Assembly: GCF_021389955.1 (NCBI RefSeq)
Contig: NZ_CP089980.1
Coordinates: forward strand, 3,467,001-3,531,000
Direction: 5' to 3'
Source of the DNA: Fulvivirga maritima
GTDB taxonomy: Bacteria > Bacteroidota > Bacteroidia > Cytophagales > Cyclobacteriaceae
Length of the DNA: 64,000 nucleotides
The translations under genes and the position numbers were made by a program. The notes under the pieces are model-generated. The model had not been told where the DNA came from and did not search any database. It saw nothing but the letters and a program-made list of their open reading frames with translations. Within the stretch, counting starts at the first letter, position 1. Each line of letters opens with the position of its first letter. This document shows, piece by piece, positions 1 to 64,000 of the stretch.

Positions 1-78
1 AGTAAAGATCGGTTAATTGAGATGTAATGTAACAGTAGGGGTGATTTATAGGTAATAATTATTACACAAAAATACATC

Positions 79-111
79 AAAGGGAGGATTTAACATATGA
101 CCTCCCTTTTT
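79..111 (+). terminator. Rho-independent terminator of an upstream gene
   Basis: A perfect 9-bp stem (79-87 with 101-109, AAAGGGAGG type) encloses a 13-nt loop and runs into a T-tract. It probably ends a gene lying left of the window and separates it from the beta-glucosidase gene at 190. No coding sequence is visible in 1-189. Confidence 0.7.
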
Positions 112-189
112 GCAACAAATAAACACCTTTCACTAGATAGATTTTCTGCATTTTTGAGAACTATTTAACTGTTAACAAATTTACAACTC

Positions 190-2379
190 ATGAATATTTT
201 TATACGATTTTCAAGGGCGGCTTTGCTATTGTGCATGGTGGCCTGTACTACTGTAGAAACTACGGAGGTATCAGAAAAGGAAGAGCCTAAAAATCCTTTG
301 ATGCTTCATGAAAAGGAGATTGATGATCTCATAAGCAAAATGACATTGGAAGAAAAAGTGGGAATGATCCACGCTAGCTCTTCTTTTACTTCTGGTGGAG
401 TAGAGCGGTTAGGTATCCCTGAACTTACCATGTCAGATGGTCCTCACGGAGTAAGACCTGAGCATGGCCGTGACTGGGCATTAGATAATGAAGGAACTGA
501 CTCTGCCAGCTATCTTCCAGCAAGCATCACTTTGGCTTCTACCTGGAATCCTGAACTAGGTTACGCCTATGGAGAGGTATTAGGTAGTGAGGCCAATAAG
601 AGAGGCAAAGATGTGATTCTTGGTCCTGGTATTAATATTATGAGAACGCCGCTTAACGGACGTAACTTCGAATACCAAGGTGAAGACCCTTATCTGGTTT
701 CTAAAATGGCTGTGGGATATATCCGCGGAGTGCAAGATCAAGGTGTTGCAGCATCTTTAAAACATTATCTTGCTAATAATCAGGAAATAAAAAGATCTTC
801 AATTAATGTGGAGATGAGCGAAAGAGCCCTTAGAGAAATCTATCTGCCTGGATTTGAAGCAGCAGTAAAAGAAGGTAATGTTTATACTGTTATGGGTTCA
901 TATAATCAGTTTAGAGGTCAATTTGCAACTCATAATGAATACCTAATTAATGATGTGTTGAAAGATGAGTGGGGTTTCAAAGGTCTTGTAATGAGTGACT
1001 GGGGAGCTGTTCATGATACTAAACAGGCATTGGAATATGGTACTGATATAGAAATGGGAACTGATCTTAATCAAATGCCTAATATTGATTACTCTAAATT
1101 TTTCATGGGAGATACTGTACTCACTTTAGTAGAAAATGGAACTATAGATGAAGCTCTTATTGATGATAAAGTTCGTCGTATCCTTAGAGTAATGTATGCT
1201 ACTCATATGTTTGACGAAAGACCAGGTGGTAGCATCAATACACCTGCCCATCAGAAAACTGCTGAAAAAGTAGCTGAAGAAGGAATTGTATTATTAAAAA
1301 ATGATGGATTCTTGCCGCTAAGCAAAGAGGTGAAGAAGATAGCCGTTATTGGTGCTAATGCAGATTACAGCATGTCAATGGGCGGAGGCAGTAGCCAGGT
1401 AAGAGCGATACATGAAATTACACCATTAAAAGGAATCAAAGCCGTGGTAGGAGATAAAGTAGAGATTACTTATGCCCCAGGTTTTGAAATATCTAAAGAA
1501 GAAGCTGTAAATGAAACTTTAGTGGCAGAAGCTGTTAAAGCAGCTGCGGAAGCTGATTATGTAGTATATGTTGGAGGCTGGAATCACGGTTTTGGAACAG
1601 ACTGGAATGCTGGACGCTATGACATGGAAGGCGTAGATAAACCCAGCTTAAAAATGCCTGTTCAGCAAGATGAATTGATCAAAAAAGTAATTGCTGCTAA
1701 CCCTAAAACAGCAGTAGTGCTAATGGGAGGTGGAGCTATGGATGTGAGCCAGTGGTTGGCTGATGTTCCTGCTATTTTGTTTGCCGGATACCCTGGGATG
1801 GAAGGAGGAACAGCATTGGCTAAAATCCTCTTCGGAGATGCTAACCCTTCAGGTAAACTTACTTTCACATTCCCTAAGTCATTAGAAGATTCTCCAGCTC
1901 ATGCTATGGGTGAGTATCCTGGTGACGCTGACACTTTAAATGTTCATTATAATGAAGGTGTGTTTGTAGGTTACAGATATAATGATACTTATAATGTGGA
2001 ACCTCAATTTGCGTTTGGTCACGGATTGTCTTATACTACTTTTGAATTGAAGGATCTTAAAATATCTAAAACAGGAAATACTTTAGTTGGTAATGTAACC
2101 GTAAGCAATACTGGTGATAAAGAAGGCGCAGAAGTAGTGCAGATTTATGTTCATGATGTAGAATCATCAGTAAAAAGACCGGTGAAAGAATTAAAGGCCT
2201 TCGAAAAAGTATCATTAAAACCTGGAGAGAGTAAAAACATCACTTTCCAACTAAATGAAGATGCTTTCAAGTATTACGATGAAGCTAAACACGGCTGGAT
2301 TTTAGAAGCAGGAGATTTTGAAATTTGGGTTGGAAGTGCTTCTGATGATATTCAATTGAAGGAAACCGTTACTATGTAA
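190..2379 (+). CDS. Glycoside hydrolase family 3 beta-glucosidase, lipoprotein
   Basis: This is a 729-residue GH3 exo-glycosidase that releases terminal non-reducing sugars, most likely beta-D-glucose, from oligosaccharides. The N-terminus is a short positively charged and hydrophobic signal ending in MVAC (Cys 19), so the protein is probably a lipoprotein facing the periplasm or cell surface. The GH3 N-terminal barrel (about residues 40-350) carries the nucleophile Asp 270 in the motif VMSDWG. The GH3 C-terminal domain (about 365-610) follows, with the usual GG-rich segments. A fibronectin-III-like C-terminal domain (about 640-720) completes the common BglX architecture and length. The ATG at 190 is the only start that supplies the signal peptide. 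It stands alone between two terminators, with no SusCD pair next to it, so the natural glycan is not indicated. GH3 enzymes also include xylosidases and N-acetylglucosaminidases; the domain order favours beta-glucosidase. Confidence 0.9.
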   Translation: MNIFIRFSRAALLLCMVACTTVETTEVSEKEEPKNPLMLHEKEIDDLISKMTLEEKVGMIHASSSFTSGGVERLGIPELTMSDGPHGVRPEHGRDWALDNEGTDSASYLPASITLASTWNPELGYAYGEVLGSEANKRGKDVILGPGINIMRTPLNGRNFEYQGEDPYLVSKMAVGYIRGVQDQGVAASLKHYLANNQEIKRSSINVEMSERALREIYLPGFEAAVKEGNVYTVMGSYNQFRGQFATHNEYLINDVLKDEWGFKGLVMSDWGAVHDTKQALEYGTDIEMGTDLNQMPNIDYSKFFMGDTVLTLVENGTIDEALIDDKVRRILRVMYATHMFDERPGGSINTPAHQKTAEKVAEEGIVLLKNDGFLPLSKEVKKIAVIGANADYSMSMGGGSSQVRAIHEITPLKGIKAVVGDKVEITYAPGFEISKEEAVNETLVAEAVKAAAEADYVVYVGGWNHGFGTDWNAGRYDMEGVDKPSLKMPVQQDELIKKVIAANPKTAVVLMGGGAMDVSQWLADVPAILFAGYPGMEGGTALAKILFGDANPSGKLTFTFPKSLEDSPAHAMGEYPGDADTLNVHYNEGVFVGYRYNDTYNVEPQFAFGHGLSYTTFELKDLKISKTGNTLVGNVTVSNTGDKEGAEVVQIYVHDVESSVKRPVKELKAFEKVSLKPGESKNITFQLNEDAFKYYDEAKHGWILEAGDFEIWVGSASDDIQLKETVTM

Positions 2380-2410
2380 CAGGATATATTTATAAATAAT
2401 TGAAAAATAG

Positions 2411-2449
2411 AAAAGAGGTCATAACTCGCGAGAGTATGACCTCTTTTTT
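2411..2449. terminator. Bidirectional terminator between convergent genes
   Basis: A 13-bp stem (2411-2423 with 2435-2447, core GAGGTCATA/TATGACCTC) has A-residues on the left and T-residues on the right, so it can end transcription from both the GH3 gene and the convergent lipoprotein gene. The short loop itself contains the palindrome CTCGCGAG. Confidence 0.85.
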
Positions 2450-2460
2450 ATATCTAAAGA

Positions 2461-2910
2461 TTATAGATTTGTAATTGTGTATCTATTTCCATCTTTTACT
2501 ACTCTTAAGTAATCTACTACCGCACCTTTATCACTGGATAAAAAGTAGCTCTCATATAGCATATTTTCGTTAGCATCTATTCCATTTAAGTAAAGAGAGT
2601 AATCCACTCGGTCTTTGGAATTATAAAGTTCTACTTTAATTGTATAAGCACCATCGCCATAGTAGCTTAAAATGGAAACATCTTCAAAGCCATACCCTGC
2701 TGAACTAGCGATTTCCTCAGTACCTTTATAGAGATATAATTCTAGATCAGCGTCTTCAAGAGACTGGGCTGATGATCCTCCTGTAGACCATTCAAGATCG
2801 ATAATAATGCCTTCAGAATTTTCAATTACATTATCCGGTAATTTATCTTCTGATTCACCACATGAAATCAGGATTAAAAAAGAAAGTGTTAGTAAAGAAA
2901 AATACTTCAT
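2461..2910 (-). CDS. Small lipoprotein of unknown function
   Basis: A 149-residue protein with a clear lipoprotein signal: MKYFSLL, a hydrophobic core, then LISC with the acylated Cys at residue 17. After a short acidic linker the rest looks like one all-beta domain (alternating hydrophobic residues, a GAYTIKVELYNSKD stretch around 88-101), reminiscent of small jelly-roll or pre-peptidase-like domains, but no family motif is decisive. It reads minus, shares the terminator at 2411-2449 with the GH3 gene, and starts at an ATG 60 nt from the end of the next minus-strand gene. The sequence gives no function beyond membrane anchoring. Confidence 0.7.
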   Translation of the reverse strand: MKYFSLLTLSFLILISCGESEDKLPDNVIENSEGIIIDLEWSTGGSSAQSLEDADLELYLYKGTEEIASSAGYGFEDVSILSYYGDGAYTIKVELYNSKDRVDYSLYLNGIDANENMLYESYFLSSDKGAVVDYLRVVKDGNRYTITNL

Positions 2911-2969
2911 AGTTTATGATTGTTATTAATGAAAAAATGTGGTTTAGGTGACGTTAACTTTAGATTATA

Positions 2970-4016
2970 CTAGATAGAGTCGGGGATTCTACCTTCGTTA
3001 GCTGAAAATCTTTTCTTTCTTCCGATTAAAAAGTTTTCGTTATAGTTATCAATGGCTCTTTTGTTAATTCTTTCCTCAGCTATTTGTTTAACCTCTTCAG
3101 CCTTTTCAAAGTTAGACATCATAGTGTATGCGAGAAATATGTTATTATAAATAGCTTCAGTAACCTTTTTATTAATCCTTGTTTTCTTGTCTTCTAAATC
3201 ACTTTCATTAAGTGCATTTTGCCAAATTGCAATTGCTTCCAGCATTGATTGATTAAAATCGGTACTAAATACAATGTCATTTTCTGATATTTTATCTAAA
3301 GCAATTTTGGCTTTAGCCCAAGCTTCATCTAAATCATTGTATTCAAATTTTTTGAATTTTTTAACAGTTAGAAATTCACTGTATAAATTATTCTTTCGGT
3401 ATGAAAATTTCTCAGCTAATGTAGCTTTCATATCGTCCACATTTTGTTGAAAAAGTGAAGAACGAAGTTTTGCTTGTACTGATTTGTAATTGTCACTCCA
3501 CCAACCACGTAAAGCAGATGAGCTTCTGTATTCACTACTTCTATAGGAGCTCATACCATCAGAACCTTTAGCGAATTTGGAGTAAAAAGGCTCCATTTCA
3601 CCAGGTAATTTCACTTCAAAATAAAGAGGGTATTTATATCCGAATGTTAGATAGTGATAGGTCACAGAAATTTCTTTATCGTCTCTTTTTTCTGTTTTTG
3701 TGATAGTTTCAAACTTCACTTCGCTTTTATAATATGGCTCAAGGCGAACTAGTAATTCAAGACCCTCATCATTTGTTTTTTCTAAATGATCAATTTTGGC
3801 AGAATTTTGAATAGAATTCATAGTGTGAGTTTTACTGTCTCCACTATATAAATATGCAATATCTGTATTTACCCAATATTTAGTAATACCTTCAGGAAGT
3901 GGCTTAAGAGGAAGTTGGGTATAGACCACTTTTGTCTTTTGCTTATCGAGGTTCTGCGCTATCGAAAAGCTTGCGGTAAGGCAAATCGCTAAAATAGTAT
4001 TAATTAAAGATCTCAT
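2970..4016 (-). CDS. Exported protein of unknown function
   Basis: A 348-residue protein with a classical signal peptide (MRSLINTILA, hydrophobic core, cleavage after about SIAQ at residue 21). The mature part is Lys/Glu-rich, with a beta-rich first half (about 30-150, ending near LYFEVKLPGEM) and a probably helical second half containing many aromatic and charged residues (about 200-330). There is no lipobox and no type IX sorting domain, so it is probably periplasmic. I do not recognise the family. It reads in the same direction as the small lipoprotein downstream of it (59-nt gap), so the two may be co-transcribed. Upstream lies about 250 bp without a gene, then the insertion sequence at 4271. 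Confidence 0.65.
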   Translation of the reverse strand: MRSLINTILAICLTASFSIAQNLDKQKTKVVYTQLPLKPLPEGITKYWVNTDIAYLYSGDSKTHTMNSIQNSAKIDHLEKTNDEGLELLVRLEPYYKSEVKFETITKTEKRDDKEISVTYHYLTFGYKYPLYFEVKLPGEMEPFYSKFAKGSDGMSSYRSSEYRSSSALRGWWSDNYKSVQAKLRSSLFQQNVDDMKATLAEKFSYRKNNLYSEFLTVKKFKKFEYNDLDEAWAKAKIALDKISENDIVFSTDFNQSMLEAIAIWQNALNESDLEDKKTRINKKVTEAIYNNIFLAYTMMSNFEKAEEVKQIAEERINKRAIDNYNENFLIGRKKRFSANEGRIPDSI

Positions 4017-4270
4017 GTTAAAAAAAGTATTGGTTTGTCTATAAAGTAAAAAGTATATGTTTGAAAATATTCTCGGTTTAATATTTTATTAATCGAGATT
4101 TTATCCTGTATACTCAATAGAAAGTAACCCCTAGGCAAAGTATGTTATAAAAACAAATCGGTAGTAAATGTGAAAAAGGGACTACTAAAGCTTAAGAAAG
4201 GTGCCAAAAACTGATTGTTTTTGTATATAATAGGGTTGTAATTTGTATTATAATCAGTTGAAATATAATT

Positions 4271-4281
4271 AGGCCTCCCTT
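4271..4281 (+). repeat. IS left terminal inverted repeat
   Basis: The sequence AGGCCTCCCTT pairs with the right end at 5957-5967, identical in 10 of 11 positions (outer base differs). The target duplication TAATT sits immediately to its left at 4266-4270. Confidence 0.75.
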
Positions 4282-4310
4282 GATAATTGCATAAATCAAA
4301 ACAAGATATA

Positions 4311-4341
4311 AAAGCTGGACTGATTAAGTCCAGCTTTTTTT
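4311..4341. terminator. Terminator hairpin inside the IS left end
   Basis: A 10-bp stem AAAGCTGGAC (4311-4320) pairs with GTCCAGCTTT (4329-4338), with a short loop and a run of T. It lies downstream of the transposase gene on the minus strand and faces incoming plus-strand transcription. It is inside the element, so it travels with it. Confidence 0.7.
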
Positions 4342-4478
4342 GTTATAAATCTGAACACCTTCCGCTTTAGCGTCTTCGAAAAGTGCAAAATCGTGAGTGG
4401 TTTTATTAATAAATCTGAAGGAATATCGATTTAGAATAGTATAGACACACCGATCCCTAAGGCTTTTCTGATTTAGGT

Positions 4479-5816
4479 TTAGGCGGCCTGAAGTAGTGGT
4501 ATGTTTTCTGATTTCTTTTTGCTCATCTTAACAGCATTGGCCATCATAACGGCAAAGAATACATGTATCATTTCTCGTTTTTCTCCCTTAACCTTGATTT
4601 TATTCAGGCCGTAAGCCGTTTTATGGGTACCAAAACTTCCCTCCATCACGGTTGCTCTCTGGTTAGAGATGAGGCTTCTGAGTTTGCTTTCCTCAGGTTT
4701 GTTTATCTTGGGGCCTTTCTTTGGAAAGCAAGTGAACACTTTCCTTACTGTTAAATACTTTCTGTTGGCATTAGTGGCATAAATGCGATCTGCCCCCAGC
4801 TGATGAAGGGAGCCAAATATCGATCTATGTTTTAAACTACTTATTTTTAGTCTGGTACTTTCATTGAATGCCCTGAACTCCATGGCATCAATAAAGCAGA
4901 TGCCGTCAACCTGAAGCATGTGGGTTTTCATTCCAAACTCAACCCTTTTAGTTTCTTTGCCTCGTACGATAGGCCTGACATAAGGTCTGGGAAGCGATAC
5001 TATCCTGTTTTTCAATTCTTTAGCTGGATGATGCTGCAAGAATTGCTGTTGCCCAAGTACCTTCTGTATTGTTTTTAGGTATGCTCGCTCTTGAAAGTGA
5101 AGCTGTATTTGTGGGTTTTCATTGAGTAAGTACTGCAGCTGTCCAAGCCCTTTGGACAGTAGATATATCAATGCCTTTTTACGCTTGCGTCCAGCTTTGT
5201 ATGTCTTTTTTCGACTACGATCGTAAGACATCTGCTTGCGTTTTTGATCTATATATTTGGAGCGAGGCCGTTTTACACCTAATATTTTACTCCATCTGTA
5301 AAGCTGTTTTTCAAACACCCATTGACAGCTTTCCCAAAGTAGTTTTACATCGGTAGGAAAACGAATATAACTTTCATAGCAAGTGGCATCCATTAAGAGA
5401 ACATGCGTATTATTCATATCTCTTTTCCAATGATGAATGAGTACTTCCTGAAGTTGTTGCCAATCAGTATTATCAGCCATATACGTCCTGATTCTACTTA
5501 AAATGGCCTTATCCTTAATTCTTTGGTTATCATCCAACAATTTATTGCAAAAAAGCTGAAGGCTCCAGTCCGTATTAAATCGTTCTATTAACTTCTCGTC
5601 ACTCAGGTTTAAATAAGATTTTAGAAACATTAGACCAAACATGCCTTGGGCCGAAAACCAGCGGGGTGCGCCTGGGCCTCTATTTTCCTTTGGCAAACAT
5701 TCTGAAAGTTGACTCCAAGGAATAGTATTATAAACTTTCCCCAAGGTGCTATTCTTGAATAAGTACCATTTTGGAGTTAAGTAATCTTGCGGTTGGAAAA
5801 GCTCTTGATCTCTCAT
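4479..5816 (-). CDS. DDE transposase
   Basis: A 445-residue transposase that catalyses movement of the surrounding element. The N-terminal part (about 15-130) has the InsH/DUF772 style (a GLMFLKSYLNLSDEKLIERF-like helix region). The catalytic RNase-H-like domain begins with Asp 143 in LLMDATCYES, followed by YIRFPTDVKLL, which is typical of IS5/ISNCY-type enzymes. A very basic linker (about 180-215) comes next. The second acidic residue is probably in the GADRIYATNANRKYL region (about 343), and the Glu in TVMEGSFGTHK is near 393. The frame is uninterrupted and both terminal repeats are present, so the enzyme may be active. The ATG at 5816 is the only start that keeps the conserved N-terminus. 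No frameshift signal is seen. Confidence 0.88.
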   Translation of the reverse strand: MRDQELFQPQDYLTPKWYLFKNSTLGKVYNTIPWSQLSECLPKENRGPGAPRWFSAQGMFGLMFLKSYLNLSDEKLIERFNTDWSLQLFCNKLLDDNQRIKDKAILSRIRTYMADNTDWQQLQEVLIHHWKRDMNNTHVLLMDATCYESYIRFPTDVKLLWESCQWVFEKQLYRWSKILGVKRPRSKYIDQKRKQMSYDRSRKKTYKAGRKRKKALIYLLSKGLGQLQYLLNENPQIQLHFQERAYLKTIQKVLGQQQFLQHHPAKELKNRIVSLPRPYVRPIVRGKETKRVEFGMKTHMLQVDGICFIDAMEFRAFNESTRLKISSLKHRSIFGSLHQLGADRIYATNANRKYLTVRKVFTCFPKKGPKINKPEESKLRSLISNQRATVMEGSFGTHKTAYGLNKIKVKGEKREMIHVFFAVMMANAVKMSKKKSENIPLLQAA

Positions 5817-5862
5817 ATATTACAGTGTTAATTGTGATTAGGCACTACAATTTAACAAATCA

Positions 5863-5904
5863 AAAACCCCGAAAAAAGCTTTATATAGCTAATTTCGGGG
5901 TTTT
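5863..5904. terminator. Terminator hairpin inside the IS right end
   Basis: A perfect 12-bp stem, AAAACCCCGAAA (5863-5874) with TTTCGGGGTTTT (5893-5904), has a further AGCT/AGCT pairing in the loop. It lies about 50 bp upstream of the transposase start, so it should stop read-through from the rhodanese operon into the transposase. Confidence 0.75.
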
Positions 5905-5956
5905 ATTTTATGCTTTAATACTGATAAGAAACTGTATTTCAGTGTTTTTTATTTAA

Positions 5957-5967
5957 AAGGGAGGCCC
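5957..5967 (-). repeat. IS right terminal inverted repeat
   Basis: This is the inverted copy of the left end, followed on the right by the second TAATT (5968-5972). From here to the rhodanese gene (5973-6107) I see no gene or clear signal. Confidence 0.75.
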
Positions 5968-6107
5968 TAATTAATTATAATATTTCTTATAGGTGTGATT
6001 TTTTCAATTTTTTTTAAAATTTCAAGACTTAAAACAGGTGGTGTATGGTTAAATATAACCGCTATTAAGCTTCTTCGTTCATATTAATCAATAGGTTATA
6101 GTTGACC

Positions 6108-6410
6108 TTATAATTGATTTAGTAAAATGGCCTTTAGCCCGCCTTTAATGCTGCTTACGCGAGTGTAACCTTGTTGGGTAAGGTATTTGGCTGCTTGCCT
6201 GCTTCGGCGCCCAGATTCGCAGTGTACGAATATTTCATGATTTTTGTTGCTGGGCAGTTTGTTTAAGTATTGTGGAAGCTCACCTAATGGATAATTAGCT
6301 ACTCCGATATTATTTTCATCATATTCCCAGCATTCTCTTACGTCAATTATCAGAATGCTGCTGTCATTTTTCACTCTTTCCCTATATTCCGTTACCTCTA
6401 TTTCTCTCAT
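6108..6410 (-). CDS. Rhodanese-like single-domain protein
   Basis: A 100-residue, cytoplasmic, single rhodanese domain. The active-site loop is HCESGRRS with catalytic Cys 64, which in this family carries a persulfide and transfers sulfur to thiol acceptors or cyanide. The CH2A-type motif IIDVREC(W)EY is at 21-30, and the C-terminal KGGLKA end is also typical. The length matches GlpE/PspE-like small rhodaneses. Its ATG overlaps the stop of the preceding gene (6407) in an ATGA arrangement, so translation is probably coupled. The physiological acceptor is unknown. Two genes of iron-sulfur assembly (mrp and nfu-like) lie upstream in the same gene string, which is suggestive but weak context. Confidence 0.88.
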   Translation of the reverse strand: MREIEVTEYRERVKNDSSILIIDVRECWEYDENNIGVANYPLGELPQYLNKLPSNKNHEIFVHCESGRRSRQAAKYLTQQGYTRVSSIKGGLKAILLNQL

Positions 6411-8353
6411 TGAGCTTGTTTAAAAATTTTGATGGATTGCGTCTTGTTTTGTGAATGGAGTTGTAAGATATAAATGCCAGTTGGCAAGTGTTTAATATTT
6501 AAAATATGGCGTTCATTTGAAATTTCTTGTAACTCATATTGCTGACTAACCCCTCTTAGATCTGTTAAGTGGATCTCTTGATAGCTTCCTTCTAGAATAT
6601 ATTCACCATTAGATGGGTTGGGGTAAACTTTAAGATTTTGAATATTTGGGTTTTCTACACCTACTGTAGTGCCCTCAAATTCACCGAAAACTGGCCTAAT
6701 CATTAAGCTGCCAGAGACCAAGCTATTTTGCTGCCAGGTACCATCCAGATTATAAAATATTTTGTCACCAGTATCTGTGTTTCTATCTAAGCCTACTCCT
6801 AATTGTCCGTTAGAGTTTTGTAAGTAGCCAACATAAAAAGTGCCTGATACATCTACTTCAGTCCCTAAACTATATCTGATAAATTGATTTCTTCCTGTAT
6901 TACTAATAGACTGAGATGTGCGAGCTCTCAGGGTGCCAGGCTGTCCGTTATTGTCATCCCAAACGCATAGGAAGATGCTTCTACCTGTAGGAGATGTTCC
7001 TAGGTAGGGGAAGTATATGTCTATGGCTGTAATATTATCACTTAATGATTCAGGCATGGTAAACTGATAAGCCAGAAAGTCACCAGAAAAGTTGAGTCCA
7101 GCTCCAGCTTCAGCTTGTCCATCATCATATGCATAGTAATCTTTTAATGCCAGTCTAACCTGAGTGGTATCGTTGTTTCTAAAATCAATAGGAGCAAAAA
7201 CTTCTGGCACATAATCTCCCACTACATCCTGGCCGGAGGTCAGGTTATCTGAAGCATTGATTACCAGCTTTAGGTCAAGAAAAACTGAATCCATTGAAGT
7301 ATCAATATCTCCATCGTTTAATTGAAGTTCGCTAACGGGTGCTGTAATAGATACTGTTTCTTGTGGATATAAAATACTGTTGGTGATATCGCTGCTGTTG
7401 TCAAACTGGGTAGTGGTGCTGGCCGAGTCTGTATAACTGACTACATCCAGGTATAGCTCATATATATAAGGCTGTCTTCTCGGCAGGTTGTCTACATCTA
7501 TATCTTCTGGATTATCTAAATTGTAAAGAGAAAAATTTATATCTGAGAAGTAATCATAGGAAAAATGATCAATGGGCACAGCCTGATAATCTCCCATGAG
7601 CGAATAGGGCTGCATACTTATAGAGCGATCAGGGTAGCTGGTATCTTCAGCATTGAGACTACGCCCTTCATTCATGTATACATAGTCAATATTCCAGATA
7701 TCAAATATTCCAGATTGGCGTCCATAAGCGGCAAATTGAAATTGAAATTGATCATGAAAATATTCTTCTAGGTCAACTTGTAAAACCACTTGATGAAATG
7801 ATAAGCTATCTCTGGTTAACTCTTCACCCAGAGGCCATACTGTATTCCATATACCATCTGCATCTTTGAAGGCTAAACTTAGCCCATCATTTTCTTCTGG
7901 AGCCTCACCATATCCTGCATATTGATAGTAGAAGCTGAGATAGACATTGTCAGCGACGGTAAGCTCACTTAGTTCTATAGGTTTACTTGTCAGCGAATCA
8001 GTAATGCCTGTGCTAGTTGGGCTATTGACATACGGTGCTCCTGAGCTGTTTAATCCATCAAAGGTGGCTACGCCAATGCTTGGAGGATTTACGCCCATAC
8101 CGTTATTAATAAACACACCATTAGTAGACCATAAGCTGTCTGACGGTGAATTGTCAGAAAAGGAGAAGTCATCCCAAAAAGGCAGGCTCAGCGGGGTTTC
8201 ATCCTGTTGCCGAGCTGTAGAATTAGTTTTTTTACCTACGCTAGTATTTTGGGAATCAGGTATAGGGAAATATGATATTTGTGCACGCACTGTTTGGTAA
8301 CATGCAGTTACTAAAAATAATAGACATATCACCTTACCTGAAATCTTAAACAT
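6407..8353 (-). CDS. Secreted protein with type IX secretion sorting domain
   Basis: A 648-residue exported protein. The signal peptide covers residues 1 to about 25 (ending TVRAQ). The body is beta-rich and resembles the jelly-roll/MAM-like surface modules common in Cytophagales (for example LPFWDDFSF near 55). The last 75 residues form a type IX (Por) sorting domain, recognisable by VYPNPSNGEY near 576, a GIYILQL segment and a lysine-rich end. The protein should therefore cross the outer membrane by the T9SS and be anchored or released. No catalytic motif was found, so a structural or adhesive role is a guess. It sits 3 nt from the PASTA gene upstream and overlaps the rhodanese start, so it is in one transcription unit. 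Confidence 0.85.
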   Translation of the reverse strand: MFKISGKVICLLFLVTACYQTVRAQISYFPIPDSQNTSVGKKTNSTARQQDETPLSLPFWDDFSFSDNSPSDSLWSTNGVFINNGMGVNPPSIGVATFDGLNSSGAPYVNSPTSTGITDSLTSKPIELSELTVADNVYLSFYYQYAGYGEAPEENDGLSLAFKDADGIWNTVWPLGEELTRDSLSFHQVVLQVDLEEYFHDQFQFQFAAYGRQSGIFDIWNIDYVYMNEGRSLNAEDTSYPDRSISMQPYSLMGDYQAVPIDHFSYDYFSDINFSLYNLDNPEDIDVDNLPRRQPYIYELYLDVVSYTDSASTTTQFDNSSDITNSILYPQETVSITAPVSELQLNDGDIDTSMDSVFLDLKLVINASDNLTSGQDVVGDYVPEVFAPIDFRNNDTTQVRLALKDYYAYDDGQAEAGAGLNFSGDFLAYQFTMPESLSDNITAIDIYFPYLGTSPTGRSIFLCVWDDNNGQPGTLRARTSQSISNTGRNQFIRYSLGTEVDVSGTFYVGYLQNSNGQLGVGLDRNTDTGDKIFYNLDGTWQQNSLVSGSLMIRPVFGEFEGTTVGVENPNIQNLKVYPNPSNGEYILEGSYQEIHLTDLRGVSQQYELQEISNERHILNIKHLPTGIYILQLHSQNKTQSIKIFKQAQ

Positions 8354-8356
8354 ACT

Positions 8357-9148
8357 TTATGGGTTAGTTTCAGTCATTTCTTCTTCAATCGTTTTTTCTG
8401 CAGGAGATATCCAGATATCTATCTCGTCACCTACATTTACTTGAGTACCTTCTAATGGCTCTTGTTTAGTTACTATGGCTTTCATACCAGTTGTATCTCC
8501 TTCTAGTGCTACCAAACCTATTTTTAGGTTAGATCCTAGTATTACGAATCTTGCATCTTCCAGTTCGCTGCCTACTATGTTAGGTGCTTTAAACATAGAC
8601 GTACCAGAACCGTTACCTACAATAAGATCTATTACTGATCCTTTCGGTATTCTGTCTTCTTTTTCAACCTTCTTGCCTTTCATTTGCATATCCAGGACCA
8701 GGTTGTGAAATTGACTCGGTTGGTATATTATTTCGCCTCTTTTTAGCTCATTACTTTTAAGTACTGCTTCTGCATTGAGTAACGATCTGTCTACCAAATC
8801 AGGAACAGGCACAGTAGGAGGGCTTACTCTGTTTATAGAGATAAATATTTTTCTGTTTTCTTTTACCTTGCTGCCCGGCTTAGGGTATTGCTTTACAATG
8901 GCGAGAGGAGGGTAATCTTCTGAAAAGGTGGAGTCATTTACCTCGTACCTTAAGTTTCTTTTTGTTAAAAAATCATCTATTTCATCCATATTTATACCGT
9001 CCAGGTTAGGCACGGTGATAGATTCGCCATGATTAGTGTAACTAGGCAGGTACACATAAAAGAAAACCAGAGCGCTACCCAAAAGCAGGATAGCTACAAT
9101 TACAAGATGAATTAAAAAATCCTTTAATGATTTTTGTTGTACTTTCAT
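8357..9148 (-). CDS. Membrane-anchored PASTA-domain protein
   Basis: A 263-residue protein with one N-terminal transmembrane helix (about 11-33) and three PASTA repeats outside the membrane (about 43-107, 111-178 and 185-252). Each repeat begins with a V-P-L or A-P-N type motif and ends in a VDLxxS-like strand. PASTA domains bind muropeptides or unlinked peptidoglycan. In Gram-positive bacteria they are attached to PknB kinases or class A PBPs, but here there is no kinase or transpeptidase part. The gene directly follows ddl (76-nt gap), an arrangement I associate with Bacteroidota, and this supports a role in cell-wall assembly or sensing. The C-terminus is an acidic tail. Confidence 0.87.
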   Translation of the reverse strand: MKVQQKSLKDFLIHLVIVAILLLGSALVFFYVYLPSYTNHGESITVPNLDGINMDEIDDFLTKRNLRYEVNDSTFSEDYPPLAIVKQYPKPGSKVKENRKIFISINRVSPPTVPVPDLVDRSLLNAEAVLKSNELKRGEIIYQPSQFHNLVLDMQMKGKKVEKEDRIPKGSVIDLIVGNGSGTSMFKAPNIVGSELEDARFVILGSNLKIGLVALEGDTTGMKAIVTKQEPLEGTQVNVGDEIDIWISPAEKTIEEEMTETNP

Positions 9149-9224
9149 TCTAGACTTATGAGTATACTAAACGTTCAAACTTAATCAATTCTTATAAAGA
9201 GATAAAATTAAATTTTATCGATAG

Positions 9225-10298
9225 TTATGGATTAAAATTATTACTTAGTCTTTGAGATGCTTCATGTTTCGCTAATGCCAGCTCAATAAGCTTAGTAAGA
9301 AGTGGGGTAAACTCCAGTCCGCGTTCTTTCCACATCATAGGAAACATGCTTGAATTAGTAAAACCAGGAATGGTATTGATCTCATTGATAATTATGTCTC
9401 CATTTTCCTTAAGGAAAAGATCCACTCTAGCGAAGTCCTCACAAGCGAGTGCTTTATAACTTTGAACGGATAGCTTCTGAATTTTTTTAGCAATTTCTTC
9501 ACTTACTTCCGCAGGTATCTGCAGTTTTGCGGCTTCTGGGTCAAGGTATTTAGCATCGTAAGTATAGAATTCATAATCACTGCTTACCACTATTTCTCCC
9601 GGAAAAGTAGCTTGAGGATCATCATTACCCATTACAGCGCACTCTAACTCTCGGCCCTCTACAAACTCTTCAAAAATCACCGTTTTGTCAAACTTAAATA
9701 TATCTTCCAGGGCTTGCTTAAATTTTTCTTCACTACTCACTTTATGCACACCTACAGAAGAGCCTAAGTTAGCGGCCTTAGCCATAAAAGGTAATTGAAG
9801 CAGATCTGTTATTTCCCGGTAAGATATGAGGTGCTCTTCGTTATAGTTATAGGAGATGTATTTGCTTACAGGAATATTGGCGGCATCTAAAAGTCTTTTT
9901 GAATACAGCTTGTTCATAGATACTGATGACCCTAACACTCCTGTGCCTACGAAAGGTAAGTTTACAGCCTCTAGCATGCCTTGAATACTACCATCTTCTC
10001 CGTCAGTTCCATGAAGCACTGGAAATACAATGTCTGGTAATATGCTCTTACCATCTTTTATATGAAAGAAACCTTTGCGTGAAGGGTCAAGAATAAGCAG
10101 TAGCTCATCAGATTCATCAAATTCTCCATTTACCTGATGGGTTAAATACCACTTACCTTCTGTAGAGATATAAATGAAGATGGTTTCAAAAGCAGATTTA
10201 TCAAGAAATTCGGCTACATTTTTAGCTGAGTTGATAGATATTTTATGTTCGACAGACTTGCCTCCAAATATGACGGCAACAGACTTTTTAGTATTCAT
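9225..10298 (-). CDS. ddl: D-alanine--D-alanine ligase
   Basis: A cytoplasmic ATP-grasp enzyme that joins two D-Ala for peptidoglycan precursors. From the ATG at 10298 the protein has about 357 residues and begins MNTKKSVAVIFGGKSVEHKI, the family's first beta strand and Gly-rich loop. Further landmarks are HGTDGEDGSIQG, the EGRELE segment (ATP-grasp) and the C-terminal INEINTIPGFT, which contains the metal- and substrate-binding residues. The frame stays open upstream to a TTG at 10325, but those nine extra residues are not conserved, so the ATG is preferred. The neighbouring PASTA gene fits a cell-wall unit. No vancomycin-type D-Lac signature was looked for in detail. Confidence 0.95.
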   Translation of the reverse strand: MNTKKSVAVIFGGKSVEHKISINSAKNVAEFLDKSAFETIFIYISTEGKWYLTHQVNGEFDESDELLLILDPSRKGFFHIKDGKSILPDIVFPVLHGTDGEDGSIQGMLEAVNLPFVGTGVLGSSVSMNKLYSKRLLDAANIPVSKYISYNYNEEHLISYREITDLLQLPFMAKAANLGSSVGVHKVSSEEKFKQALEDIFKFDKTVIFEEFVEGRELECAVMGNDDPQATFPGEIVVSSDYEFYTYDAKYLDPEAAKLQIPAEVSEEIAKKIQKLSVQSYKALACEDFARVDLFLKENGDIIINEINTIPGFTNSSMFPMMWKERGLEFTPLLTKLIELALAKHEASQRLSNNFNP

Positions 10299-10352
10299 AA
10301 ATTTAGAATTGGCATCAGTGGTCAAAGATAAAGATATCTGAGAGATAGTTGA

Positions 10353-13328
10353 TTATCGCTGAATCATAATTCTGTTTATATCGGTAAATGATTCACTTTT
10401 TACTTTAATCAGATAAATTCCGCTGGAGAATGTAGATAGGTCAATAGTGTATGTCTGATTAAGCGTATTCTCAAAACTCTTTTCAGCCATTATTTTACCA
10501 TTGGTATTGTAGATGATAATTTCCGCTGTTTGCTTGTAATCAAGATTGAAAGGCTGGTAGAATATACCATTTGAAGGGTTAGGATAGGGCTTTTCGGCTC
10601 CTTGTTCATATTGATTGGTTACAAAAATGTTGATATCATCTAGATAAACATCACTGCCTTGTACGCTTGTGCTTACAAATGCAATTCTTACCCCGCTCTG
10701 GTCTAAGTAACTATCGAGGTTGACATCGAAAGTACTCCAGCTATCAGTGCCCGGAGTTCCGGTGAAGCCTCCATTGGTAAGTTGATCATAAGTTATGGAT
10801 AGCAATATTTCATCATAGGTGTTGCCACAATCTGAGCTTCCTAGCACGGTAATTAAATTACCATTGTTTTCACTGAAAGAAGCAGCAAGATCAAATGAAA
10901 GGTTGGCGGTATTGAAGCCTTCAAAAATGAGAGCCGGACTTATAAACCAATCTTCAGAGTCGGCTGACTCATTATTAGCAGCATTTAAATATAGCACCGT
11001 GTTATTTTCGATTTTTACAGAATCCCATGTGCTAGTGTTTTTATCAGAATTACTGATTAGCCATAAGCTTTCTGCATAGTTTTCAAAGTCCTCTTTAATG
11101 GGAATGTAGTCAAAGCTTCCATCAATATAAAAATGAAGCGTTTGAGTGTTATTAAGTGGGTTATTGTCTAATTCTCCATTAGGATTACTAACCGTGATTT
11201 CCAGATAATGCTCCCCTTCAGACAAACCCGTTAAGTTGTCAGAAAGTGGTAATATAGCATTAGGTTGCAAGGTGTCCTTTTTAGACATAACCCAGTTTAA
11301 GTTTACAGGACTGCCGCCATCCAGAACATACACTGCATCAAAGGACATGATAGGCATGGTGCCTTTATTTTTTACAATAAATTCAAGGTCAGAGGTACTA
11401 CAAGCTACTGGAGCCGGGCTTACAATATCTTCAAGAGCAATATCTGTTTTTTCAGAGTCATCAAATTCAATGTCATCAAGGTATAGGCTGGAGCCATTGC
11501 CGTTAATAGCAATGAAGGAGATACTTATTTTTTGTCCTCTGTAGGCTTCTAGGTCTACAGCTTCATAGAACCAGTCTGAAGCACTGGTGGGAGAGAAACC
11601 ATCATGAGTGGCTAAATCTTCTCCTACCTTATAATAGACGGTGTCAGCGTTGTTTAAAGCATCGCCACAGTAAGGATTTACGGTAACTAAAAGGCCTTCT
11701 TTCTGTGACAAAGAGCTAAAAGAGTAAGCTACAGCAAATTTTAATACCGCTACAGGTGATTCTGTAATATCTATTGCTGGAGACTTTAATATGTCAACAG
11801 CTCCGTTTTCATAATTGTTGAAGTTAATGCCTAATGCGCTGTTAGAAGATGTTTCTTTAGTAGCATTTACAATATTCCAGGTAATAAATTCATCAGGGTT
11901 TTCTATGGTCCAGTTTTCAGGGAAGGCGTCGAAATCAATTGTAAAGGGAAGCTCTGTTTCTTTTGGTTTCGTTACAGATATTTCCGCCAGATTATTAGTG
12001 TTGTCACCGTCTGTGGAGCCGTTTACTTGCGTGATTTGGAACTCAAATTGATAAGCACCAGGAAGTCCATAGGTGTATGGGCTGAAACTGACATTAGTAA
12101 TAGCTAAAGGAGCTAGGTTGAAATTGAAATTTTTGGTTTCAACAAGGTTGCCATTTACGGTTAGAGATATTCTGGCAGAGGTAATGTTGTTATCACCGTA
12201 GTTTCTGACTTCCACAGTGGGAACCGAAAAGTCCGCGCAATCAGAGGTTTCTGGTGTAATAATATTTCTAATGCCCAGATTATTACTCACGGTAACTGGG
12301 GCAAGCAGTGCGGGTGATTCTTTTAAGCTGGCACGTCTGGGACTATTTTCTAATACTATTCTTATACGTTCTTTTTGCCCTTCTGTAAATAGATTCATGC
12401 AGGCATCATTAGTGTAGTCCATGAAATTTTCATACATGTCTCTGGAGCCACATGATTCTAATATGCCACTAGGGCAAGAGTTTGTGGAGTTTTGCTGAGA
12501 AGGGGTGTCATCAACATAGTCAGTTCCAGAACAGGTGGTATTATCACCCCAAATATGCCTTAAGCCTAAATAATGGCCTATCTCATGTGTTGTAGTTCTG
12601 CCCAAGTCATAATTACTAGCCAGGTCGCCTCCGTGAAATTTATCAGCAGAACCAAAGGCTACATAATCAATTACAACACCGTCGGTAGCTCTGTCTATAC
12701 TTTCGTTTGATATGCCACTAAGTCCCGAATCAGGAAACTGTGCATAGCCCAAATAATTTTGATAAATATCTGTAACCCAAATGTTTAAGTAATCTTCTGC
12801 CGGCCAGTAGCTAAGTCTTTTGAGAGCTACGTTTTCCCCTGTCAGCCATTCTGGCTGATGGCCGTTTACCCTTACGATACCATTAGTAGGTAAGCCTTCA
12901 GGATCTCTTTTTGCAAGTTCAAATTGAATTTCAATATCAGCGGCTACTGATTGGAATATTGTGGGAGTATTTGCTGCGTCAGCATTTAGCCTTCTGTAAT
13001 CTTCGTTAAGAACATCTATCTGAGAAAGAATTTGTTCATCAGTAATATTACGGTCTTCACCCAGCGTCTCCCCATTATGAATGACATGCACTACTACAGG
13101 TATAGTAATGATTTCAGCCATTTGTCTGCCTTGAGATGATTTTTTAGCTTGCCTAAAAGAAACAACCTGCTTATTCATCCATTTTTCAAATTCGGCCTTT
13201 TCCTTAGTAGGGTTGGGGCTGATCATTTTCTCATATGCCGGAGTAGCACATCGCTGTGCTATGGCATGAGTTTGAATAAGAAAAAAAATGAATAACAGGC
13301 TTAGTAAACGAGTGCAAGCACAGGACAA
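10353..13328 (-). CDS. Secreted M43-family zinc metalloprotease, T9SS cargo
   Basis: A 991-residue exported protease of the pappalysin/cytophagalysin family (M43). The zinc motif HEIGHYLGLRH is at 248-258 (His 248, Glu 249, His 252, His 258) and the Met-turn MDYT is near 303. An N-terminal segment with IPVVVHVIHN (about 76-85) is typical of the family. Two CARDB/MAM-like beta modules follow (about 350-900), and the last 80 residues form a type IX sorting domain with PYPNPSNG near 917. There is no ATG that includes the signal peptide. The TTG at 13328 begins just before the hydrophobic core (LLSLLFIFFLIQTHAIAQ). A CTG 21 nt upstream at 13349 would give the more usual MKNLNLIL beginning. Likely role: degradation of external protein. 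Confidence 0.9.
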   Translation of the reverse strand: MSCACTRLLSLLFIFFLIQTHAIAQRCATPAYEKMISPNPTKEKAEFEKWMNKQVVSFRQAKKSSQGRQMAEIITIPVVVHVIHNGETLGEDRNITDEQILSQIDVLNEDYRRLNADAANTPTIFQSVAADIEIQFELAKRDPEGLPTNGIVRVNGHQPEWLTGENVALKRLSYWPAEDYLNIWVTDIYQNYLGYAQFPDSGLSGISNESIDRATDGVVIDYVAFGSADKFHGGDLASNYDLGRTTTHEIGHYLGLRHIWGDNTTCSGTDYVDDTPSQQNSTNSCPSGILESCGSRDMYENFMDYTNDACMNLFTEGQKERIRIVLENSPRRASLKESPALLAPVTVSNNLGIRNIITPETSDCADFSVPTVEVRNYGDNNITSARISLTVNGNLVETKNFNFNLAPLAITNVSFSPYTYGLPGAYQFEFQITQVNGSTDGDNTNNLAEISVTKPKETELPFTIDFDAFPENWTIENPDEFITWNIVNATKETSSNSALGINFNNYENGAVDILKSPAIDITESPVAVLKFAVAYSFSSLSQKEGLLVTVNPYCGDALNNADTVYYKVGEDLATHDGFSPTSASDWFYEAVDLEAYRGQKISISFIAINGNGSSLYLDDIEFDDSEKTDIALEDIVSPAPVACSTSDLEFIVKNKGTMPIMSFDAVYVLDGGSPVNLNWVMSKKDTLQPNAILPLSDNLTGLSEGEHYLEITVSNPNGELDNNPLNNTQTLHFYIDGSFDYIPIKEDFENYAESLWLISNSDKNTSTWDSVKIENNTVLYLNAANNESADSEDWFISPALIFEGFNTANLSFDLAASFSENNGNLITVLGSSDCGNTYDEILLSITYDQLTNGGFTGTPGTDSWSTFDVNLDSYLDQSGVRIAFVSTSVQGSDVYLDDINIFVTNQYEQGAEKPYPNPSNGIFYQPFNLDYKQTAEIIIYNTNGKIMAEKSFENTLNQTYTIDLSTFSSGIYLIKVKSESFTDINRIMIQR

Positions 13329-13370
13329 TATTAGGTTTAGGTTTTTCAGTTGTATGTCCGTTTAGTGAAA

Positions 13371-13676
13371 CTATGCTAGGTTATCGGGCAATTTGGCGTT
13401 AGGATCGTCCGGGTGAGTAATATTTACAGCTTCCACTGCTTTCACCTGTGGCACTACCTTACGTATAGCTTCTTCTACTCCGGCTTTTAATGTCATAGTA
13501 GACATAGGGCATGATCCGCATGCACCGAGCAGCTCCAGCTTTACTACCAAATCATCACTAACATCAAGCAACTTCACATTACCTCCATCGGTTTTTAAGT
13601 AGGGCCTAATATTATCAAGAGCAGTATCTATCTGCTCTTTTATCTCATCCATTGTAAGTGAATTAGCGGTTTCCAT
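13371..13676 (-). CDS. NifU C-terminal-domain (Nfu-type) Fe-S scaffold protein
   Basis: A 101-residue protein consisting only of the NifU-like domain. The motif GACGSCPMS supplies Cys 53 and Cys 56, which hold a [4Fe-4S] cluster at the interface of a dimer in characterised Nfu proteins. The preceding IRPYLKTDGGNV (24-34) is the hallmark of the family. The gene starts 9 nt after the mrp stop, so the two are almost certainly co-expressed as a carrier pair that passes Fe-S clusters to target enzymes. There is no N-terminal A-type domain as in enterobacterial NfuA. Confidence 0.93.
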   Translation of the reverse strand: METANSLTMDEIKEQIDTALDNIRPYLKTDGGNVKLLDVSDDLVVKLELLGACGSCPMSTMTLKAGVEEAIRKVVPQVKAVEAVNITHPDDPNAKLPDNLA

Positions 13677-13685
13677 TGAGGGTTA

Positions 13686-14780
13686 TTATACTTTAAATTC
13701 TACCGTTTTTGTTTCTTCTACTGTTGCATTTCTTATAGCTACCTGTCTGGCTACAGACTCAGCAAGCTCAGTAAATGCTTCTTTTGTTTTACCTTCTTTA
13801 AGCACAGCAGGATATCCATTATCACCGCTTTCTCTTATGCTTTGTACAATAGGTATCTGACCGATCAAAGGAACATCAAACTTGTCTGATAAGTTCTGTC
13901 CTCCGCCTTCTCCAAATATGTAATACTTATTGTCAGGGAGCTCTTCAGGTGTAAAATAGGCCATATTTTCAACTATACCTAATATAGGTACGTTAATTTG
14001 TGGCTGCTTAAACATAGTAAGACCTTTCCTAGCATCTGCTAAGGCTACCTTTTGCGGGGTAGTAACTATCACAGCTCCTGTTACCGGCACAGTTTGTACC
14101 AGAGTAAGGTGTATATCACTGGTTCCTGGAGGTAAGTCTATCAGTAAGTAGTCTAACTCACCCCAATCAGTATCTCCTATAAACTGCTTCAGCGCAGAGC
14201 TGGCCATAGGGCCTCTCCATACTACAGCATTATCGGCAGGAGCCAAAAAGCCAATAGAAATAAGCTTTACTCCGTATTGCTCTAAAGGAACAATAATGTT
14301 TTTACCATTTACCTGCTTTACTGATGGTTGTTCATGCTCACAGTTAAACATGGTAGGTACAGACGGTCCGTAAATGTCTGCGTCTATAATTCCTACTTTT
14401 GCTCCTTCCTGTGCCAAAGCTACGGCCAGGTTAGATGCTACTGTTGATTTTCCAACTCCTCCTTTACCTGAAGCTACCGCTATAATGTTTTTAACATTGG
14501 GTAGCAATGGCGCACTATTACGTGTAGTAGTTACATTAGATGACATCTGAATGTCTACCTTAATATCAGGATTTACCAGCTTATGAATTGCATCTACACA
14601 GTTTTTCTTGATTAATTCCTTGAGCGGACATGCAGGTGTGGTAAGTACTACTGTGAATTTTACAGCATCACTAAACACTTCAAGATCCTGTATCATGTTT
14701 AAGGAAACGAGATCCTTTTTAATATCAGGATCATCTACCGTAGAAAGTGCTTTGATTATATCTGATTTATCAAATTTCAT
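13686..14780 (-). CDS. mrp: Mrp/ApbC-family P-loop ATPase, Fe-S cluster carrier
   Basis: A 364-residue cytoplasmic ATPase of the Mrp/NBP35 family that carries or delivers Fe-S clusters. An N-terminal MIP18/DUF59 domain (about 1-85, starting MKFDKSDIIKALSTVDDP) is followed by the P-loop domain with GKGGVGKST at about 105-113 and LPPGTSDIHLT. The usual C-terminal CxxC that bridges a cluster in ApbC is absent; the corresponding place reads ENMAYFTPEELPDNKYYIFG. I believe this is normal for Bacteroidota homologues. The frame is open upstream to 14882, but that extension is Lys-rich and not family-like. The ATG at 14780 has GGAAA a few bases upstream and starts the DUF59 domain, so it is preferred. 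It is followed directly by the Nfu-type gene. Confidence 0.92.
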   Translation of the reverse strand: MKFDKSDIIKALSTVDDPDIKKDLVSLNMIQDLEVFSDAVKFTVVLTTPACPLKELIKKNCVDAIHKLVNPDIKVDIQMSSNVTTTRNSAPLLPNVKNIIAVASGKGGVGKSTVASNLAVALAQEGAKVGIIDADIYGPSVPTMFNCEHEQPSVKQVNGKNIIVPLEQYGVKLISIGFLAPADNAVVWRGPMASSALKQFIGDTDWGELDYLLIDLPPGTSDIHLTLVQTVPVTGAVIVTTPQKVALADARKGLTMFKQPQINVPILGIVENMAYFTPEELPDNKYYIFGEGGGQNLSDKFDVPLIGQIPIVQSIRESGDNGYPAVLKEGKTKEAFTELAESVARQVAIRNATVEETKTVEFKV

Positions 14781-14932
14781 GTGTTTCCGTCCCTTCTGAA
14801 AATCAATGTTTAATTTTAGTTTGCAATTTAGGCCATATCTTTTGCTTTTTTTAGTTTTTACACTAACAATTTGTGACTTCAATCTATTGAAAAAAACTAT
14901 TGAAATAAAATGAAGTATAACCTGCTGTCAGA

Positions 14933-14964
14933 TTGCGGACTCTCTTCACAAAAAATTATCTTTG
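14933..14964 (+). promoter_or_regulatory. Bacteroidota-type promoter of dnaG
   Basis: TTG at 14933-14935 and TATCTTTG at 14957-14964 fit the sigma-70 pattern of this phylum (TTG, 19-21 bp, TAnnTTTG) with a 21-bp spacer. Transcription should begin near 14971, giving a leader of about 14 nt before the TTG start of dnaG. It lies in the divergent region shared with mrp. Confidence 0.65.
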
Positions 14965-14984
14965 CAAAAAAAAAGTAAGAGCCA

Positions 14985-16901
14985 TTGATTTCAGAAGCTA
15001 CCATACAAGCAGTAAAAGATAGAGTAGAGATAGAGGATGTTATTTCGGATTATGTGTCGCTTAAGCGTAAGGGGCAGAATCTCTGGGCGTGCTGTCCTTT
15101 TCACGGAGAAAAAACGCCTTCTTTTACCGTTTCTCCATCAAAAGGTATTTATAAATGTTTTGGCTGCGGTAAGGCCGGAGATGCTATTTCATTCGTAGAA
15201 GAGCACGATGGACTAAATTATCTGGAGGTAATCAGATATCTGGCCAATAAATACGGCATAGAAGTAGTAGAAGAAGCGCAGACCGATGCCCAAATACAGT
15301 CTCAAAATGAACGAGACAGCCTTTTTATTGTACTCAATTATGCCAAGGATTTTTACCAGAATACGCTAAAGAAAACAGACGAAGGCCAATCTATTGGTTT
15401 AAGCTATTTTAAGGAAAGAGGGTTTAATGAGAAAACCATAGAGAAGTTTGAGCTTGGATATAGTCTTGATAAATGGGATGCCTTTAGCAAAGCGGCCGTA
15501 TCTAAAGCTTATAGTGAAGATATATTAGAAAAGGCCGGACTCCTTATTAGAAAGGAAGATAAGAAGTATGACCGTTTCAGAGGTCGCGTTATTTTTCCTA
15601 TCCATAGTATTTCTGGTAAGGTAATAGCTTTTGGAGCCCGAACACTCAAAAAGGACGCAAAACCTAAGTATCTTAATTCACCAGAGACGGAGGTTTATCA
15701 TAAGAGTGAGATTTTATATGGTATCCATCAGGCTAAGCAGAGCATCAAGCAATTAGATAATTGCTATTTGGTGGAAGGCTATACCGATGTAATCTCTTTA
15801 CATCAGTCTGACATTTCTAATGTAGTGGCTTCATCAGGAACATCACTCACAGATGATCAGATAAAGCTTGTACATCGATTTACCAAAAATATTACCGTTC
15901 TGTTTGATGGTGACCCTGCCGGACTAAAGGCTTCACTGCGTGGTATTGATATGATTTTGCAAGCCGGCATGAATGTGCGGGTGGTGGTGTTCCCGGAGGG
16001 AGAAGATCCGGATAGTTACTCTCGTAAGCTGGGCACCTCTGAGTTTAAGAAGTTTCTTGAAGATAACACTAAAGATGTTATATCCTTTAAGGCGGCGCTT
16101 TTAGCTAAAGAAGCAGCCAGAGATCCTTTAAAAAAGGCGGAGTCAATAAAGGAAATAGTAGGCAGTATCGCTAAAATGCCTGATCCTATTGTAAGATCTG
16201 TTTATGTGAAGGAAACCTCAAACAAAATGGGTATTGAGGAATCTATTCTGTTTTCTGAGCTTAATAAAATATTAATTGGAGATAGGCGTAAACAGGATAA
16301 AAAGGATTTCAAAAAAGGAGATCAGCATGACGTACTCCATACTGTAATAGAAGAGAAAACGCCTACTGGAGTAGACGCGAAAGAAAGCCTTGCCGTGCAG
16401 GAGAGGGAAAGTATTCGGATATTACTTAATTATGGTTTTAATGAAATAGAGGAAGAATATCACTTATATAACTATTTATTAGAGCAACTTGAAGAGGTGG
16501 AGTTTATCACTCCTATTTATAAAGAGATTTTAGAAGAATTTAAGAAGGAGTTGGCTAATGGAAAAGTGGTAGATGGTCAGTACTTTATTCAAAATGGATC
16601 TCCGGAAGTGAAGAAGTTAGTAGTAGACCTGATTAGCGAAAGGCACGATATAAGTAACAACTGGAATGATAAGTATGAGATTTTTGTACCTCGGGAGAAT
16701 GATATCTTAGAGAATGTGGTGTTTACTAATGTGTTGAGGTTGAAGTTTAGAGTTATTCAGCAGCTTGTTTTGGATAATCTGGCAAAAATGAAGGAAGCTA
16801 AAGATGAGGAAAGCGAAGAGTATCACTTTAAGATTCATGCTGAACTGAAAAAATCAGAAATGGAGATAGCCAAGTCTCTGGGTATAGTGGTTACAAGATA
16901 G
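14985..16901 (+). CDS. dnaG: DNA primase
   Basis: A 638-residue primase that makes RNA primers at the replication fork. The N-terminal zinc-binding domain has the CHC2 ligands Cys 37, His 40, Cys 58 and Cys 61 (CPFH ... CFGC). The catalytic core contains the Toprim domain, with VEGYTDV (Glu near 264) and LFDGDPAG (Asp near 307-309). The C-terminal part (about 440-638) is the poorly conserved helicase-interaction region. The start is TTG, giving (M)ISEATIQAVKDRVEIEDVI, which matches the family beginning; there is no ATG nearby. GTAAGAG in front of it may serve as a weak ribosome site. It is divergent from mrp and is followed 25 nt later by the LOG-family gene. Confidence 0.96.
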   Translation: MISEATIQAVKDRVEIEDVISDYVSLKRKGQNLWACCPFHGEKTPSFTVSPSKGIYKCFGCGKAGDAISFVEEHDGLNYLEVIRYLANKYGIEVVEEAQTDAQIQSQNERDSLFIVLNYAKDFYQNTLKKTDEGQSIGLSYFKERGFNEKTIEKFELGYSLDKWDAFSKAAVSKAYSEDILEKAGLLIRKEDKKYDRFRGRVIFPIHSISGKVIAFGARTLKKDAKPKYLNSPETEVYHKSEILYGIHQAKQSIKQLDNCYLVEGYTDVISLHQSDISNVVASSGTSLTDDQIKLVHRFTKNITVLFDGDPAGLKASLRGIDMILQAGMNVRVVVFPEGEDPDSYSRKLGTSEFKKFLEDNTKDVISFKAALLAKEAARDPLKKAESIKEIVGSIAKMPDPIVRSVYVKETSNKMGIEESILFSELNKILIGDRRKQDKKDFKKGDQHDVLHTVIEEKTPTGVDAKESLAVQERESIRILLNYGFNEIEEEYHLYNYLLEQLEEVEFITPIYKEILEEFKKELANGKVVDGQYFIQNGSPEVKKLVVDLISERHDISNNWNDKYEIFVPRENDILENVVFTNVLRLKFRVIQQLVLDNLAKMKEAKDEESEEYHFKIHAELKKSEMEIAKSLGIVVTR

Positions 16902-16926
16902 ATTATCAATTATAAAAAGTATTCAT

Positions 16927-17508
16927 ATGAAGAGCGTTGCAGTATTTTGTGCTTCCAGCTTAGGAAAAAATAAAATTTATGAAGAGACAGCTATTGCCCT
17001 GGGAAATAAAATAGCATCAAAAGGCATGAGGGTAGTTTACGGTGGGGCCAAAGTAGGACTTATGGGAGCCGTGGCTAATGGAGCCTTACAAAGTGGGGGT
17101 GAAGTGGTAGGTGTAATTCCTGGCTTTTTGAGGACTAAAGAAGTAGCTCATGAGGAGCTTACAGAGCTGATCCTGACAGAGAGCATGCATGAGCGAAAAA
17201 CCAAAATGCATGAACTAAGTGATTCTGTTATTACCCTGCCCGGTGGTTTTGGCACTATGGAAGAGATGTTTGAAATCCTTACCTGGGGACAGTTAGGTAT
17301 GCATAAAAAGCCAATAGGCTTACTAAATATTGATGGTTATTATAATTCACTAGTTACTTTGCTGAACGATATGGTTACCAAAGGATTACTTAAAGAAGTG
17401 AATAGGGAAATGCTTTTAGTAAGTGAAGATATTGATGATTTATTAGAACAGATGGAAGCGTATAAAGCTCCTGAAGTGCCAAAATGGATCAGTAAAGATA
17501 AGACCTGA
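16927..17508 (+). CDS. LOG-family (TIGR00730) nucleotide phosphoribohydrolase
   Basis: A 193-residue Rossmann-fold protein. GGAKVGLMG (39-47) and the signature PGGFGTMEE (105-113) identify the lysine-decarboxylase-like/LOG family. Characterised members hydrolyse nucleoside 5'-monophosphates, releasing the base; in plants and some bacteria they activate cytokinins, and in others the substrate is AMP or a related nucleotide. In this organism the substrate is not known and a cytokinin role should not be assumed. It is cytoplasmic and lies between dnaG and ribBA on the same strand, with a 173-nt gap to ribBA, so it probably shares the dnaG transcript. Confidence 0.9.
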   Translation: MKSVAVFCASSLGKNKIYEETAIALGNKIASKGMRVVYGGAKVGLMGAVANGALQSGGEVVGVIPGFLRTKEVAHEELTELILTESMHERKTKMHELSDSVITLPGGFGTMEEMFEILTWGQLGMHKKPIGLLNIDGYYNSLVTLLNDMVTKGLLKEVNREMLLVSEDIDDLLEQMEAYKAPEVPKWISKDKT

Positions 17509-17653
17509 TATAAAATCACCTAAGCGCAAATTCACTTTAGCCGCTTATGATCATTTAAAGCCATTCACATTCCTAATATTAAGTTAACTGCGAACGTCAT
17601 TAAATTTAATTTTGTTGATGTGTTGATAACTTTTTTAACAGGGTGAAAAAACC

Positions 17654-17661
17654 TACTTTTG
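17654..17661 (+). promoter_or_regulatory. Possible -7 element for ribBA
   Basis: TACTTTTG matches the TAnnTTTG consensus. No TTG stands at the ideal distance; the nearest, at 17623-17625, is 28 bp away, so support is partial. If used, transcription starts near 17668, which agrees with the ATG at 17682 and excludes the upstream GTG at 17643. No FMN riboswitch was recognised here. Confidence 0.35.
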
Positions 17662-17681
17662 CCTTGAAATATAGCAGTAGG

Positions 17682-18914
17682 ATGAGTCAAGATAGTATTA
17701 AGCTTAATAGCATAGAAGAGGCCATTGAAGATGTTAAGAATGGCAAAGTAATCATCGTAGTAGATGATGAAGATCGAGAAAATGAAGGAGACTTTGTATG
17801 TGCTGCCGAGTGCATTACTCCTGAGATCGTTAATTTCATGGCTACACATGGCAGAGGTTTAATCTGCGTGCCGCTAGATGAGGACAGGTGTAAGCGTCTG
17901 GATTTAGAGTTAATGGTAGGTAAGAATACCGCTACTTTTGAAACTCCCTTTACTGTTTCTGTAGATTTGATCGGTCATGGCTGTACCACTGGTATATCTG
18001 CTCATGACAGGTTTAAAACCATAAAAGCATTAATAGATCCGGAAACTGATCCTGAAGAGCTGGGTAAGCCAGGTCATATATTCCCATTAATGGCTAAGCA
18101 AGGTGGTGTGCTCAGAAGAGCAGGACATACCGAAGCAGCTATAGACTTTGCTCGTCTGGCAGGTTTTAGACCAGGTGGCGTTTTAGTAGAAATTATGAAT
18201 GAAGATGGCTCTATGGCCAGACTCCCGGATCTTGTGAAGGTAGCCGAGAGGTTCGATCTTAAGTTAGTTTCTATAAAAGATCTTATCGAATATCGCGTTA
18301 AAAAGGAAAGCCTGATAAAAAAGGAAGTTGATAATGTAAATATGCCCACAGATTATGGTGATTTTAAGATGGTGGCATATCAACAAACCAATACAGGAGA
18401 TAATCACCTGGCGCTGATAAAAGGCAGCTGGGAACCTGATGAGCCTGTTTTAGTAAGAGTACATTCTTCTTGCGTTACCGGAGATATATTTGGCTCTTGC
18501 CGATGTGATTGTGGAGGGCAGCTGCATGCTGCTATGCAGTTAGTAGAGAAAGAAGGCAAAGGGGTAGTGCTTTATATGAACCAGGAAGGTCGTGGAATAG
18601 GCTTGGTAAATAAACTGAAAGCCTATAAATTACAAGAAGAAGGACTTGATACGGTAGAAGCTAACCTCAAGCTGGGTTTTGAAATGGATCAGAGAGATTA
18701 CGGTGTAGGAGCCCAAATATTGAGAGACTTAAATATTCAGAAAATTCGTTTGATATCAAATAACCCTAAAAAGAGAGTTGGGCTGATTGGTTACGGTTTA
18801 GAGATCTTAGAAAACGTAGCAATAGAAATACCACCTAACATTCATAATCAGGTTTATTTACAAACGAAAAGAGATAAAATGGGACACCAAATTTTAAAGA
18901 ATACTAATAAATAG
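17682..18914 (+). CDS. ribBA: Bifunctional DHBP synthase / GTP cyclohydrolase II
   Basis: A fused riboflavin-biosynthesis enzyme of about 410 residues. The RibB half (about 5-205) converts ribulose 5-phosphate to 3,4-dihydroxy-2-butanone 4-phosphate and shows [10 protein letters not shown] at 28-37 and [12 protein letters not shown]. The RibA half (about 215-405) opens GTP to the pyrimidine precursor and shows the zinc ligands in [16 protein letters not shown] and the NQEGRGIGL motif. The ORF is open to a GTG at 17643, but the ATG at 17682 is preceded by AGTAGG, starts the conserved part and lies downstream of a possible promoter element. The stop TAG overlaps the GTG of the next gene by one base. 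Confidence 0.95.
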
Positions 18915-19537
18915 TGAAAACAGCGAGATCATTTCTCATCATATGTTTTTTAAGTAGCTTTTTTGCACTTCAAGCTCAAGATTTCCCCTCAGAAATTTGG
19001 CATGAAGGCAAAATAGTGCTTCTCGAAGGAGATACTTTGAGAGGGTTGGTAAAATATAATCTTGAGAGTGATCTTATTCAATACAGTGGCAATAAAAAGA
19101 CTATAAAAGCCTACACTGGGCGCAAATTATTATTCTTTGAAATTTACGATGAAACGGTAGAGAGATATCGACAGTTTTTCTCTATTCCTTATAGTTTGAA
19201 TGGAGACTATAAAGTGCCCATCATGTTTGAGGTACTGGTGCGAGGAGATGAACTTTCTCTGCTCTGCCGAGAGGCCATAGAATATCAGGTGCGATCTTAT
19301 CCTTATTCAATGGGTGGAACCTATTCTTCTTACGTGCTGGTGTATACCTACTACTTTATGAGCCCTGACGGTACCATAGCCAAGTTTAGCGGCAAAAAGA
19401 AAGACCTACTCTATATTATGAAAGAGAAGCATTCTGAAATGAAGAAATACATCAAAGAAAACAAAATTGATGTAGACAAACGTTCAGACTTAGCTAAAGC
19501 ATTAATTTATTACAATTCACTTTTCGATAAAACCTAA
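18914..19537 (+). CDS. Exported protein of unknown function
   Basis: A 207-residue protein with a signal peptide (MKTARSFLIICF, cleavage after about LQAQ at 22). Its GTG start shares one base with the ribBA stop (TAGTG), so it is probably translated by coupling. The mature domain begins with a short beta region, WHEGKIVLLEGDTLRGLVKYN. A motif of this kind recurs in Bacteroidota exported proteins of unknown role. The C-terminal 40 residues are Lys-rich and helical. I see no catalytic motif and no sorting domain. It is followed by surE after 12 nt. The operon context (flavin and nucleotide genes) does not explain it. Confidence 0.72.
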   Translation: MKTARSFLIICFLSSFFALQAQDFPSEIWHEGKIVLLEGDTLRGLVKYNLESDLIQYSGNKKTIKAYTGRKLLFFEIYDETVERYRQFFSIPYSLNGDYKVPIMFEVLVRGDELSLLCREAIEYQVRSYPYSMGGTYSSYVLVYTYYFMSPDGTIAKFSGKKKDLLYIMKEKHSEMKKYIKENKIDVDKRSDLAKALIYYNSLFDKT

Positions 19538-19549
19538 AAGGCTGTTTTA

Positions 19550-20326
19550 ATGAACAAACCACTTATTCTGGTGTCTAATGACGATGGCATCACCTCCAAG
19601 GGAATACGCACCCTAGTAGAAGTCATGAAAGAATTAGGAGAAGTAATAGTAGTAGCACCAGACGGCCCACAATCAGGAATGGGGCATGCTATAACTATAG
19701 GCAATACACTGCGCCTGGAAGAAAATAATATTTTTGATGATGTGGTGGCATATCAGTGCTCCGGTACTCCTGCTGATTGCGTAAAGCTCGCAAAACATTT
19801 CGTGTTAAAAGACAGAAAGCCTGACTTGGTAGTGAGTGGAATTAATCATGGTAGCAATACCTCAATAAGTGTTTTATATAGTGGTACCATGTCAGCAGCC
19901 ATAGAGGCCGCCATAGAAGGCATGCCTTCCATAGGTTTCTCACTATGTGATTTTTCTGCTGATGCAGATTTTAGCCACGTAAAGCAATATGTGAAAAACA
20001 TAGCTAAAAATGTGCTTGAAAAAGGAGTATCTAAAGGGGTAGCGTTAAATGTTAACTTCCCTCCCAAGCAAAATGAAAATATCAAAGGGGTAAAAATATG
20101 CAGACAAGCAAGAGCTAAGTGGCAGGAGCAATTTGATCAAAGGTATGACCCAAATGGAAGAAGGTATTTCTGGATGGCTGGTAACTTTGTTAATCATGAT
20201 AAAGGAGAAGATAATGACGAATGGGCCATTGCCAATAACTATGTTTCTATAGTGCCTTGCTTGTTTGATCTTACCGCTCACCACGCCATAAGCACTCTAA
20301 GTGATGATTGGGATCTTAATATTTAA
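19550..20326 (+). CDS. surE: 5'/3'-nucleotidase SurE
   Basis: A 258-residue, metal-dependent, cytoplasmic nucleoside-monophosphate phosphatase, a survival protein in stationary phase. The family signature is clear: ILVSNDDGITSKGIRTL at the N-terminus with Asp 11 and Asp 12 as metal ligands, APDGPQSGMGHAIT, CSGTPADCVKLA, and SGINHGSN with the metal-binding Asn. The length is normal. The ATG at 19550 lies 12 nt after the preceding gene, and the hairpin at 20452-20542 probably ends the transcript. Confidence 0.95.
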   Translation: MNKPLILVSNDDGITSKGIRTLVEVMKELGEVIVVAPDGPQSGMGHAITIGNTLRLEENNIFDDVVAYQCSGTPADCVKLAKHFVLKDRKPDLVVSGINHGSNTSISVLYSGTMSAAIEAAIEGMPSIGFSLCDFSADADFSHVKQYVKNIAKNVLEKGVSKGVALNVNFPPKQNENIKGVKICRQARAKWQEQFDQRYDPNGRRYFWMAGNFVNHDKGEDNDEWAIANNYVSIVPCLFDLTAHHAISTLSDDWDLNI

Positions 20327-20351
20327 GGTGAAGAATCACTTTAAGTAGGGG

Positions 20352-20405
20352 AGGTAACTAGCTAGTAATAAAAAAAATATATTTTTTTTGATTACCAGGT
20401 TACCT
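20352..20405 (+). repeat. AT-rich interrupted inverted repeat after surE
   Basis: AGGTAAC (20352-20358) pairs with GTTACCT (20399-20405). Inside, after a small internal loop, TAAT and a run of eight A pair with eight T and ATTA around the centre near 20380. The result is a long, mostly A-U hairpin. It begins 26 nt after the surE stop, in the 415-bp gene-free stretch 20327-20741. It could stabilise the 3' end of the mRNA or be the remnant of a small mobile element. Confidence 0.55.
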
Positions 20406-20451
20406 ATTAAGGGCTGGTGATATATAGCTATACAAGAGATTAATTTATTAG

Positions 20452-20542
20452 GGGGTCTCAACAGCTATTTTTTAAGCTTACTTTTATTTTTTAAACGATA
20501 TCTTTTAGATATGCCCCAGCTGTTGAGATCCCCAATTTTTTT
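20452..20542 (+). terminator. Large hairpin with T-tract, probable terminator
   Basis: GGGGTCTCAACAGCT (20452-20466) pairs with AGCTGTTGAGATCCCC (20518-20533), with a single bulged base, across a 51-nt loop, and is followed by seven T. This is a strong stem, but its loop is unusually long for a simple terminator, so a small structured RNA is also possible. It lies 125 nt downstream of surE. Confidence 0.55.
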
Positions 20543-20682
20543 ATCGTAGCATATCGAAATAATAGCTCTTGTTATCTTGTTTTTTTATTGAATCAAGTTC
20601 GATGTGAATTTAACGCGGTTATAAGGATTATGTTTAACCTTTAGATCAGCGTTAATAAAATAAATTCAAGTTTTAGAAAAGA

Positions 20683-20712
20683 AAAGGCTGTTCATTTACT
20701 TGAACAGCCTTT
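20683..20712 (-). terminator. Terminator of the DUF6048 operon
   Basis: A perfect 12-bp stem AAAGGCTGTTCA (20683-20694) / TGAACAGCCTTT (20701-20712) with a 6-nt loop. Read on the minus strand it is followed by a T-rich run, so it fits the 3' end of the operon that finishes at 20742. Confidence 0.75.
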
Positions 20713-20741
20713 CTTGTTTTCACGTAAGTCGGGTGAATCTT

Positions 20742-21509
20742 TTATAAACTTAATTTTAAATATAGGTTTACAGCAGGTACTGAGCTGTCAAAACCTCTGC
20801 CATAACCCGGTATAGAATAAGTATCTACAGGTTCAAATGTTTCTTTTTCTATCATGAACCGCATGGCAAAAGTAGCTCCTACTATAACATAGTCTGTAAG
20901 CTTTCTTTCAGTACCTACCAGTACTTCTCCCCAAGTGGCTGATAAATCTTGACGATCAAAAGATTCTGTGATATTAGGCCATAAGGTGCTACTTACTTCG
21001 TAGCTGCCGCTTTCATCATAAGTGGCCATACCATAGCGTCCACCAACATAGAAATAGTTGAAATTATCAAGAGGAAGTAAATAATTAATACCTGCTTTAA
21101 AGAATTGACCCTTTGCGGTATAATCCCCATTTTTAATGGCATTAGCGGGATTCAATTCAGCTTGTCCTATATGGCCTATAAGCACAAATTTATTCTTCAT
21201 TTGAAAGGCAATGCCTCCTTCATACTTGGTTTCATAATCAGTAGCCAAAGTGATTATTTTTCCATAATCGATGAATATTTGAAAGGCAGTTTTGACCTTC
21301 ACTTTTACTTTGGCGGTAGAGGCATCAGTCTTTTGCTGAGTAGTGTCCGTTATAATGGGCATACTAGCCGTGCTATCAGTCCTGATAGTATCAACCTCCG
21401 TAATTACGGTGTCTGGTTGAGTAGTAACCTGTAAGCTGTCAGTCTGTGCGGAAGCTGTAAGGGCGAATAAAATGCTAATGCTAGAAATTAATAATAGCCG
21501 TATAATCAT
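20742..21509 (-). CDS. DUF6048-like outer-membrane beta-barrel protein
   Basis: About 255 residues. From the ATG at 21509 the protein starts MIIRLLLISSISILFALTAS, a signal peptide ending in ASAQ. The ORF extends further upstream to 21566, but that extension would put charged residues before the signal, so the internal ATG is chosen. A Thr/Asp-rich linker (about 24-65) precedes a region of alternating hydrophobic residues ending in NLYLKLSL, as expected for an 8- to 10-strand barrel with a terminal hydrophobic strand. The gene overlaps the end of the DUF6452-like gene, a pairing I associate with Bacteroidota genomes. The function is unknown in the family as far as I know. Confidence 0.75.
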   Translation of the reverse strand: MIIRLLLISSISILFALTASAQTDSLQVTTQPDTVITEVDTIRTDSTASMPIITDTTQQKTDASTAKVKVKVKTAFQIFIDYGKIITLATDYETKYEGGIAFQMKNKFVLIGHIGQAELNPANAIKNGDYTAKGQFFKAGINYLLPLDNFNYFYVGGRYGMATYDESGSYEVSSTLWPNITESFDRQDLSATWGEVLVGTERKLTDYVIVGATFAMRFMIEKETFEPVDTYSIPGYGRGFDSSVPAVNLYLKLSL

Positions 21510-22155
21510 TGCTGGCGAAATTTGTAGAGTCTTCTTGTTCTTGCGATAAGCTATCGTAGGAGTCATCCTTTCTTATTACTTGAAAATTATAAGCTAATAC
21601 CTTTACTTTTCTTTCTTCTATTTTTCTTTCACGGGTGTAACTGGTGAATATATTGAATGTAATATCACCTCCGCTATCGTCATTACGAGTCAGAGTCACT
21701 CTAAACATACTGGTATCAGCATTCGGGTTTAAGGGTAGGCGGTAGTTAGTAGTTGAGTCAGTGAAAAATAAGGGCTGTGAAGTAGTGCCTACACCTACTA
21801 TTTGTGAGACTTGAACCTCCCCTGAAGCTAGTATCGATCTTATGGAGTTATAGTGACTGATGTTGTCATTAACACTGTCACGTTTATCATTTAGCTTCCG
21901 TTTCGCCTCGCTATAGTCCGTAGTGTCTCCTGCTTCTATTAGAGAATCTAAGGATCGGATTGAATCTGAAATGTTAGTGACTGAATCACTTAAAAAGGCT
22001 ATGCTATCTCCCAATATAGTATCTCTGGAGGCGTGCATAAACTGTAAATTGAAATAAGGGGAGGTGTTTTTCAGGTCTATTTCCTCTTCTTCACAACTAA
22101 GAAGACCCAGGAGAGCAATAACACCAATGACAAAAATGCGGTCTAAATTTTTCAT
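21481..22155 (-). CDS. DUF6452-like lipoprotein
   Basis: A 224-residue lipoprotein: MKNLDRIFVIGVIALLGLLSC, with the acylated Cys at 21 followed by an acidic stretch EEEEID. The middle (about 45-110) is rich in Asp and Ser and probably forms a coiled coil, with repeated DSV/SDSI patterns. The C-terminal half is beta-rich (FNIFTSYTRERKIEERKVKV). It lies between priA and the barrel protein, overlapping the latter by 29 nt, so the lipoprotein and the barrel probably act together at the outer membrane. The family name is from memory and should be treated as probable. Confidence 0.72.
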   Translation of the reverse strand: MKNLDRIFVIGVIALLGLLSCEEEEIDLKNTSPYFNLQFMHASRDTILGDSIAFLSDSVTNISDSIRSLDSLIEAGDTTDYSEAKRKLNDKRDSVNDNISHYNSIRSILASGEVQVSQIVGVGTTSQPLFFTDSTTNYRLPLNPNADTSMFRVTLTRNDDSGGDITFNIFTSYTRERKIEERKVKVLAYNFQVIRKDDSYDSLSQEQEDSTNFASNDYTAIINF

Positions 22156-22208
22156 AAATCAAGGCAAAAATAGGAAATTCAGAGTTTATAATGCTGTAAA
22201 ATTCTTTC

Positions 22209-24725
22209 TTAGTAAGGGTCTACATCAAAAATGATGCGCGAAGTTTTAAGGGCTTTTTCTTGTTGTACTTCTAGTGCCATTTCCTGAATGATACTTTTCA
22301 CCTTAGTAAGGTTAATTTTTGATCTTTCTAGTTTAATAACCAATTCCATAAGGTACTCATTTCTTATTCTTGAAATAAGAGGTTCTTCCGGGCCTAGCAC
22401 TCTTTTGGTGCCAAGTTGCTCTTTGAGTAAGTTACCTAGTTTAATAGCTGCTGTTTTAGCCAGCTGAGCATCTTTATTTTTAATGATTACATTTATCAAA
22501 CGCGTAAACGGAGGGTAGCCGTGCAGAGACCTTTCAGCTAACTCATTTTTATAAAAAGCAGGGTAATTATGTGTGGTAATCTGAGTTAAAATGGGCTGCT
22601 CAGTATCCCTTGATTGAATGATTACCTTTCCTTTCTTCTCTCTTCTGCCTGCTCTGCCACTTACCTGAGTGGAGAGCTGAAAAGTTCTTTCATAAGATCT
22701 GAAATCAGGAAAATGTAACATTCGATCTATGTCAAAAATGCCCACCAGGTTTACATTGTCGAAATCCAGCCCTTTACTGACCATTTGTGTGCCTACCAAT
22801 ATATCAATATCGCCATTTTCAAAATCTCTAATAATGGTGTCATAGCTGTTCTTGCGGCGAGTAGTGTCCAAGTCCATCCGTTGTACCTTGGCATCAGGGA
22901 AGAGTAGCGAAAGCTCTTCTTCCAGTTTTTCTGTACCAAAACCAATAGTCTTCATATTGGTAGAGCCGCAAGCTTCGCAGGCACTGGGCACCTGCTCTTT
23001 ATAACCACAGTAATGGCATCGCATCTCTGCTTTATACTGATGATAGGTGAGGCTTACTGCACAATTTTCGCACTTTGGCACCCAGCCGCACTCCTGGCAA
23101 ATCAGGTAAGGGGAGTAGCCTCTGCGGTTTTGAAAAACTATAACTTGCTCTTTTAATGATAAGGCTTGTGTTATTGCCTCTATAAGCTCAGTAGAAAACT
23201 CACCCTTTAGTAATTTTTTATTCTTTTGCCTGACCATGTCAGCCACTCTAAACTCTGGAAGCTCACCACTGCCGTACCTTTTGTTGAGCTGAATTAGACC
23301 ATATTTACCATTCTGAGCATGGTATTGAGTTTCTATGGATGGAGTAGCAGAGCCCAGCAATACCTTAGCATGGTGTTCTCTTGCTATTACAAAAGAAACA
23401 TCACGAGCATTATATCTGGGGGCAGGATCATATTGTTTGTATGAAGACTCATGTTCTTCATCTACTATGATAAGGCCTAAATTATCAAATGGTAGAAACA
23501 CTGCTGAGCGCACCCCTATTACAAATTGATATTTGCCGGAGAGAACGCCTTTCCATACTTCAACTCTTTCATTATCAGAGAATTTAGAGTGGTATACACC
23601 CATTTTGTCTCCGAAAATCTTTCTTAATCGGGAAACAATCTGAGTGGTAAGTGCAATTTCAGGAAGCAGGTATAACACCTGACTTTCTCCCTCCAGGGCA
23701 TCTTGAATAAGGCTAATATATATTTCGGTTTTCCCACTTCCGGTGATTCCGTGCAATAGAGAGATGTCCTTTTCATTAAAGGACGCCATAATCTCATCCT
23801 TAGCTTGTTGTTGTATATCGGTTAATGTTACTTCTTTCAGAGTAGCATCATAATTGTCAAACCGGGATATGATCACCTGAAATTCTTCTAGAACTCCATT
23901 TTTTATTAGTGTTCTTAATGAAGACGCAGACAGGTCAGCTTGAGTAAAGGAGTTCTTTTCTACTCCTTCTTTGTTTTTCTCTGGGTGATTGAAAACCGGC
24001 ACCTCTTGTAAATAATGCAGCAAAATGGCTTCTTGCTTAGGCTTTTTTTCTATTGATTCAAACAGAGATTCCAACTCTTTTTTGTCGTTTGCCAATGCTT
24101 GTGCAAGCCTTATTCGGTTTTCTTTTTTAGGCTTGTATTTTTCTTTTACTTCTTCAAATAGTAAAACCGCTCCTTTATATACCAAAGACTTAATCAGGCT
24201 GTAGATGGTTTTTTGATTTACCAATCGGCTGATGTCTCCGTAAGAGAGTGTTTCATCATTGAGCAATGCTTCTATAATGGTTGTCTCTTTTTCATTGAAC
24301 TCAATTTCAGATTCATAATAATCGAAATGAGAATGAAGCTGTACCTTAGATTCGCTACTAAGCTTGAGCCCGGAGGGTAGCGCCATGTTGAGTACTTCTC
24401 CCAGGGTGCACATGTAATAATCAGCGATCCATTGTAACAGATTGATTTGAAGAGGCTGTATTACAGGCTCCTCGTCAAGCAACTCCAACAGGTATTTGGC
24501 GTCATACTTTGCCGGAGGCGTTTCATGAAGTCGGCCTATTACTCCGGTCAAAATCTTACGATGCCCAAACAGCACTATGACTCTGGCTCCAATGCACACG
24601 CTGTCATTGAACTCCATGGGTACACGGTAGGTAAACATTTTAGGGATGGGCACAGGTAAGATTACATCCGCAAACCATGTTTTACGCTCTGTAGAAGTAT
24701 TGTTTTGAAATTCCAGCTGACTCAT
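22209..24725 (-). CDS. priA: Primosomal replication protein N' (PriA helicase)
   Basis: An 838-residue, 3'-5' DNA helicase that reloads the replisome at stalled forks. The N-terminal DNA-binding domain (about 15-110) contains ADVILPVPIPKMFTYRVP. The helicase core has Walker A GITGSGKTEIY near 325 and the DEEH box near 418. The zinc-binding insertion (about 540-583) shows four CxxC-type pairs (CQECGW, CENC, CHYC, CEACGS), and motif QMVSKGLDFDNV follows. The track frame opens at a TTG one codon earlier, but the ATG at 24725 (MSQLEFQNN) is the natural start. It lies 41 nt downstream of the DUF255 gene on the same strand. Confidence 0.95.
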   Translation of the reverse strand: MSQLEFQNNTSTERKTWFADVILPVPIPKMFTYRVPMEFNDSVCIGARVIVLFGHRKILTGVIGRLHETPPAKYDAKYLLELLDEEPVIQPLQINLLQWIADYYMCTLGEVLNMALPSGLKLSSESKVQLHSHFDYYESEIEFNEKETTIIEALLNDETLSYGDISRLVNQKTIYSLIKSLVYKGAVLLFEEVKEKYKPKKENRIRLAQALANDKKELESLFESIEKKPKQEAILLHYLQEVPVFNHPEKNKEGVEKNSFTQADLSASSLRTLIKNGVLEEFQVIISRFDNYDATLKEVTLTDIQQQAKDEIMASFNEKDISLLHGITGSGKTEIYISLIQDALEGESQVLYLLPEIALTTQIVSRLRKIFGDKMGVYHSKFSDNERVEVWKGVLSGKYQFVIGVRSAVFLPFDNLGLIIVDEEHESSYKQYDPAPRYNARDVSFVIAREHHAKVLLGSATPSIETQYHAQNGKYGLIQLNKRYGSGELPEFRVADMVRQKNKKLLKGEFSTELIEAITQALSLKEQVIVFQNRRGYSPYLICQECGWVPKCENCAVSLTYHQYKAEMRCHYCGYKEQVPSACEACGSTNMKTIGFGTEKLEEELSLLFPDAKVQRMDLDTTRRKNSYDTIIRDFENGDIDILVGTQMVSKGLDFDNVNLVGIFDIDRMLHFPDFRSYERTFQLSTQVSGRAGRREKKGKVIIQSRDTEQPILTQITTHNYPAFYKNELAERSLHGYPPFTRLINVIIKNKDAQLAKTAAIKLGNLLKEQLGTKRVLGPEEPLISRIRNEYLMELVIKLERSKINLTKVKSIIQEMALEVQQEKALKTSRIIFDVDPY

Positions 24726-24766
24726 CAATAGTCAATGTTAACAACTAATTGAGAACCATACAACAG

Positions 24767-26878
24767 TTAGTGATTTTGTAGCTGTTCAAAGGCTTTGTTT
24801 ACTTCTTGAACCGGTAGTTTGCAGGTTTTATTATAACATACATAAATAGTGGTTTTACCTGACGGAGTAGTTTTACCTTCCATAAGCGGTAACTGGCTTG
24901 ATGTGGTAGTTCCCATCATGACCTTATTAGGTACATATTTTTGCGTGAACTCATTGCGTTTAGTCATGGCATTATCTCCAACTATAGCTATTTCAGCTGT
25001 AGGCGTAGCCATATAAGTGTATAAGTTGCCCCAGTTAGAGAGATAGCCTATTTCTGTAGAGAGTAATGATTTTACTTTTGAAAGCATTGCCATGCTGGTG
25101 CCTTTATAGTCATTATCATCATATAAAACCCCCAGCATATACAGGTTAATAGCCATTTGTGAATTGGATGATGGAATTACATTATCAAAGATTTCTTTTT
25201 TGCGAGCGATGAGCTTTTGAGAGCTATTATCGGTATAGAAAAAGAGATTTTCTTCTTTGTCAAAAAAGTGTTCCAAGGTGTAATCGGTGAGCTCCTTGGC
25301 TTTTTTTAACCAGCTTTCATCAAAAGTGGCTTGATATAGAGCCATGAAAGCGTCTATAACAAAAGCATAATCTTCCAGATATCCATCTATAGAAGCCTTG
25401 CCATTTTTGTAGTTGCGGTAGAGCTTGTTGCCATCCATCATTTTGTTAGTCAGGAAATTAGCATTCTTGATGGCTAAATCTAAAAAATGCTTTTCGCCAA
25501 AGGTGTTATAGGCATCAATTAGGCCTTTAGTGGTAATGGCATTCCAACCCGAAAGGATTTTATCATCAAGGCCAGGGCGCTCACGGTTTTCACGTTCCTT
25601 TAGTAGTAATTCATTGGCTTCACTAACTATATTTTGAAGTTCCTCTACCGTAATTTCATGGTTTTGGGCAAAGGTGCTGTCGTTTAGTTTTTTGTGCAAG
25701 ATATTTTTACCTTCTTCCCAGTTTCCTTTTTCAGTGGCATTATAATAGGATTTAATTAATGAAGCCTTGCCATTAAAAAGCTTTTCCAATTCATCGTCTT
25801 GCCATACATAGAACTTGCCTTCTTCGCCTTCGCTGTCAGCATCCAGAGCTGAATAGAAGCCGCCTGCTTCATGCATCATTTCTCTTTCTAACCATTTGAT
25901 GGTTTGGTAAACCACATTTTTATAAAGCGGTTTTTGGGTTATGCTATAAGCTTCTGAGTACAAGCTGAGTAGCTGTCCGTTATCATAAAGCATTTTTTCA
26001 AAATGAGGTACAAGCCAGTTCACATCTACTGAGTAGCGAGAGAAACCGCCACCAACCTGATCATAGATTCCTCCTTTGGCTATCTCATCGAGGGTGAGTT
26101 CTACTTGAGCCAGTGCAAACCGATCGTTGGTAAGGTGGTAATAGCGCAAGAGAAAGAGCCAGTTAGAGGGCATCGGGAATTTGGGAGGTTGATTAAATCC
26201 TCCTTTTTCTCTATCAAAGCGAGAAGCCAGCTTTCTAAACATAGAATCTAATGACTCTACAGTGATGTCAGAGTTATCGGGCTTTAATTGGTATTTGATG
26301 GTTTCGCTGGTAGCAATGGCTTCGGTAAGTTCATCGGCAGAAGCTTCTACTTCATTTCTTTTGGTCTCATATACCTTTGCTATTTGGGTAAGTGCCTGAG
26401 CCCACCCTTGCGGCGGGAAATAAGTGCCGCCATAGAAGGGTTTTTGATCAGCCGTGAGAAAAACATTTAACGGCCAGCCTCCATTTTGCCCCATGGCCTG
26501 GAGGGCATCCATATAAATCTGGTCAATGTCTGGGCGTTCTTCTCGGTCTACCTTAATGCACACAAAGTGCTTGTTCATGAGGTCTGCAATGCTATCATTT
26601 TCAAAGGACTCCTTTTCCATAACATGGCACCAGTGACAAGCCGAATAGCCAATACTCACTAATATGGGTTTATCTTCTTTTTTTGCCTTTTCCAGTGCTT
26701 CTTCGCCCCAAGGGTACCATTCTACGGGGTTGTAGGCGTGTTGTAGTAAATAAGGACTGGTTGAATGTATAAGGTGGTTTGCTCCTGCGGGCATTACTTT
26801 CATTTCTTGTTTTTTTGAATTAGAACTACAGGCGATAAACAGGCTGCTTATTAACAATATCTTAAAGTATTTAACCAT
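24767..26878 (-). CDS. DUF255/thioredoxin-fold lipoprotein (YyaL/SSP411 family)
   Basis: A 703-residue protein. The first 17 residues end in FIAC and suggest a lipoprotein, unlike many cytoplasmic relatives. The thioredoxin-like DUF255 domain (about 30-190) starts [17 protein letters not shown] and carries a CHWC redox pair at Cys 81 and Cys 84. The rest (about 200-690) resembles the (alpha/alpha)6 barrel of N-acylglucosamine 2-epimerase/cellobiose epimerase-type proteins ([22 protein letters not shown]). The family (human SPATA20, Bacillus YyaL) has no firmly established activity; a thiol-redox or sugar-related role is guessed. It overlaps the preceding GSCFA gene by 8 nt and is followed by priA. 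Confidence 0.85.
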
Positions 26879-27854
26879 AATGTTTCACAATCTGTTTTTT
26901 TAATATTTCTATTTCATCAGTTACATTGATTTGGGGGCTTAACTGATTTAACTTATTTATGGTTTCATGAATGAATTTTTGATGATCTTCTGATTCAGGA
27001 TTGAAAGGCCTGTGATGTACTGCTCGCTGAAGTTTAGACCATTGTTTTAAAAATTGCTGAGTATCTGTATTAAAGTAGGCATTAGAAAATTTGTCCCAGA
27101 TATAATCTTCAGCTACTTCGCTGGGGTGAATCATATCGGCCTTGTAAAAGCGGTAATCTCTAAGGTCATCCATCATAATCTCATAACTAGGAAAATAATG
27201 AACGGATTGGTGTTTAGTTGATAGCTCGTGGCATACCATTCTTAGTATTGATTTGCTCACACTGTTTTGTTCTAAGGTATCTTTTATATGTCGGACCGGA
27301 GAAACTGTAAGAATGATTTTCAGATCAGGGTTCTTTTTCTGAAGCTCATTAAACAAAATAGTAAATTCTTCGGTAATATCAGTGGGAGAGAGGAGCTCTT
27401 TAGAAAAATATTTTGAAGGCACTTTATGACAATTGGCTACAATCTCCTGGTTATCTATTCTTCTATAAATAAATGCGGTGCCAAAGGTGATGATTAACCA
27501 TCCGCTTTTCAGGAGGTGATCGTGAGTTTGTAGGATGCTGTTTTTTACAGCATCTCTAATTTTTTCTTTTTCAGTAGATGAAAAAGAAGAATGAAAATCA
27601 TAGTTAGCATGCAGGTGGCCGGCCTCTACGTATGTATCTTCAGAAGGATTTTCTTTATTTATGCTATAAGTAAGTAGTTTGAATATGGAGATAGGGTTAT
27701 AAACAGTGCCGAATGGATTGGCCAGGGCCTCAAATTTATTTTCATTAAATCTGTTGCCCATGCAGTCAGAAAAGCAAGATCCGATGGAGAGAATGGGAGT
27801 GGAGTGACTAATTTTTTCTGAAGAGGATTGAATGTTTACTTCTGTTCTGAACAT
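26871..27854 (-). CDS. GSCFA-domain protein
   Basis: A 327-residue protein of the GSCFA family, named after the motif seen here as [13 protein letters not shown] (Gly 25, Ser 26, Cys 27). Further family features are NPFGTVYNP and a conserved central FGTAFIYR. The fold is thought to be related to SGNH esterases, where the Ser of the first block would be catalytic; [11 protein letters not shown] near 230 could supply the Asp/His pair region. The substrate is unknown. It has no signal peptide. Its stop overlaps the start of the DUF255 gene by 8 nt, which implies coupling. Confidence 0.85.
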
Positions 27855-27871
27855 GGCGTAAAGGTATATAA

Positions 27872-28363
27872 TTAATCTTTGCCCAATATTCGGCGAAACT
27901 CTTCATTTCCTTCTGGCAGTTGCTTCAGGTTTTCAATCAGCATAATGGATCTGTCTATTCTTGTCTGGCTTCTTTTTGCTTGAGCCACGTGATAGATGAT
28001 GTATCTTTGCTTGCTTATAGGCAGTAGATCAAACCTTCTTTTTCCTTCGTCATCTTGCTTAAGCAGCTCTTCGAGTTCTTCAGGGAAGGGCATTCCATAT
28101 TTACTGGTGTCCGGCTTTAGTGTTACGTGAACGGTGCTGCCTACATCAGCTTTAATTTTTTTTAACCTTTCATTATTGATGGTGATGTAGGCTTTTCCTT
28201 CTCCCAGTGCCATAAAGCCGCTTTGGTATGAAATGACGTCATTAACCTTTACCACTACGCGTTGCTTAAGGCCGCCCATTTCATCTACTATCTTTTTGGG
28301 GATTTCCAGGTATTTGAGCTTAAGCTGATCCAGCTTTCCGATGGTAGATTTAAATGAGGGCAT
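27872..28363 (-). CDS. DUF1905 / YdeI-type (OmpD-associated) domain protein
   Basis: A 163-residue cytoplasmic protein. The N-terminal half (about 8-85) resembles the small DUF1905 beta barrel, with paired I-P-K-K and YITINNERLKKI segments. The C-terminal half (about 95-155) carries the YdeI/OmpD-associated signature: FDLLPISKQRYIIYHVAQAK followed by TRIDRSIMLIENL. Members have been linked to protection against bacteriocins or antimicrobial peptides, but the mechanism is unclear and may not apply here. It lies 17 nt upstream of the GSCFA gene in the same operon. Confidence 0.75.
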   Translation of the reverse strand: MPSFKSTIGKLDQLKLKYLEIPKKIVDEMGGLKQRVVVKVNDVISYQSGFMALGEGKAYITINNERLKKIKADVGSTVHVTLKPDTSKYGMPFPEELEELLKQDDEGKRRFDLLPISKQRYIIYHVAQAKRSQTRIDRSIMLIENLKQLPEGNEEFRRILGKD

Positions 28364-28402
28364 GTTGGCTAATGTTTATAACATAGCGAAAATACCCTTT
28401 TT

Positions 28403-29152
28403 CTAAAAGACTTTAAAATCCACTCTTCGGTCTTTTTGTCTGCTGTCATCAGAAAGGTCTTCGTGAGCTTGTTCCTCGCCGTAGCCTACTACAGAAATAC
28501 GATCATCAGGCACGCCCATATCTAACATAAGTTGTCTGATACGTTCTACGCGCTGTATGGAAAGCTGCACATTGTAATCATCTTGTCCTTTTCTATCGGT
28601 ATGACCTTCAATAAGTACTATTCTTCCTTGTAAGGCGTATTCTACGGCCACAAGGAAAGGCTCCATGTCCACTACAGAAAACTCAGATTCATCAAAAGTA
28701 AAGTACAGTGGATCCAACTCTATAGGGTAAATATCATCTTCATGTCCCTCTAAATCTTTCATTACCCGCTCTCTTATTTCTTGATGCTTAGGACTCTTAG
28801 TAGGAGGCAACTTCGGAGTTTCAGGTTCTTTTTTTGGCTCTTCTTTAGGTGTTTCCTTTTTTACCACAGGCGTTTCTTCCTTCTTAGGAGGAGGCGGTGG
28901 AGGTGTATCATTAGGATCATACTCAGCTCTTGGTTCGGGAGTAGAATTAGAACCAAAAAGGCGCCATTTTTTTCTGGGTCTTCTTGATCTTTTCTTGTTT
29001 AGCCTATGACATTGTTTGCCAGGGCTGAGCTTCTTGTTATAATGATTTTTATGGTAGTTTTTAGTATGGCGGGTTCGAGATTGCCCCGTTGCTACCAGAG
29101 CAAACAACCATAAGATGCAGATTACAAAATATATAAAGCCACTTTTTCTCAT
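28403..29152 (-). CDS. OmpA-family peptidoglycan-binding protein with Pro/Lys-rich linker
   Basis: A 249-residue exported protein. A hydrophobic signal (about 6-22) is followed by a strongly basic stretch (about 26-66, rich in Lys, Arg, His) and a Pro/Glu/Lys linker (about 81-117, with six consecutive Pro). The OmpA C-terminal domain (about 140-249) has GHTDRKGQDDYN at 183-194, NVQLSIQRVERIRQ and DRRVDFKVF, typical of non-covalent binding to diaminopimelate in peptidoglycan. No beta barrel is present, so it probably tethers the wall to something in the envelope through its basic segment. The start ATG lies next to the terminator at 29165-29188. Confidence 0.87.
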   Translation of the reverse strand: MRKSGFIYFVICILWLFALVATGQSRTRHTKNYHKNHYNKKLSPGKQCHRLNKKRSRRPRKKWRLFGSNSTPEPRAEYDPNDTPPPPPPKKEETPVVKKETPKEEPKKEPETPKLPPTKSPKHQEIRERVMKDLEGHEDDIYPIELDPLYFTFDESEFSVVDMEPFLVAVEYALQGRIVLIEGHTDRKGQDDYNVQLSIQRVERIRQLMLDMGVPDDRISVVGYGEEQAHEDLSDDSRQKDRRVDFKVF

Positions 29153-29161
29153 AAACTCCCA

Positions 29162-29188
29162 TAAAAAAACAGAGCGAACTCTGTTTTT
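29162..29188 (-). terminator. Terminator after the SnoaL-like gene
   Basis: AAAAACAGAG (29165-29174) pairs with CTCTGTTTTT (29179-29188) over a 4-nt loop. On the minus strand seven T follow. It ends the transcript of the gene at 29237-29695 and insulates the OmpA-like gene. Confidence 0.85.
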
Positions 29189-29236
29189 CTTACATCATAT
29201 AGCTATATAAACTATTTAGGAGGAAAAAGTAACCTT

Positions 29237-29695
29237 TTACTTTTTGTCTATAAGTTTAAGAAAACTATCAATTAATTCGTTGGGTAAAGTGACGGAGAGA
29301 TGGTATTGTTCTATTTTCCATTCTCCTTTTTTGTTTTTAGACAGTACACCAGATCCTCTGCAGGGGCCCATCCAGGTGTCTAAAAGTTCAGAAAACCAAA
29401 TTATATTACCTTCGCTATTGAAGTGAATATCGCGATCATAGGGTTTGAAATCCCAAGCTTCTCCTTTATCAAAGTACGGTTTAGAAAAGCCATAAAACTC
29501 TTCTTTATTCCACCTTTCAGAGGCATCGGTGCCAATGTAGATGGCTTGATCTGATAAACTGGCAAAATATGAATCTAAATCAGCATCAGCTGCAGCTTGA
29601 TGCCATTGATCTAAAAACTGGTTGATGTCTTCGGTATTTTGAGCAAAAGAAGAAAAGCCGCTGAACAATAGCACGGCTAGGATTAGTTTTTTCAT
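29237..29695 (-). CDS. Exported SnoaL/NTF2-like protein
   Basis: A 152-residue protein with a signal peptide (MKKLILAVLLFSGFSSFAQ). The mature part has the NTF2-like pattern: helix INQFLDQWHQAAADADLDSY, then FASLSDQAIYIGTDASERW, and an all-beta C-terminal half (IIWFSELLDTW, GSGVLSKNKKGEWKI). Such domains bind small ligands or act as ketosteroid-isomerase-like enzymes; many Bacteroidota paralogues are annotated as DUF4440/SnoaL_3 with no known substrate. It is probably periplasmic and stands alone between a terminator and a 170-bp spacer. Confidence 0.8.
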   Translation of the reverse strand: MKKLILAVLLFSGFSSFAQNTEDINQFLDQWHQAAADADLDSYFASLSDQAIYIGTDASERWNKEEFYGFSKPYFDKGEAWDFKPYDRDIHFNSEGNIIWFSELLDTWMGPCRGSGVLSKNKKGEWKIEQYHLSVTLPNELIDSFLKLIDKK

Positions 29696-29865
29696 ATTTT
29701 AATTTGATTTTGAATTACAGCAATTGATTAAAACTATCAATAAAAGCTTTAATAATCTGCTTTATTAATCAAAATGATGAATAACGAATATGATAAACGC
29801 TGTATAAGTGCTTATTGTCAGCTTGCTGTAGCTCGTACTAATTAAAACCAGCAGACAAATATTTT

Positions 29866-30297
29866 TTACATATTGTTCAATTCCAGAAACTCCTTTATCT
29901 CGCTGTGCACTTCAGTAGTGTTTTTACCGTCGTACGGAGCAGTAGCTATGGCTTTAAATAGCTCGCCAACTACGGAGGCATTAAAGCCTAGTTTTACAGC
30001 ATATATAGTGGCTACTTCCAGCTCTATATCTTCTACCACATTGTCCAAATATATCATGTGCACCAGGTGGTAAATGGAGTCTATTTTATCTAGTCTGCTT
30101 TTGGGTTCTTTGTATTCCAGGTGATCGAAGTTATTTTCGATATACAGCAAGTCTTCATCAGACAGGTTGAGCTGAGCACTCCATTTTAATAGGCAAGCCA
30201 CAAATTTCCTGTCTATTTTCTCGTTTTGCATGAAAAGAGCCAATATGTTTAAAAAGCTCTTCTTTACAGATTTTAATTCTTCCTTTTCGAGTTTCAT
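29866..30297 (-). CDS. TerB-like helical protein
   Basis: A cytoplasmic, all-helical protein of 143 residues (from the ATG at 30297; the frame is open to a TTG at 30312). The pattern of about seven helices, with LALFMQNEKIDRKFV and LDNVVEDIELEVATIYAVKLG (paired acidic residues at helix starts), suggests the TerB fold, whose members often occur with DnaJ domains (DjlA-like). The adjacent upstream gene encodes a DnaJ protein and the two are 19 nt apart, which supports the assignment. No tellurite resistance is implied. Confidence 0.6.
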   Translation of the reverse strand: MKLEKEELKSVKKSFLNILALFMQNEKIDRKFVACLLKWSAQLNLSDEDLLYIENNFDHLEYKEPKSRLDKIDSIYHLVHMIYLDNVVEDIELEVATIYAVKLGFNASVVGELFKAIATAPYDGKNTTEVHSEIKEFLELNNM

Positions 30298-30315
30298 AAA
30301 GCGTTTGTTCAAGAG

Positions 30316-31554
30316 TTATAATTTACAATACTTGCTTAATGCCGAAGGGTCAACTTCGTAACCTAATTGCAGAGCTTTTTTCCAGTCTCTGCATACCTTG
30401 TTCTTCAGGTTGGCTTTATCTTCAGCCACACCTCTATAATAATAGCCATCAGCTCTTTGAGGTCTTAAGTAAGTAGCCCAGTTAAAATCAGTGATGGCTT
30501 CTTTATAATTCTGGGTTTTAATATTTGTAAGTCCTCTTTTTATAAATAACTCATAATAGACCTCAGGAGTTTTGTCTACAGGCAATACAAATTCAAAAGC
30601 ATCTCCATACACAGCGCTATAGGTGTCTTTAAACACTTTTTTCGCTTGAGTGTACGCTACTTGTGCTTTATGAGGGTTGTTAAGGTTTTCATTATAAATG
30701 TCACCTATTCTTATGGGTAAGTTAACATTCGCCTTGTCATGATCAAAGGCATAGGTGAAGGCATGAATGGCTGCCCGGTAATTTTGAGTTTGAAAATAGC
30801 ATTCGCCAATCATTTTCCAGGTGCTGAGCTTCATGGGGTGCTCGTAGTCACGTAGTACCTCCAGCGATTTTATAGCTTTCGTATATTGATGTTCACTAAA
30901 AAAGCCTGCTGCCTGATGGTTTAAGGTGCTTAGCATTTTATCTTTCTCTTGAGAATATTCTGGTTCTATTGGGTAAGCATTTATAAGCTCTGTGAGCAAT
31001 ATTATCGCCTCTTTATAATCGCCTTCATTAAACTTAAGAGTAGCTTCATCGATTACTTTCTGATTAGCAATTCTAATTTTCTCTTGCTCCCGGGCTTTCA
31101 GGTAGTTGTTGATAGAAAGTCCGCCCATAATTATAGTGCTAATAACCAGCACCGCAAGCAAGGTGTATAGCTGATTTTTAAAATATTCTTTATCTACCTT
31201 GTAAATCGGGGCATTTTTGTACTTAGGGGCTTTACGCCAGTCATATTTTCCATATCTATTATATACACATCTTTCTGTGTGCTTGGTAGGGCGTGCCGTG
31301 GTGGTATAGCCCGTCTGGGTAGTGTTTTTCGGTCTGTCATAGATAGCACTCAGAAAGCGGTCATGCTGAGCTTTTTTTAGTGGATCTGTGAGGATTTGAT
31401 GGGCTTCGTTTATTAGTTTGAAGTATTCTTCGGCCGCTTTATTATTTGGATTCTTATCAGGGTGGTACTTTATAGCCAATTTTTTATAGGCAGATCTTAT
31501 AGTATTAAGGTCCGAACCTCGACTTATATCTAATACCTGATAATAATTGTACAT
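30316..31554 (-). CDS. DnaJ-domain protein with transmembrane helix and TPR repeats
   Basis: A 412-residue protein. A J domain occupies residues 2-68, with the HPD motif at 31-33, which stimulates the ATPase of DnaK. A transmembrane helix follows at about 129-148 (LLAVLVISTIIMGGL). The remaining part (about 165-405) is a series of tetratricopeptide repeats (for example FNEGDYKEAIILLTELI and TQNYKEAITDFNWATY), which bind other proteins. Thus it should recruit Hsp70 to the inner membrane, with the J domain in the cytoplasm; the TPR part would then face the periplasm unless the topology is reversed. There are no Cys-rich or C-terminal DnaJ domains, so it is not the general chaperone. It is the first gene of a two-gene unit with the TerB-like gene. 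Confidence 0.87.
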   Translation of the reverse strand: MYNYYQVLDISRGSDLNTIRSAYKKLAIKYHPDKNPNNKAAEEYFKLINEAHQILTDPLKKAQHDRFLSAIYDRPKNTTQTGYTTTARPTKHTERCVYNRYGKYDWRKAPKYKNAPIYKVDKEYFKNQLYTLLAVLVISTIIMGGLSINNYLKAREQEKIRIANQKVIDEATLKFNEGDYKEAIILLTELINAYPIEPEYSQEKDKMLSTLNHQAAGFFSEHQYTKAIKSLEVLRDYEHPMKLSTWKMIGECYFQTQNYRAAIHAFTYAFDHDKANVNLPIRIGDIYNENLNNPHKAQVAYTQAKKVFKDTYSAVYGDAFEFVLPVDKTPEVYYELFIKRGLTNIKTQNYKEAITDFNWATYLRPQRADGYYYRGVAEDKANLKNKVCRDWKKALQLGYEVDPSALSKYCKL

Positions 31555-31829
31555 ATACTAAATTTAAGTATAAAAGCTATTTTTTGTAAACGAAGATTAT
31601 CCTTTTTATCAAATTTCTAAAAGCTAAAAATATAATAAGTTTTTTAATTGAACGAAAGAGGTTGATAATGAGCGGGATAATGTAATGATAGTTTAAACTC
31701 TTTTTTCTAGAATTTAGAGCTTGGAAGGACTGTTTTGTAGAGAGTTAATCATTTTATAAGAGTTTGGAAAGCCAGTGAGTATAACTGATATTGCTTTCCT
31801 TTTTAAACCTTTTCATACTTCTTTGCAAC

Positions 31830-32690
31830 ATGTTATCAAAAGGAGTTATATACATGTTAATTGCAGGGTTCTTCTTTGCTGCAATGAATGTTTTTGTGAA
31901 GTTGGTACCCGATATACCGGCGGTAGAGGTGGTGCTTTTTAGGTCTTTAGTGTCCTTTATCTTAAGCTTTGTAATTCTAAAATCGGCAGGCGTAAACCTA
32001 TGGGGTAAGAATAAGCCTATTTTGCTGGCTAGGGGAGCTGCAGGAGCCGTGGCTTTAGTACTTTATTTTGCGGTGATCCAGGCTATTCCTTTGGCTACAG
32101 CCGTTACTATTCAGTTTTTGTCTCCCATTTTCACTTCTATATTAGGCATATTTATAGTAAAGGAAAAAGTGAAGCCTTTGCAATGGCTTTTCTTCTTAAT
32201 TGCTTTTTTGGGAATAGTAATGATAGAAGGATTTGATGACAGATTCACTCCTTGGTATTTATTCCTTGGCCTGGTGGCAGCCTTTTTTGCGGGCTTAGCT
32301 TATAATTTTATAAGGAAGTTAAACACTTCTGAGCACCCTCTGGTTATTGTGTTTTATTTCCCGCTAGTAACTATGCCTGTAACCGGAGCTTATTCTGCGT
32401 TTGAATGGGTGCAGCCTCAAGGTTGGGAGTGGGGAATTTTGATCACTATAGGTGTGCTTACTCAGGTAGCTCAGTATTTCATGACTAAGTCATATCAGCT
32501 AGAGGAATTATCTAAGGTATCAAGCTTACAATACCTTAATGTTATATATGCAGTGGCTTTTGGCTGGTTTATTTTCCATGAAACTTTTAATTTTATGACC
32601 TATTTAGGTATGGCTGTAGTGATTGCTGGTGTAGTGCTCAATGTTTGGTATAAACATCATACTACAGTAAAAAAAGAATTAAGTAATTAA
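31830..32690 (+). CDS. EamA/DMT-family transporter
   Basis: About 286 residues with ten predicted transmembrane helices in two EamA halves (about 5-135 and 150-280), the usual length and layout for drug/metabolite transporters. Landmarks are GFFFAAMNVFVKL, PLATAVTIQFLSPIF (first half) and SKVSSLQYLNVIYAVAFGW (second half). The substrate cannot be told; amino acids or other small metabolites are typical. The frame is open from a TTG at 31791, but the ATG at 31830 starts the first helix cleanly. It is followed after 11 nt by the YebC-family gene. The 275 bp before it (31555-31829) hold no gene that I can see. Confidence 0.87.
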   Translation: MLSKGVIYMLIAGFFFAAMNVFVKLVPDIPAVEVVLFRSLVSFILSFVILKSAGVNLWGKNKPILLARGAAGAVALVLYFAVIQAIPLATAVTIQFLSPIFTSILGIFIVKEKVKPLQWLFFLIAFLGIVMIEGFDDRFTPWYLFLGLVAAFFAGLAYNFIRKLNTSEHPLVIVFYFPLVTMPVTGAYSAFEWVQPQGWEWGILITIGVLTQVAQYFMTKSYQLEELSKVSSLQYLNVIYAVAFGWFIFHETFNFMTYLGMAVVIAGVVLNVWYKHHTTVKKELSN

Positions 32691-32701
32691 AAAAATTCTA
32701 T

Positions 32702-33445
32702 ATGTCAGGACATAGTAAGTGGTCGACCATAAAAAGGAAAAAAGGAGCGCTGGACGCTAAGCGAGGGAAGATATTTACAAAACTGCTAAAAGAGATTTCT
32801 GTGGCGGTGAAGGAGGGAGGAAGTGAGCCTGAAGGTAATCCCAGACTTCGGTTGGCTATTCAGAATGCTAAAGGGCAGAATGTGCCTAAAGATAATATTG
32901 AGAGAGCCATAAGCAAAGGTGCCGGCACTGATGCTGCTGAGTATACAGAGCTTACTTATGAAGGATATGCGCCTCACGGAGTAGCAGTGTTTGTGGAGTG
33001 TACTACAGATAACCTTAACCGTACCGTGGCCAGTGTAAGGTCCATTTTTTCTAAATATGGAGGTAGCTTAGGTGTAAATGGGTCTGTTGATTATATGTTT
33101 GACCGAAAAGGTGTTTTTGATGTTAAAAGAACAGAGTCTATGGATCAGGATGAACTCACGTTGGAGCTGATTGATGGAGGAGCTGAAGAAGCGGAGTTTG
33201 GAGATGACTATATACATATAACTACTGCCATGGAAGATTTTGGCAACATGCAAACTAAGTTAGATGCACTGGGTTTGGAAGCTGAATCTGCCGAGTTACA
33301 AAGAATACCTACTACCACAGTGGATCTTGATGATGAACAATTTGCTTCTGTAATGAAGTTAATAGATGCTCTGGAAGACGATGATGATGTGCAAAAGGTC
33401 TACCATAACCTGGAGGCCACTGAAGAGCAGATGGCGTCATTATAA
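32702..33445 (+). CDS. yebC: YebC/PmpR (TACO1) family protein
   Basis: A 247-residue cytoplasmic protein beginning MSGHSKWSTIKRKKGALDAK, the invariant start of this family. Domain I (about 1-75) contains GNPRLRLAIQNAK, followed by NIERAISKG and the acidic C-terminal domains. Members bind DNA as regulators (PmpR) or help ribosomes at proline stretches (TACO1/YebC2), so the role is not fixed by sequence. The start has no strong ribosome-binding site, as usual here. It is probably co-transcribed with the EamA gene and ends at the terminator 33487-33516. Confidence 0.93.
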   Translation: MSGHSKWSTIKRKKGALDAKRGKIFTKLLKEISVAVKEGGSEPEGNPRLRLAIQNAKGQNVPKDNIERAISKGAGTDAAEYTELTYEGYAPHGVAVFVECTTDNLNRTVASVRSIFSKYGGSLGVNGSVDYMFDRKGVFDVKRTESMDQDELTLELIDGGAEEAEFGDDYIHITTAMEDFGNMQTKLDALGLEAESAELQRIPTTTVDLDDEQFASVMKLIDALEDDDDVQKVYHNLEATEEQMASL

Positions 33446-33486
33446 ATTATTAGTAGATAGCTTAGAGTAATTAAATAGAAAGTAAC

Positions 33487-33516
33487 AAAAAAAGAGGCCT
33501 TTAAGGCCTCTTTTTT
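33487..33516. terminator. Bidirectional terminator between yebC and gap
   Basis: AAAAAAGAGGCCTT is followed directly by AAGGCCTCTTTTTT, a near-perfect palindrome of 14 bp per arm. A-runs on the left and T-runs on the right allow termination in both directions between the convergent genes. Confidence 0.9.
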
Positions 33517-33533
33517 GTTGGTTGTATATAAAA

Positions 33534-34550
<1,017 letters not shown>

Positions 34551-34559
34551 TTATGTGAG

Positions 34560-34590
34560 CAAAAATACACCACAGTGCAGCTAAAATCAA
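34560..34590 (-). promoter_or_regulatory. Bacteroidota-type promoter of gap
   Basis: On the minus strand, TTG (34590-34588) and TATTTTTG (34567-34560) are 20 bp apart, fitting the TTG / TAnnTTTG pattern. Transcription should start near 34553, about 30 nt before the gap ATG. Confidence 0.7.
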
Positions 34591-34644
34591 CTAATCGAAT
34601 GGTTAAAAAAAAATGAAAAAGAAGTGAAAAAAAATATCGCAATG

Positions 34645-34676
34645 TTTTGCTTTTATGAAAGTAAGTTATAGATTTG
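34645..34676 (+). promoter_or_regulatory. Bacteroidota-type promoter of the tRNA-Glu cluster
   Basis: TTTTG (34645-34649) and TAGATTTG (34669-34676) are separated by 19 bp. Initiation near 34683 would place the first tRNA about 12 nt downstream. Together with the gap promoter this region is divergent. Confidence 0.7.
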
Positions 34677-34694
34677 CGCTCTCATTTATAAAAT

Positions 34695-34766
34695 GGTCCG
34701 TTCGTCTAGGGGTTAGGACGCCAGGTTTTCATCCTGGTAACAGGGGTTCGATTCCCCTACGGACTA
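34695..34766 (+). tRNA. tRNA-Glu (anticodon TTC), copy 1
   Basis: A 72-nt cloverleaf. The acceptor arm GGTCCGT pairs with ACGGACT (G-U at the first pair), the D-arm starts GTCTAGGGG, and the anticodon arm CCAGG/CCTGG has loop TTTTCAT with anticodon TTC. The T-arm is AGGGG-TTCGATT-CCCCT and the discriminator is A. CCA is not encoded. The two copies that follow are identical. Confidence 0.96.
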
Positions 34767-34838
34767 CTAAGATTTTGTGATGATCCGTAGCACAAAGTTG
34801 AATAGATGAAAGTTAATTTTGAAATAATACGGGTAAAT

Positions 34839-34910
34839 GGTCCGTTCGTCTAGGGGTTAGGACGCCAGGTTTTCATCCTGGTAACAGGGGTTCGATTCCC
34901 CTACGGACTA
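34839..34910 (+). tRNA. tRNA-Glu (anticodon TTC), copy 2
   Basis: Identical over all 72 nt to copy 1, including the anticodon loop TTTTCAT. It is preceded by the first repeated spacer and has no visible promoter of its own, so it is probably processed from a common transcript. Confidence 0.96.
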
Positions 34911-34980
34911 CTAAGCTTTGTAATTATCCGTAGTGCAAAGCTTAAAGATGAAAGTTAATTTTGAAATATTACGGATACAT

Positions 34981-35052
34981 GGTCCGTTCGTCTAGGGGTT
35001 AGGACGCCAGGTTTTCATCCTGGTAACAGGGGTTCGATTCCCCTACGGACTA
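34981..35052 (+). tRNA. tRNA-Glu (anticodon TTC), copy 3
   Basis: Identical to copies 1 and 2. It is the last of the array, with a terminator hairpin starting 3 nt after its end. Confidence 0.96.
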
Positions 35053-35054
35053 CT

Positions 35055-35088
35055 AAAAAGGAGTTAGCATTTGTTGGCTCCTTTTTTT
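35055..35088 (+). terminator. Terminator of the tRNA-Glu cluster
   Basis: AAAAAGGAG (35055-35063) pairs with CTCCTTTTT (35078-35086), extended by G-U pairs, and ends in a run of T. Confidence 0.85.
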
Positions 35089-35169
35089 GTTTCGCCCTGG
35101 CAAGGTTTCATCTACTAATAGTGGAGTGAAACTATTTCTCTGATATCGCAAGTGAAAGCTTAATGAACC

Positions 35170-35646
35170 ATGAAGAGATCACAGCTAATTACCCCGGAAG
35201 GATTAGAAAAATTAAAGGCCGAATTAGACCACTTATGGCGTGTAGAGCGCCCCGAAACCACTAAGAAGGTATCATGGGCAGCCAGCCTGGGAGATCGTTC
35301 TGAAAACGCCGATTACCACTATAATAAAAAGCGCCTGCGAGAGATAGATCGTCGTGTGCTGTACCTCCGTAAATGCATCGATGATTTTAAAGTGATCCAC
35401 TATGACCCGCATCAGGAAGGTAAAGTGATGTTTGGTGCCTGGGTAGAAATTGAAAATGATAAAGGCCTCAAAAAACGGCTGCGCATAGTGGGGTACGAAG
35501 AGCTCATAGGCGCTAAAGATTACATCTCAATGGACTCACCAATGGCACAAGCCCTGCTCAATAAAGAAGTAGGCGATGATGTAACCGTAAAAACTGCTGC
35601 CGCCCAGTTTGTATGGCGAATTAATAAGATTGAATATCAGAAGTAG
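35170..35646 (+). CDS. greB: Transcription elongation factor GreB
   Basis: A 158-residue factor that stimulates transcript cleavage by backtracked RNA polymerase. The N-terminal coiled coil (about 1-75) begins ITPEGLEKLKAELDHLW and carries GDRSENADYHYNKKRLREID, with the tip acidic residues Asp and Glu that act in the polymerase channel. The C-terminal FKBP-like domain (about 80-158) follows. RLREIDRRVLYLRKCID is more GreB- than GreA-like. It has its own position between the tRNA terminator and the accessory region. Confidence 0.92.
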   Translation: MKRSQLITPEGLEKLKAELDHLWRVERPETTKKVSWAASLGDRSENADYHYNKKRLREIDRRVLYLRKCIDDFKVIHYDPHQEGKVMFGAWVEIENDKGLKKRLRIVGYEELIGAKDYISMDSPMAQALLNKEVGDDVTVKTAAAQFVWRINKIEYQK

Positions 35647-35784
35647 GTATATGACTGATAAATATTTTATTTGAATATTTTTTTTAAAATAGGAGCTTTA
35701 AGATTTAATATATTAAATGGATCTAATAACAGAGTATCTAACCTTTAGACAAGCGGTTCTCTTCTAAAATTAAATTGATGGTAT

Positions 35785-36237
35785 TTAACTGTTGTATGTG
35801 GTAAGTACGTACCCTTTAGAGGTGTTTTGCTCATTATTGTATGGATTTAAAGGAAATGGTAATTTATGTGAGGTAATTCTATTATGCTGTACTGAAGGTT
35901 GGTCACAGAGGAAATAAATGCCATGACTAAGACTTTTTTGTTGGCTTTTCTCAACTAATAGCCAATCTAGTTCAAGTGTATTTTTACTTATTTCTTTATT
36001 TAAAGTAAGTTTTCCGAGGAATGTGGTGAAAAATGGTACATGAGCATGATGCCATTCGATGGTAAATGTGAAATTGTAAACATTTTGGTCAAATTTAAAA
36101 ACAAGAGCTTTGAAGTGATATATAGGTTCGCTTTTAACTGCTTGTACAATAAATGAACCTGTTAATGAATGCTGAGATAGAGTGTTAATTCTGAGTGAAA
36201 AATGATTATTTTGGTTAAAAGATAGAGGAAATAGCAT
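35785..36237 (-). CDS. Orphan protein of unknown function
   Basis: A 150-residue protein, rich in His, Phe and Asn, without signal peptide or transmembrane helix. The pattern of alternating hydrophobic residues (FKALVFKFDQNVYNFTFTIEW) suggests a beta-rich fold. I do not recognise a family. It is convergent to greB (138-nt gap) and divergent from the ParB-like gene, so it stands alone. The higher-than-average AT content and the lack of similarity fit an accessory gene at the edge of the biosynthetic region. Confidence 0.5.
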   Translation of the reverse strand: MLFPLSFNQNNHFSLRINTLSQHSLTGSFIVQAVKSEPIYHFKALVFKFDQNVYNFTFTIEWHHAHVPFFTTFLGKLTLNKEISKNTLELDWLLVEKSQQKSLSHGIYFLCDQPSVQHNRITSHKLPFPLNPYNNEQNTSKGYVLTTYNS

Positions 36238-36262
36238 AAATAGGGTATATTAGGTTGTTAGA

Positions 36263-36302
36263 GGTTTTTGTAATTGGTTAATCCTTAAATTACAATCAAA
36301 CC
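36263..36302. promoter_or_regulatory. Imperfect inverted repeat in the divergent region, possible operator
   Basis: GGTTT plus TTGTAATT on the left (36263-36275) mirror AATTACAA plus AAACC on the right (36288-36302), with a 2-nt bulge and a 12-nt centre. It lies between the orphan gene and the ParB-like gene, where a DNA-binding protein could act. There is no T-tract, so it is not a terminator. Confidence 0.35.
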
Positions 36303-36423
36303 TTACTTATAGGATTAAATATAAATATATTATTATTTTTTCATAATGAATATGGTAAATTAAGAAGAATCTTACATGGGTTTGATTTATTGTATAAATT
36401 TTATGGTTAATTGCGTGTAAAAT

Positions 36424-37302
36424 ATGAAGGTGTTGAACGTCGAGGATATTATTATAAAGAAAGAGTTTAAAAATTTTATTATACCTTTAAATAGTGATGA
36501 GTATTCTCAGTTGGAATTTAATATTCTAGAAGAAGGATGTAGAGATCCTTTGATATGTTGGCAAACGTCTGAAGGGGCGGTTCTTATAGATGGACATAAT
36601 AGGTTTAGGATCTGTAAAGATCATAATTTAGAGTTCAAAACGAAAATTCTCTCGTTCAAGGATGAGGAAGAGGTGAAATTGTGGATGTTAAATAATCAGC
36701 TTGGCAGAAGAAATTTGACTTCCGATCAACTTAGTTATTATCGAGGATTAAAGTATAATTCTTTAAAGCGTCATAGAGGGGGATATGAAAATGTACAGTC
36801 TAAGGGTCAAAAAGAACTTTCGACTTCAGTGAGATTGGCGGATGATTTTAAGGTGAGTGAAAGTACAATAAAAAGAGATGCTAAATTTACTAGTGGACTT
36901 GATATCATTGGTAAATCAAACCCTAAATTGAAACTTAAAATTTTAAAGGGGGAAGTTAAAGTTAGTAAGGCTGATATTCGCTTGTTAGCCGATGGAGATG
37001 AAGAATTATTGCTAGAGATCAAAAATGAAGCTGATCTTTTTAATAAGGCTAAGATAATTAAGGACGACCTTTTGAATGAGGTGGAAAGTACATTAAGTGA
37101 AATAAATGAAAAGCAGGTAGGTAAGGCTAGGGAATACTTCTCTTCAAAGGAGCCTATTTTTCAAGATAAAGACGATCAAATTAATAGAATTAAGGGTAGA
37201 GTGATTTCTGCGATCAATAAAGCGATTAACAAGAGAGATGTTGAGGCTATTGATGAACTTAGAAAGCTGATTGAGAAGCTAGAAAATTTACTTTTCACCT
37301 AG
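36424..37302 (+). CDS. ParB-like DNA-binding protein
   Basis: A 292-residue protein. The ParB/Srx-like N-terminal domain (about 16-95) shows LEEGCRDPLICW and the motif DGHNRFRIC (57-65), which corresponds to the nucleotide-binding loop of ParB-type CTPases (GxxR). A helix-turn-helix follows (about 133-155: TSVRLADDFKVSESTIKR), and the C-terminal part (about 170-290) is helical and Lys/Glu-rich, probably a dimerising coiled coil. No parA partner is adjacent, so this is not a normal chromosome-partition operon. Similar stand-alone proteins occur on plasmids, integrative elements and as gene regulators. Position directly upstream of the NRPS cluster makes a regulatory role possible but unproven. 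The ATG at 36424 is the natural start. Confidence 0.72.
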   Translation: MKVLNVEDIIIKKEFKNFIIPLNSDEYSQLEFNILEEGCRDPLICWQTSEGAVLIDGHNRFRICKDHNLEFKTKILSFKDEEEVKLWMLNNQLGRRNLTSDQLSYYRGLKYNSLKRHRGGYENVQSKGQKELSTSVRLADDFKVSESTIKRDAKFTSGLDIIGKSNPKLKLKILKGEVKVSKADIRLLADGDEELLLEIKNEADLFNKAKIIKDDLLNEVESTLSEINEKQVGKAREYFSSKEPIFQDKDDQINRIKGRVISAINKAINKRDVEAIDELRKLIEKLENLLFT

Positions 37303-37323
37303 GTAACACGTTTAATGATACAT

Positions 37324-37355
37324 ATGGCTTGCTTTATAAAAAACGAGTAAGCCAT
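37324..37355 (+). terminator. Probable terminator after the ParB-like gene
   Basis: ATGGCTTGCT (37324-37333) pairs with AGTAAGCCAT (37346-37355) with one G-U pair and a 12-nt loop, followed by a T-rich but interrupted run. It is in the 284-bp gap 37303-37586, where I found no convincing TAnnTTTG promoter for the NRPS genes. Confidence 0.5.
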
Positions 37356-37586
37356 GTTTATCTACATTTATTTCTTTTGAAATGTATTTTGTAATTTGAT
37401 TGATCTGTTCTAACTTATGGTAGTAAGTGAACTACAAGTTTAACTATTTGATCTTGCCTTGTCTTTGGTTTTATAATGACAATTTGGAGTTTGCTAAACG
37501 GCTGATTTCTTAATAGTAAATAATCATAAGTTGATCCAATTTATCTAAAGTGATCATTATGAAGGAATGTAATTAATTATTTATTC

Positions 37587-40500
37587 ATGAAAAATAACAC
37601 CTTAATTCAGGTTCTTAAAAAGCGCCGGAAGCAAGAGTGTATTGGTATACACTTTATAGAAAGTAGTACAGATGAAAGTTTCTTATCATACGCAGAGTTG
37701 TATCAAAAAGCAATGTTGGCCTTAGGTTTTATTCAAAGGTTAGGCGTGCATCGTGGAGATGAATTAGTTTTTAATGTAGATGACAATAGAACCTTTATTA
37801 CAGCTTTTTGGGCTTGTTTGTTTGGAGGGATAATACCTGTTCCAATAACATTAGGACAGAATGATGATCATAAGAAGAAGTTGTTTAATATATGGGGGAA
37901 ACTCAATAACCCTTATGTTTTAGTCTCGACACCTACTTTAAATCGATTAGAAAAATACGCAATACAAAGCGGTTTGCAAGCTGTTTTTGAAGAAATGAGT
38001 CTGAAACAGGTGAATGCCGAGTATGTTGTTCAGAGTAATGAAATGGGAAAGGTATATGAGTCAAGCGAAGATGATATTGCTTTTATACAATTTTCATCAG
38101 GTTCAACAGGAGATCCCAAAGGCGTGGTTTTGACTCATAAAAACTTAATTACCAATGTAGCGGCTATTAGCCAAGCAGCAGGGTATTCTAATGATGACTC
38201 TATGATAAGTTGGATGCCTTTAACTCATGATATGGGGTTGATTGGCTTTCATATAAATCCTTTGTTTTCAGGGATGAATCAATATCTTATGCCTACAAAT
38301 TTGTTTGTCAGAAGGCCTTCATTGTGGTTTGATAAGGTTTCTTTGCATAAAATAACGGTGTTGTGTTCACCTAATTTTGGGTACCGCTATCTTTTAAAGC
38401 ATTATAGTTTTGAGCAGGCCAAAGATTGGGAGCTATCAAGTGTAAGGCTGATCTATAATGGGGCTGAGCCTATTTCTGTATACTTATGTTATGAATTCAT
38501 AGAAGAAATGTCGAATTATGGGCTTGACAGGAGGGCATTATGTCCGGTTTATGGATTGGCGGAAGCGAGTTTGGCTGTTTCTATCTCAGATCTTAATGAT
38601 TTTGTAAAATGCTATAATATTGATAGAGAAAGTTTGAAATTTGGAGATGAAGTCAGGCCTGTGGCAGATGACGAAGAGGGAATCTCATTAGTGAATGTTG
38701 GTAGGTCAATAAATGATTGTGATTTAAGAATTACTGATGATAATAGTACGGCGGTTTCGGATGGGGTTATAGGACATGTTCAAATTAAGGGAGATAATGT
38801 TACCTTGGGGTACTATAATGATTATAAGGCTACCGTTAGGGCGAAAGTTGAAGGTGGGTGGTTGAAAACTGGAGATTTAGGCTTTATAAAAGATGGTTGC
38901 CTTTATATCACAGGTAGAAGTAAGGATATAATTTTTGTAAACGGACAAAATTTTTATCCTCATGATATTGAGCGATTTGCTGAACAGGTTGAAGGAGTAG
39001 AGTTGAATAAAATTGTAGTTTCAGGTTTTTTTAATTCACAAACTCAAAAGGAGGAAGTGGTCACTTTCGTTTTCCATAGAGGATCTTTGGATAAATTTGT
39101 GCCTGTACTCACTGAACTAAAATCACATATTTATAATGCAATCGGATTTGATTTGGGTTTAATAATCCCTGTAAAGGATATACCGAGGACCACTAGTGGT
39201 AAGTTACAGAGGTATAAGCTTGTGATGCAATATATAAGGGGTGATTTTTCGGAAATCATAAATCAGTTAAATGAATTGCTTGTATCGTGCGAGGTGGAGA
39301 AATCGAATTCTGCTTACACAGAATTCGAAAAAAAATTGATAGATATTTGTAAGGAAGTATTATCCGTGGACAGTATTGATGGAAATAAAAGTTTTATTGA
39401 ACTAGGGGGCAATTCATTAAAAGCAGCAGAGTTTGGAATGATTCTTAATCAAGAATTTAATATAGATCTGCCAATCAATACCTTGTACGATTATCCAAGC
39501 ATTGATGCATTAGTTAAATCTAATTTTAATTTTAGCAAGAAAGAATTTTTGCCAATTCCCCAATTTCCGTCGCAAAGCGTATATAAGTTGTCAAGTGCTC
39601 AAGAAAGGTTGTTTTACGCCTGGCATTTTGACAAGCATTCAGTTGCTTATAATGTGCCGATAGCATTTAATATCAAGGGGAAGTTTGATGAAATTAAATT
39701 AAGAAATTGCTTCCAGAAAATTATTAATTCTAATGATGCTTTAAGAATGACCTTTAGCTTATTAGATAATAATCCGATATTTCATATAAGCAAGAACATG
39801 TATCTGGACATAAAGGAGCATACATGTGAGGTAAATGAAGTGTCGAAAAAATTGAAGGAACTGGTAGTGCCTTTCGATTTAGAAACAGGGCCGCTTTTTA
39901 GGGTTTCAATATTATATGTTACTCAGCATGAGCCAGTATTGTTGTTAGATTTTCATCATATTATTGCGGATGGCATATCAATATATAAATTCATTGAAGA
40001 GTTGGTGCTGATTTATGAGGAAAAATCCCTCAATGAAAGTAAGATTGGTTATAAAGATTATGTTCTATGGGAATCTCAATATTTGTCTTCTGAGGAAATG
40101 GAACTAGATAGAGCCTACTGGCTAGATGAATATTTGGATGATATTCCTATTCTCGATTTGCCTACTGATCGAGGTCGCCCAAAAATATTCAGTAATATAG
40201 GAGCCAAGCTTGAGTATGAGCTTACTCCAGATGTCAGTTCCCGGTTGAGGTACCTGGCTAGGCAGAGTAATTGTACACTTCATGTATTTCTATATACACT
40301 TTATACTTTAATTCTCTCAAAATATTCTGGACAAAATGAGCTTGTTGTTGGTGTGCCAGTGGCTGGAAGAAATCACCCTGATTTAAAGAATTTGCAAGGT
40401 ATGTTTGTTAATAATCTTGCGATTCGAACGCAAATACCCACTCATTGTTCATTTAAGGATTTTTTAAAAAAGCAAAAGGAGAATCTTTCCATGGGTGTGG

Positions 40501-43500
40501 ATCATAAAAATTATCCTTTTACATACCTTGTGAATGATTTGGCTATCAGTAGGGATTCAAGCAGAAATCCATTGTTTGATACCATGTTTGTCTTTCAGAA
40601 TATGGGTTTTCCAAATGCTGAAACTAGTGATTTTACGCTGACTAGGCATCCGTTTGATCCTGGTTTTTCGAAATTTGATATTTCAATGGAGGTGTTTGAT
40701 TATGAGCAGTCTATCAAATACTCAATTGAATACGCAAAATCAATCTTTGACAAAGAGACTATTTTGAGATTCAAAAACCATTTTGAAATTATTTTAAATA
40801 GGGTCTTAGATAATATTGAGATAGATATTTCGGAAATTTCAATGCTGTCCAAACCTGAGCATAATTGGTCGGTTTCAGTTTTTAACAGAACCGAGTCTGA
40901 TTATCCTGAAGGTAAATTAATTCATGAATTATTTGAAGATCAGGTAAAGCTAAATCCTGATAATGTTGCGTTAGAGTGCGATGACTTGCTTGTTTCATAT
41001 GCAGAATTGAATGAACGTGCTGATAGCTTGTCTCTTTCTTTAAGGAAGAATGGAGTTGAAGGAAATGAGGTTGTTGCAGTTTTATTGCCTCGTTCAATTG
41101 AGTTTGTTGTAGCTATTCTCGGGGTATTAAAAGCAGGTTGTTGCTATATACCATTAGATGATGAGATGCCAGAAGAGCGAATAAATTACATTTTAGGACA
41201 TAGTAAGTGCAGATTTGTAGTTACCTCGAAGATGCTCGAGTCCAAGTTGGTAAAATGGCAATTAGAGCAAACCGCTTCTAAACCATGTGTTATTGATATA
41301 CGCCGAGAGATAACAAGTGAGAATATTCAAGTTAGGGTTCCATCACTAAGTTCTAATTACTTAGCATATGTTATTTACACATCAGGAACCACCGGAGTGC
41401 CAAAGGGAGTGTCTATTGAGCATAAATCCCTGGTTAATTACATACATTGGGCCTCTAAAAGTTATCTTTCAGGCAAAGAATCATCTTTCGCCCTTTTTAC
41501 GCCAATGTCATTTGATCTTACAGTTACTTCAATCTTTACCCCATTAATAACAGGTAATAAAATCGTAATTTATGGTGAGGACAATCATTCTGTATTGGTC
41601 GATAGTGTTTTGCGAGACAATAAATCACAAGCAGTAAAGCTTACTCCCTCACATCTCCGGCTTTTATTAGAGAGTGATGTTACTGTCTTGGGTAATAGTG
41701 TCATAGAGCGATTAATAGTAGGAGGAGAAGCGTTAGAATATGATCTTGCAAAGAAAATTTTCATAAAGTTTGGAGAAAAAGTAAGCATCTTTAATGAATA
41801 CGGTCCCACTGAAGCTACGGTGGGTTGCATGATACATCTATTTGATTTGTCAGATGAGGAAATCAAAACAGTGCCAATTGGAGTACCAGCAGATAATATG
41901 CAGATTTACCTGTTAGATCAATTTAAGCAGCCAGTGCCAGTGGGGGTGAAAGGTGAAATATACATTGGAGGATTAGGCCTGGCACGTAATTATATGTTTA
42001 ACGATCAGCTAACGAAGAATAAGTTTATCGCTAATCCTTTTGTGGATGGTGCCAAAATGTTCAAAACCGGAGATATAGCAAGGCGATTGAAAAATGGGAC
42101 AATTGAATACATAGGTAGGCAAGACCATCAAGTAAAAATTAATGGTTATCGTATCGAATTACTAGAAATTGAGAATTGCTTGTCCAGTTTCCCAGGAGTA
42201 AATAAAGCAGTGGTACTTGTGAGGGCCAATGATAAACATAAAAAAATTATATACGCATATTTTACTGGCGATGAATCAGTAGACAATGTTTCTTTAAAAG
42301 CTTATGTAGTCAAGATATTACCTTATTATATGATTCCATCATACTATTTAAAAGTAGATAAAATTCCACTGACTAAGAATGGGAAAATTGATTATGAATC
42401 TTTACCTATTCCTTCTAAAAAGGTTAATGTTGATACTATCGAGGCTCCAAGAAATTATACTGAGACAATATTTCTTAAGGTATGGATGGAGGTATTTTCT
42501 AGTGACAGTATCTCTATAACTGACAATTTCTTTGAACTTGGAGGGGATTCAATTAAAGCGGTACAGATCTCTGCCAAATTGAGTACTGAAGGTGTTTTTG
42601 TAAGTGTTAGAGATATTCTTACTTATCATACCATAGAAGAGACTAGTTTACATGCTAAGTTCTCTAATGATAAAACCTATAATCAGGCACTTATTACTGG
42701 TGAAAAAAATCTTACACCTATTGAATCGTGGTTCTTCTCTAAAGAGTTTGCAATTCCTAATTATTACAATCAATCAGTAGTCTTGAAATTTCGAGATAAA
42801 ATAAATAGAGATGTATTAAAAAAGGCATTCAAAGAAGTTATTGCTCACCATGACGGTATGAGGTTGAATCTTTCTCATGATGAAAGAAAAATGGAATTTG
42901 ATAATTTGAGTTTTACTGATTGCTTTGATGTTTTAGATATTACAGTTGCATCCTTCGAGGAACAACAAATTAAGATTGAAGAGCTTAAGAGCCGATTTAA
43001 CTTATTTGAAGGGCTGTTGGTGAGTGCTGCTATCTTTAGGAATAGTAATGATTTAGATACTTTATTTATTACTTGCCATCATCTGGTTATGGACGGGGTT
43101 TCATGGAGGATTTTTCTTGCAGATTTACATTCTTGCTATCAAAGTATCAATAACTCTAAAAGCCATAAATTACCAGAAAAAACAGCTTCCTTAAAAGATT
43201 GGTATGAAGCTCTGAATTTATTTGCGAATTCAGATCAAATGAAAAAGTCAGAAGAATATTGGAGAGATTTGGGTTCTATAGATTTTTCAATACCACTCGA
43301 TAATGACATAGATGATTGGCGCTGTTTAAATTTAGCCAAGCATACTACTGTGCTTTCAGAAGATGATACCTCATTTTTATTAAAGGATGCTCATCATGCA
43401 TATAATACTGATGTTTCAATTCTTTTGAACGTTGCCTTGTTATTAAGTCTTAAGGAATGGACTAAATATGAATCGTTTATTATTGAACATGAGAATCATG

Positions 43501-44045
43501 GCCGTCATCTTGAAGGTATAGATGTATCTCGCACAGTTGGTTGGTTTACATCAATGTATCCTGTTAAATTTTCTATGAAAGACATGGAAATATCTCAGCA
43601 AATTCTATCAGTAAAAGATCAAATGAAGATAGTGCCTGATTATGGCATTGGTTATGGAATAATGAAGTATATGCAGGGAGGTAATTGTGAAGAGGCAATG
43701 TCTCATGTTAGGTTCAATTATCTAGGTCAATTTGACGGGGAGATGAATAATGAATTATTTTTTTACAGTCATGAACATCATGGTGCAGAGTCCGCTTTAG
43801 AAAATGCTATGACAGCCAAATTGGAGATGAATTTAATGATATACGGAGGTGAATTAATAGTTGATTTTCATTATAATCGTCTGGCTCATGAATCATCCAC
43901 CATAATTTGGTTTGGGGAAATATATATGCAAAATCTACGAAAAATTATTGAGCATATTAAGATACAAACGGACGTTCATTTTTCGCCATCTGATTTTGAG
44001 AATGCTAAATTAACCGTGTCAGATATTGATGCTCTATTTGAATGA
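37587..44045 (+). CDS. NRPS loading protein: FAAL-ACP-C-A(Asn)-PCP-E
   Basis: A 2152-residue initiating synthetase. Residues 1-590 are a fatty acyl-AMP ligase: SSGSTGDPKG at 170-179, SWMPLTHDMGLIG and NGAEPIS. An ACP follows with LGGNSLKA (attachment Ser 610). The condensation domain (about 665-1105) has HHIIADG from His 790 and should join the acyl chain to the amino acid. The adenylation domain (about 1120-1600; YTSGTTG at 1264-1270) has the ten-residue code DLTKIGEVGK read by eye, which is a known Asn code. The PCP is LGGDSIKA (Ser 1655). The last domain (about 1710-2150) is an epimerase: HHLVMDG at 1831, ENHGRH at 1969 and VRFNYLGQFD near 2041, so Asn is turned to D-Asn. All key residues are intact. 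Start is the ATG at 37587. The stop overlaps a small ORF by 17 nt. Confidence 0.93.
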   Translation: MKNNTLIQVLKKRRKQECIGIHFIESSTDESFLSYAELYQKAMLALGFIQRLGVHRGDELVFNVDDNRTFITAFWACLFGGIIPVPITLGQNDDHKKKLFNIWGKLNNPYVLVSTPTLNRLEKYAIQSGLQAVFEEMSLKQVNAEYVVQSNEMGKVYESSEDDIAFIQFSSGSTGDPKGVVLTHKNLITNVAAISQAAGYSNDDSMISWMPLTHDMGLIGFHINPLFSGMNQYLMPTNLFVRRPSLWFDKVSLHKITVLCSPNFGYRYLLKHYSFEQAKDWELSSVRLIYNGAEPISVYLCYEFIEEMSNYGLDRRALCPVYGLAEASLAVSISDLNDFVKCYNIDRESLKFGDEVRPVADDEEGISLVNVGRSINDCDLRITDDNSTAVSDGVIGHVQIKGDNVTLGYYNDYKATVRAKVEGGWLKTGDLGFIKDGCLYITGRSKDIIFVNGQNFYPHDIERFAEQVEGVELNKIVVSGFFNSQTQKEEVVTFVFHRGSLDKFVPVLTELKSHIYNAIGFDLGLIIPVKDIPRTTSGKLQRYKLVMQYIRGDFSEIINQLNELLVSCEVEKSNSAYTEFEKKLIDICKEVLSVDSIDGNKSFIELGGNSLKAAEFGMILNQEFNIDLPINTLYDYPSIDALVKSNFNFSKKEFLPIPQFPSQSVYKLSSAQERLFYAWHFDKHSVAYNVPIAFNIKGKFDEIKLRNCFQKIINSNDALRMTFSLLDNNPIFHISKNMYLDIKEHTCEVNEVSKKLKELVVPFDLETGPLFRVSILYVTQHEPVLLLDFHHIIADGISIYKFIEELVLIYEEKSLNESKIGYKDYVLWESQYLSSEEMELDRAYWLDEYLDDIPILDLPTDRGRPKIFSNIGAKLEYELTPDVSSRLRYLARQSNCTLHVFLYTLYTLILSKYSGQNELVVGVPVAGRNHPDLKNLQGMFVNNLAIRTQIPTHCSFKDFLKKQKENLSMGVDHKNYPFTYLVNDLAISRDSSRNPLFDTMFVFQNMGFPNAETSDFTLTRHPFDPGFSKFDISMEVFDYEQSIKYSIEYAKSIFDKETILRFKNHFEIILNRVLDNIEIDISEISMLSKPEHNWSVSVFNRTESDYPEGKLIHELFEDQVKLNPDNVALECDDLLVSYAELNERADSLSLSLRKNGVEGNEVVAVLLPRSIEFVVAILGVLKAGCCYIPLDDEMPEERINYILGHSKCRFVVTSKMLESKLVKWQLEQTASKPCVIDIRREITSENIQVRVPSLSSNYLAYVIYTSGTTGVPKGVSIEHKSLVNYIHWASKSYLSGKESSFALFTPMSFDLTVTSIFTPLITGNKIVIYGEDNHSVLVDSVLRDNKSQAVKLTPSHLRLLLESDVTVLGNSVIERLIVGGEALEYDLAKKIFIKFGEKVSIFNEYGPTEATVGCMIHLFDLSDEEIKTVPIGVPADNMQIYLLDQFKQPVPVGVKGEIYIGGLGLARNYMFNDQLTKNKFIANPFVDGAKMFKTGDIARRLKNGTIEYIGRQDHQVKINGYRIELLEIENCLSSFPGVNKAVVLVRANDKHKKIIYAYFTGDESVDNVSLKAYVVKILPYYMIPSYYLKVDKIPLTKNGKIDYESLPIPSKKVNVDTIEAPRNYTETIFLKVWMEVFSSDSISITDNFFELGGDSIKAVQISAKLSTEGVFVSVRDILTYHTIEETSLHAKFSNDKTYNQALITGEKNLTPIESWFFSKEFAIPNYYNQSVVLKFRDKINRDVLKKAFKEVIAHHDGMRLNLSHDERKMEFDNLSFTDCFDVLDITVASFEEQQIKIEELKSRFNLFEGLLVSAAIFRNSNDLDTLFITCHHLVMDGVSWRIFLADLHSCYQSINNSKSHKLPEKTASLKDWYEALNLFANSDQMKKSEEYWRDLGSIDFSIPLDNDIDDWRCLNLAKHTTVLSEDDTSFLLKDAHHAYNTDVSILLNVALLLSLKEWTKYESFIIEHENHGRHLEGIDVSRTVGWFTSMYPVKFSMKDMEISQQILSVKDQMKIVPDYGIGYGIMKYMQGGNCEEAMSHVRFNYLGQFDGEMNNELFFYSHEHHGAESALENAMTAKLEMNLMIYGGELIVDFHYNRLAHESSTIIWFGEIYMQNLRKIIEHIKIQTDVHFSPSDFENAKLTVSDIDALFE

Positions 44046-44220
44046 TGCATATGTAGTCACCATTCTGTTATTATTATTAATTCTTTTTGTGGTCCTACTT
44101 GTACTTGTTCAATATTCCACCTATCTTAAGGGAGTAAGTTATTATAAGCCAGTATTTAGTGGAAAAAAATCAAAAGTTCAATTTGAACTTTTGATAAAAA
44201 GTCATCAGTATTCTTTCTGA
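44029..44220 (+). CDS. Small single-pass membrane protein, overlapping the NRPS stop
   Basis: A 63-residue ORF beginning at an ATG 17 nt before the end of the NRPS gene, in another frame. After MLYLNDAY comes a very hydrophobic segment (about 9-28, mostly Leu, Val and Ile) that should span the inner membrane, and then a basic tail (GKKSK). The overlap with the NRPS stop suggests translational coupling. I do not recognise a family, and part of the coding sequence holds a perfect palindrome (44169-44195). It may be a small partner of the permease encoded next, but it could be a chance ORF. Confidence 0.45.
   Translation: MLYLNDAYVVTILLLLLILFVVLLVLVQYSTYLKGVSYYKPVFSGKKSKVQFELLIKSHQYSF
44169..44195. 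repeat. Perfect 13-bp palindrome upstream of the permease gene
   Basis: ATCAAAAGTTCAA (44169-44181) and its exact inverse TTGAACTTTTGAT (44183-44195) are separated by one base. On the minus strand a T-run follows, as in a terminator; on the plus strand an A-run follows, so it is not a plus-strand terminator. It lies about 100 bp before the permease start, where a repressor or activator could bind. Confidence 0.6.
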
Positions 44221-44295
44221 TGCATTCATGTGTTTGGAATAATCTGTGTTGCATTGGCTATTTTATTCTAATGATCAAAATAAACCTAACCTAAT

Positions 44296-46665
44296 ATGTT
44301 AAAACATAATCTTCGTCTCATTCTTAGAAGCTTTATGCGTTTTAAGACGACTTTCTTAATTAACCTTATCGGGTTATCAGCTGGTCTTAGCAGTGTATTT
44401 TTTATTTATATGTGGGTAAGTGATGAAATGTCTTTTGATAAATTTCATAAAGACAGCAGAAATCTTTATCAAATAATGGAAAATCAGGAGAATTCTGATT
44501 TAATAAAGACAGTGGATAATACTCCTGACCCATTAGCACAGGCTTTGAAGGACGAAATGCCTGAAGTAGAATATTCTACGTTATCAACTCCTTTATCTTG
44601 GTTTCAAGACTTTACTATTTCTTCAAATGATGAGAATGGTGTAAAGGCCACTGGACAATTTGTAGGAAAAGATTATTTTAAAGTCTTTTCATATGAGCTT
44701 ATTTCTGGTAGTAGCGATAAGGTTTTGGCTGATCAAAATTCAATTATTATATCAAGATCCTTAGCTGAAAGTCTTTTTAATACTACAGAAGGTCTTATAG
44801 GTAAAAGAATTGATTGGCAGCTATTACAATTTAAGAAGGATGCTATTATTTCAGGTGTTTTTGAAGATGTACCAGAGCATTCATCGGAACAATTCGATTT
44901 TGTTCTATCGTTCGAATTATTTGCGAATATGTTTCATAGAGAGCCTAATTGGGGGAATAATGGACCAAACACTTTCGTGAGGGTTAAGGAGAATACTGAT
45001 ATTAAAGAATTTAATGCAAAGATTGATGACTTCATCAAGGGTAAGTATGAGGAGTCAAACGTAACTCTATTCGCAAGATTATATAAGGACAGATATTTGT
45101 ATGGTAAATATGAAAACGGGGCTCAAAGTGGAGGGAGAATTGAGTATGTGAAAATATTTTCTATCATAGCAATTTTTATTTTGTTTATAGCCTGTATTAA
45201 CTTTATGAATTTATCCACAGCAAAAGCTTCTAGGCGAATTAAGGAGGTGGGTGTGAAAAAGGCAATAGGTGTTAGTAGAGGTTCATTAGTGGTGCAATAT
45301 TTAGCAGAATCAGTATTAATGGCATTTATCTCTTTGGCTTTATCTCTTATTGTTATAGCGCTTTTTATGCCGAAATTCAATGAGATTACTGGTAAAGACT
45401 TATCTATGCACCTAGATAGCTCACTGATTTTATCTATGGTGGCAATTACATTATTTACAGGATTAATAGCTGGTAGCTATCCTGCTCTGTACTTGTCAGG
45501 TTTTAAGCCTGCTATAATTTTGAAAGGAAAATTCAAGAGCTCTATTAGTGAGCTTTGGGCCAGAAAGGGTTTAGTAGTTTTTCAATTTGCGCTTTCTGTG
45601 ATTTTTATAGTTTCCGTAGTGGTTATTTATAACCAAATGAAGTTTATACAATCAAAAAATATAGGCTATCAAAAGGATAATGTTATATTTTTTGAGAAAG
45701 AGGGAAAGGTTGCAGAAAGTCTTGAGAGCTTTCTAACCGAGGTGAAAAATATTCCTGGAGTGGTTAATGCATCTAGTAGAATGGGGAGTACTATGGGAAG
45801 TTTTATGACCACAGGTAGTGTGGAATGGCCTGGTAAAGATACTGAAAGTGAAATCTCATTTGAAAATGTTGGTGTCAACTATGATTTTCTTGAGACGCTC
45901 GGGATAGAGCTTAAGGATGGAAGAGGTTTTTCCAAAGATCACGGTTCTGATGTAGAAGCAATTGTATTTAACGAAGCGGCTATCAAAGTGATGGGAATTG
46001 AAAATCCTATTGGTCAAAAAATTAATTTGTGGGGGGATCAGAGAGAAATTATCGGCGTAGTCAAGGATTTTCACTTTGAGTCCTTACATGAACAGGTTAA
46101 ACCATTATTTTTCATTTTAGCTCCACAAAAAACTAGTGTTGTTCTAGTAAAACTGGATGGAAGTCATACGTCAGAAACTATTGAGGATATCAAGAATTTT
46201 TATTTGGAATTTGCAGGAACTCCAATAGATTTTCAGTTTCTAAATGTAGCATATGAAGCGCAATATGTTTCTGAACAAAGAGTGTCTTCATTATCTAGAT
46301 ATTTTGCTGCTTTGGCTATAATTATTTCTTGTTTAGGATTATTTGGTCTTGCAACTTTTACGGCTGAAAGAAGATTAAAAGAGATTGGCATAAGAAAAGC
46401 TCTCGGGGCTAATAATTTCACAATCATATATCTTTTGTCATTAGATTTTACAAAAATGGTGCTGGCATCTATAGTTCTTGCTATACCAATCAGTTACTTT
46501 ATTTCTCAGCAATGGCTTGATAACTTTGCTTTTAGTGTAAAACTTGAGGTATGGTATTTTGTGGGAGCGGGGGTTCTGACACTATTAATAGCATGGCTTA
46601 CTGTAAGTTTACAAACTATAAAAGCGGCTATGATTAGCCCTGTTAAATGTTTGAGAACAGAATAA
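44296..46665 (+). CDS. MacB/FtsX-type ABC transporter permease
   Basis: A 789-residue inner-membrane protein with two FtsX cores. One helix at about 18-41 precedes a MacB-type periplasmic domain (about 45-270). Three helices follow (about 285-400; FILFIACINFMNLSTAKASRRIKEVGVKKAIG), then another helix near 425-447, a second periplasmic domain (about 460-660), and three final helices (about 670-785; SRYFAALAIIISCLGLFGLATF, IKEIGIRKALGAN). The repeated KEVGVKKAIG / KEIGIRKALG signatures are typical coupling helices for an ATPase. The ATPase itself is not next to it, so it must be encoded elsewhere or lie downstream. Bacteroidota carry many such permeases, some linked to antimicrobial export or signalling. 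Its place between two NRPS genes, on the same strand, suggests export of or resistance to the cluster's product. Confidence 0.88.
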   Translation: MLKHNLRLILRSFMRFKTTFLINLIGLSAGLSSVFFIYMWVSDEMSFDKFHKDSRNLYQIMENQENSDLIKTVDNTPDPLAQALKDEMPEVEYSTLSTPLSWFQDFTISSNDENGVKATGQFVGKDYFKVFSYELISGSSDKVLADQNSIIISRSLAESLFNTTEGLIGKRIDWQLLQFKKDAIISGVFEDVPEHSSEQFDFVLSFELFANMFHREPNWGNNGPNTFVRVKENTDIKEFNAKIDDFIKGKYEESNVTLFARLYKDRYLYGKYENGAQSGGRIEYVKIFSIIAIFILFIACINFMNLSTAKASRRIKEVGVKKAIGVSRGSLVVQYLAESVLMAFISLALSLIVIALFMPKFNEITGKDLSMHLDSSLILSMVAITLFTGLIAGSYPALYLSGFKPAIILKGKFKSSISELWARKGLVVFQFALSVIFIVSVVVIYNQMKFIQSKNIGYQKDNVIFFEKEGKVAESLESFLTEVKNIPGVVNASSRMGSTMGSFMTTGSVEWPGKDTESEISFENVGVNYDFLETLGIELKDGRGFSKDHGSDVEAIVFNEAAIKVMGIENPIGQKINLWGDQREIIGVVKDFHFESLHEQVKPLFFILAPQKTSVVLVKLDGSHTSETIEDIKNFYLEFAGTPIDFQFLNVAYEAQYVSEQRVSSLSRYFAALAIIISCLGLFGLATFTAERRLKEIGIRKALGANNFTIIYLLSLDFTKMVLASIVLAIPISYFISQQWLDNFAFSVKLEVWYFVGAGVLTLLIAWLTVSLQTIKAAMISPVKCLRTE

Positions 46666-46720
46666 TTTCTGTCTTTTTATTTCGCGATTAAATATCAGTT
46701 TTTAATAGAAAAGTGTAGCA

Positions 46721-49700
46721 GTGAAAGACAAACTAGATAAGTCTAACGTATCACAAATATTGGAGTTGACCACGGTACAACGGGGTATGTTATTTCATTT
46801 TTTAAATGAAGCTGACAGTAATGTTTATAATGTTCAGATTTCGATTGATATAGATGGAAATTTGGATGTTAATCTTCTTAAAGAAGCATTTATACTAGTT
46901 CAAAAACAGAATGACGCGTTGAGGTCTGTTTTTAGATGGGAAAAACTGAGTAAACCTGTTCAAATAATTCTTAAGGATGTCTTAATTGATTTTACCTTTA
47001 AGGATATTTCTCAGGAAAATACTGAACTGGAAAGAGAGAAACTAGTTCAAGAAGTAATAAATGATGATCTGGGAATTAGATTTTCGTTAAAATCAACACC
47101 TTTTCGAATCCAGGTAATAAAGTTATCTGAACGAAAACATGTAATGGTAATTACCCACCATCATATTTTGTATGATGGTTGGAGTACCGGTATTTTGTTT
47201 GATGAATTGTTTTCATTTTACCGAAGTTTATCCGGAGGTCATCAAAAGTTAAGCGCAAAGGTTAGTTATTCTGATGTCGCTAATCAATTAAAGTCGGAAC
47301 TATCTGATAAAGCTAGACAATTTTGGAGTCAATATCTTGAAGGTTATAAGGTTACATCATTATTTTCTGCAGCAACTAATAATGAAAAGAGTTGTGAAAT
47401 AGAAAAAGTTGCGATCACTATTCCTAACGAACCTTTAAGTCATTATTCTTCAACTCATAGGGTTACTAAAGCCTCGGTAATTTATGCTGCGTATGCAATA
47501 TTTTTGCAAAAGTATCATGATGTTAATGATGTCACCTTCGGTACTACAGTTTCTAATAGAGATAATGAAATTAATGGTCATGATCAGATAATCGGAAATT
47601 TCATTAATACTTTACCAATAAGAATTAAGAATGCGGAAGAGAAAAGGTTGAATGAGCTAGTTAAGGATGTGAGTAAGCAGCTTATAGACAGGGCCCAATA
47701 CAATAACACATCTTATTTTGATATTAAAAAAATTCATAATGTAAAGCCTGATAGAGATCTGTTTGATTCGGTACTAATAATAGAAAATTACCCGCTGAAT
47801 ACAGATCAGATACATGGTAACCATGATTTAACATTGGGAATTCGATCTGTGTATGAGAACACAGGAATCCCCTTAGTGATTACAGTCTTCTTCAATGATT
47901 CTGTAGATATTGAATTGTCTTATCAAACATCTCAATTTACAAGAGACGAGGTTAATTTTATCTCCACAAAACTAGCTATGTTTATAGAGGCTATTATTGT
48001 GGGAGGTAACAGAGGGCTGAAGGAGTTAAGTTTGCTGTCAGAAAATGAAAAGAATGAGCTCTTAATCCACTTTAACGACACGCAGCTTATTTATAATAAA
48101 CAAAGTACAATTGTTGAACTTTTTGAAGAACAGGTTAAGGCTACACCTGATCAAATAGCTCTTGTTTTTGGAGAACAAAAACTCAGTTATAATGAACTTA
48201 ATGGCTTGGCTAATGGCTTAGCCTTGGATTTGCGAAACAAAGGAGTGAATCCAAATGATGTGGTAGCTCTATACACTAGTAGGTCTTTGGAACTATTTAT
48301 AGCGCAAATTGCTGTGCTTAAATCCGGTGGCAGTTATTTGCCTTTAGACCCTGAATTTCCCCAAGAACGCTTAGAGTTTATGATAGCTGATGCTGGAGTA
48401 TCTACCATTATATGTACACCGGATTTAGAAACTACAAGATTTAAAAATAATACAGAGATAGATCTAATTGTGGTTGACTCTGAAGAGATCTCTAGCATTG
48501 GTGAAAATTTAGACCTGGTTAATGTCAATGATGATTTGGCTTATGTTATTTACACTTCTGGATCTACAGGAAAGCCTAAAGGTGTAATGATCACGCACAA
48601 ATCAGTGCACAACTATATTGAGTCTTTATCAGCATGTGTGCCGTTCAATTTAGATACATGCATTATTTCTGTCACGACGTTTTCGTTCGACATTTTTGTC
48701 ACAGAGTCACTAGTGCCATTAGCAAAAGGATCTACCATAGTAATCGCTGATAGTGATGCTCAGAAAGATCCACATATGCTCTCCAAATTGATTACGCTAA
48801 ATGATGTTAACTTGATGCAGACAACACCATCTAGGTATAGGATGTTGGCAAATGATGAAGCAATTTTTAAAACAATAGGAAATCAGCTGCAAAATATATT
48901 GGTGGGCGGAGAGGCCTTCCCTCAAGATCTTTTGAAATTTTTACAAAATCATACTCAGTCTCAAATATTTAATGTATATGGCCCTACCGAAACTACTGTA
49001 TGGTCATCACTTATAAACCTAACAAAATCCGATGCTATTACCATAGGAAGGCCTATTGGAAATACCCAATTTTATGTTTTGAACAAAGATTTACAACTAC
49101 AGCCGAAAGGAGTGGTGGGTGAGCTTTATATTGGTGGTGATGGCTTAGCAAAAGGTTATTATAATAATGAAGAACTAACCCAAAAGACCTTTATAGACAA
49201 TCCTTTTAAACAAAACGAAAAACTTTACAAAACAGGGGATATGGTGAGGTGGTGTCCTGATGGCTTATTAGAATATGTGGGACGTAAAGATTTTCAGGTT
49301 AAAATAAGAGGTTATAGAATTGAATTAGGTGAGATTGAAGGGTGTTTATTAAACTATAGTAAAATAAAGCAGTGTGCTGTAGTAGTAAACGAAACCGATA
49401 ATAGGAAGCAGATAGTTGCATATTATGTAGGGGATGAAATGGAGAATTTAGATGAACTTAGAGCTTATCTGATAAAATCCCTTCCCTCATATATGGTCCC
49501 TGCATATTTTATCTCGCTTGACTCCTTACCAATGACACCTAATGGTAAATTAGACAAGGCTAGATTGCCATTGCCTGAAATTCAGCTGAGGGAGAGTCAT
49601 AAAGTTGCTTCAAATTGGGTCGAAAAAGAGCTCTTAAAAATCTGGAAACAGTTATTGGGGCATAATGAAATTAGTGTAGACCAGAACTTTTTTGATGTTG

Positions 49701-52700
49701 GAGGAGATTCCCTTCATCTTATTACAATGAGTTCAAGGATTAAGTCCATATTTGATGCAGATATTTCCGTAACAGATCTTTTTAAATTCACCACCATTAG
49801 CCAATTGGGTAAGGTCATTAATAAGGGTAAAGAGCCCATTGATCAAGATAAGTTGCAAGAGGTGTCTTCAACTTCAGATGCTTTATCAAAGTCTTGCGAT
49901 ATAGCCATTATAGGTATGGCCGGCAGGTTTCCTGAAGCTCAGGATATATATCAGTTTTGGGAAAACCTAAGAGCGGGTAAAGAGTCTATAACTAAGAAAA
50001 ATAAAAAGGAGGGTGATTCAAAAATTGATGCCAAGGGCCATTTGATTGACTATGACTTATTTGATGCATCGTTTTTTGACTACTTACCATCTGAGGCCTC
50101 AAAGATGGACCCTCAGATACGTATTTTTCATGAGTGTGCATGGGAGGCGTTAGAGCATGCCGGATATAATCCATTTAAATATAAAGGCAAGATAGGTCTT
50201 TATGGAGGTGCATCAATTAACCCTTATTTTAACCTTAATCTGGCAGGTTCGGATTCCGATGACTGGGTGGAAAAATGGGAGACAATGACCTATGCGGATA
50301 AAGACTTTCTGTGTCCCAGGGTTTCCTATAAGCTAAATTTAAAAGGCCCTAGTGTAAGTGTGAATACTGCATGTTCTACTTCATTGGTAGCTGTAGATAC
50401 TGCTTGTCAGGAATTGATTTCAAGTAAATGTAGTATGGCTTTAGCCGGGGGTGTTTCTATATCTTTACATGATAATGATGGTTACACTCATCAGCCAGGT
50501 ATGATCCTTTCAAATGATGGTAGCTGTAGAGCTTTTGATGAAAACTCTTCAGGTACTGTAGGTGGAAATGGTGTGGGTATTGTGGTTTTAAAAAGACTGG
50601 AAGATGCTCTGAAGGATGGTGATTCGATATATGCAGTTATTAAAGGCAGTGCTACCAATAACGATGGAAATGAAAAGATAGGTTTTACGGCTCCTAGTGT
50701 TGAAGGGCAGAGTTCCGCTATAAAGCAAGCAATTAGAAAATCTAATATTTCATCAGAGAGTATTTCATATGTGGAGGCTCATGGTACAGGTACAGTATTG
50801 GGAGATCCGATAGAAATTGCTGGATTGACTAAGGCTTTTAATACTAGCAAAAGGCAATATTGCGCAGTAGGGTCGGTAAAAACTAATATTGGACATTTAG
50901 ATGCAGCTGCGGGTATAGCTGGTTTAATAAAGGCGACCATGTCCTTATACTATAAAGAGCTAGTGCCTAGTCTTCATTATAATAATCCTAATCCAAATAT
51001 AGATTTTGCACATAGCCCATTCTATGTAAGTTCAGATCTCAAACAATGGGAGAAAAGTGAGTTTCCAAGACGTGCAGGCGTTAGTTCCTTTGGTATAGGA
51101 GGCACTAATGCTCATGTGATTTTGGAAGAACCACCTGAAGTTGAAGAATCTTCAACTTCTCGCGAATTTCATTTATTAAGCTTTTCAGCAAAAAGTGAAG
51201 AGTCTCTTAAAAATAATATATTTAAACTTTCAGATTACTTAAAGAGGAATCAGAATATATCACTTGCGGATGTAGCTTATACTCTTAACAAAGGCAGAGC
51301 TCATTTTCCTTTAAGAGTAAGTATTAGTGCGGAAGAAACATCTCAAATTTCAGAAATCCTTCGAGAGTTATCTTCAGATGTCTCAATGTTATTGAGTAGT
51401 AATAGGAAGGATGAGATAGTTTTCATGTTTTCAGGTCAAGGCTCTCAGTACCTTGGCATGTGTTCTGATTTATACACTAAGGAAGAGTATTTCAAAACTA
51501 CTGTTGATTTGTGCCTGAATATTGCCCATGAACTGTGTAGTAAAGATTTTGGCAAGGTACTATTTAATAAAGACACTGAAGAAGGAAATGCTTTAGTTAA
51601 TCAGACGGAATTTGCTCAGCCAGTGTTATTCATTATTGAGTATGCTTTAGCCAAGTTACTTATAAGGTGGGGTATTGTTCCATCTTCAATGATAGGGCAT
51701 AGTATTGGCGAAATTACGGCGGCTTGTGTCTCAGGAGTTTTTACCTTAAGAGATGCTTTGAAGTTAGTAATAAAAAGAGGGGAAATTATGCAAGCTGCAG
51801 ACCCTGGTGATATGTTGAGTATTTCTATAGGTCAAGAAGAGTTGATGCCACTAGTAGGTAATGCTGAAATTTCCATTGCTGCAATAAATAGTCCTTCTCA
51901 CTGTGTAGTCTCAGGAACATCAGAAGCCATTGAGAATTTTAAGGACCTAATTGAGCAGAAAGAATACAGTTGTAGAATAATACCTACCTCTCATGCATTC
52001 CATTCGTATATGATGGATGATATTCTAGAAAGTTTTAAAGCATCTTTGAAAGATATCAAGTTTCATCAACCACAAATTCCAGTGATTTCAAATTTAACTG
52101 GGGATATAGCAGATGAGGTACTACTCACTAATCCGGATTATTGGGTAAGACATATTAGGGAGACGGTGCACTTTTCTTCAGGTGTAATGAAGCTGATGGA
52201 GTCTGGTAAGAAGTTATTTGTAGAAGTGGGGCCAGGGAATGTGTTGAGCACCTTTACCCGCTCACATAATGACAGCGAAGGAAATCATACAGTAATTAAT
52301 CTGGTGAAACATCCAAGGAAAGTGGGGGATGATCAGCAATATCTGCTTGCTAAAGTAGGTAAGATTTGGGAGAATGGGTTTGATATAAATTGGGGCGCAT
52401 TCTATGGAACAGAAAAAAGAAGAAGAATATCACTTCCTGCATATTCTTTTGATAGGTCAAAATTCCCTGATCGGTTAAATCAGATTCCTCAAGAAAATGT
52501 TAGACCCGTACGCAGTAAGAATCTTAATGATTGGTTCTATATTCCTGGATGGAAAAGTACATATTTTAGATCCGAAGAGAAAAAACAAGCAGGTGTTAAT
52601 ATAATCTATGGAGATTATAACCATGTATACTCATCCATAGAAACCAGGTTGAAGTTGGAGTCAATTCCATTTGTGTCAGTAATAAAGGGAGAAGGGTATG

Positions 52701-55700
52701 CTAAGATTTCTGACCATCAATATATGGTTAACCCTGATCATAAGGATGATTTTTTGAAGCTGTTTAAGGATTTGAACGCCTTAAATTTCAAGTTTAACCA
52801 AATCCTTTATAATGGCACTTTAGATGATCCCGATCTTAATAATGAATACAATAATCATCATTATCTATTCTACAGCTTACTTCATTTTGTGAAAGTGGCT
52901 AAGAAAGGCGGAATTTTAAATAATATTAGGTTAGTACTTATTACAAATGATGTTTATAATGTTCTAGGTAATGAGACTGTAAATATTGCATCATCCGCTA
53001 TCTCAGCTTTAGCAAATGTATGTGCTCAGGAATATGGTTTAACGAAGTGTCATATTGACCTTTCGATGAAAAGTCTTGATGAGAACTATGATCAATTAGT
53101 AAACTTAATTACCAGTAACTGTATCTCTCCAACATTGGCCGTGAGAAATGGGCTGATATGGGAAAGAGATTTTCAACAGATAGATGTCAAATTAGATGCC
53201 TCACAGTTTAAACCCAATGGCATTTACCTTATTACAGGAGGAATGGGTAAATTGGGGTATATTCTGTCTGAATATTTAATAAAAAAATATGATGCCTCAG
53301 TAGTGCTGATAGGCCGAACTGCAAAACAGGAGGTAGCCGATAAGATAGCGCGATTAAATTCTGGGGCTAAAAAGGTCATTTACTGTCAGGCGGATGTTAC
53401 TAACGTAAAGGATCTTGAAAACGTGGTGTGTGAGACGAGTAACATATTTGGTGAAATCACTGGGGTGATTCATGCAGCTGGAACATTAAATGGTAGTAGT
53501 ATCGATATAATAGATAATTTATCTGATCAGGCATACATGCAGCAATTTCAAACTAAGCAAGGAGGATTGCATTCGATCCATCAGGTGTTTGGTGCAAGGA
53601 ATTTAGACTTTTGCCTGGCTATATCATCTATTTCTGCAATATTAGGAGGAGTTCGTTTGGGAGCTTATGCATCAGCTAATATGGCAATGGATCAATATCT
53701 ACTATCTCTAAAAAAGAGAGATTGGCAATCCTTGAATCTTGATGGATTATCATTTGATGATGCATCTGGTGAAGGGTTAAACACTGAAGAGTTAATAGAT
53801 GTAATAGAAGCGGTACTGACTCTTAAAAATGTACCTCAATTGACAGTTTCAGTTGGTGACTTGGATAAAAGGATCTCTGAGTGGCTAGTTAAAGACCTTA
53901 TAACATTAGAAAATAATGATGGAACTGATTCATCATTTGGCTATAATATTGAAGATGAACTTAGAAAATTATGGAAAGAGTATTTTGGAGTTGAGGAGAT
54001 AACAAGCCATGATGATTTTTTTGAATTAGGTGGGGATTCACTTAAAGTGATAACCATGATAGGTAGAATACACAAGAAATTTAAGGTGCAATTATCAATT
54101 GGAGAGTTTTTTCAAAATTCGGCGCTCAAGGATTTAAGCGATCTGATAGTTACATATTCTTCAAATAATAGCACCATTGACAACATAATTTCAATTGCTC
54201 CGGCTAAGCATAGTTATCAACTAAGCTCAGTGCAAAAGCGTTTATATTTCCTCCAAGATTTTGCCCCTAATTCGACTGCATACAATATGCCTCTTGCTTT
54301 AAGGTTGAAAGGTGAAATCGATAGAGAAAAATTAAAGATAGCATTCATACAATTAATAGAGCGCCATGAGCCATTGAGGACCAGCTTTGAAATTTTAGAT
54401 GATCAGCCTAGTCAGATTATCATGATGGATTTCGATTTTGATATTGAGTGTTTTGATACTTCTGATAAAGATGTAGAAACAATAATTTCTCGATTTATTA
54501 GACCATTTACATTAAAAGAAGCTCCTCAAATTCGAGTTGGTTTAATAGAAAAATCTAAATATGACCATATCATGGTTGTAGATATGCCTCATATAATTAC
54601 AGATGGAATTTCTAAAAGTGTTTTAATTCAGGATTTTATGTCTCTTTATAACAAGGAGCCACTCGAGGAATTAAGGATACACTATAAGGACTATGCAGAG
54701 TGGCAGCAAGACAGTAGTTATAAGGACGAGCTAATAGGTCAAGGTGATTTTTGGAGGCTTGAATTTGATGATGAGCTGGAGCCTTTGAATATACCTACCG
54801 ATTTTGAAAGACCACCTATTAAGAATTTTGAAGGAGCCATCAAAAAATTTGAATTGGATGAGACCACTACACTTGATTTGAAAGCCCTTGCTGAAGATAA
54901 TGACTCCACTTTATTCATAATATTATTATCATGTTATTACATCTTTCTTGGTAAGCTGAGTGGTGAAAATGATTTGGTAATAGGTACACCTGTATCAGGA
55001 AGGACAAGTTCAGAGTTGGAAAGAATGGTTGGAATGTTTATAAATACTCTTCCTTTAAGAAATACGATCCTAAGCACAGAAAAATTTAGTGATTTTTTAG
55101 CAAGAGTTAAAAATAGAACTATCGAATGCTTTGATAACCAGATATATCCCTTTGAGAATTTATTGGAGGACTTGGATTTAGATAGGGATTTGAGTAGAAA
55201 CCCATTATTTGATGTGTTTTTCTCCTATGAAAATTTTGAGCGCTCAAAGCTAAAAATCCCAGGCTTAGAAATTACACCATTCGATGATAATCATATAGTG
55301 TCCAAGTTTGATTTAACACTAACAGCTTTTGAGGAAAATCAGACATTATCACTTCATTTTGAATACTCGACTAAATTGTTCAACTCAACCACAATTGAAA
55401 AATTTGTTGATTATTATAAGTCAATTATCAAGGTGGTGCTTGGTGATAATAACATCAGGATATCTGACATTAGCTTGATTACTGATAGTGAAAAGGAAAC
55501 AATATTAAATGCATTTAATAATACAGCGGGAGTAATTGATGAAACTCTTACCATTTCAAATGCTTTTGAAGAAACCGTGGCCAATAATGGTGATGATGTA
55601 GCCTTGACATATAAAGGCAGAAATTTCACATTCAATGATTTTAATAGTAGAAGTAATCAGATTGCTCATGCTATTTTAGAATATCAACTGCCTTACGGAT

Positions 55701-58700
55701 CTAGGATTGGAATTCTACTTCCTCGGACCGAAAACCTGTTGATTAGCATAATGGGAGTTTTAAAGGCAGGCTGTGCATATGTTCCTATTGATCCTGATTT
55801 TCCTGAAGAGAGAGTGGATTACATAATTAAAGATAGTGATGTTTCTTTAATGCTGGTGGATAATAACGAGCAATTGATAATTGATAAAAAGAGTATAGAA
55901 TGTTTAAATGTTGCTTCAGAACATATTAAACTGCAGAAGATTCATAATCTTGGTATCCAGATCTCTTCATCAGAATTGGCATATATGATCTATACTTCTG
56001 GGTCTACAGGTAGGCCTAAAGGGGTGATGATTGAGCATTTAAATGTTCTCAATTTCATAGAGGGCATCACATCTATTATAGACTTTTCTGCACGATCAAG
56101 ATTTTTGTGTTTAACTACAGTGTCGTTTGATATTTTTGTTTTGGAGAGTATCTTACCACTAATTAAGGGGTATCAGGTGATTTTGGCTAGTAAGGATGAT
56201 CAAAAAGATCCAGATTCATTATGTAGAATTATAAAATCTACAGAACTCAATGTAATGCAGATTACCCCATCTCATTTAAAAATGCTGCTTTCATCAGCAG
56301 AAGTGGGAGAAGCGTTAAACTCTTTGGAAATAATCATGGTTGGGGGTGAAAGCTTTCCAGTATCTCTATTAAAGGTATTGCAATCGTATAAAAAGCTTAA
56401 AATATACAACATGTATGGGCCTACTGAAACAACCGTATGGTCCTCCGTCCAAGAACTAACGAAGGCCGCTAGCATAGATATTGGATTCCCGATTTTGAAT
56501 ACCTCAATGATAGTTATCGGTGATGATGGTCAACTACAGCCAATAGGTGTTCCAGGAGAACTTTACATAGGAGGACTAGGTGTGGGTAGGGGGTATTGGG
56601 GAAGAGAAGACCTTACCAGTGAAAAATATGTAATTAACCCCGCAGGAATTAAGGGAAGATTTTATAAAACGGGTGATCTCGTTAAGTGGCTTCCAAATGG
56701 AGCAATACAATATTTAGGTCGTATTGATAATCAGGTTAAAATTAGAGGCTATCGAATAGAGTTAGGTGAAATTGAACGAAATTTGTTGACATACGAAGAA
56801 ATTTCAGAAGTGGTTGTATTCGCTCATGGACCTAAAGAAGATAAACTCTTGGTGGCATATTATGTTTCTCCATATTTATTGGAGGCAAAAATTCTTAAAG
56901 ACCATTTATCTGTGCAATTGCCTAACTATATGATTCCTTCATATTTTATGCATCTAACGGATCTACCCCTTACGCCCAATGGCAAAATAGATAGAAAAGC
57001 CCTGCCTAAACCGGAGCTTACAAGTATAAGTGAATATATGGCTCCAACTTCTGAAATGGAACAGGTTGTAATAAGCTTATGGGCAGATGTTTTGAATATT
57101 AATATTGATTCAATTGGAATAACTGATAGCTTTTTTGATTTGGGTGGACACTCTTTGCTAGCAAGTATATTGTCAAATAAAATAAGTAAAGAACTTAGCC
57201 TTACTTTGCCCTTAAGGGAAGTTTTTAAGTTGCAGGATGTACGTAGCCAAGCTGATTACCTTAGTCTTCGAGAAAAGAAAAAATTTACCTCTATTAATAA
57301 ATCTGTAGAAAAAGCATACTATCCTGTATCTTCATCTCAAAAAAGATTATTCATTCTTAATCAATTAGATAAGCAGTCGGTAGCTTATAATATGCCTTAT
57401 ACGGTAAGGTTAAAGGGTAGATTAGAAAGGGATAAATTTGATCAAGCATTCTCCAAACTTGTGAAGCGACATGAAAGTTTGAGAACTACTTTTCATTTGA
57501 AAGATGATGAAGCTGTACAAAAAGTAGAGGATGATCATATATTTAAAGTTGCCTATTACGAATGCGAAGAACGTGATGTTAACCAAAAAATAGAAAAGCT
57601 TATTGCACCTTTTGACTTGGGAGTTTGGCCTTTATTGAGAGCCGTTGTGTACACCTTCAGACCAGATAGTCATATTTTAGTGGTGGATATGCATCATATT
57701 ATAACTGATGGTTTATCACAACAAATTTTGCTGAAGGACTTTATTAAGATATATAATCAAGAAAGCCTTCCACCTCTGCAATTAGATTACAAAGATTATT
57801 CGGAGTGGCAGCAGAGTTCTACTCAGAAAGATAAATTATTAATTCATCAAGATTACTGGAAAGCAGAGTTTGAAGGAGAAATACTGTCGTTAGAACTACC
57901 ATATGACTTTGCTCGTCCCGTAGCGAGGAGTAGTAATGGAGGGAGGTTAGATGCCGTTCTGGATAAAACATTAACATGTGAATTGAATAATCTGAGCAAG
58001 CGTGAAGGGGTATCTAAATTTATTTTACTGTTATGTATCTATTATGTGATGCTAAGTAAATTGAGTTCTCAGGAAGATATAGTTATTGGTACACCTGTAT
58101 CTGGAAGGGAGCATGCAGATTTAGATGCAGTAATAGGCCTTTTTGTTAATACCTTGCCACTCCGAAATTTCGTAAATGGTAATAAATCATTTAAGGATTT
58201 TGTGCTTGAAGTAAAAGAGAGATTCCTTTTAAGTCATGAACATCAAAGTTATCCTTATGAGTATTTAATAGATGATTTAAAAGCTGATAGAGTAGGAAAT
58301 AGAAATCCTCTTTTTGATGTGATGTTTGTTTTTCAGCAAGATAATGATCCGGATGTTGAACTTTCTGGTATTCAGATGACACCCTATAAGTGTGATTTCA
58401 AGGTTGCTAAATTTGACCTAACATTAATAGCTCAGGAAACCTCTGAAGGAGTTCAAATAAGTATTGAATATTCACGTGATCTTTTCCTACCTGAAACTAT
58501 TCAAAGATTTATCAATTATTATCATAGAATAGCAGCAACGGTGGTGGCAGATGTGCAGCAAACTCTTTCGGATATTCAAATTATATCCGATAATGAAAGA
58601 CGTGAGCTCATTAATGAATTCAATAATACCGAAGTACCTTATCCAAAGGGAGAAACTATTATAAGCCTATTTCAGAAACAAGTTGTAGACTATCCTAACC

Positions 58701-60436
58701 AAGAAGCTATAGTTTATGAAAATCAAAGAGTGACATTTAAGGAATTAGATGCCATGGTTGATTTAATTGCCGGATTATGCGCCACACAAGTTGATGGTCG
58801 AAATAAAAAGATTGCCTTGTTATTTAATCCGTCAATAGAAATGATAGCGAGCATGCTAGGCGTAATGAAAGCAGGGCATGCCTACGTACCGTTGTCTCCG
58901 GATGCTCCTGTGGATAGAAATGAGTTTATTCTTTCTGATTCTGAGGCACAGATGTTACTTACACATGAGGCAGTAGGTATTTCAGAAATCGGTTATCCTA
59001 GCGATCAAATTGTCATGGTGGATCAAATTGAAAAATACCCTTATGACTCGGAAATATTTCAATCTGTTAGTCCGGCTGATTTAATGTATGTGATATATAC
59101 ATCTGGTACTACAGGTTATCCTAAAGGTGTGGAGGTTGAGCATGGGGGAATGGTTAATTACATACATTGGCGTATTGCTAATTTTGGTTTTACTCTGGAT
59201 GATGTCACTATGCAGGTGGTTTCATACCATTTTGATGGGTATGGAAGTAATTTATATTCCCTTTTACTGGCAGGAGGAAAAACAGTATTATTAAGTAATG
59301 AGAATCGATTGAACTCTAAAATGTTGATAAAGACTATAGAGGATGAAAATGTTTCATATATAGGAATGACTCCAGCTATCTTTGATGTATTACTTTCAGA
59401 GTTAAGTGTTCAGCGAGCACCTAGTCTGAGATTGGTAGTATTGGCAGGAGAAAGGGCTAGTCCAGAGTTAATCCAAAGAAGTAAAAGAGTACTTCCTAAA
59501 ACACAAATCAGCAATGAATACGGACCAACTGAAACTTCCGTTGGTGCGACCTGCAATAATCATCTAGATGAAAACAATACCTCAATCATAGGAAGACCTA
59601 TGGATAATACATCTATATATATATTAGATAATCATGGAGAATTGCTTCCGATAGGGGTGTATGGAGAATTATGTATTTCTGGGGTAGGTGTGGCCAGGGG
59701 CTACTTAAATAATAAGCAGCTAACAAAGGAGAAATTTGTCAATGATCCTTTTAAAAATGGCCAAAAAATGTATAAAACTGGTGACTTAGCTCGTTGGAAA
59801 CATACTGGTGAGGTCGAATTTTTGGGTAGAGTGGACAACCAGGTGAAAATTCGAGGTTTTAGAATAGAGCCTGAAGAAATTGAGACGCAGTTAAATCAAT
59901 ACGATGCAATAACTGATTCAGTAGTATTGGCCAAAGAAATATCGGGAGATAAATATCTGGTTGCATATTATGTTGCCGAAGAGGAAATTGATTCCTCAAG
60001 GCTTAGGTCTTTCTTATCGGATGAATTACCAGAATATATGATCCCCTCTTACTACGTACATATTTTGAAAATGCCAATAAGTATTAATGGGAAAACAGAT
60101 AGAAACGGATTGCCTTCTCCGGACCTTACGCCAAGAGAATACAAAGCACCCAGTACACAAGTAGAAATAAAATTAGTAGAAATATGGGCAAATGTACTGA
60201 GGAGAAGTGAGGATGAGATAAGTGTAGATACTAGTTTCTTCGAACTTGGGGGACATTCGCTCAAAGCCACTGTGCTCGCTAATAGAGTTTTTAGAGATTT
60301 AGATGTTGAAATTCCACTTCAGGAGATATTTGTTTCTAATACTATTGAGATAATGGCAGAGTACATAGAAAATGAAAAATGGGCCAAAAGTCAGCCCTCT
60401 GATGAAATTATGAATGATGAGATCATTCTAGACTAA
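46721..60436 (+). CDS. Hybrid NRPS-PKS: C-A-PCP-KS-AT-KR-ACP-C-A-PCP-C-A-PCP
   Basis: A 4571-residue synthetase (GTG start). C1 (HHILYDGWS, 147-155) is of the type that accepts a D-residue, fitting the upstream epimerase. A1 (YTSGSTG from 611) has code DITQLGVVWK, Gly-like; PCP1 Ser 997. The PKS module has KS (about 1060-1490; TACSTS with Cys 1218, HGTGT with His 1354, NIGHL with His 1392), AT (GHSIGE with Ser 1661; HAFHS at 1758, malonyl-type), KR (TGGMGKLG at 2172, Ser 2303, Tyr 2316 in YASAN) and ACP (Ser 2440). C2 has PHIITDG (catalytic His 2624 kept, first His replaced by Pro). A2 (code DILQMGMVWK, Gly) leads to PCP2 (Ser 3478). C3 has HHIITDG at 3658. A3 (code DGSGVAEVGK, not assignable) leads to PCP3 (Ser 4513). 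There is no DH, ER, methyltransferase or thioesterase. The tail ends EIMNDEIILD, an acidic docking-like peptide. Confidence 0.94.
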   Translation: MKDKLDKSNVSQILELTTVQRGMLFHFLNEADSNVYNVQISIDIDGNLDVNLLKEAFILVQKQNDALRSVFRWEKLSKPVQIILKDVLIDFTFKDISQENTELEREKLVQEVINDDLGIRFSLKSTPFRIQVIKLSERKHVMVITHHHILYDGWSTGILFDELFSFYRSLSGGHQKLSAKVSYSDVANQLKSELSDKARQFWSQYLEGYKVTSLFSAATNNEKSCEIEKVAITIPNEPLSHYSSTHRVTKASVIYAAYAIFLQKYHDVNDVTFGTTVSNRDNEINGHDQIIGNFINTLPIRIKNAEEKRLNELVKDVSKQLIDRAQYNNTSYFDIKKIHNVKPDRDLFDSVLIIENYPLNTDQIHGNHDLTLGIRSVYENTGIPLVITVFFNDSVDIELSYQTSQFTRDEVNFISTKLAMFIEAIIVGGNRGLKELSLLSENEKNELLIHFNDTQLIYNKQSTIVELFEEQVKATPDQIALVFGEQKLSYNELNGLANGLALDLRNKGVNPNDVVALYTSRSLELFIAQIAVLKSGGSYLPLDPEFPQERLEFMIADAGVSTIICTPDLETTRFKNNTEIDLIVVDSEEISSIGENLDLVNVNDDLAYVIYTSGSTGKPKGVMITHKSVHNYIESLSACVPFNLDTCIISVTTFSFDIFVTESLVPLAKGSTIVIADSDAQKDPHMLSKLITLNDVNLMQTTPSRYRMLANDEAIFKTIGNQLQNILVGGEAFPQDLLKFLQNHTQSQIFNVYGPTETTVWSSLINLTKSDAITIGRPIGNTQFYVLNKDLQLQPKGVVGELYIGGDGLAKGYYNNEELTQKTFIDNPFKQNEKLYKTGDMVRWCPDGLLEYVGRKDFQVKIRGYRIELGEIEGCLLNYSKIKQCAVVVNETDNRKQIVAYYVGDEMENLDELRAYLIKSLPSYMVPAYFISLDSLPMTPNGKLDKARLPLPEIQLRESHKVASNWVEKELLKIWKQLLGHNEISVDQNFFDVGGDSLHLITMSSRIKSIFDADISVTDLFKFTTISQLGKVINKGKEPIDQDKLQEVSSTSDALSKSCDIAIIGMAGRFPEAQDIYQFWENLRAGKESITKKNKKEGDSKIDAKGHLIDYDLFDASFFDYLPSEASKMDPQIRIFHECAWEALEHAGYNPFKYKGKIGLYGGASINPYFNLNLAGSDSDDWVEKWETMTYADKDFLCPRVSYKLNLKGPSVSVNTACSTSLVAVDTACQELISSKCSMALAGGVSISLHDNDGYTHQPGMILSNDGSCRAFDENSSGTVGGNGVGIVVLKRLEDALKDGDSIYAVIKGSATNNDGNEKIGFTAPSVEGQSSAIKQAIRKSNISSESISYVEAHGTGTVLGDPIEIAGLTKAFNTSKRQYCAVGSVKTNIGHLDAAAGIAGLIKATMSLYYKELVPSLHYNNPNPNIDFAHSPFYVSSDLKQWEKSEFPRRAGVSSFGIGGTNAHVILEEPPEVEESSTSREFHLLSFSAKSEESLKNNIFKLSDYLKRNQNISLADVAYTLNKGRAHFPLRVSISAEETSQISEILRELSSDVSMLLSSNRKDEIVFMFSGQGSQYLGMCSDLYTKEEYFKTTVDLCLNIAHELCSKDFGKVLFNKDTEEGNALVNQTEFAQPVLFIIEYALAKLLIRWGIVPSSMIGHSIGEITAACVSGVFTLRDALKLVIKRGEIMQAADPGDMLSISIGQEELMPLVGNAEISIAAINSPSHCVVSGTSEAIENFKDLIEQKEYSCRIIPTSHAFHSYMMDDILESFKASLKDIKFHQPQIPVISNLTGDIADEVLLTNPDYWVRHIRETVHFSSGVMKLMESGKKLFVEVGPGNVLSTFTRSHNDSEGNHTVINLVKHPRKVGDDQQYLLAKVGKIWENGFDINWGAFYGTEKRRRISLPAYSFDRSKFPDRLNQIPQENVRPVRSKNLNDWFYIPGWKSTYFRSEEKKQAGVNIIYGDYNHVYSSIETRLKLESIPFVSVIKGEGYAKISDHQYMVNPDHKDDFLKLFKDLNALNFKFNQILYNGTLDDPDLNNEYNNHHYLFYSLLHFVKVAKKGGILNNIRLVLITNDVYNVLGNETVNIASSAISALANVCAQEYGLTKCHIDLSMKSLDENYDQLVNLITSNCISPTLAVRNGLIWERDFQQIDVKLDASQFKPNGIYLITGGMGKLGYILSEYLIKKYDASVVLIGRTAKQEVADKIARLNSGAKKVIYCQADVTNVKDLENVVCETSNIFGEITGVIHAAGTLNGSSIDIIDNLSDQAYMQQFQTKQGGLHSIHQVFGARNLDFCLAISSISAILGGVRLGAYASANMAMDQYLLSLKKRDWQSLNLDGLSFDDASGEGLNTEELIDVIEAVLTLKNVPQLTVSVGDLDKRISEWLVKDLITLENNDGTDSSFGYNIEDELRKLWKEYFGVEEITSHDDFFELGGDSLKVITMIGRIHKKFKVQLSIGEFFQNSALKDLSDLIVTYSSNNSTIDNIISIAPAKHSYQLSSVQKRLYFLQDFAPNSTAYNMPLALRLKGEIDREKLKIAFIQLIERHEPLRTSFEILDDQPSQIIMMDFDFDIECFDTSDKDVETIISRFIRPFTLKEAPQIRVGLIEKSKYDHIMVVDMPHIITDGISKSVLIQDFMSLYNKEPLEELRIHYKDYAEWQQDSSYKDELIGQGDFWRLEFDDELEPLNIPTDFERPPIKNFEGAIKKFELDETTTLDLKALAEDNDSTLFIILLSCYYIFLGKLSGENDLVIGTPVSGRTSSELERMVGMFINTLPLRNTILSTEKFSDFLARVKNRTIECFDNQIYPFENLLEDLDLDRDLSRNPLFDVFFSYENFERSKLKIPGLEITPFDDNHIVSKFDLTLTAFEENQTLSLHFEYSTKLFNSTTIEKFVDYYKSIIKVVLGDNNIRISDISLITDSEKETILNAFNNTAGVIDETLTISNAFEETVANNGDDVALTYKGRNFTFNDFNSRSNQIAHAILEYQLPYGSRIGILLPRTENLLISIMGVLKAGCAYVPIDPDFPEERVDYIIKDSDVSLMLVDNNEQLIIDKKSIECLNVASEHIKLQKIHNLGIQISSSELAYMIYTSGSTGRPKGVMIEHLNVLNFIEGITSIIDFSARSRFLCLTTVSFDIFVLESILPLIKGYQVILASKDDQKDPDSLCRIIKSTELNVMQITPSHLKMLLSSAEVGEALNSLEIIMVGGESFPVSLLKVLQSYKKLKIYNMYGPTETTVWSSVQELTKAASIDIGFPILNTSMIVIGDDGQLQPIGVPGELYIGGLGVGRGYWGREDLTSEKYVINPAGIKGRFYKTGDLVKWLPNGAIQYLGRIDNQVKIRGYRIELGEIERNLLTYEEISEVVVFAHGPKEDKLLVAYYVSPYLLEAKILKDHLSVQLPNYMIPSYFMHLTDLPLTPNGKIDRKALPKPELTSISEYMAPTSEMEQVVISLWADVLNINIDSIGITDSFFDLGGHSLLASILSNKISKELSLTLPLREVFKLQDVRSQADYLSLREKKKFTSINKSVEKAYYPVSSSQKRLFILNQLDKQSVAYNMPYTVRLKGRLERDKFDQAFSKLVKRHESLRTTFHLKDDEAVQKVEDDHIFKVAYYECEERDVNQKIEKLIAPFDLGVWPLLRAVVYTFRPDSHILVVDMHHIITDGLSQQILLKDFIKIYNQESLPPLQLDYKDYSEWQQSSTQKDKLLIHQDYWKAEFEGEILSLELPYDFARPVARSSNGGRLDAVLDKTLTCELNNLSKREGVSKFILLLCIYYVMLSKLSSQEDIVIGTPVSGREHADLDAVIGLFVNTLPLRNFVNGNKSFKDFVLEVKERFLLSHEHQSYPYEYLIDDLKADRVGNRNPLFDVMFVFQQDNDPDVELSGIQMTPYKCDFKVAKFDLTLIAQETSEGVQISIEYSRDLFLPETIQRFINYYHRIAATVVADVQQTLSDIQIISDNERRELINEFNNTEVPYPKGETIISLFQKQVVDYPNQEAIVYENQRVTFKELDAMVDLIAGLCATQVDGRNKKIALLFNPSIEMIASMLGVMKAGHAYVPLSPDAPVDRNEFILSDSEAQMLLTHEAVGISEIGYPSDQIVMVDQIEKYPYDSEIFQSVSPADLMYVIYTSGTTGYPKGVEVEHGGMVNYIHWRIANFGFTLDDVTMQVVSYHFDGYGSNLYSLLLAGGKTVLLSNENRLNSKMLIKTIEDENVSYIGMTPAIFDVLLSELSVQRAPSLRLVVLAGERASPELIQRSKRVLPKTQISNEYGPTETSVGATCNNHLDENNTSIIGRPMDNTSIYILDNHGELLPIGVYGELCISGVGVARGYLNNKQLTKEKFVNDPFKNGQKMYKTGDLARWKHTGEVEFLGRVDNQVKIRGFRIEPEEIETQLNQYDAITDSVVLAKEISGDKYLVAYYVAEEEIDSSRLRSFLSDELPEYMIPSYYVHILKMPISINGKTDRNGLPSPDLTPREYKAPSTQVEIKLVEIWANVLRRSEDEISVDTSFFELGGHSLKATVLANRVFRDLDVEIPLQEIFVSNTIEIMAEYIENEKWAKSQPSDEIMNDEIILD

Positions 60437-60453
60437 GATTAAACATTGTTATA

Positions 60454-63400
60454 ATGAGTATAATCACCCAGCTAAGGAAGCTTAAGGTTAATATTTCTCT
60501 TATTGATGGTAAGTTGAAAGTTAATGCTCCACAAGGAGTGCTAACTAAACGGCTATTGCAAGAAATAAAGGAGAATAAATCACAGCTGATAAACTATTTG
60601 GAAGAAGTGGCTGGTAAAAGAAGCTTTGTGAACATTGAAAGAGCTGCAGATAAAAAATACTATCAATTATCATCAGCCCAACGGAGACTTTATTTTCTTT
60701 ATGAACTTGATCGTCTGTCTACAGTATACAATCTTCCACAGACAATTAAATTAAATGGCTTTTTAGATAGGGATAAACTTCAAAATACGTTTGAGATACT
60801 TATTGATAGACACGAAAGTTTGAGGACCTCTTTTGTATTAATAGAAAATGAACCACTACAAAAAATTAATGATCATACAGATTTTAAAATAGAATATCTA
60901 CAATGTACTGATGATCAAGCTAGATCCATGATGCACAATGTGATCAGGCCTTTTGAGTTAGATAAGGCTCCATTGTTCAGAGCAGCTATTATAAGTACTT
61001 CATTAGAGGAACACTGGCTTATAGTGGATATGCATCATATTATTACAGATGGAGTTTCTCAAGCCGTGTTAATTGAAGACTTCATGAAGATATACACTGG
61101 TGCTAGCTTGTCTGCTCTCAATTTGACATATAAAGATTATGCTGAATGGCAAAATGGTTCTGGAAATCATGAGGAAATTATTAAACAGAAATCATTTTGG
61201 AAAGAACAATTTTCTAGTCTTCCGGCAGTCTTAAATCTGCCATGCGATCATAAACGGCCTGTAACTAGAAACTTTGAAGGAGCAACTATAAATTTTGACT
61301 TAAGTGCTGCCGAAGTCATTTTATTGAAAAAGCTTGCAGATGAAGAAGGAGCTACACTGTTCATGGTAGTGCTATCAATATTCAATGTATTTTTAAGTAA
61401 ATTATGCAGTCAGAACGATATTGTGGTGGGAACTACTGCCTCAGGTAGAGTGCATGCTGATTTGGAGCCGTTGATAGGAATGTTTGTTAATACGCTGGCC
61501 TTAAGAAATTATACTGATCCATCTAAGACATTTAAGGATTTTCTTCGTTCTGTAAAAGAGACAGCGCAACATTGCTTCACCAATCAATCTTACCAATTTG
61601 AGGAATTGATAGATGATTTAAAGGTATCCAGAGATACAAGTAGAAATCCTCTATTCGATGTAGTTTTAGTATACCAAAATTTTAATCAATCTACCTTAGA
61701 AATACCTAATTTATCACTCTCTCCACAAGGTGTGGAAAGTGATACAGCAAAATTTGATCTAACACTGTCGGTTACTGAGTCTAAGGAAGATCTCTTTTTC
61801 AGCTTTGAATATTCTACATACCTATTCGAAACGAAAACCATTGAGAGGTTTATTTCATATTTTAAGAGGGTAGTATCTGTAATTTCTGAAAATGTAGATA
61901 GTATTCTTGGAAAGATTGAGATTTTAGATGAGAATGAAAAACATCGCCTCCTTGAAGAGTTTAATCATGCAGAGCTCACTTATGATAAGAGAGAAAGTGT
62001 TATATCCATGTTTGAAAAACAGGTTAGGAATAGTCCTGATAGTATAGCGGTTCAGTATGGAGAACAAAGTATTTCCTACAAGGAACTAAATAATAAAGCT
62101 AATGTTATAGTCCATCATTTATCAAATATTTGCAGGCGCGATGGTGAAAAACGTATAGCACTTCTGTTTCGGCCCACCATTGATTTAATTGCCTCTATGC
62201 TGGCTATAGTTAAAGTGGGATGTGCATATATAAACTTGTCGCCCGAGGAGTCAGTTGAAAGAAATAAGTTGAAATTCTTTGACAGTAAGGCTCAAGTTCT
62301 TTTATATCAGCAAGATTTGAGTTCAGAACATGAAACATTTTTGGCATCAATTCCTGCTGAGAGAAGTTTCTCTATTGATAAAGATAATGAGGAGAATCCT
62401 CCTGAGTTTAAAGGAGAAGCGAAGCCTGATGATCCAATTTATATCATTTATACGTCAGGAACTACTGGTAGGCCTAAAGGAGTGGAGGTTTTGAATAAAG
62501 GAATTTTGAACATGGTTCACAACTTTCATAAGCAATTTGGCGTTTACCCCGGAACTGTTCTTAGTCAGGTGGCGAATCTTCTATTTGATGCTTCCGCCTT
62601 TGAAATCTGGCCGGCGTTAGCCTTGGGAGGAACATTGAAGATAGCTCCTGCAGAAGTTCGGCTGGACCCCTCTTTAATGAAGCACTGGTTAGTGAATAAT
62701 AAAGTGGAAATCACTTATCAGCCAACAGCTATTGCTGAATACCTACTAAGGGATGAGTGGACAGCTGTGCAAAATTTACGTGTTCTAAATATTGCAGGAG
62801 ATAGACTTAAATACAAAGAAGACAAAAATCTCCCTTTTGAAGTATTCAATCTATATGGGCCTACAGAAGACTCTATATGGACAACTTTATGTAAGTGGCC
62901 ATATAAGAGTGAGAACTATAGTATAGGTAAGCCTATTGCAAATAAAAAAATCAGAATTTTAGGCTCTAATGATGAATTGCTTCCTATTGGTGTTTCAGGT
63001 GAGATTTGTGTGTCTGGTATTGGCGTGGCTAAAGGATATTTAAATAGCGTAGAATTAAACGATAGAAAATTTGTTCCTGACCCATTTGATGACCAATTGA
63101 GGATGTATAGAACAGGAGATTTAGGGAAATGGTTAAATGATGGACATTTAGAGTTTTTAGGAAGAATTGATAGGCAGGTGAAAATTAGAGGTTATAGAAT
63201 AGAGCTTGATGAGATAGAGAAACAATTGTCTCAATATGATGGGATAAAAGAATGCGCAGTCATAGATGCAGACAGGGCAGATCAAAAATATATATTGGCT
63301 TATTATGTAGCTGAAGGTGATATAGTATCAAAAATGCTTAGAGATTATTTAGCTCAGTTACTTCCTGAATACATGATTCCTGCATATTTCATTCATATGG

Positions 63401-63810
63401 ATAAGTTGCCAATAACATCTAACGGCAAATTGGATAGGAATATCCTACCAGAGCCTGGTATTACTGATTCTGAGGCTTATATGGCAGCTTCTAACGATGT
63501 AGAAGTCAAGTTGGTCGAAATATGGGCGGAAATTCTGGATCTTAATACTGAAAAGGTCAGTGTTAATACAAATTTCTTTGAATTAGGAGGTAACTCAATT
63601 AAAATCATTGAGCTCAAGAATAAAGTGAATGAATATTTCAACTGTGACTTTTCTATAGCATCTCTCTTTAGATTAACTACGGTGGCTAAGATGGCAGACG
63701 ATATCCTGAATGGCGATGTTGGGATGAATGAGCTGGCCAAAAACATTGAAGATGAACTTTCTGAAGCCGAAAGTAACATTGATTTATTTAATGAGATAGA
63801 AGGTTTTTAA
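60454..63810 (+). CDS. NRPS: TubC docking-C-A-PCP
   Basis: A 1118-residue single-module synthetase. Residues 1-55 form a TubC-type docking domain (ITQLRKLKVNISLIDGKL, then VLTKRLLQEIKENKSQLI), which receives the preceding protein. The C domain (about 65-500) has HHIITDG at 194-200. The A domain (about 515-960; YTSGTTGRPKG from 666) has an unusual core, LLFDASAFEIWPAL, and an approximate code DAFYNALIWK that I cannot assign. The PCP is LGGNSIKI (Ser 1048). The C-terminus (about 1090-1118) is acidic (EDELSEAESNIDLFNEIEGF), probably for docking onto the PKS encoded next. The gene starts 17 nt after the previous stop and has no thioesterase, so the chain is passed on. Confidence 0.93.
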   Translation: MSIITQLRKLKVNISLIDGKLKVNAPQGVLTKRLLQEIKENKSQLINYLEEVAGKRSFVNIERAADKKYYQLSSAQRRLYFLYELDRLSTVYNLPQTIKLNGFLDRDKLQNTFEILIDRHESLRTSFVLIENEPLQKINDHTDFKIEYLQCTDDQARSMMHNVIRPFELDKAPLFRAAIISTSLEEHWLIVDMHHIITDGVSQAVLIEDFMKIYTGASLSALNLTYKDYAEWQNGSGNHEEIIKQKSFWKEQFSSLPAVLNLPCDHKRPVTRNFEGATINFDLSAAEVILLKKLADEEGATLFMVVLSIFNVFLSKLCSQNDIVVGTTASGRVHADLEPLIGMFVNTLALRNYTDPSKTFKDFLRSVKETAQHCFTNQSYQFEELIDDLKVSRDTSRNPLFDVVLVYQNFNQSTLEIPNLSLSPQGVESDTAKFDLTLSVTESKEDLFFSFEYSTYLFETKTIERFISYFKRVVSVISENVDSILGKIEILDENEKHRLLEEFNHAELTYDKRESVISMFEKQVRNSPDSIAVQYGEQSISYKELNNKANVIVHHLSNICRRDGEKRIALLFRPTIDLIASMLAIVKVGCAYINLSPEESVERNKLKFFDSKAQVLLYQQDLSSEHETFLASIPAERSFSIDKDNEENPPEFKGEAKPDDPIYIIYTSGTTGRPKGVEVLNKGILNMVHNFHKQFGVYPGTVLSQVANLLFDASAFEIWPALALGGTLKIAPAEVRLDPSLMKHWLVNNKVEITYQPTAIAEYLLRDEWTAVQNLRVLNIAGDRLKYKEDKNLPFEVFNLYGPTEDSIWTTLCKWPYKSENYSIGKPIANKKIRILGSNDELLPIGVSGEICVSGIGVAKGYLNSVELNDRKFVPDPFDDQLRMYRTGDLGKWLNDGHLEFLGRIDRQVKIRGYRIELDEIEKQLSQYDGIKECAVIDADRADQKYILAYYVAEGDIVSKMLRDYLAQLLPEYMIPAYFIHMDKLPITSNGKLDRNILPEPGITDSEAYMAASNDVEVKLVEIWAEILDLNTEKVSVNTNFFELGGNSIKIIELKNKVNEYFNCDFSIASLFRLTTVAKMADDILNGDVGMNELAKNIEDELSEAESNIDLFNEIEGF

Positions 63811-63848
63811 TAGGACTTGAACATTCTTTTAGATTAGACTTAGTATTT

Positions 63849-64000
63849 ATGGCGCAATACACGGGATTAGAGATAGCAGTAATAGGAATGTCCGGGAGAT
63901 TTCCTGGGGCAGAAAACATTAATGATTTTTGGTTCAACTTAAAAAATGGAGTTGAGTCAGTTTCCTTTTTTACAGATGAGGAACTGAGAGAAGCTGGAGA
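63849..64000 (+). CDS. Start of a type I PKS (ketosynthase), truncated by the window
   Basis: Only the first 50 codons are visible. They read MAQYTGLEIAVIGMSGRF, then PGAENINDFW and VESVSFFTDEELREAG, the unmistakable start of a type I ketosynthase domain. The gene begins 38 nt after the preceding NRPS. The substrate should be the peptidyl chain from the NRPS PCP, so this is an NRPS-to-PKS junction. The rest lies outside the window. Confidence 0.88.
   Translation, partial: MAQYTGLEIAVIGMSGRFPGAENINDFWFNLKNGVESVSFFTDEELREAG

Follow-up and report, generated by a model that had tools for sequence, protein, structure and literature searches.

A FAAL-initiated NRPS/PKS cluster with a peptidase-transporter fusion in Fulvivirga maritima points to an N-acyl-D-asparagine prodrug pathway in Bacteroidota

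Gene content of the locus

The window analyzed here is a 64-kb stretch of the F. maritima genome (G000:C1:3467001-3531000, where G000 denotes this genome), located on a single contig of 6.39 Mb. An open reading frame at 37587..44045 on the forward strand encodes a 2,152-amino acid start protein, and it is followed by a permease and by further biosynthetic genes. The main features of the locus are as follows:

37587..39260, + strand: FAAL domain, residues 1-558 (PDB search, Pfam and NCBIfam)
39333..39518, + strand: acyl carrier domain, residues 583-644, carrier Ser 610
39573..40859, + strand: condensation (C) domain, residues 663-1091 (Pfam)
40932..42386, + strand: adenylation (A) domain, residues 1116-1600, code DLTKIGEVGK
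42459..42656 (borders approximate), + strand: peptidyl carrier domain, carrier Ser 1655
42684..44021 (borders approximate), + strand: epimerization (E) domain, HH 1831-1832, D1836, E1969
44296..46665, + strand: MacB/FtsX-type permease, 789 aa; copy in the same place in F. marina
46721..60436, + strand: NRPS-PKS, 4571 aa, C-A-PCP-KS-AT-KR-PCP-C-A-PCP-C-A-PCP
60454..63810, + strand: TubC_N-C-A-PCP protein, 1118 aa (Pfam)
G000:C1:3566980-3570057 (L015:16681-19758), same strand as the last NRPS gene: S12 peptidase-ABC half-transporter fusion, 1025 aa

The cluster extends beyond the window, where we found more NRPS/PKS genes, a protein resembling cupins (its Cupin_8 match falls short of the cut-off), an asparagine synthase, a flavin oxidoreductase and a lone S12 protein with an exported look (L014:17394-18860). 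The last NRPS bears a thioesterase domain, and the fusion gene comes next, 44 bases further on and ~36 kb past the window end, giving a distance of 65.5 kb from the FAAL gene start codon to the end of the fusion. A manual count from domain tables gave ~14 NRPS/PKS modules after the start module. The first C domain of the 4571-aa NRPS-PKS carries the motifs VQRGMLFH and HHILYDGWS, which we take as marks of a C domain that accepts D-configured residues. On the 3' side of the fusion lie genes for a TauD-family oxygenase, an Asp/Glu racemase and a thioesterase. Beyond this end of the cluster are transposase-like proteins, as judged by eye.

A start module predicted to make acyl-D-Asn

Pfam identified two AMP-binding domains, two PP-binding domains and two Condensation-fold stretches in the start protein. 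Together with the PDB ranking and whole-length homologues in six other genomes of the genus (one split into two frames), these matches uphold the domain order FAAL-ACP-C-A-PCP-E proposed in an earlier sequence-only reading, and the homologues place the start module well beyond chance. When residues 1-558 were compared with PDB chains, sorted into FAAL and non-FAAL by chain name or known function, the top scores belonged to FAALs and acyl-AMP loading domains, including McyG (283 bits) and 3pbk, 'Fatty Acyl-Adenylate Ligase' (245 bits), and the best chain outside this group was a benzoate-CoA ligase (95 bits). The NCBIfam fatty acyl-AMP ligase model PRK09192 gave 414 bits, below the model's own cut-off of 600. 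The N-terminal domain therefore appears to be a FAAL, as predicted for acylation of the start unit, with the PDB ranking disfavouring a CoA ligase.

The code DLTKIGEVGK was read at residues 1310, 1311, 1314, 1351, 1377, 1379, 1404, 1412, 1413 and 1600, in agreement with the earlier reading, and presumably specifies Asn. Active-site residues are kept throughout the start protein (S610, S1655, the C-domain His, and the HHxxxDG motif and Glu of the E domain), so that the epimerase motifs are intact, as had also been claimed. With Asn as the presumed substrate, the C-A(Asn)-PCP-E module would make an acyl-D-Asn.

An S12 peptidase fused to an ABC half-transporter

A ClbP-like S12 peptidase had been anticipated 30-60 kb downstream, and the fusion lies in this range and carries the residues reported for D-Asn recognition. 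Pfam places Beta-lactamase (S12) at residues 45-356 and ABC_tran at 833-964, and the NCBIfam model TIGR01194 (cyclic peptide export) gave 345 bits against a cut-off of 286.2. Full-length ClbP (7mdc) aligns with residues 51-478, including its transmembrane part (E 5e-51), and a simple hydropathy scan found hydrophobic segments at 387-417, 427-453 and 457-489. The peptidase part thus appears to be membrane-anchored by C-terminal helices. The accompanying expectation of a ClbP-plus-MATE layout failed: the exporter is fused, as in ZmaM and PamJ, and Pfam scans of cluster proteins gave no MATE family match. Since an ABC part is built into the fusion, we discarded the idea that a MATE exporter must accompany it.

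The Ser/Lys/Tyr triad of the fusion (S96, K99 and Y190) corresponds to ClbP positions 95, 98 and 186, and the D-Asn set (T192, N260, N330, W457 and W463) to ClbP 188, 257, 331, 460 and 466. PMC9889268 describes N331 as strictly conserved among D-Asn prodrug peptidases, with Ser/Thr at 188 and His/Asn at 257, and names W460 and W466 as the ones strictly conserved in the transmembrane part. The column of ClbP E92 holds Gln in the fusion (Q93); the same paper calls E92 highly, not strictly, conserved among known members and reports that ClbP E92Q acted on D-Asn much as the wild type does and additionally acquired D-Asp activity (PMC9889268). The S12 domain scored slightly lower against ClbP (177 bits by phmmer, 253 by profile) than against Flp (192 and 265 bits), which shows Leu at the N331 column of the printed alignment.

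Comparison across Fulvivirga

A genome_contigs scan returned a single locus, from Fulvivirga marina 29W222 (genome G775; best segment 64%). The cluster on contig C55 of this genome has the same gene order, with every gene in one frame, and identities of 57% for the start protein, 80% for the permease, 70% for the lone S12 protein, 63% for the fusion, and 84 and 86% for the asparagine synthase pieces. Pieces of the last NRPS are just 39-51% identical, and the products of the two species therefore probably differ.

Among 15 Fulvivirga genomes, we found ten FAAL-C-A-PCP-E starts (one split in two frames) in seven genomes, all ten with the code DLTKIGEVGK, and 13 S12-ABC fusions in eight genomes, with up to four per genome. 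The catalytic residues and D-Asn set are kept in all fusions at mutual identities of 43-95%, and position 92 is Glu in seven and Gln in six. By pattern matching, Walker A is present in 13/13 and an LSxGQ-type motif in 12/13, the exception being that of genome G780. A fusion was found in 7/7 genomes with such a start compared to 1/8 without (one-sided Fisher 8/6435 = 0.0012, calculated by hand), although the species are related and the counts are thus not independent.

Start and fusion share a contig for six of the 13 fusions (G000, G775 C55, G775 C39, G773 and two in G781); in G781, a single contig, two starts and two fusions form two same-strand pairs, one within 69 kb and the other within 67 kb. 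For four others (G775_C19, G667, G772 and G778), the start sits on a different contig of the same genome. The fusion on C19, a small F. marina contig, is 94% identical to the G781_1733k fusion, and the start of the latter's cluster is 83% identical to the F. marina C64 start, so the C19 fusion is probably the partner of C64. Close to where the last two NRPS ORFs of the C64 scaffold meet, one base is ambiguous. Most fusions (10/13) lie directly 3' of an NRPS gene; in G772, two small genes stand between an NRPS fragment and the fusion that follows, and the fusions of C39 and G773 adjoin the start gene.

No acyl-D-Asn start was identified for the remaining three fusions (G780, G775_C63 and G781_6330k), the C63-type cluster of G781 having been examined at its two ends with a motif reader that misses some A domains and may thus have overlooked a start. 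Upstream of the G775_C63 and G781_6330k fusions is an Asn-code protein without a FAAL and without a Pfam E domain, the latter as checked in the F. marina copy, to which the G781 copy is 97% identical; a QueC-like stretch is present in this protein. Outside the genus, genome G096 encodes two FAAL-first NRPSs with a different code, and a FAAL start alone does not therefore mean Asn.

Wider distribution

Profile scans covered samples of genomes from the order and the phylum, with at most three candidates scored per listed genome. An S12-TM profile (E 1e-60) matched 2/390 sampled genomes of the order, both Fulvivirga, and 1/395 of the phylum, the window's own; a single-sequence query gave 1/395. 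When the whole fusion was used as the query across the order, matches outside the F. maritima genome were to the ABC part alone, and the same was true of every match in 11 records of a plasmid collection.

PMC9889268 assigns most acyl-D-Asn prodrug peptidases to Firmicutes and some others to Proteobacteria and Actinobacteria. In the open-licence literature searched, no titles or abstract openings named a Bacteroidota or FAAL-started acyl-D-Asn prodrug pathway, and no paper listed combined FAAL with acyl-D-Asn or D-Asn. The term 'FAAL' was absent from a didemnin paper, as were the ligase terms tried from two paenilamicin papers. A 570-kb NRPS/PKS island is reported for F. kasyanovii in a paper that does not use the word prodrug (PMC12565237). 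As far as we searched, the phylum is new within this literature and the cis-FAAL start may be; members with Gln-92 are likewise new.

Alternative explanations

FAAL-first NRPSs commonly produce lipopeptides, and the cluster might make a plain D-Asn lipopeptide that retains its acyl-D-Asn, with the fusion serving as a mere exporter whose hydrolase domain is unrelated or idle. The slightly higher score of Flp over ClbP and the two FAAL-first NRPSs of G096 with another code fit such a product. If the hydrolase were idle, however, one would have to account for catalytic residues and a D-Asn set kept in 13/13 fusions as divergent as 43% in mutual identity, and for the 7/7 versus 1/8 co-occurrence with the start. 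The genome has 13 S12 matches, comprising the fusion, ten others that were extracted (L009 incomplete), L006 and L013, and the D-Asn residues are absent as a set from 10/10 of the other S12 ORFs examined. We consider a plain lipopeptide improbable, and the choice of a prodrug over it, left undecided in the sequence-only reading, is supported by a fusion bearing the D-Asn set directly after the last NRPS. A still more improbable alternative is that the lone S12 protein removes the cap and the fusion has a different role. This protein has a hydrophobic N-terminal stretch (residues 4-22), a conserved F. marina counterpart (70% identity), and Asn at 331 and Glu at 92 in the alignment, but we rejected it as the cap peptidase given its Gly at 188 and its lack of a C-terminal transmembrane part and of W460/W466.

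The cluster could also be a decayed copy, a prodrug pathway by origin whose line is disabled by downstream frame breaks. Between start and fusion, within ~38 kb, six genes are either broken into pieces or truncated in this assembly, and each is single and unbroken in F. marina. However, the start and fusion genes are themselves uninterrupted, and interruptions occur elsewhere too: one of the 13 S12 matches (L006) has an internal stop and hence no ORF, L013 adjoins L009 with both looking like pieces of one gene, and 2/50 ABC ATPase matches in the assembly cover clearly less of the model. These interruptions fit indel noise as the source of the frame breaks. Decay, which is compatible with the prodrug reading, seems unlikely, though less so than the other two alternatives.

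Proposed pathway

We consider it highly probable that the cluster encodes an N-acyl-D-asparagine prodrug pathway of Bacteroidota. At the level of sequence, this is supported by the domains and their active-site residues, the code, the synteny and the co-occurrence. In the proposed scheme, the FAAL would activate a fatty acid and load the fused ACP, and the first NRPS module would add Asn and then epimerize it. The ~14 following modules would elongate the chain, and the thioesterase would release an inactive acyl-D-Asn-capped precursor. This precursor would be carried over the inner membrane by the ABC half-transporter of the fusion, whose periplasmic S12 domain would cut after D-Asn to yield the active product and N-acyl-D-Asn. 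We infer what the substrate is, that the precursor is inactive, that it is exported and cut, and that the product is active. With a predicted acyl-D-Asn start and a putative cap-removing peptidase-pump in one cluster, a bioactive compound is very likely made in masked form. Counting against such a pathway are the Gln at E92, the slightly higher score of Flp than ClbP, the three fusions for which no start was identified, the four whose genome has its start on a different contig, and the split genes.

More tentatively, and with less than even confidence, several acyl-D-Asn prodrug pathways may operate side by side in Fulvivirga, every one equipped with a dedicated peptidase-exporter and most with a cis-FAAL, and Glu-92 and Gln-92 peptidase classes may differ in D-Asp cap removal. 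The cluster would extend to Bacteroidota a masking strategy that the papers found describe in other phyla. With as many as four fusions in one genome, the NRPS/PKS clusters of Fulvivirga probably yield potent self-masked compounds. Stable precursors should accumulate when the peptidase is inhibited or its gene deleted, and the natural Gln-92 members make the D-Asn/D-Asp rule from the ClbP mutant checkable in wild proteins.

Comparison with known systems

The testable defining features of N-acyl-D-Asn prodrug NRPS systems appear to be present in the cluster, with Gln here in place of the usual E92. The closest layout is that of ZmaM, PamJ and EdeA (zwittermicin, paenilamicin and edeine), in which an S12 peptidase is fused to an ABC half-transporter in the same domain order, with a length of ~1,000-1,100 aa, the D-Asn residue set and an NRPS/PKS cluster opening with an acyl-D-Asn module; the likeness to ZmaM is one of domain order, length and residue set. 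PamJ is described as type II, with nine transmembrane helices and an ABC domain, in PMC4234257, and acyl-D-Asn mimics inhibit ZmaM according to PMC9889270. By analogy, the fusion should work like the ZmaM systems. The Fulvivirga system differs from these in its phylum, in the FAAL in cis on the start module and in Gln-92 in 6/13 members.

ClbP, XcnG and AmiB share with the fusion the peptidase fold, the D-Asn residues and an aligned transmembrane part with W460 and W466, but have three transmembrane helices and a separate exporter, whereas the exporter is fused in the Fulvivirga protein. Finally, the FAAL-ACP-C-A start resembles that of FAAL-initiated lipopeptide synthetases, from which the cluster is set apart by its E domain, its Asn-type code and a candidate cap peptidase in the same cluster.

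Interrupted genes downstream of the window

Comparison with Fulvivirga marina revealed six genes that are split or shortened in the part of the cluster lying past the window end (loci L014 and L015), each of which is single and unbroken in F. marina:

L014:350-17350 and L015:728-16636, two NRPS/PKS genes, a cupin-like gene, an asparagine synthase, an A-PCP-C gene and the last NRPS

The frame breaks in these genes reflect either assembly noise or decay; in the last NRPS, one of the borders may genuinely separate two genes. A second S12 protein (L014:17394-18860), with a hydrophobic start and without a transmembrane tail, is kept in F. marina.

Genes flanking the start gene

The gene for the start protein (FAAL-ACP-C-A-PCP-E) is followed by a MacB/FtsX-type permease gene (window 44296-46665); near the Asn-code genes on F. 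marina contigs C64, C39 and C63 are proteins close to this permease in size. Upstream lies a 292-aa protein (window 36424-37302), possibly a regulator, which has no Pfam match and whose F. marina counterpart is 74% identical and in the same position.

Related genes in other clusters and genomes

Outside the genus, the ABC part of the S12 peptidase-ABC half-transporter fusion had a 64% match at a contig end (G096:C640:22535-23080; L025, L027) in a genome that belongs to another family of the same order and has 7% contamination.

Upstream of giant NRPS runs in F. marina are small proteins (C64:208233-208739 and C63:816241-816771) that look NusG-like by eye and are possibly antiterminators. Contig C63 also encodes a C-A-PCP protein with an Asn-type code (L063:2489-6760), whose A domain is broken up by a QueC-like (PP-loop) stretch. 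The 32-kb contig C39 (L053 and L061) carries both a FAAL-C-A(Asn)-PCP-E gene, besides which no further NRPS was recognised on the contig, and a fusion of this type; neighbours of the two include a carbamoyltransferase and numerous small enzymes. Its product is perhaps a non-peptide with an acyl-D-Asn cap.
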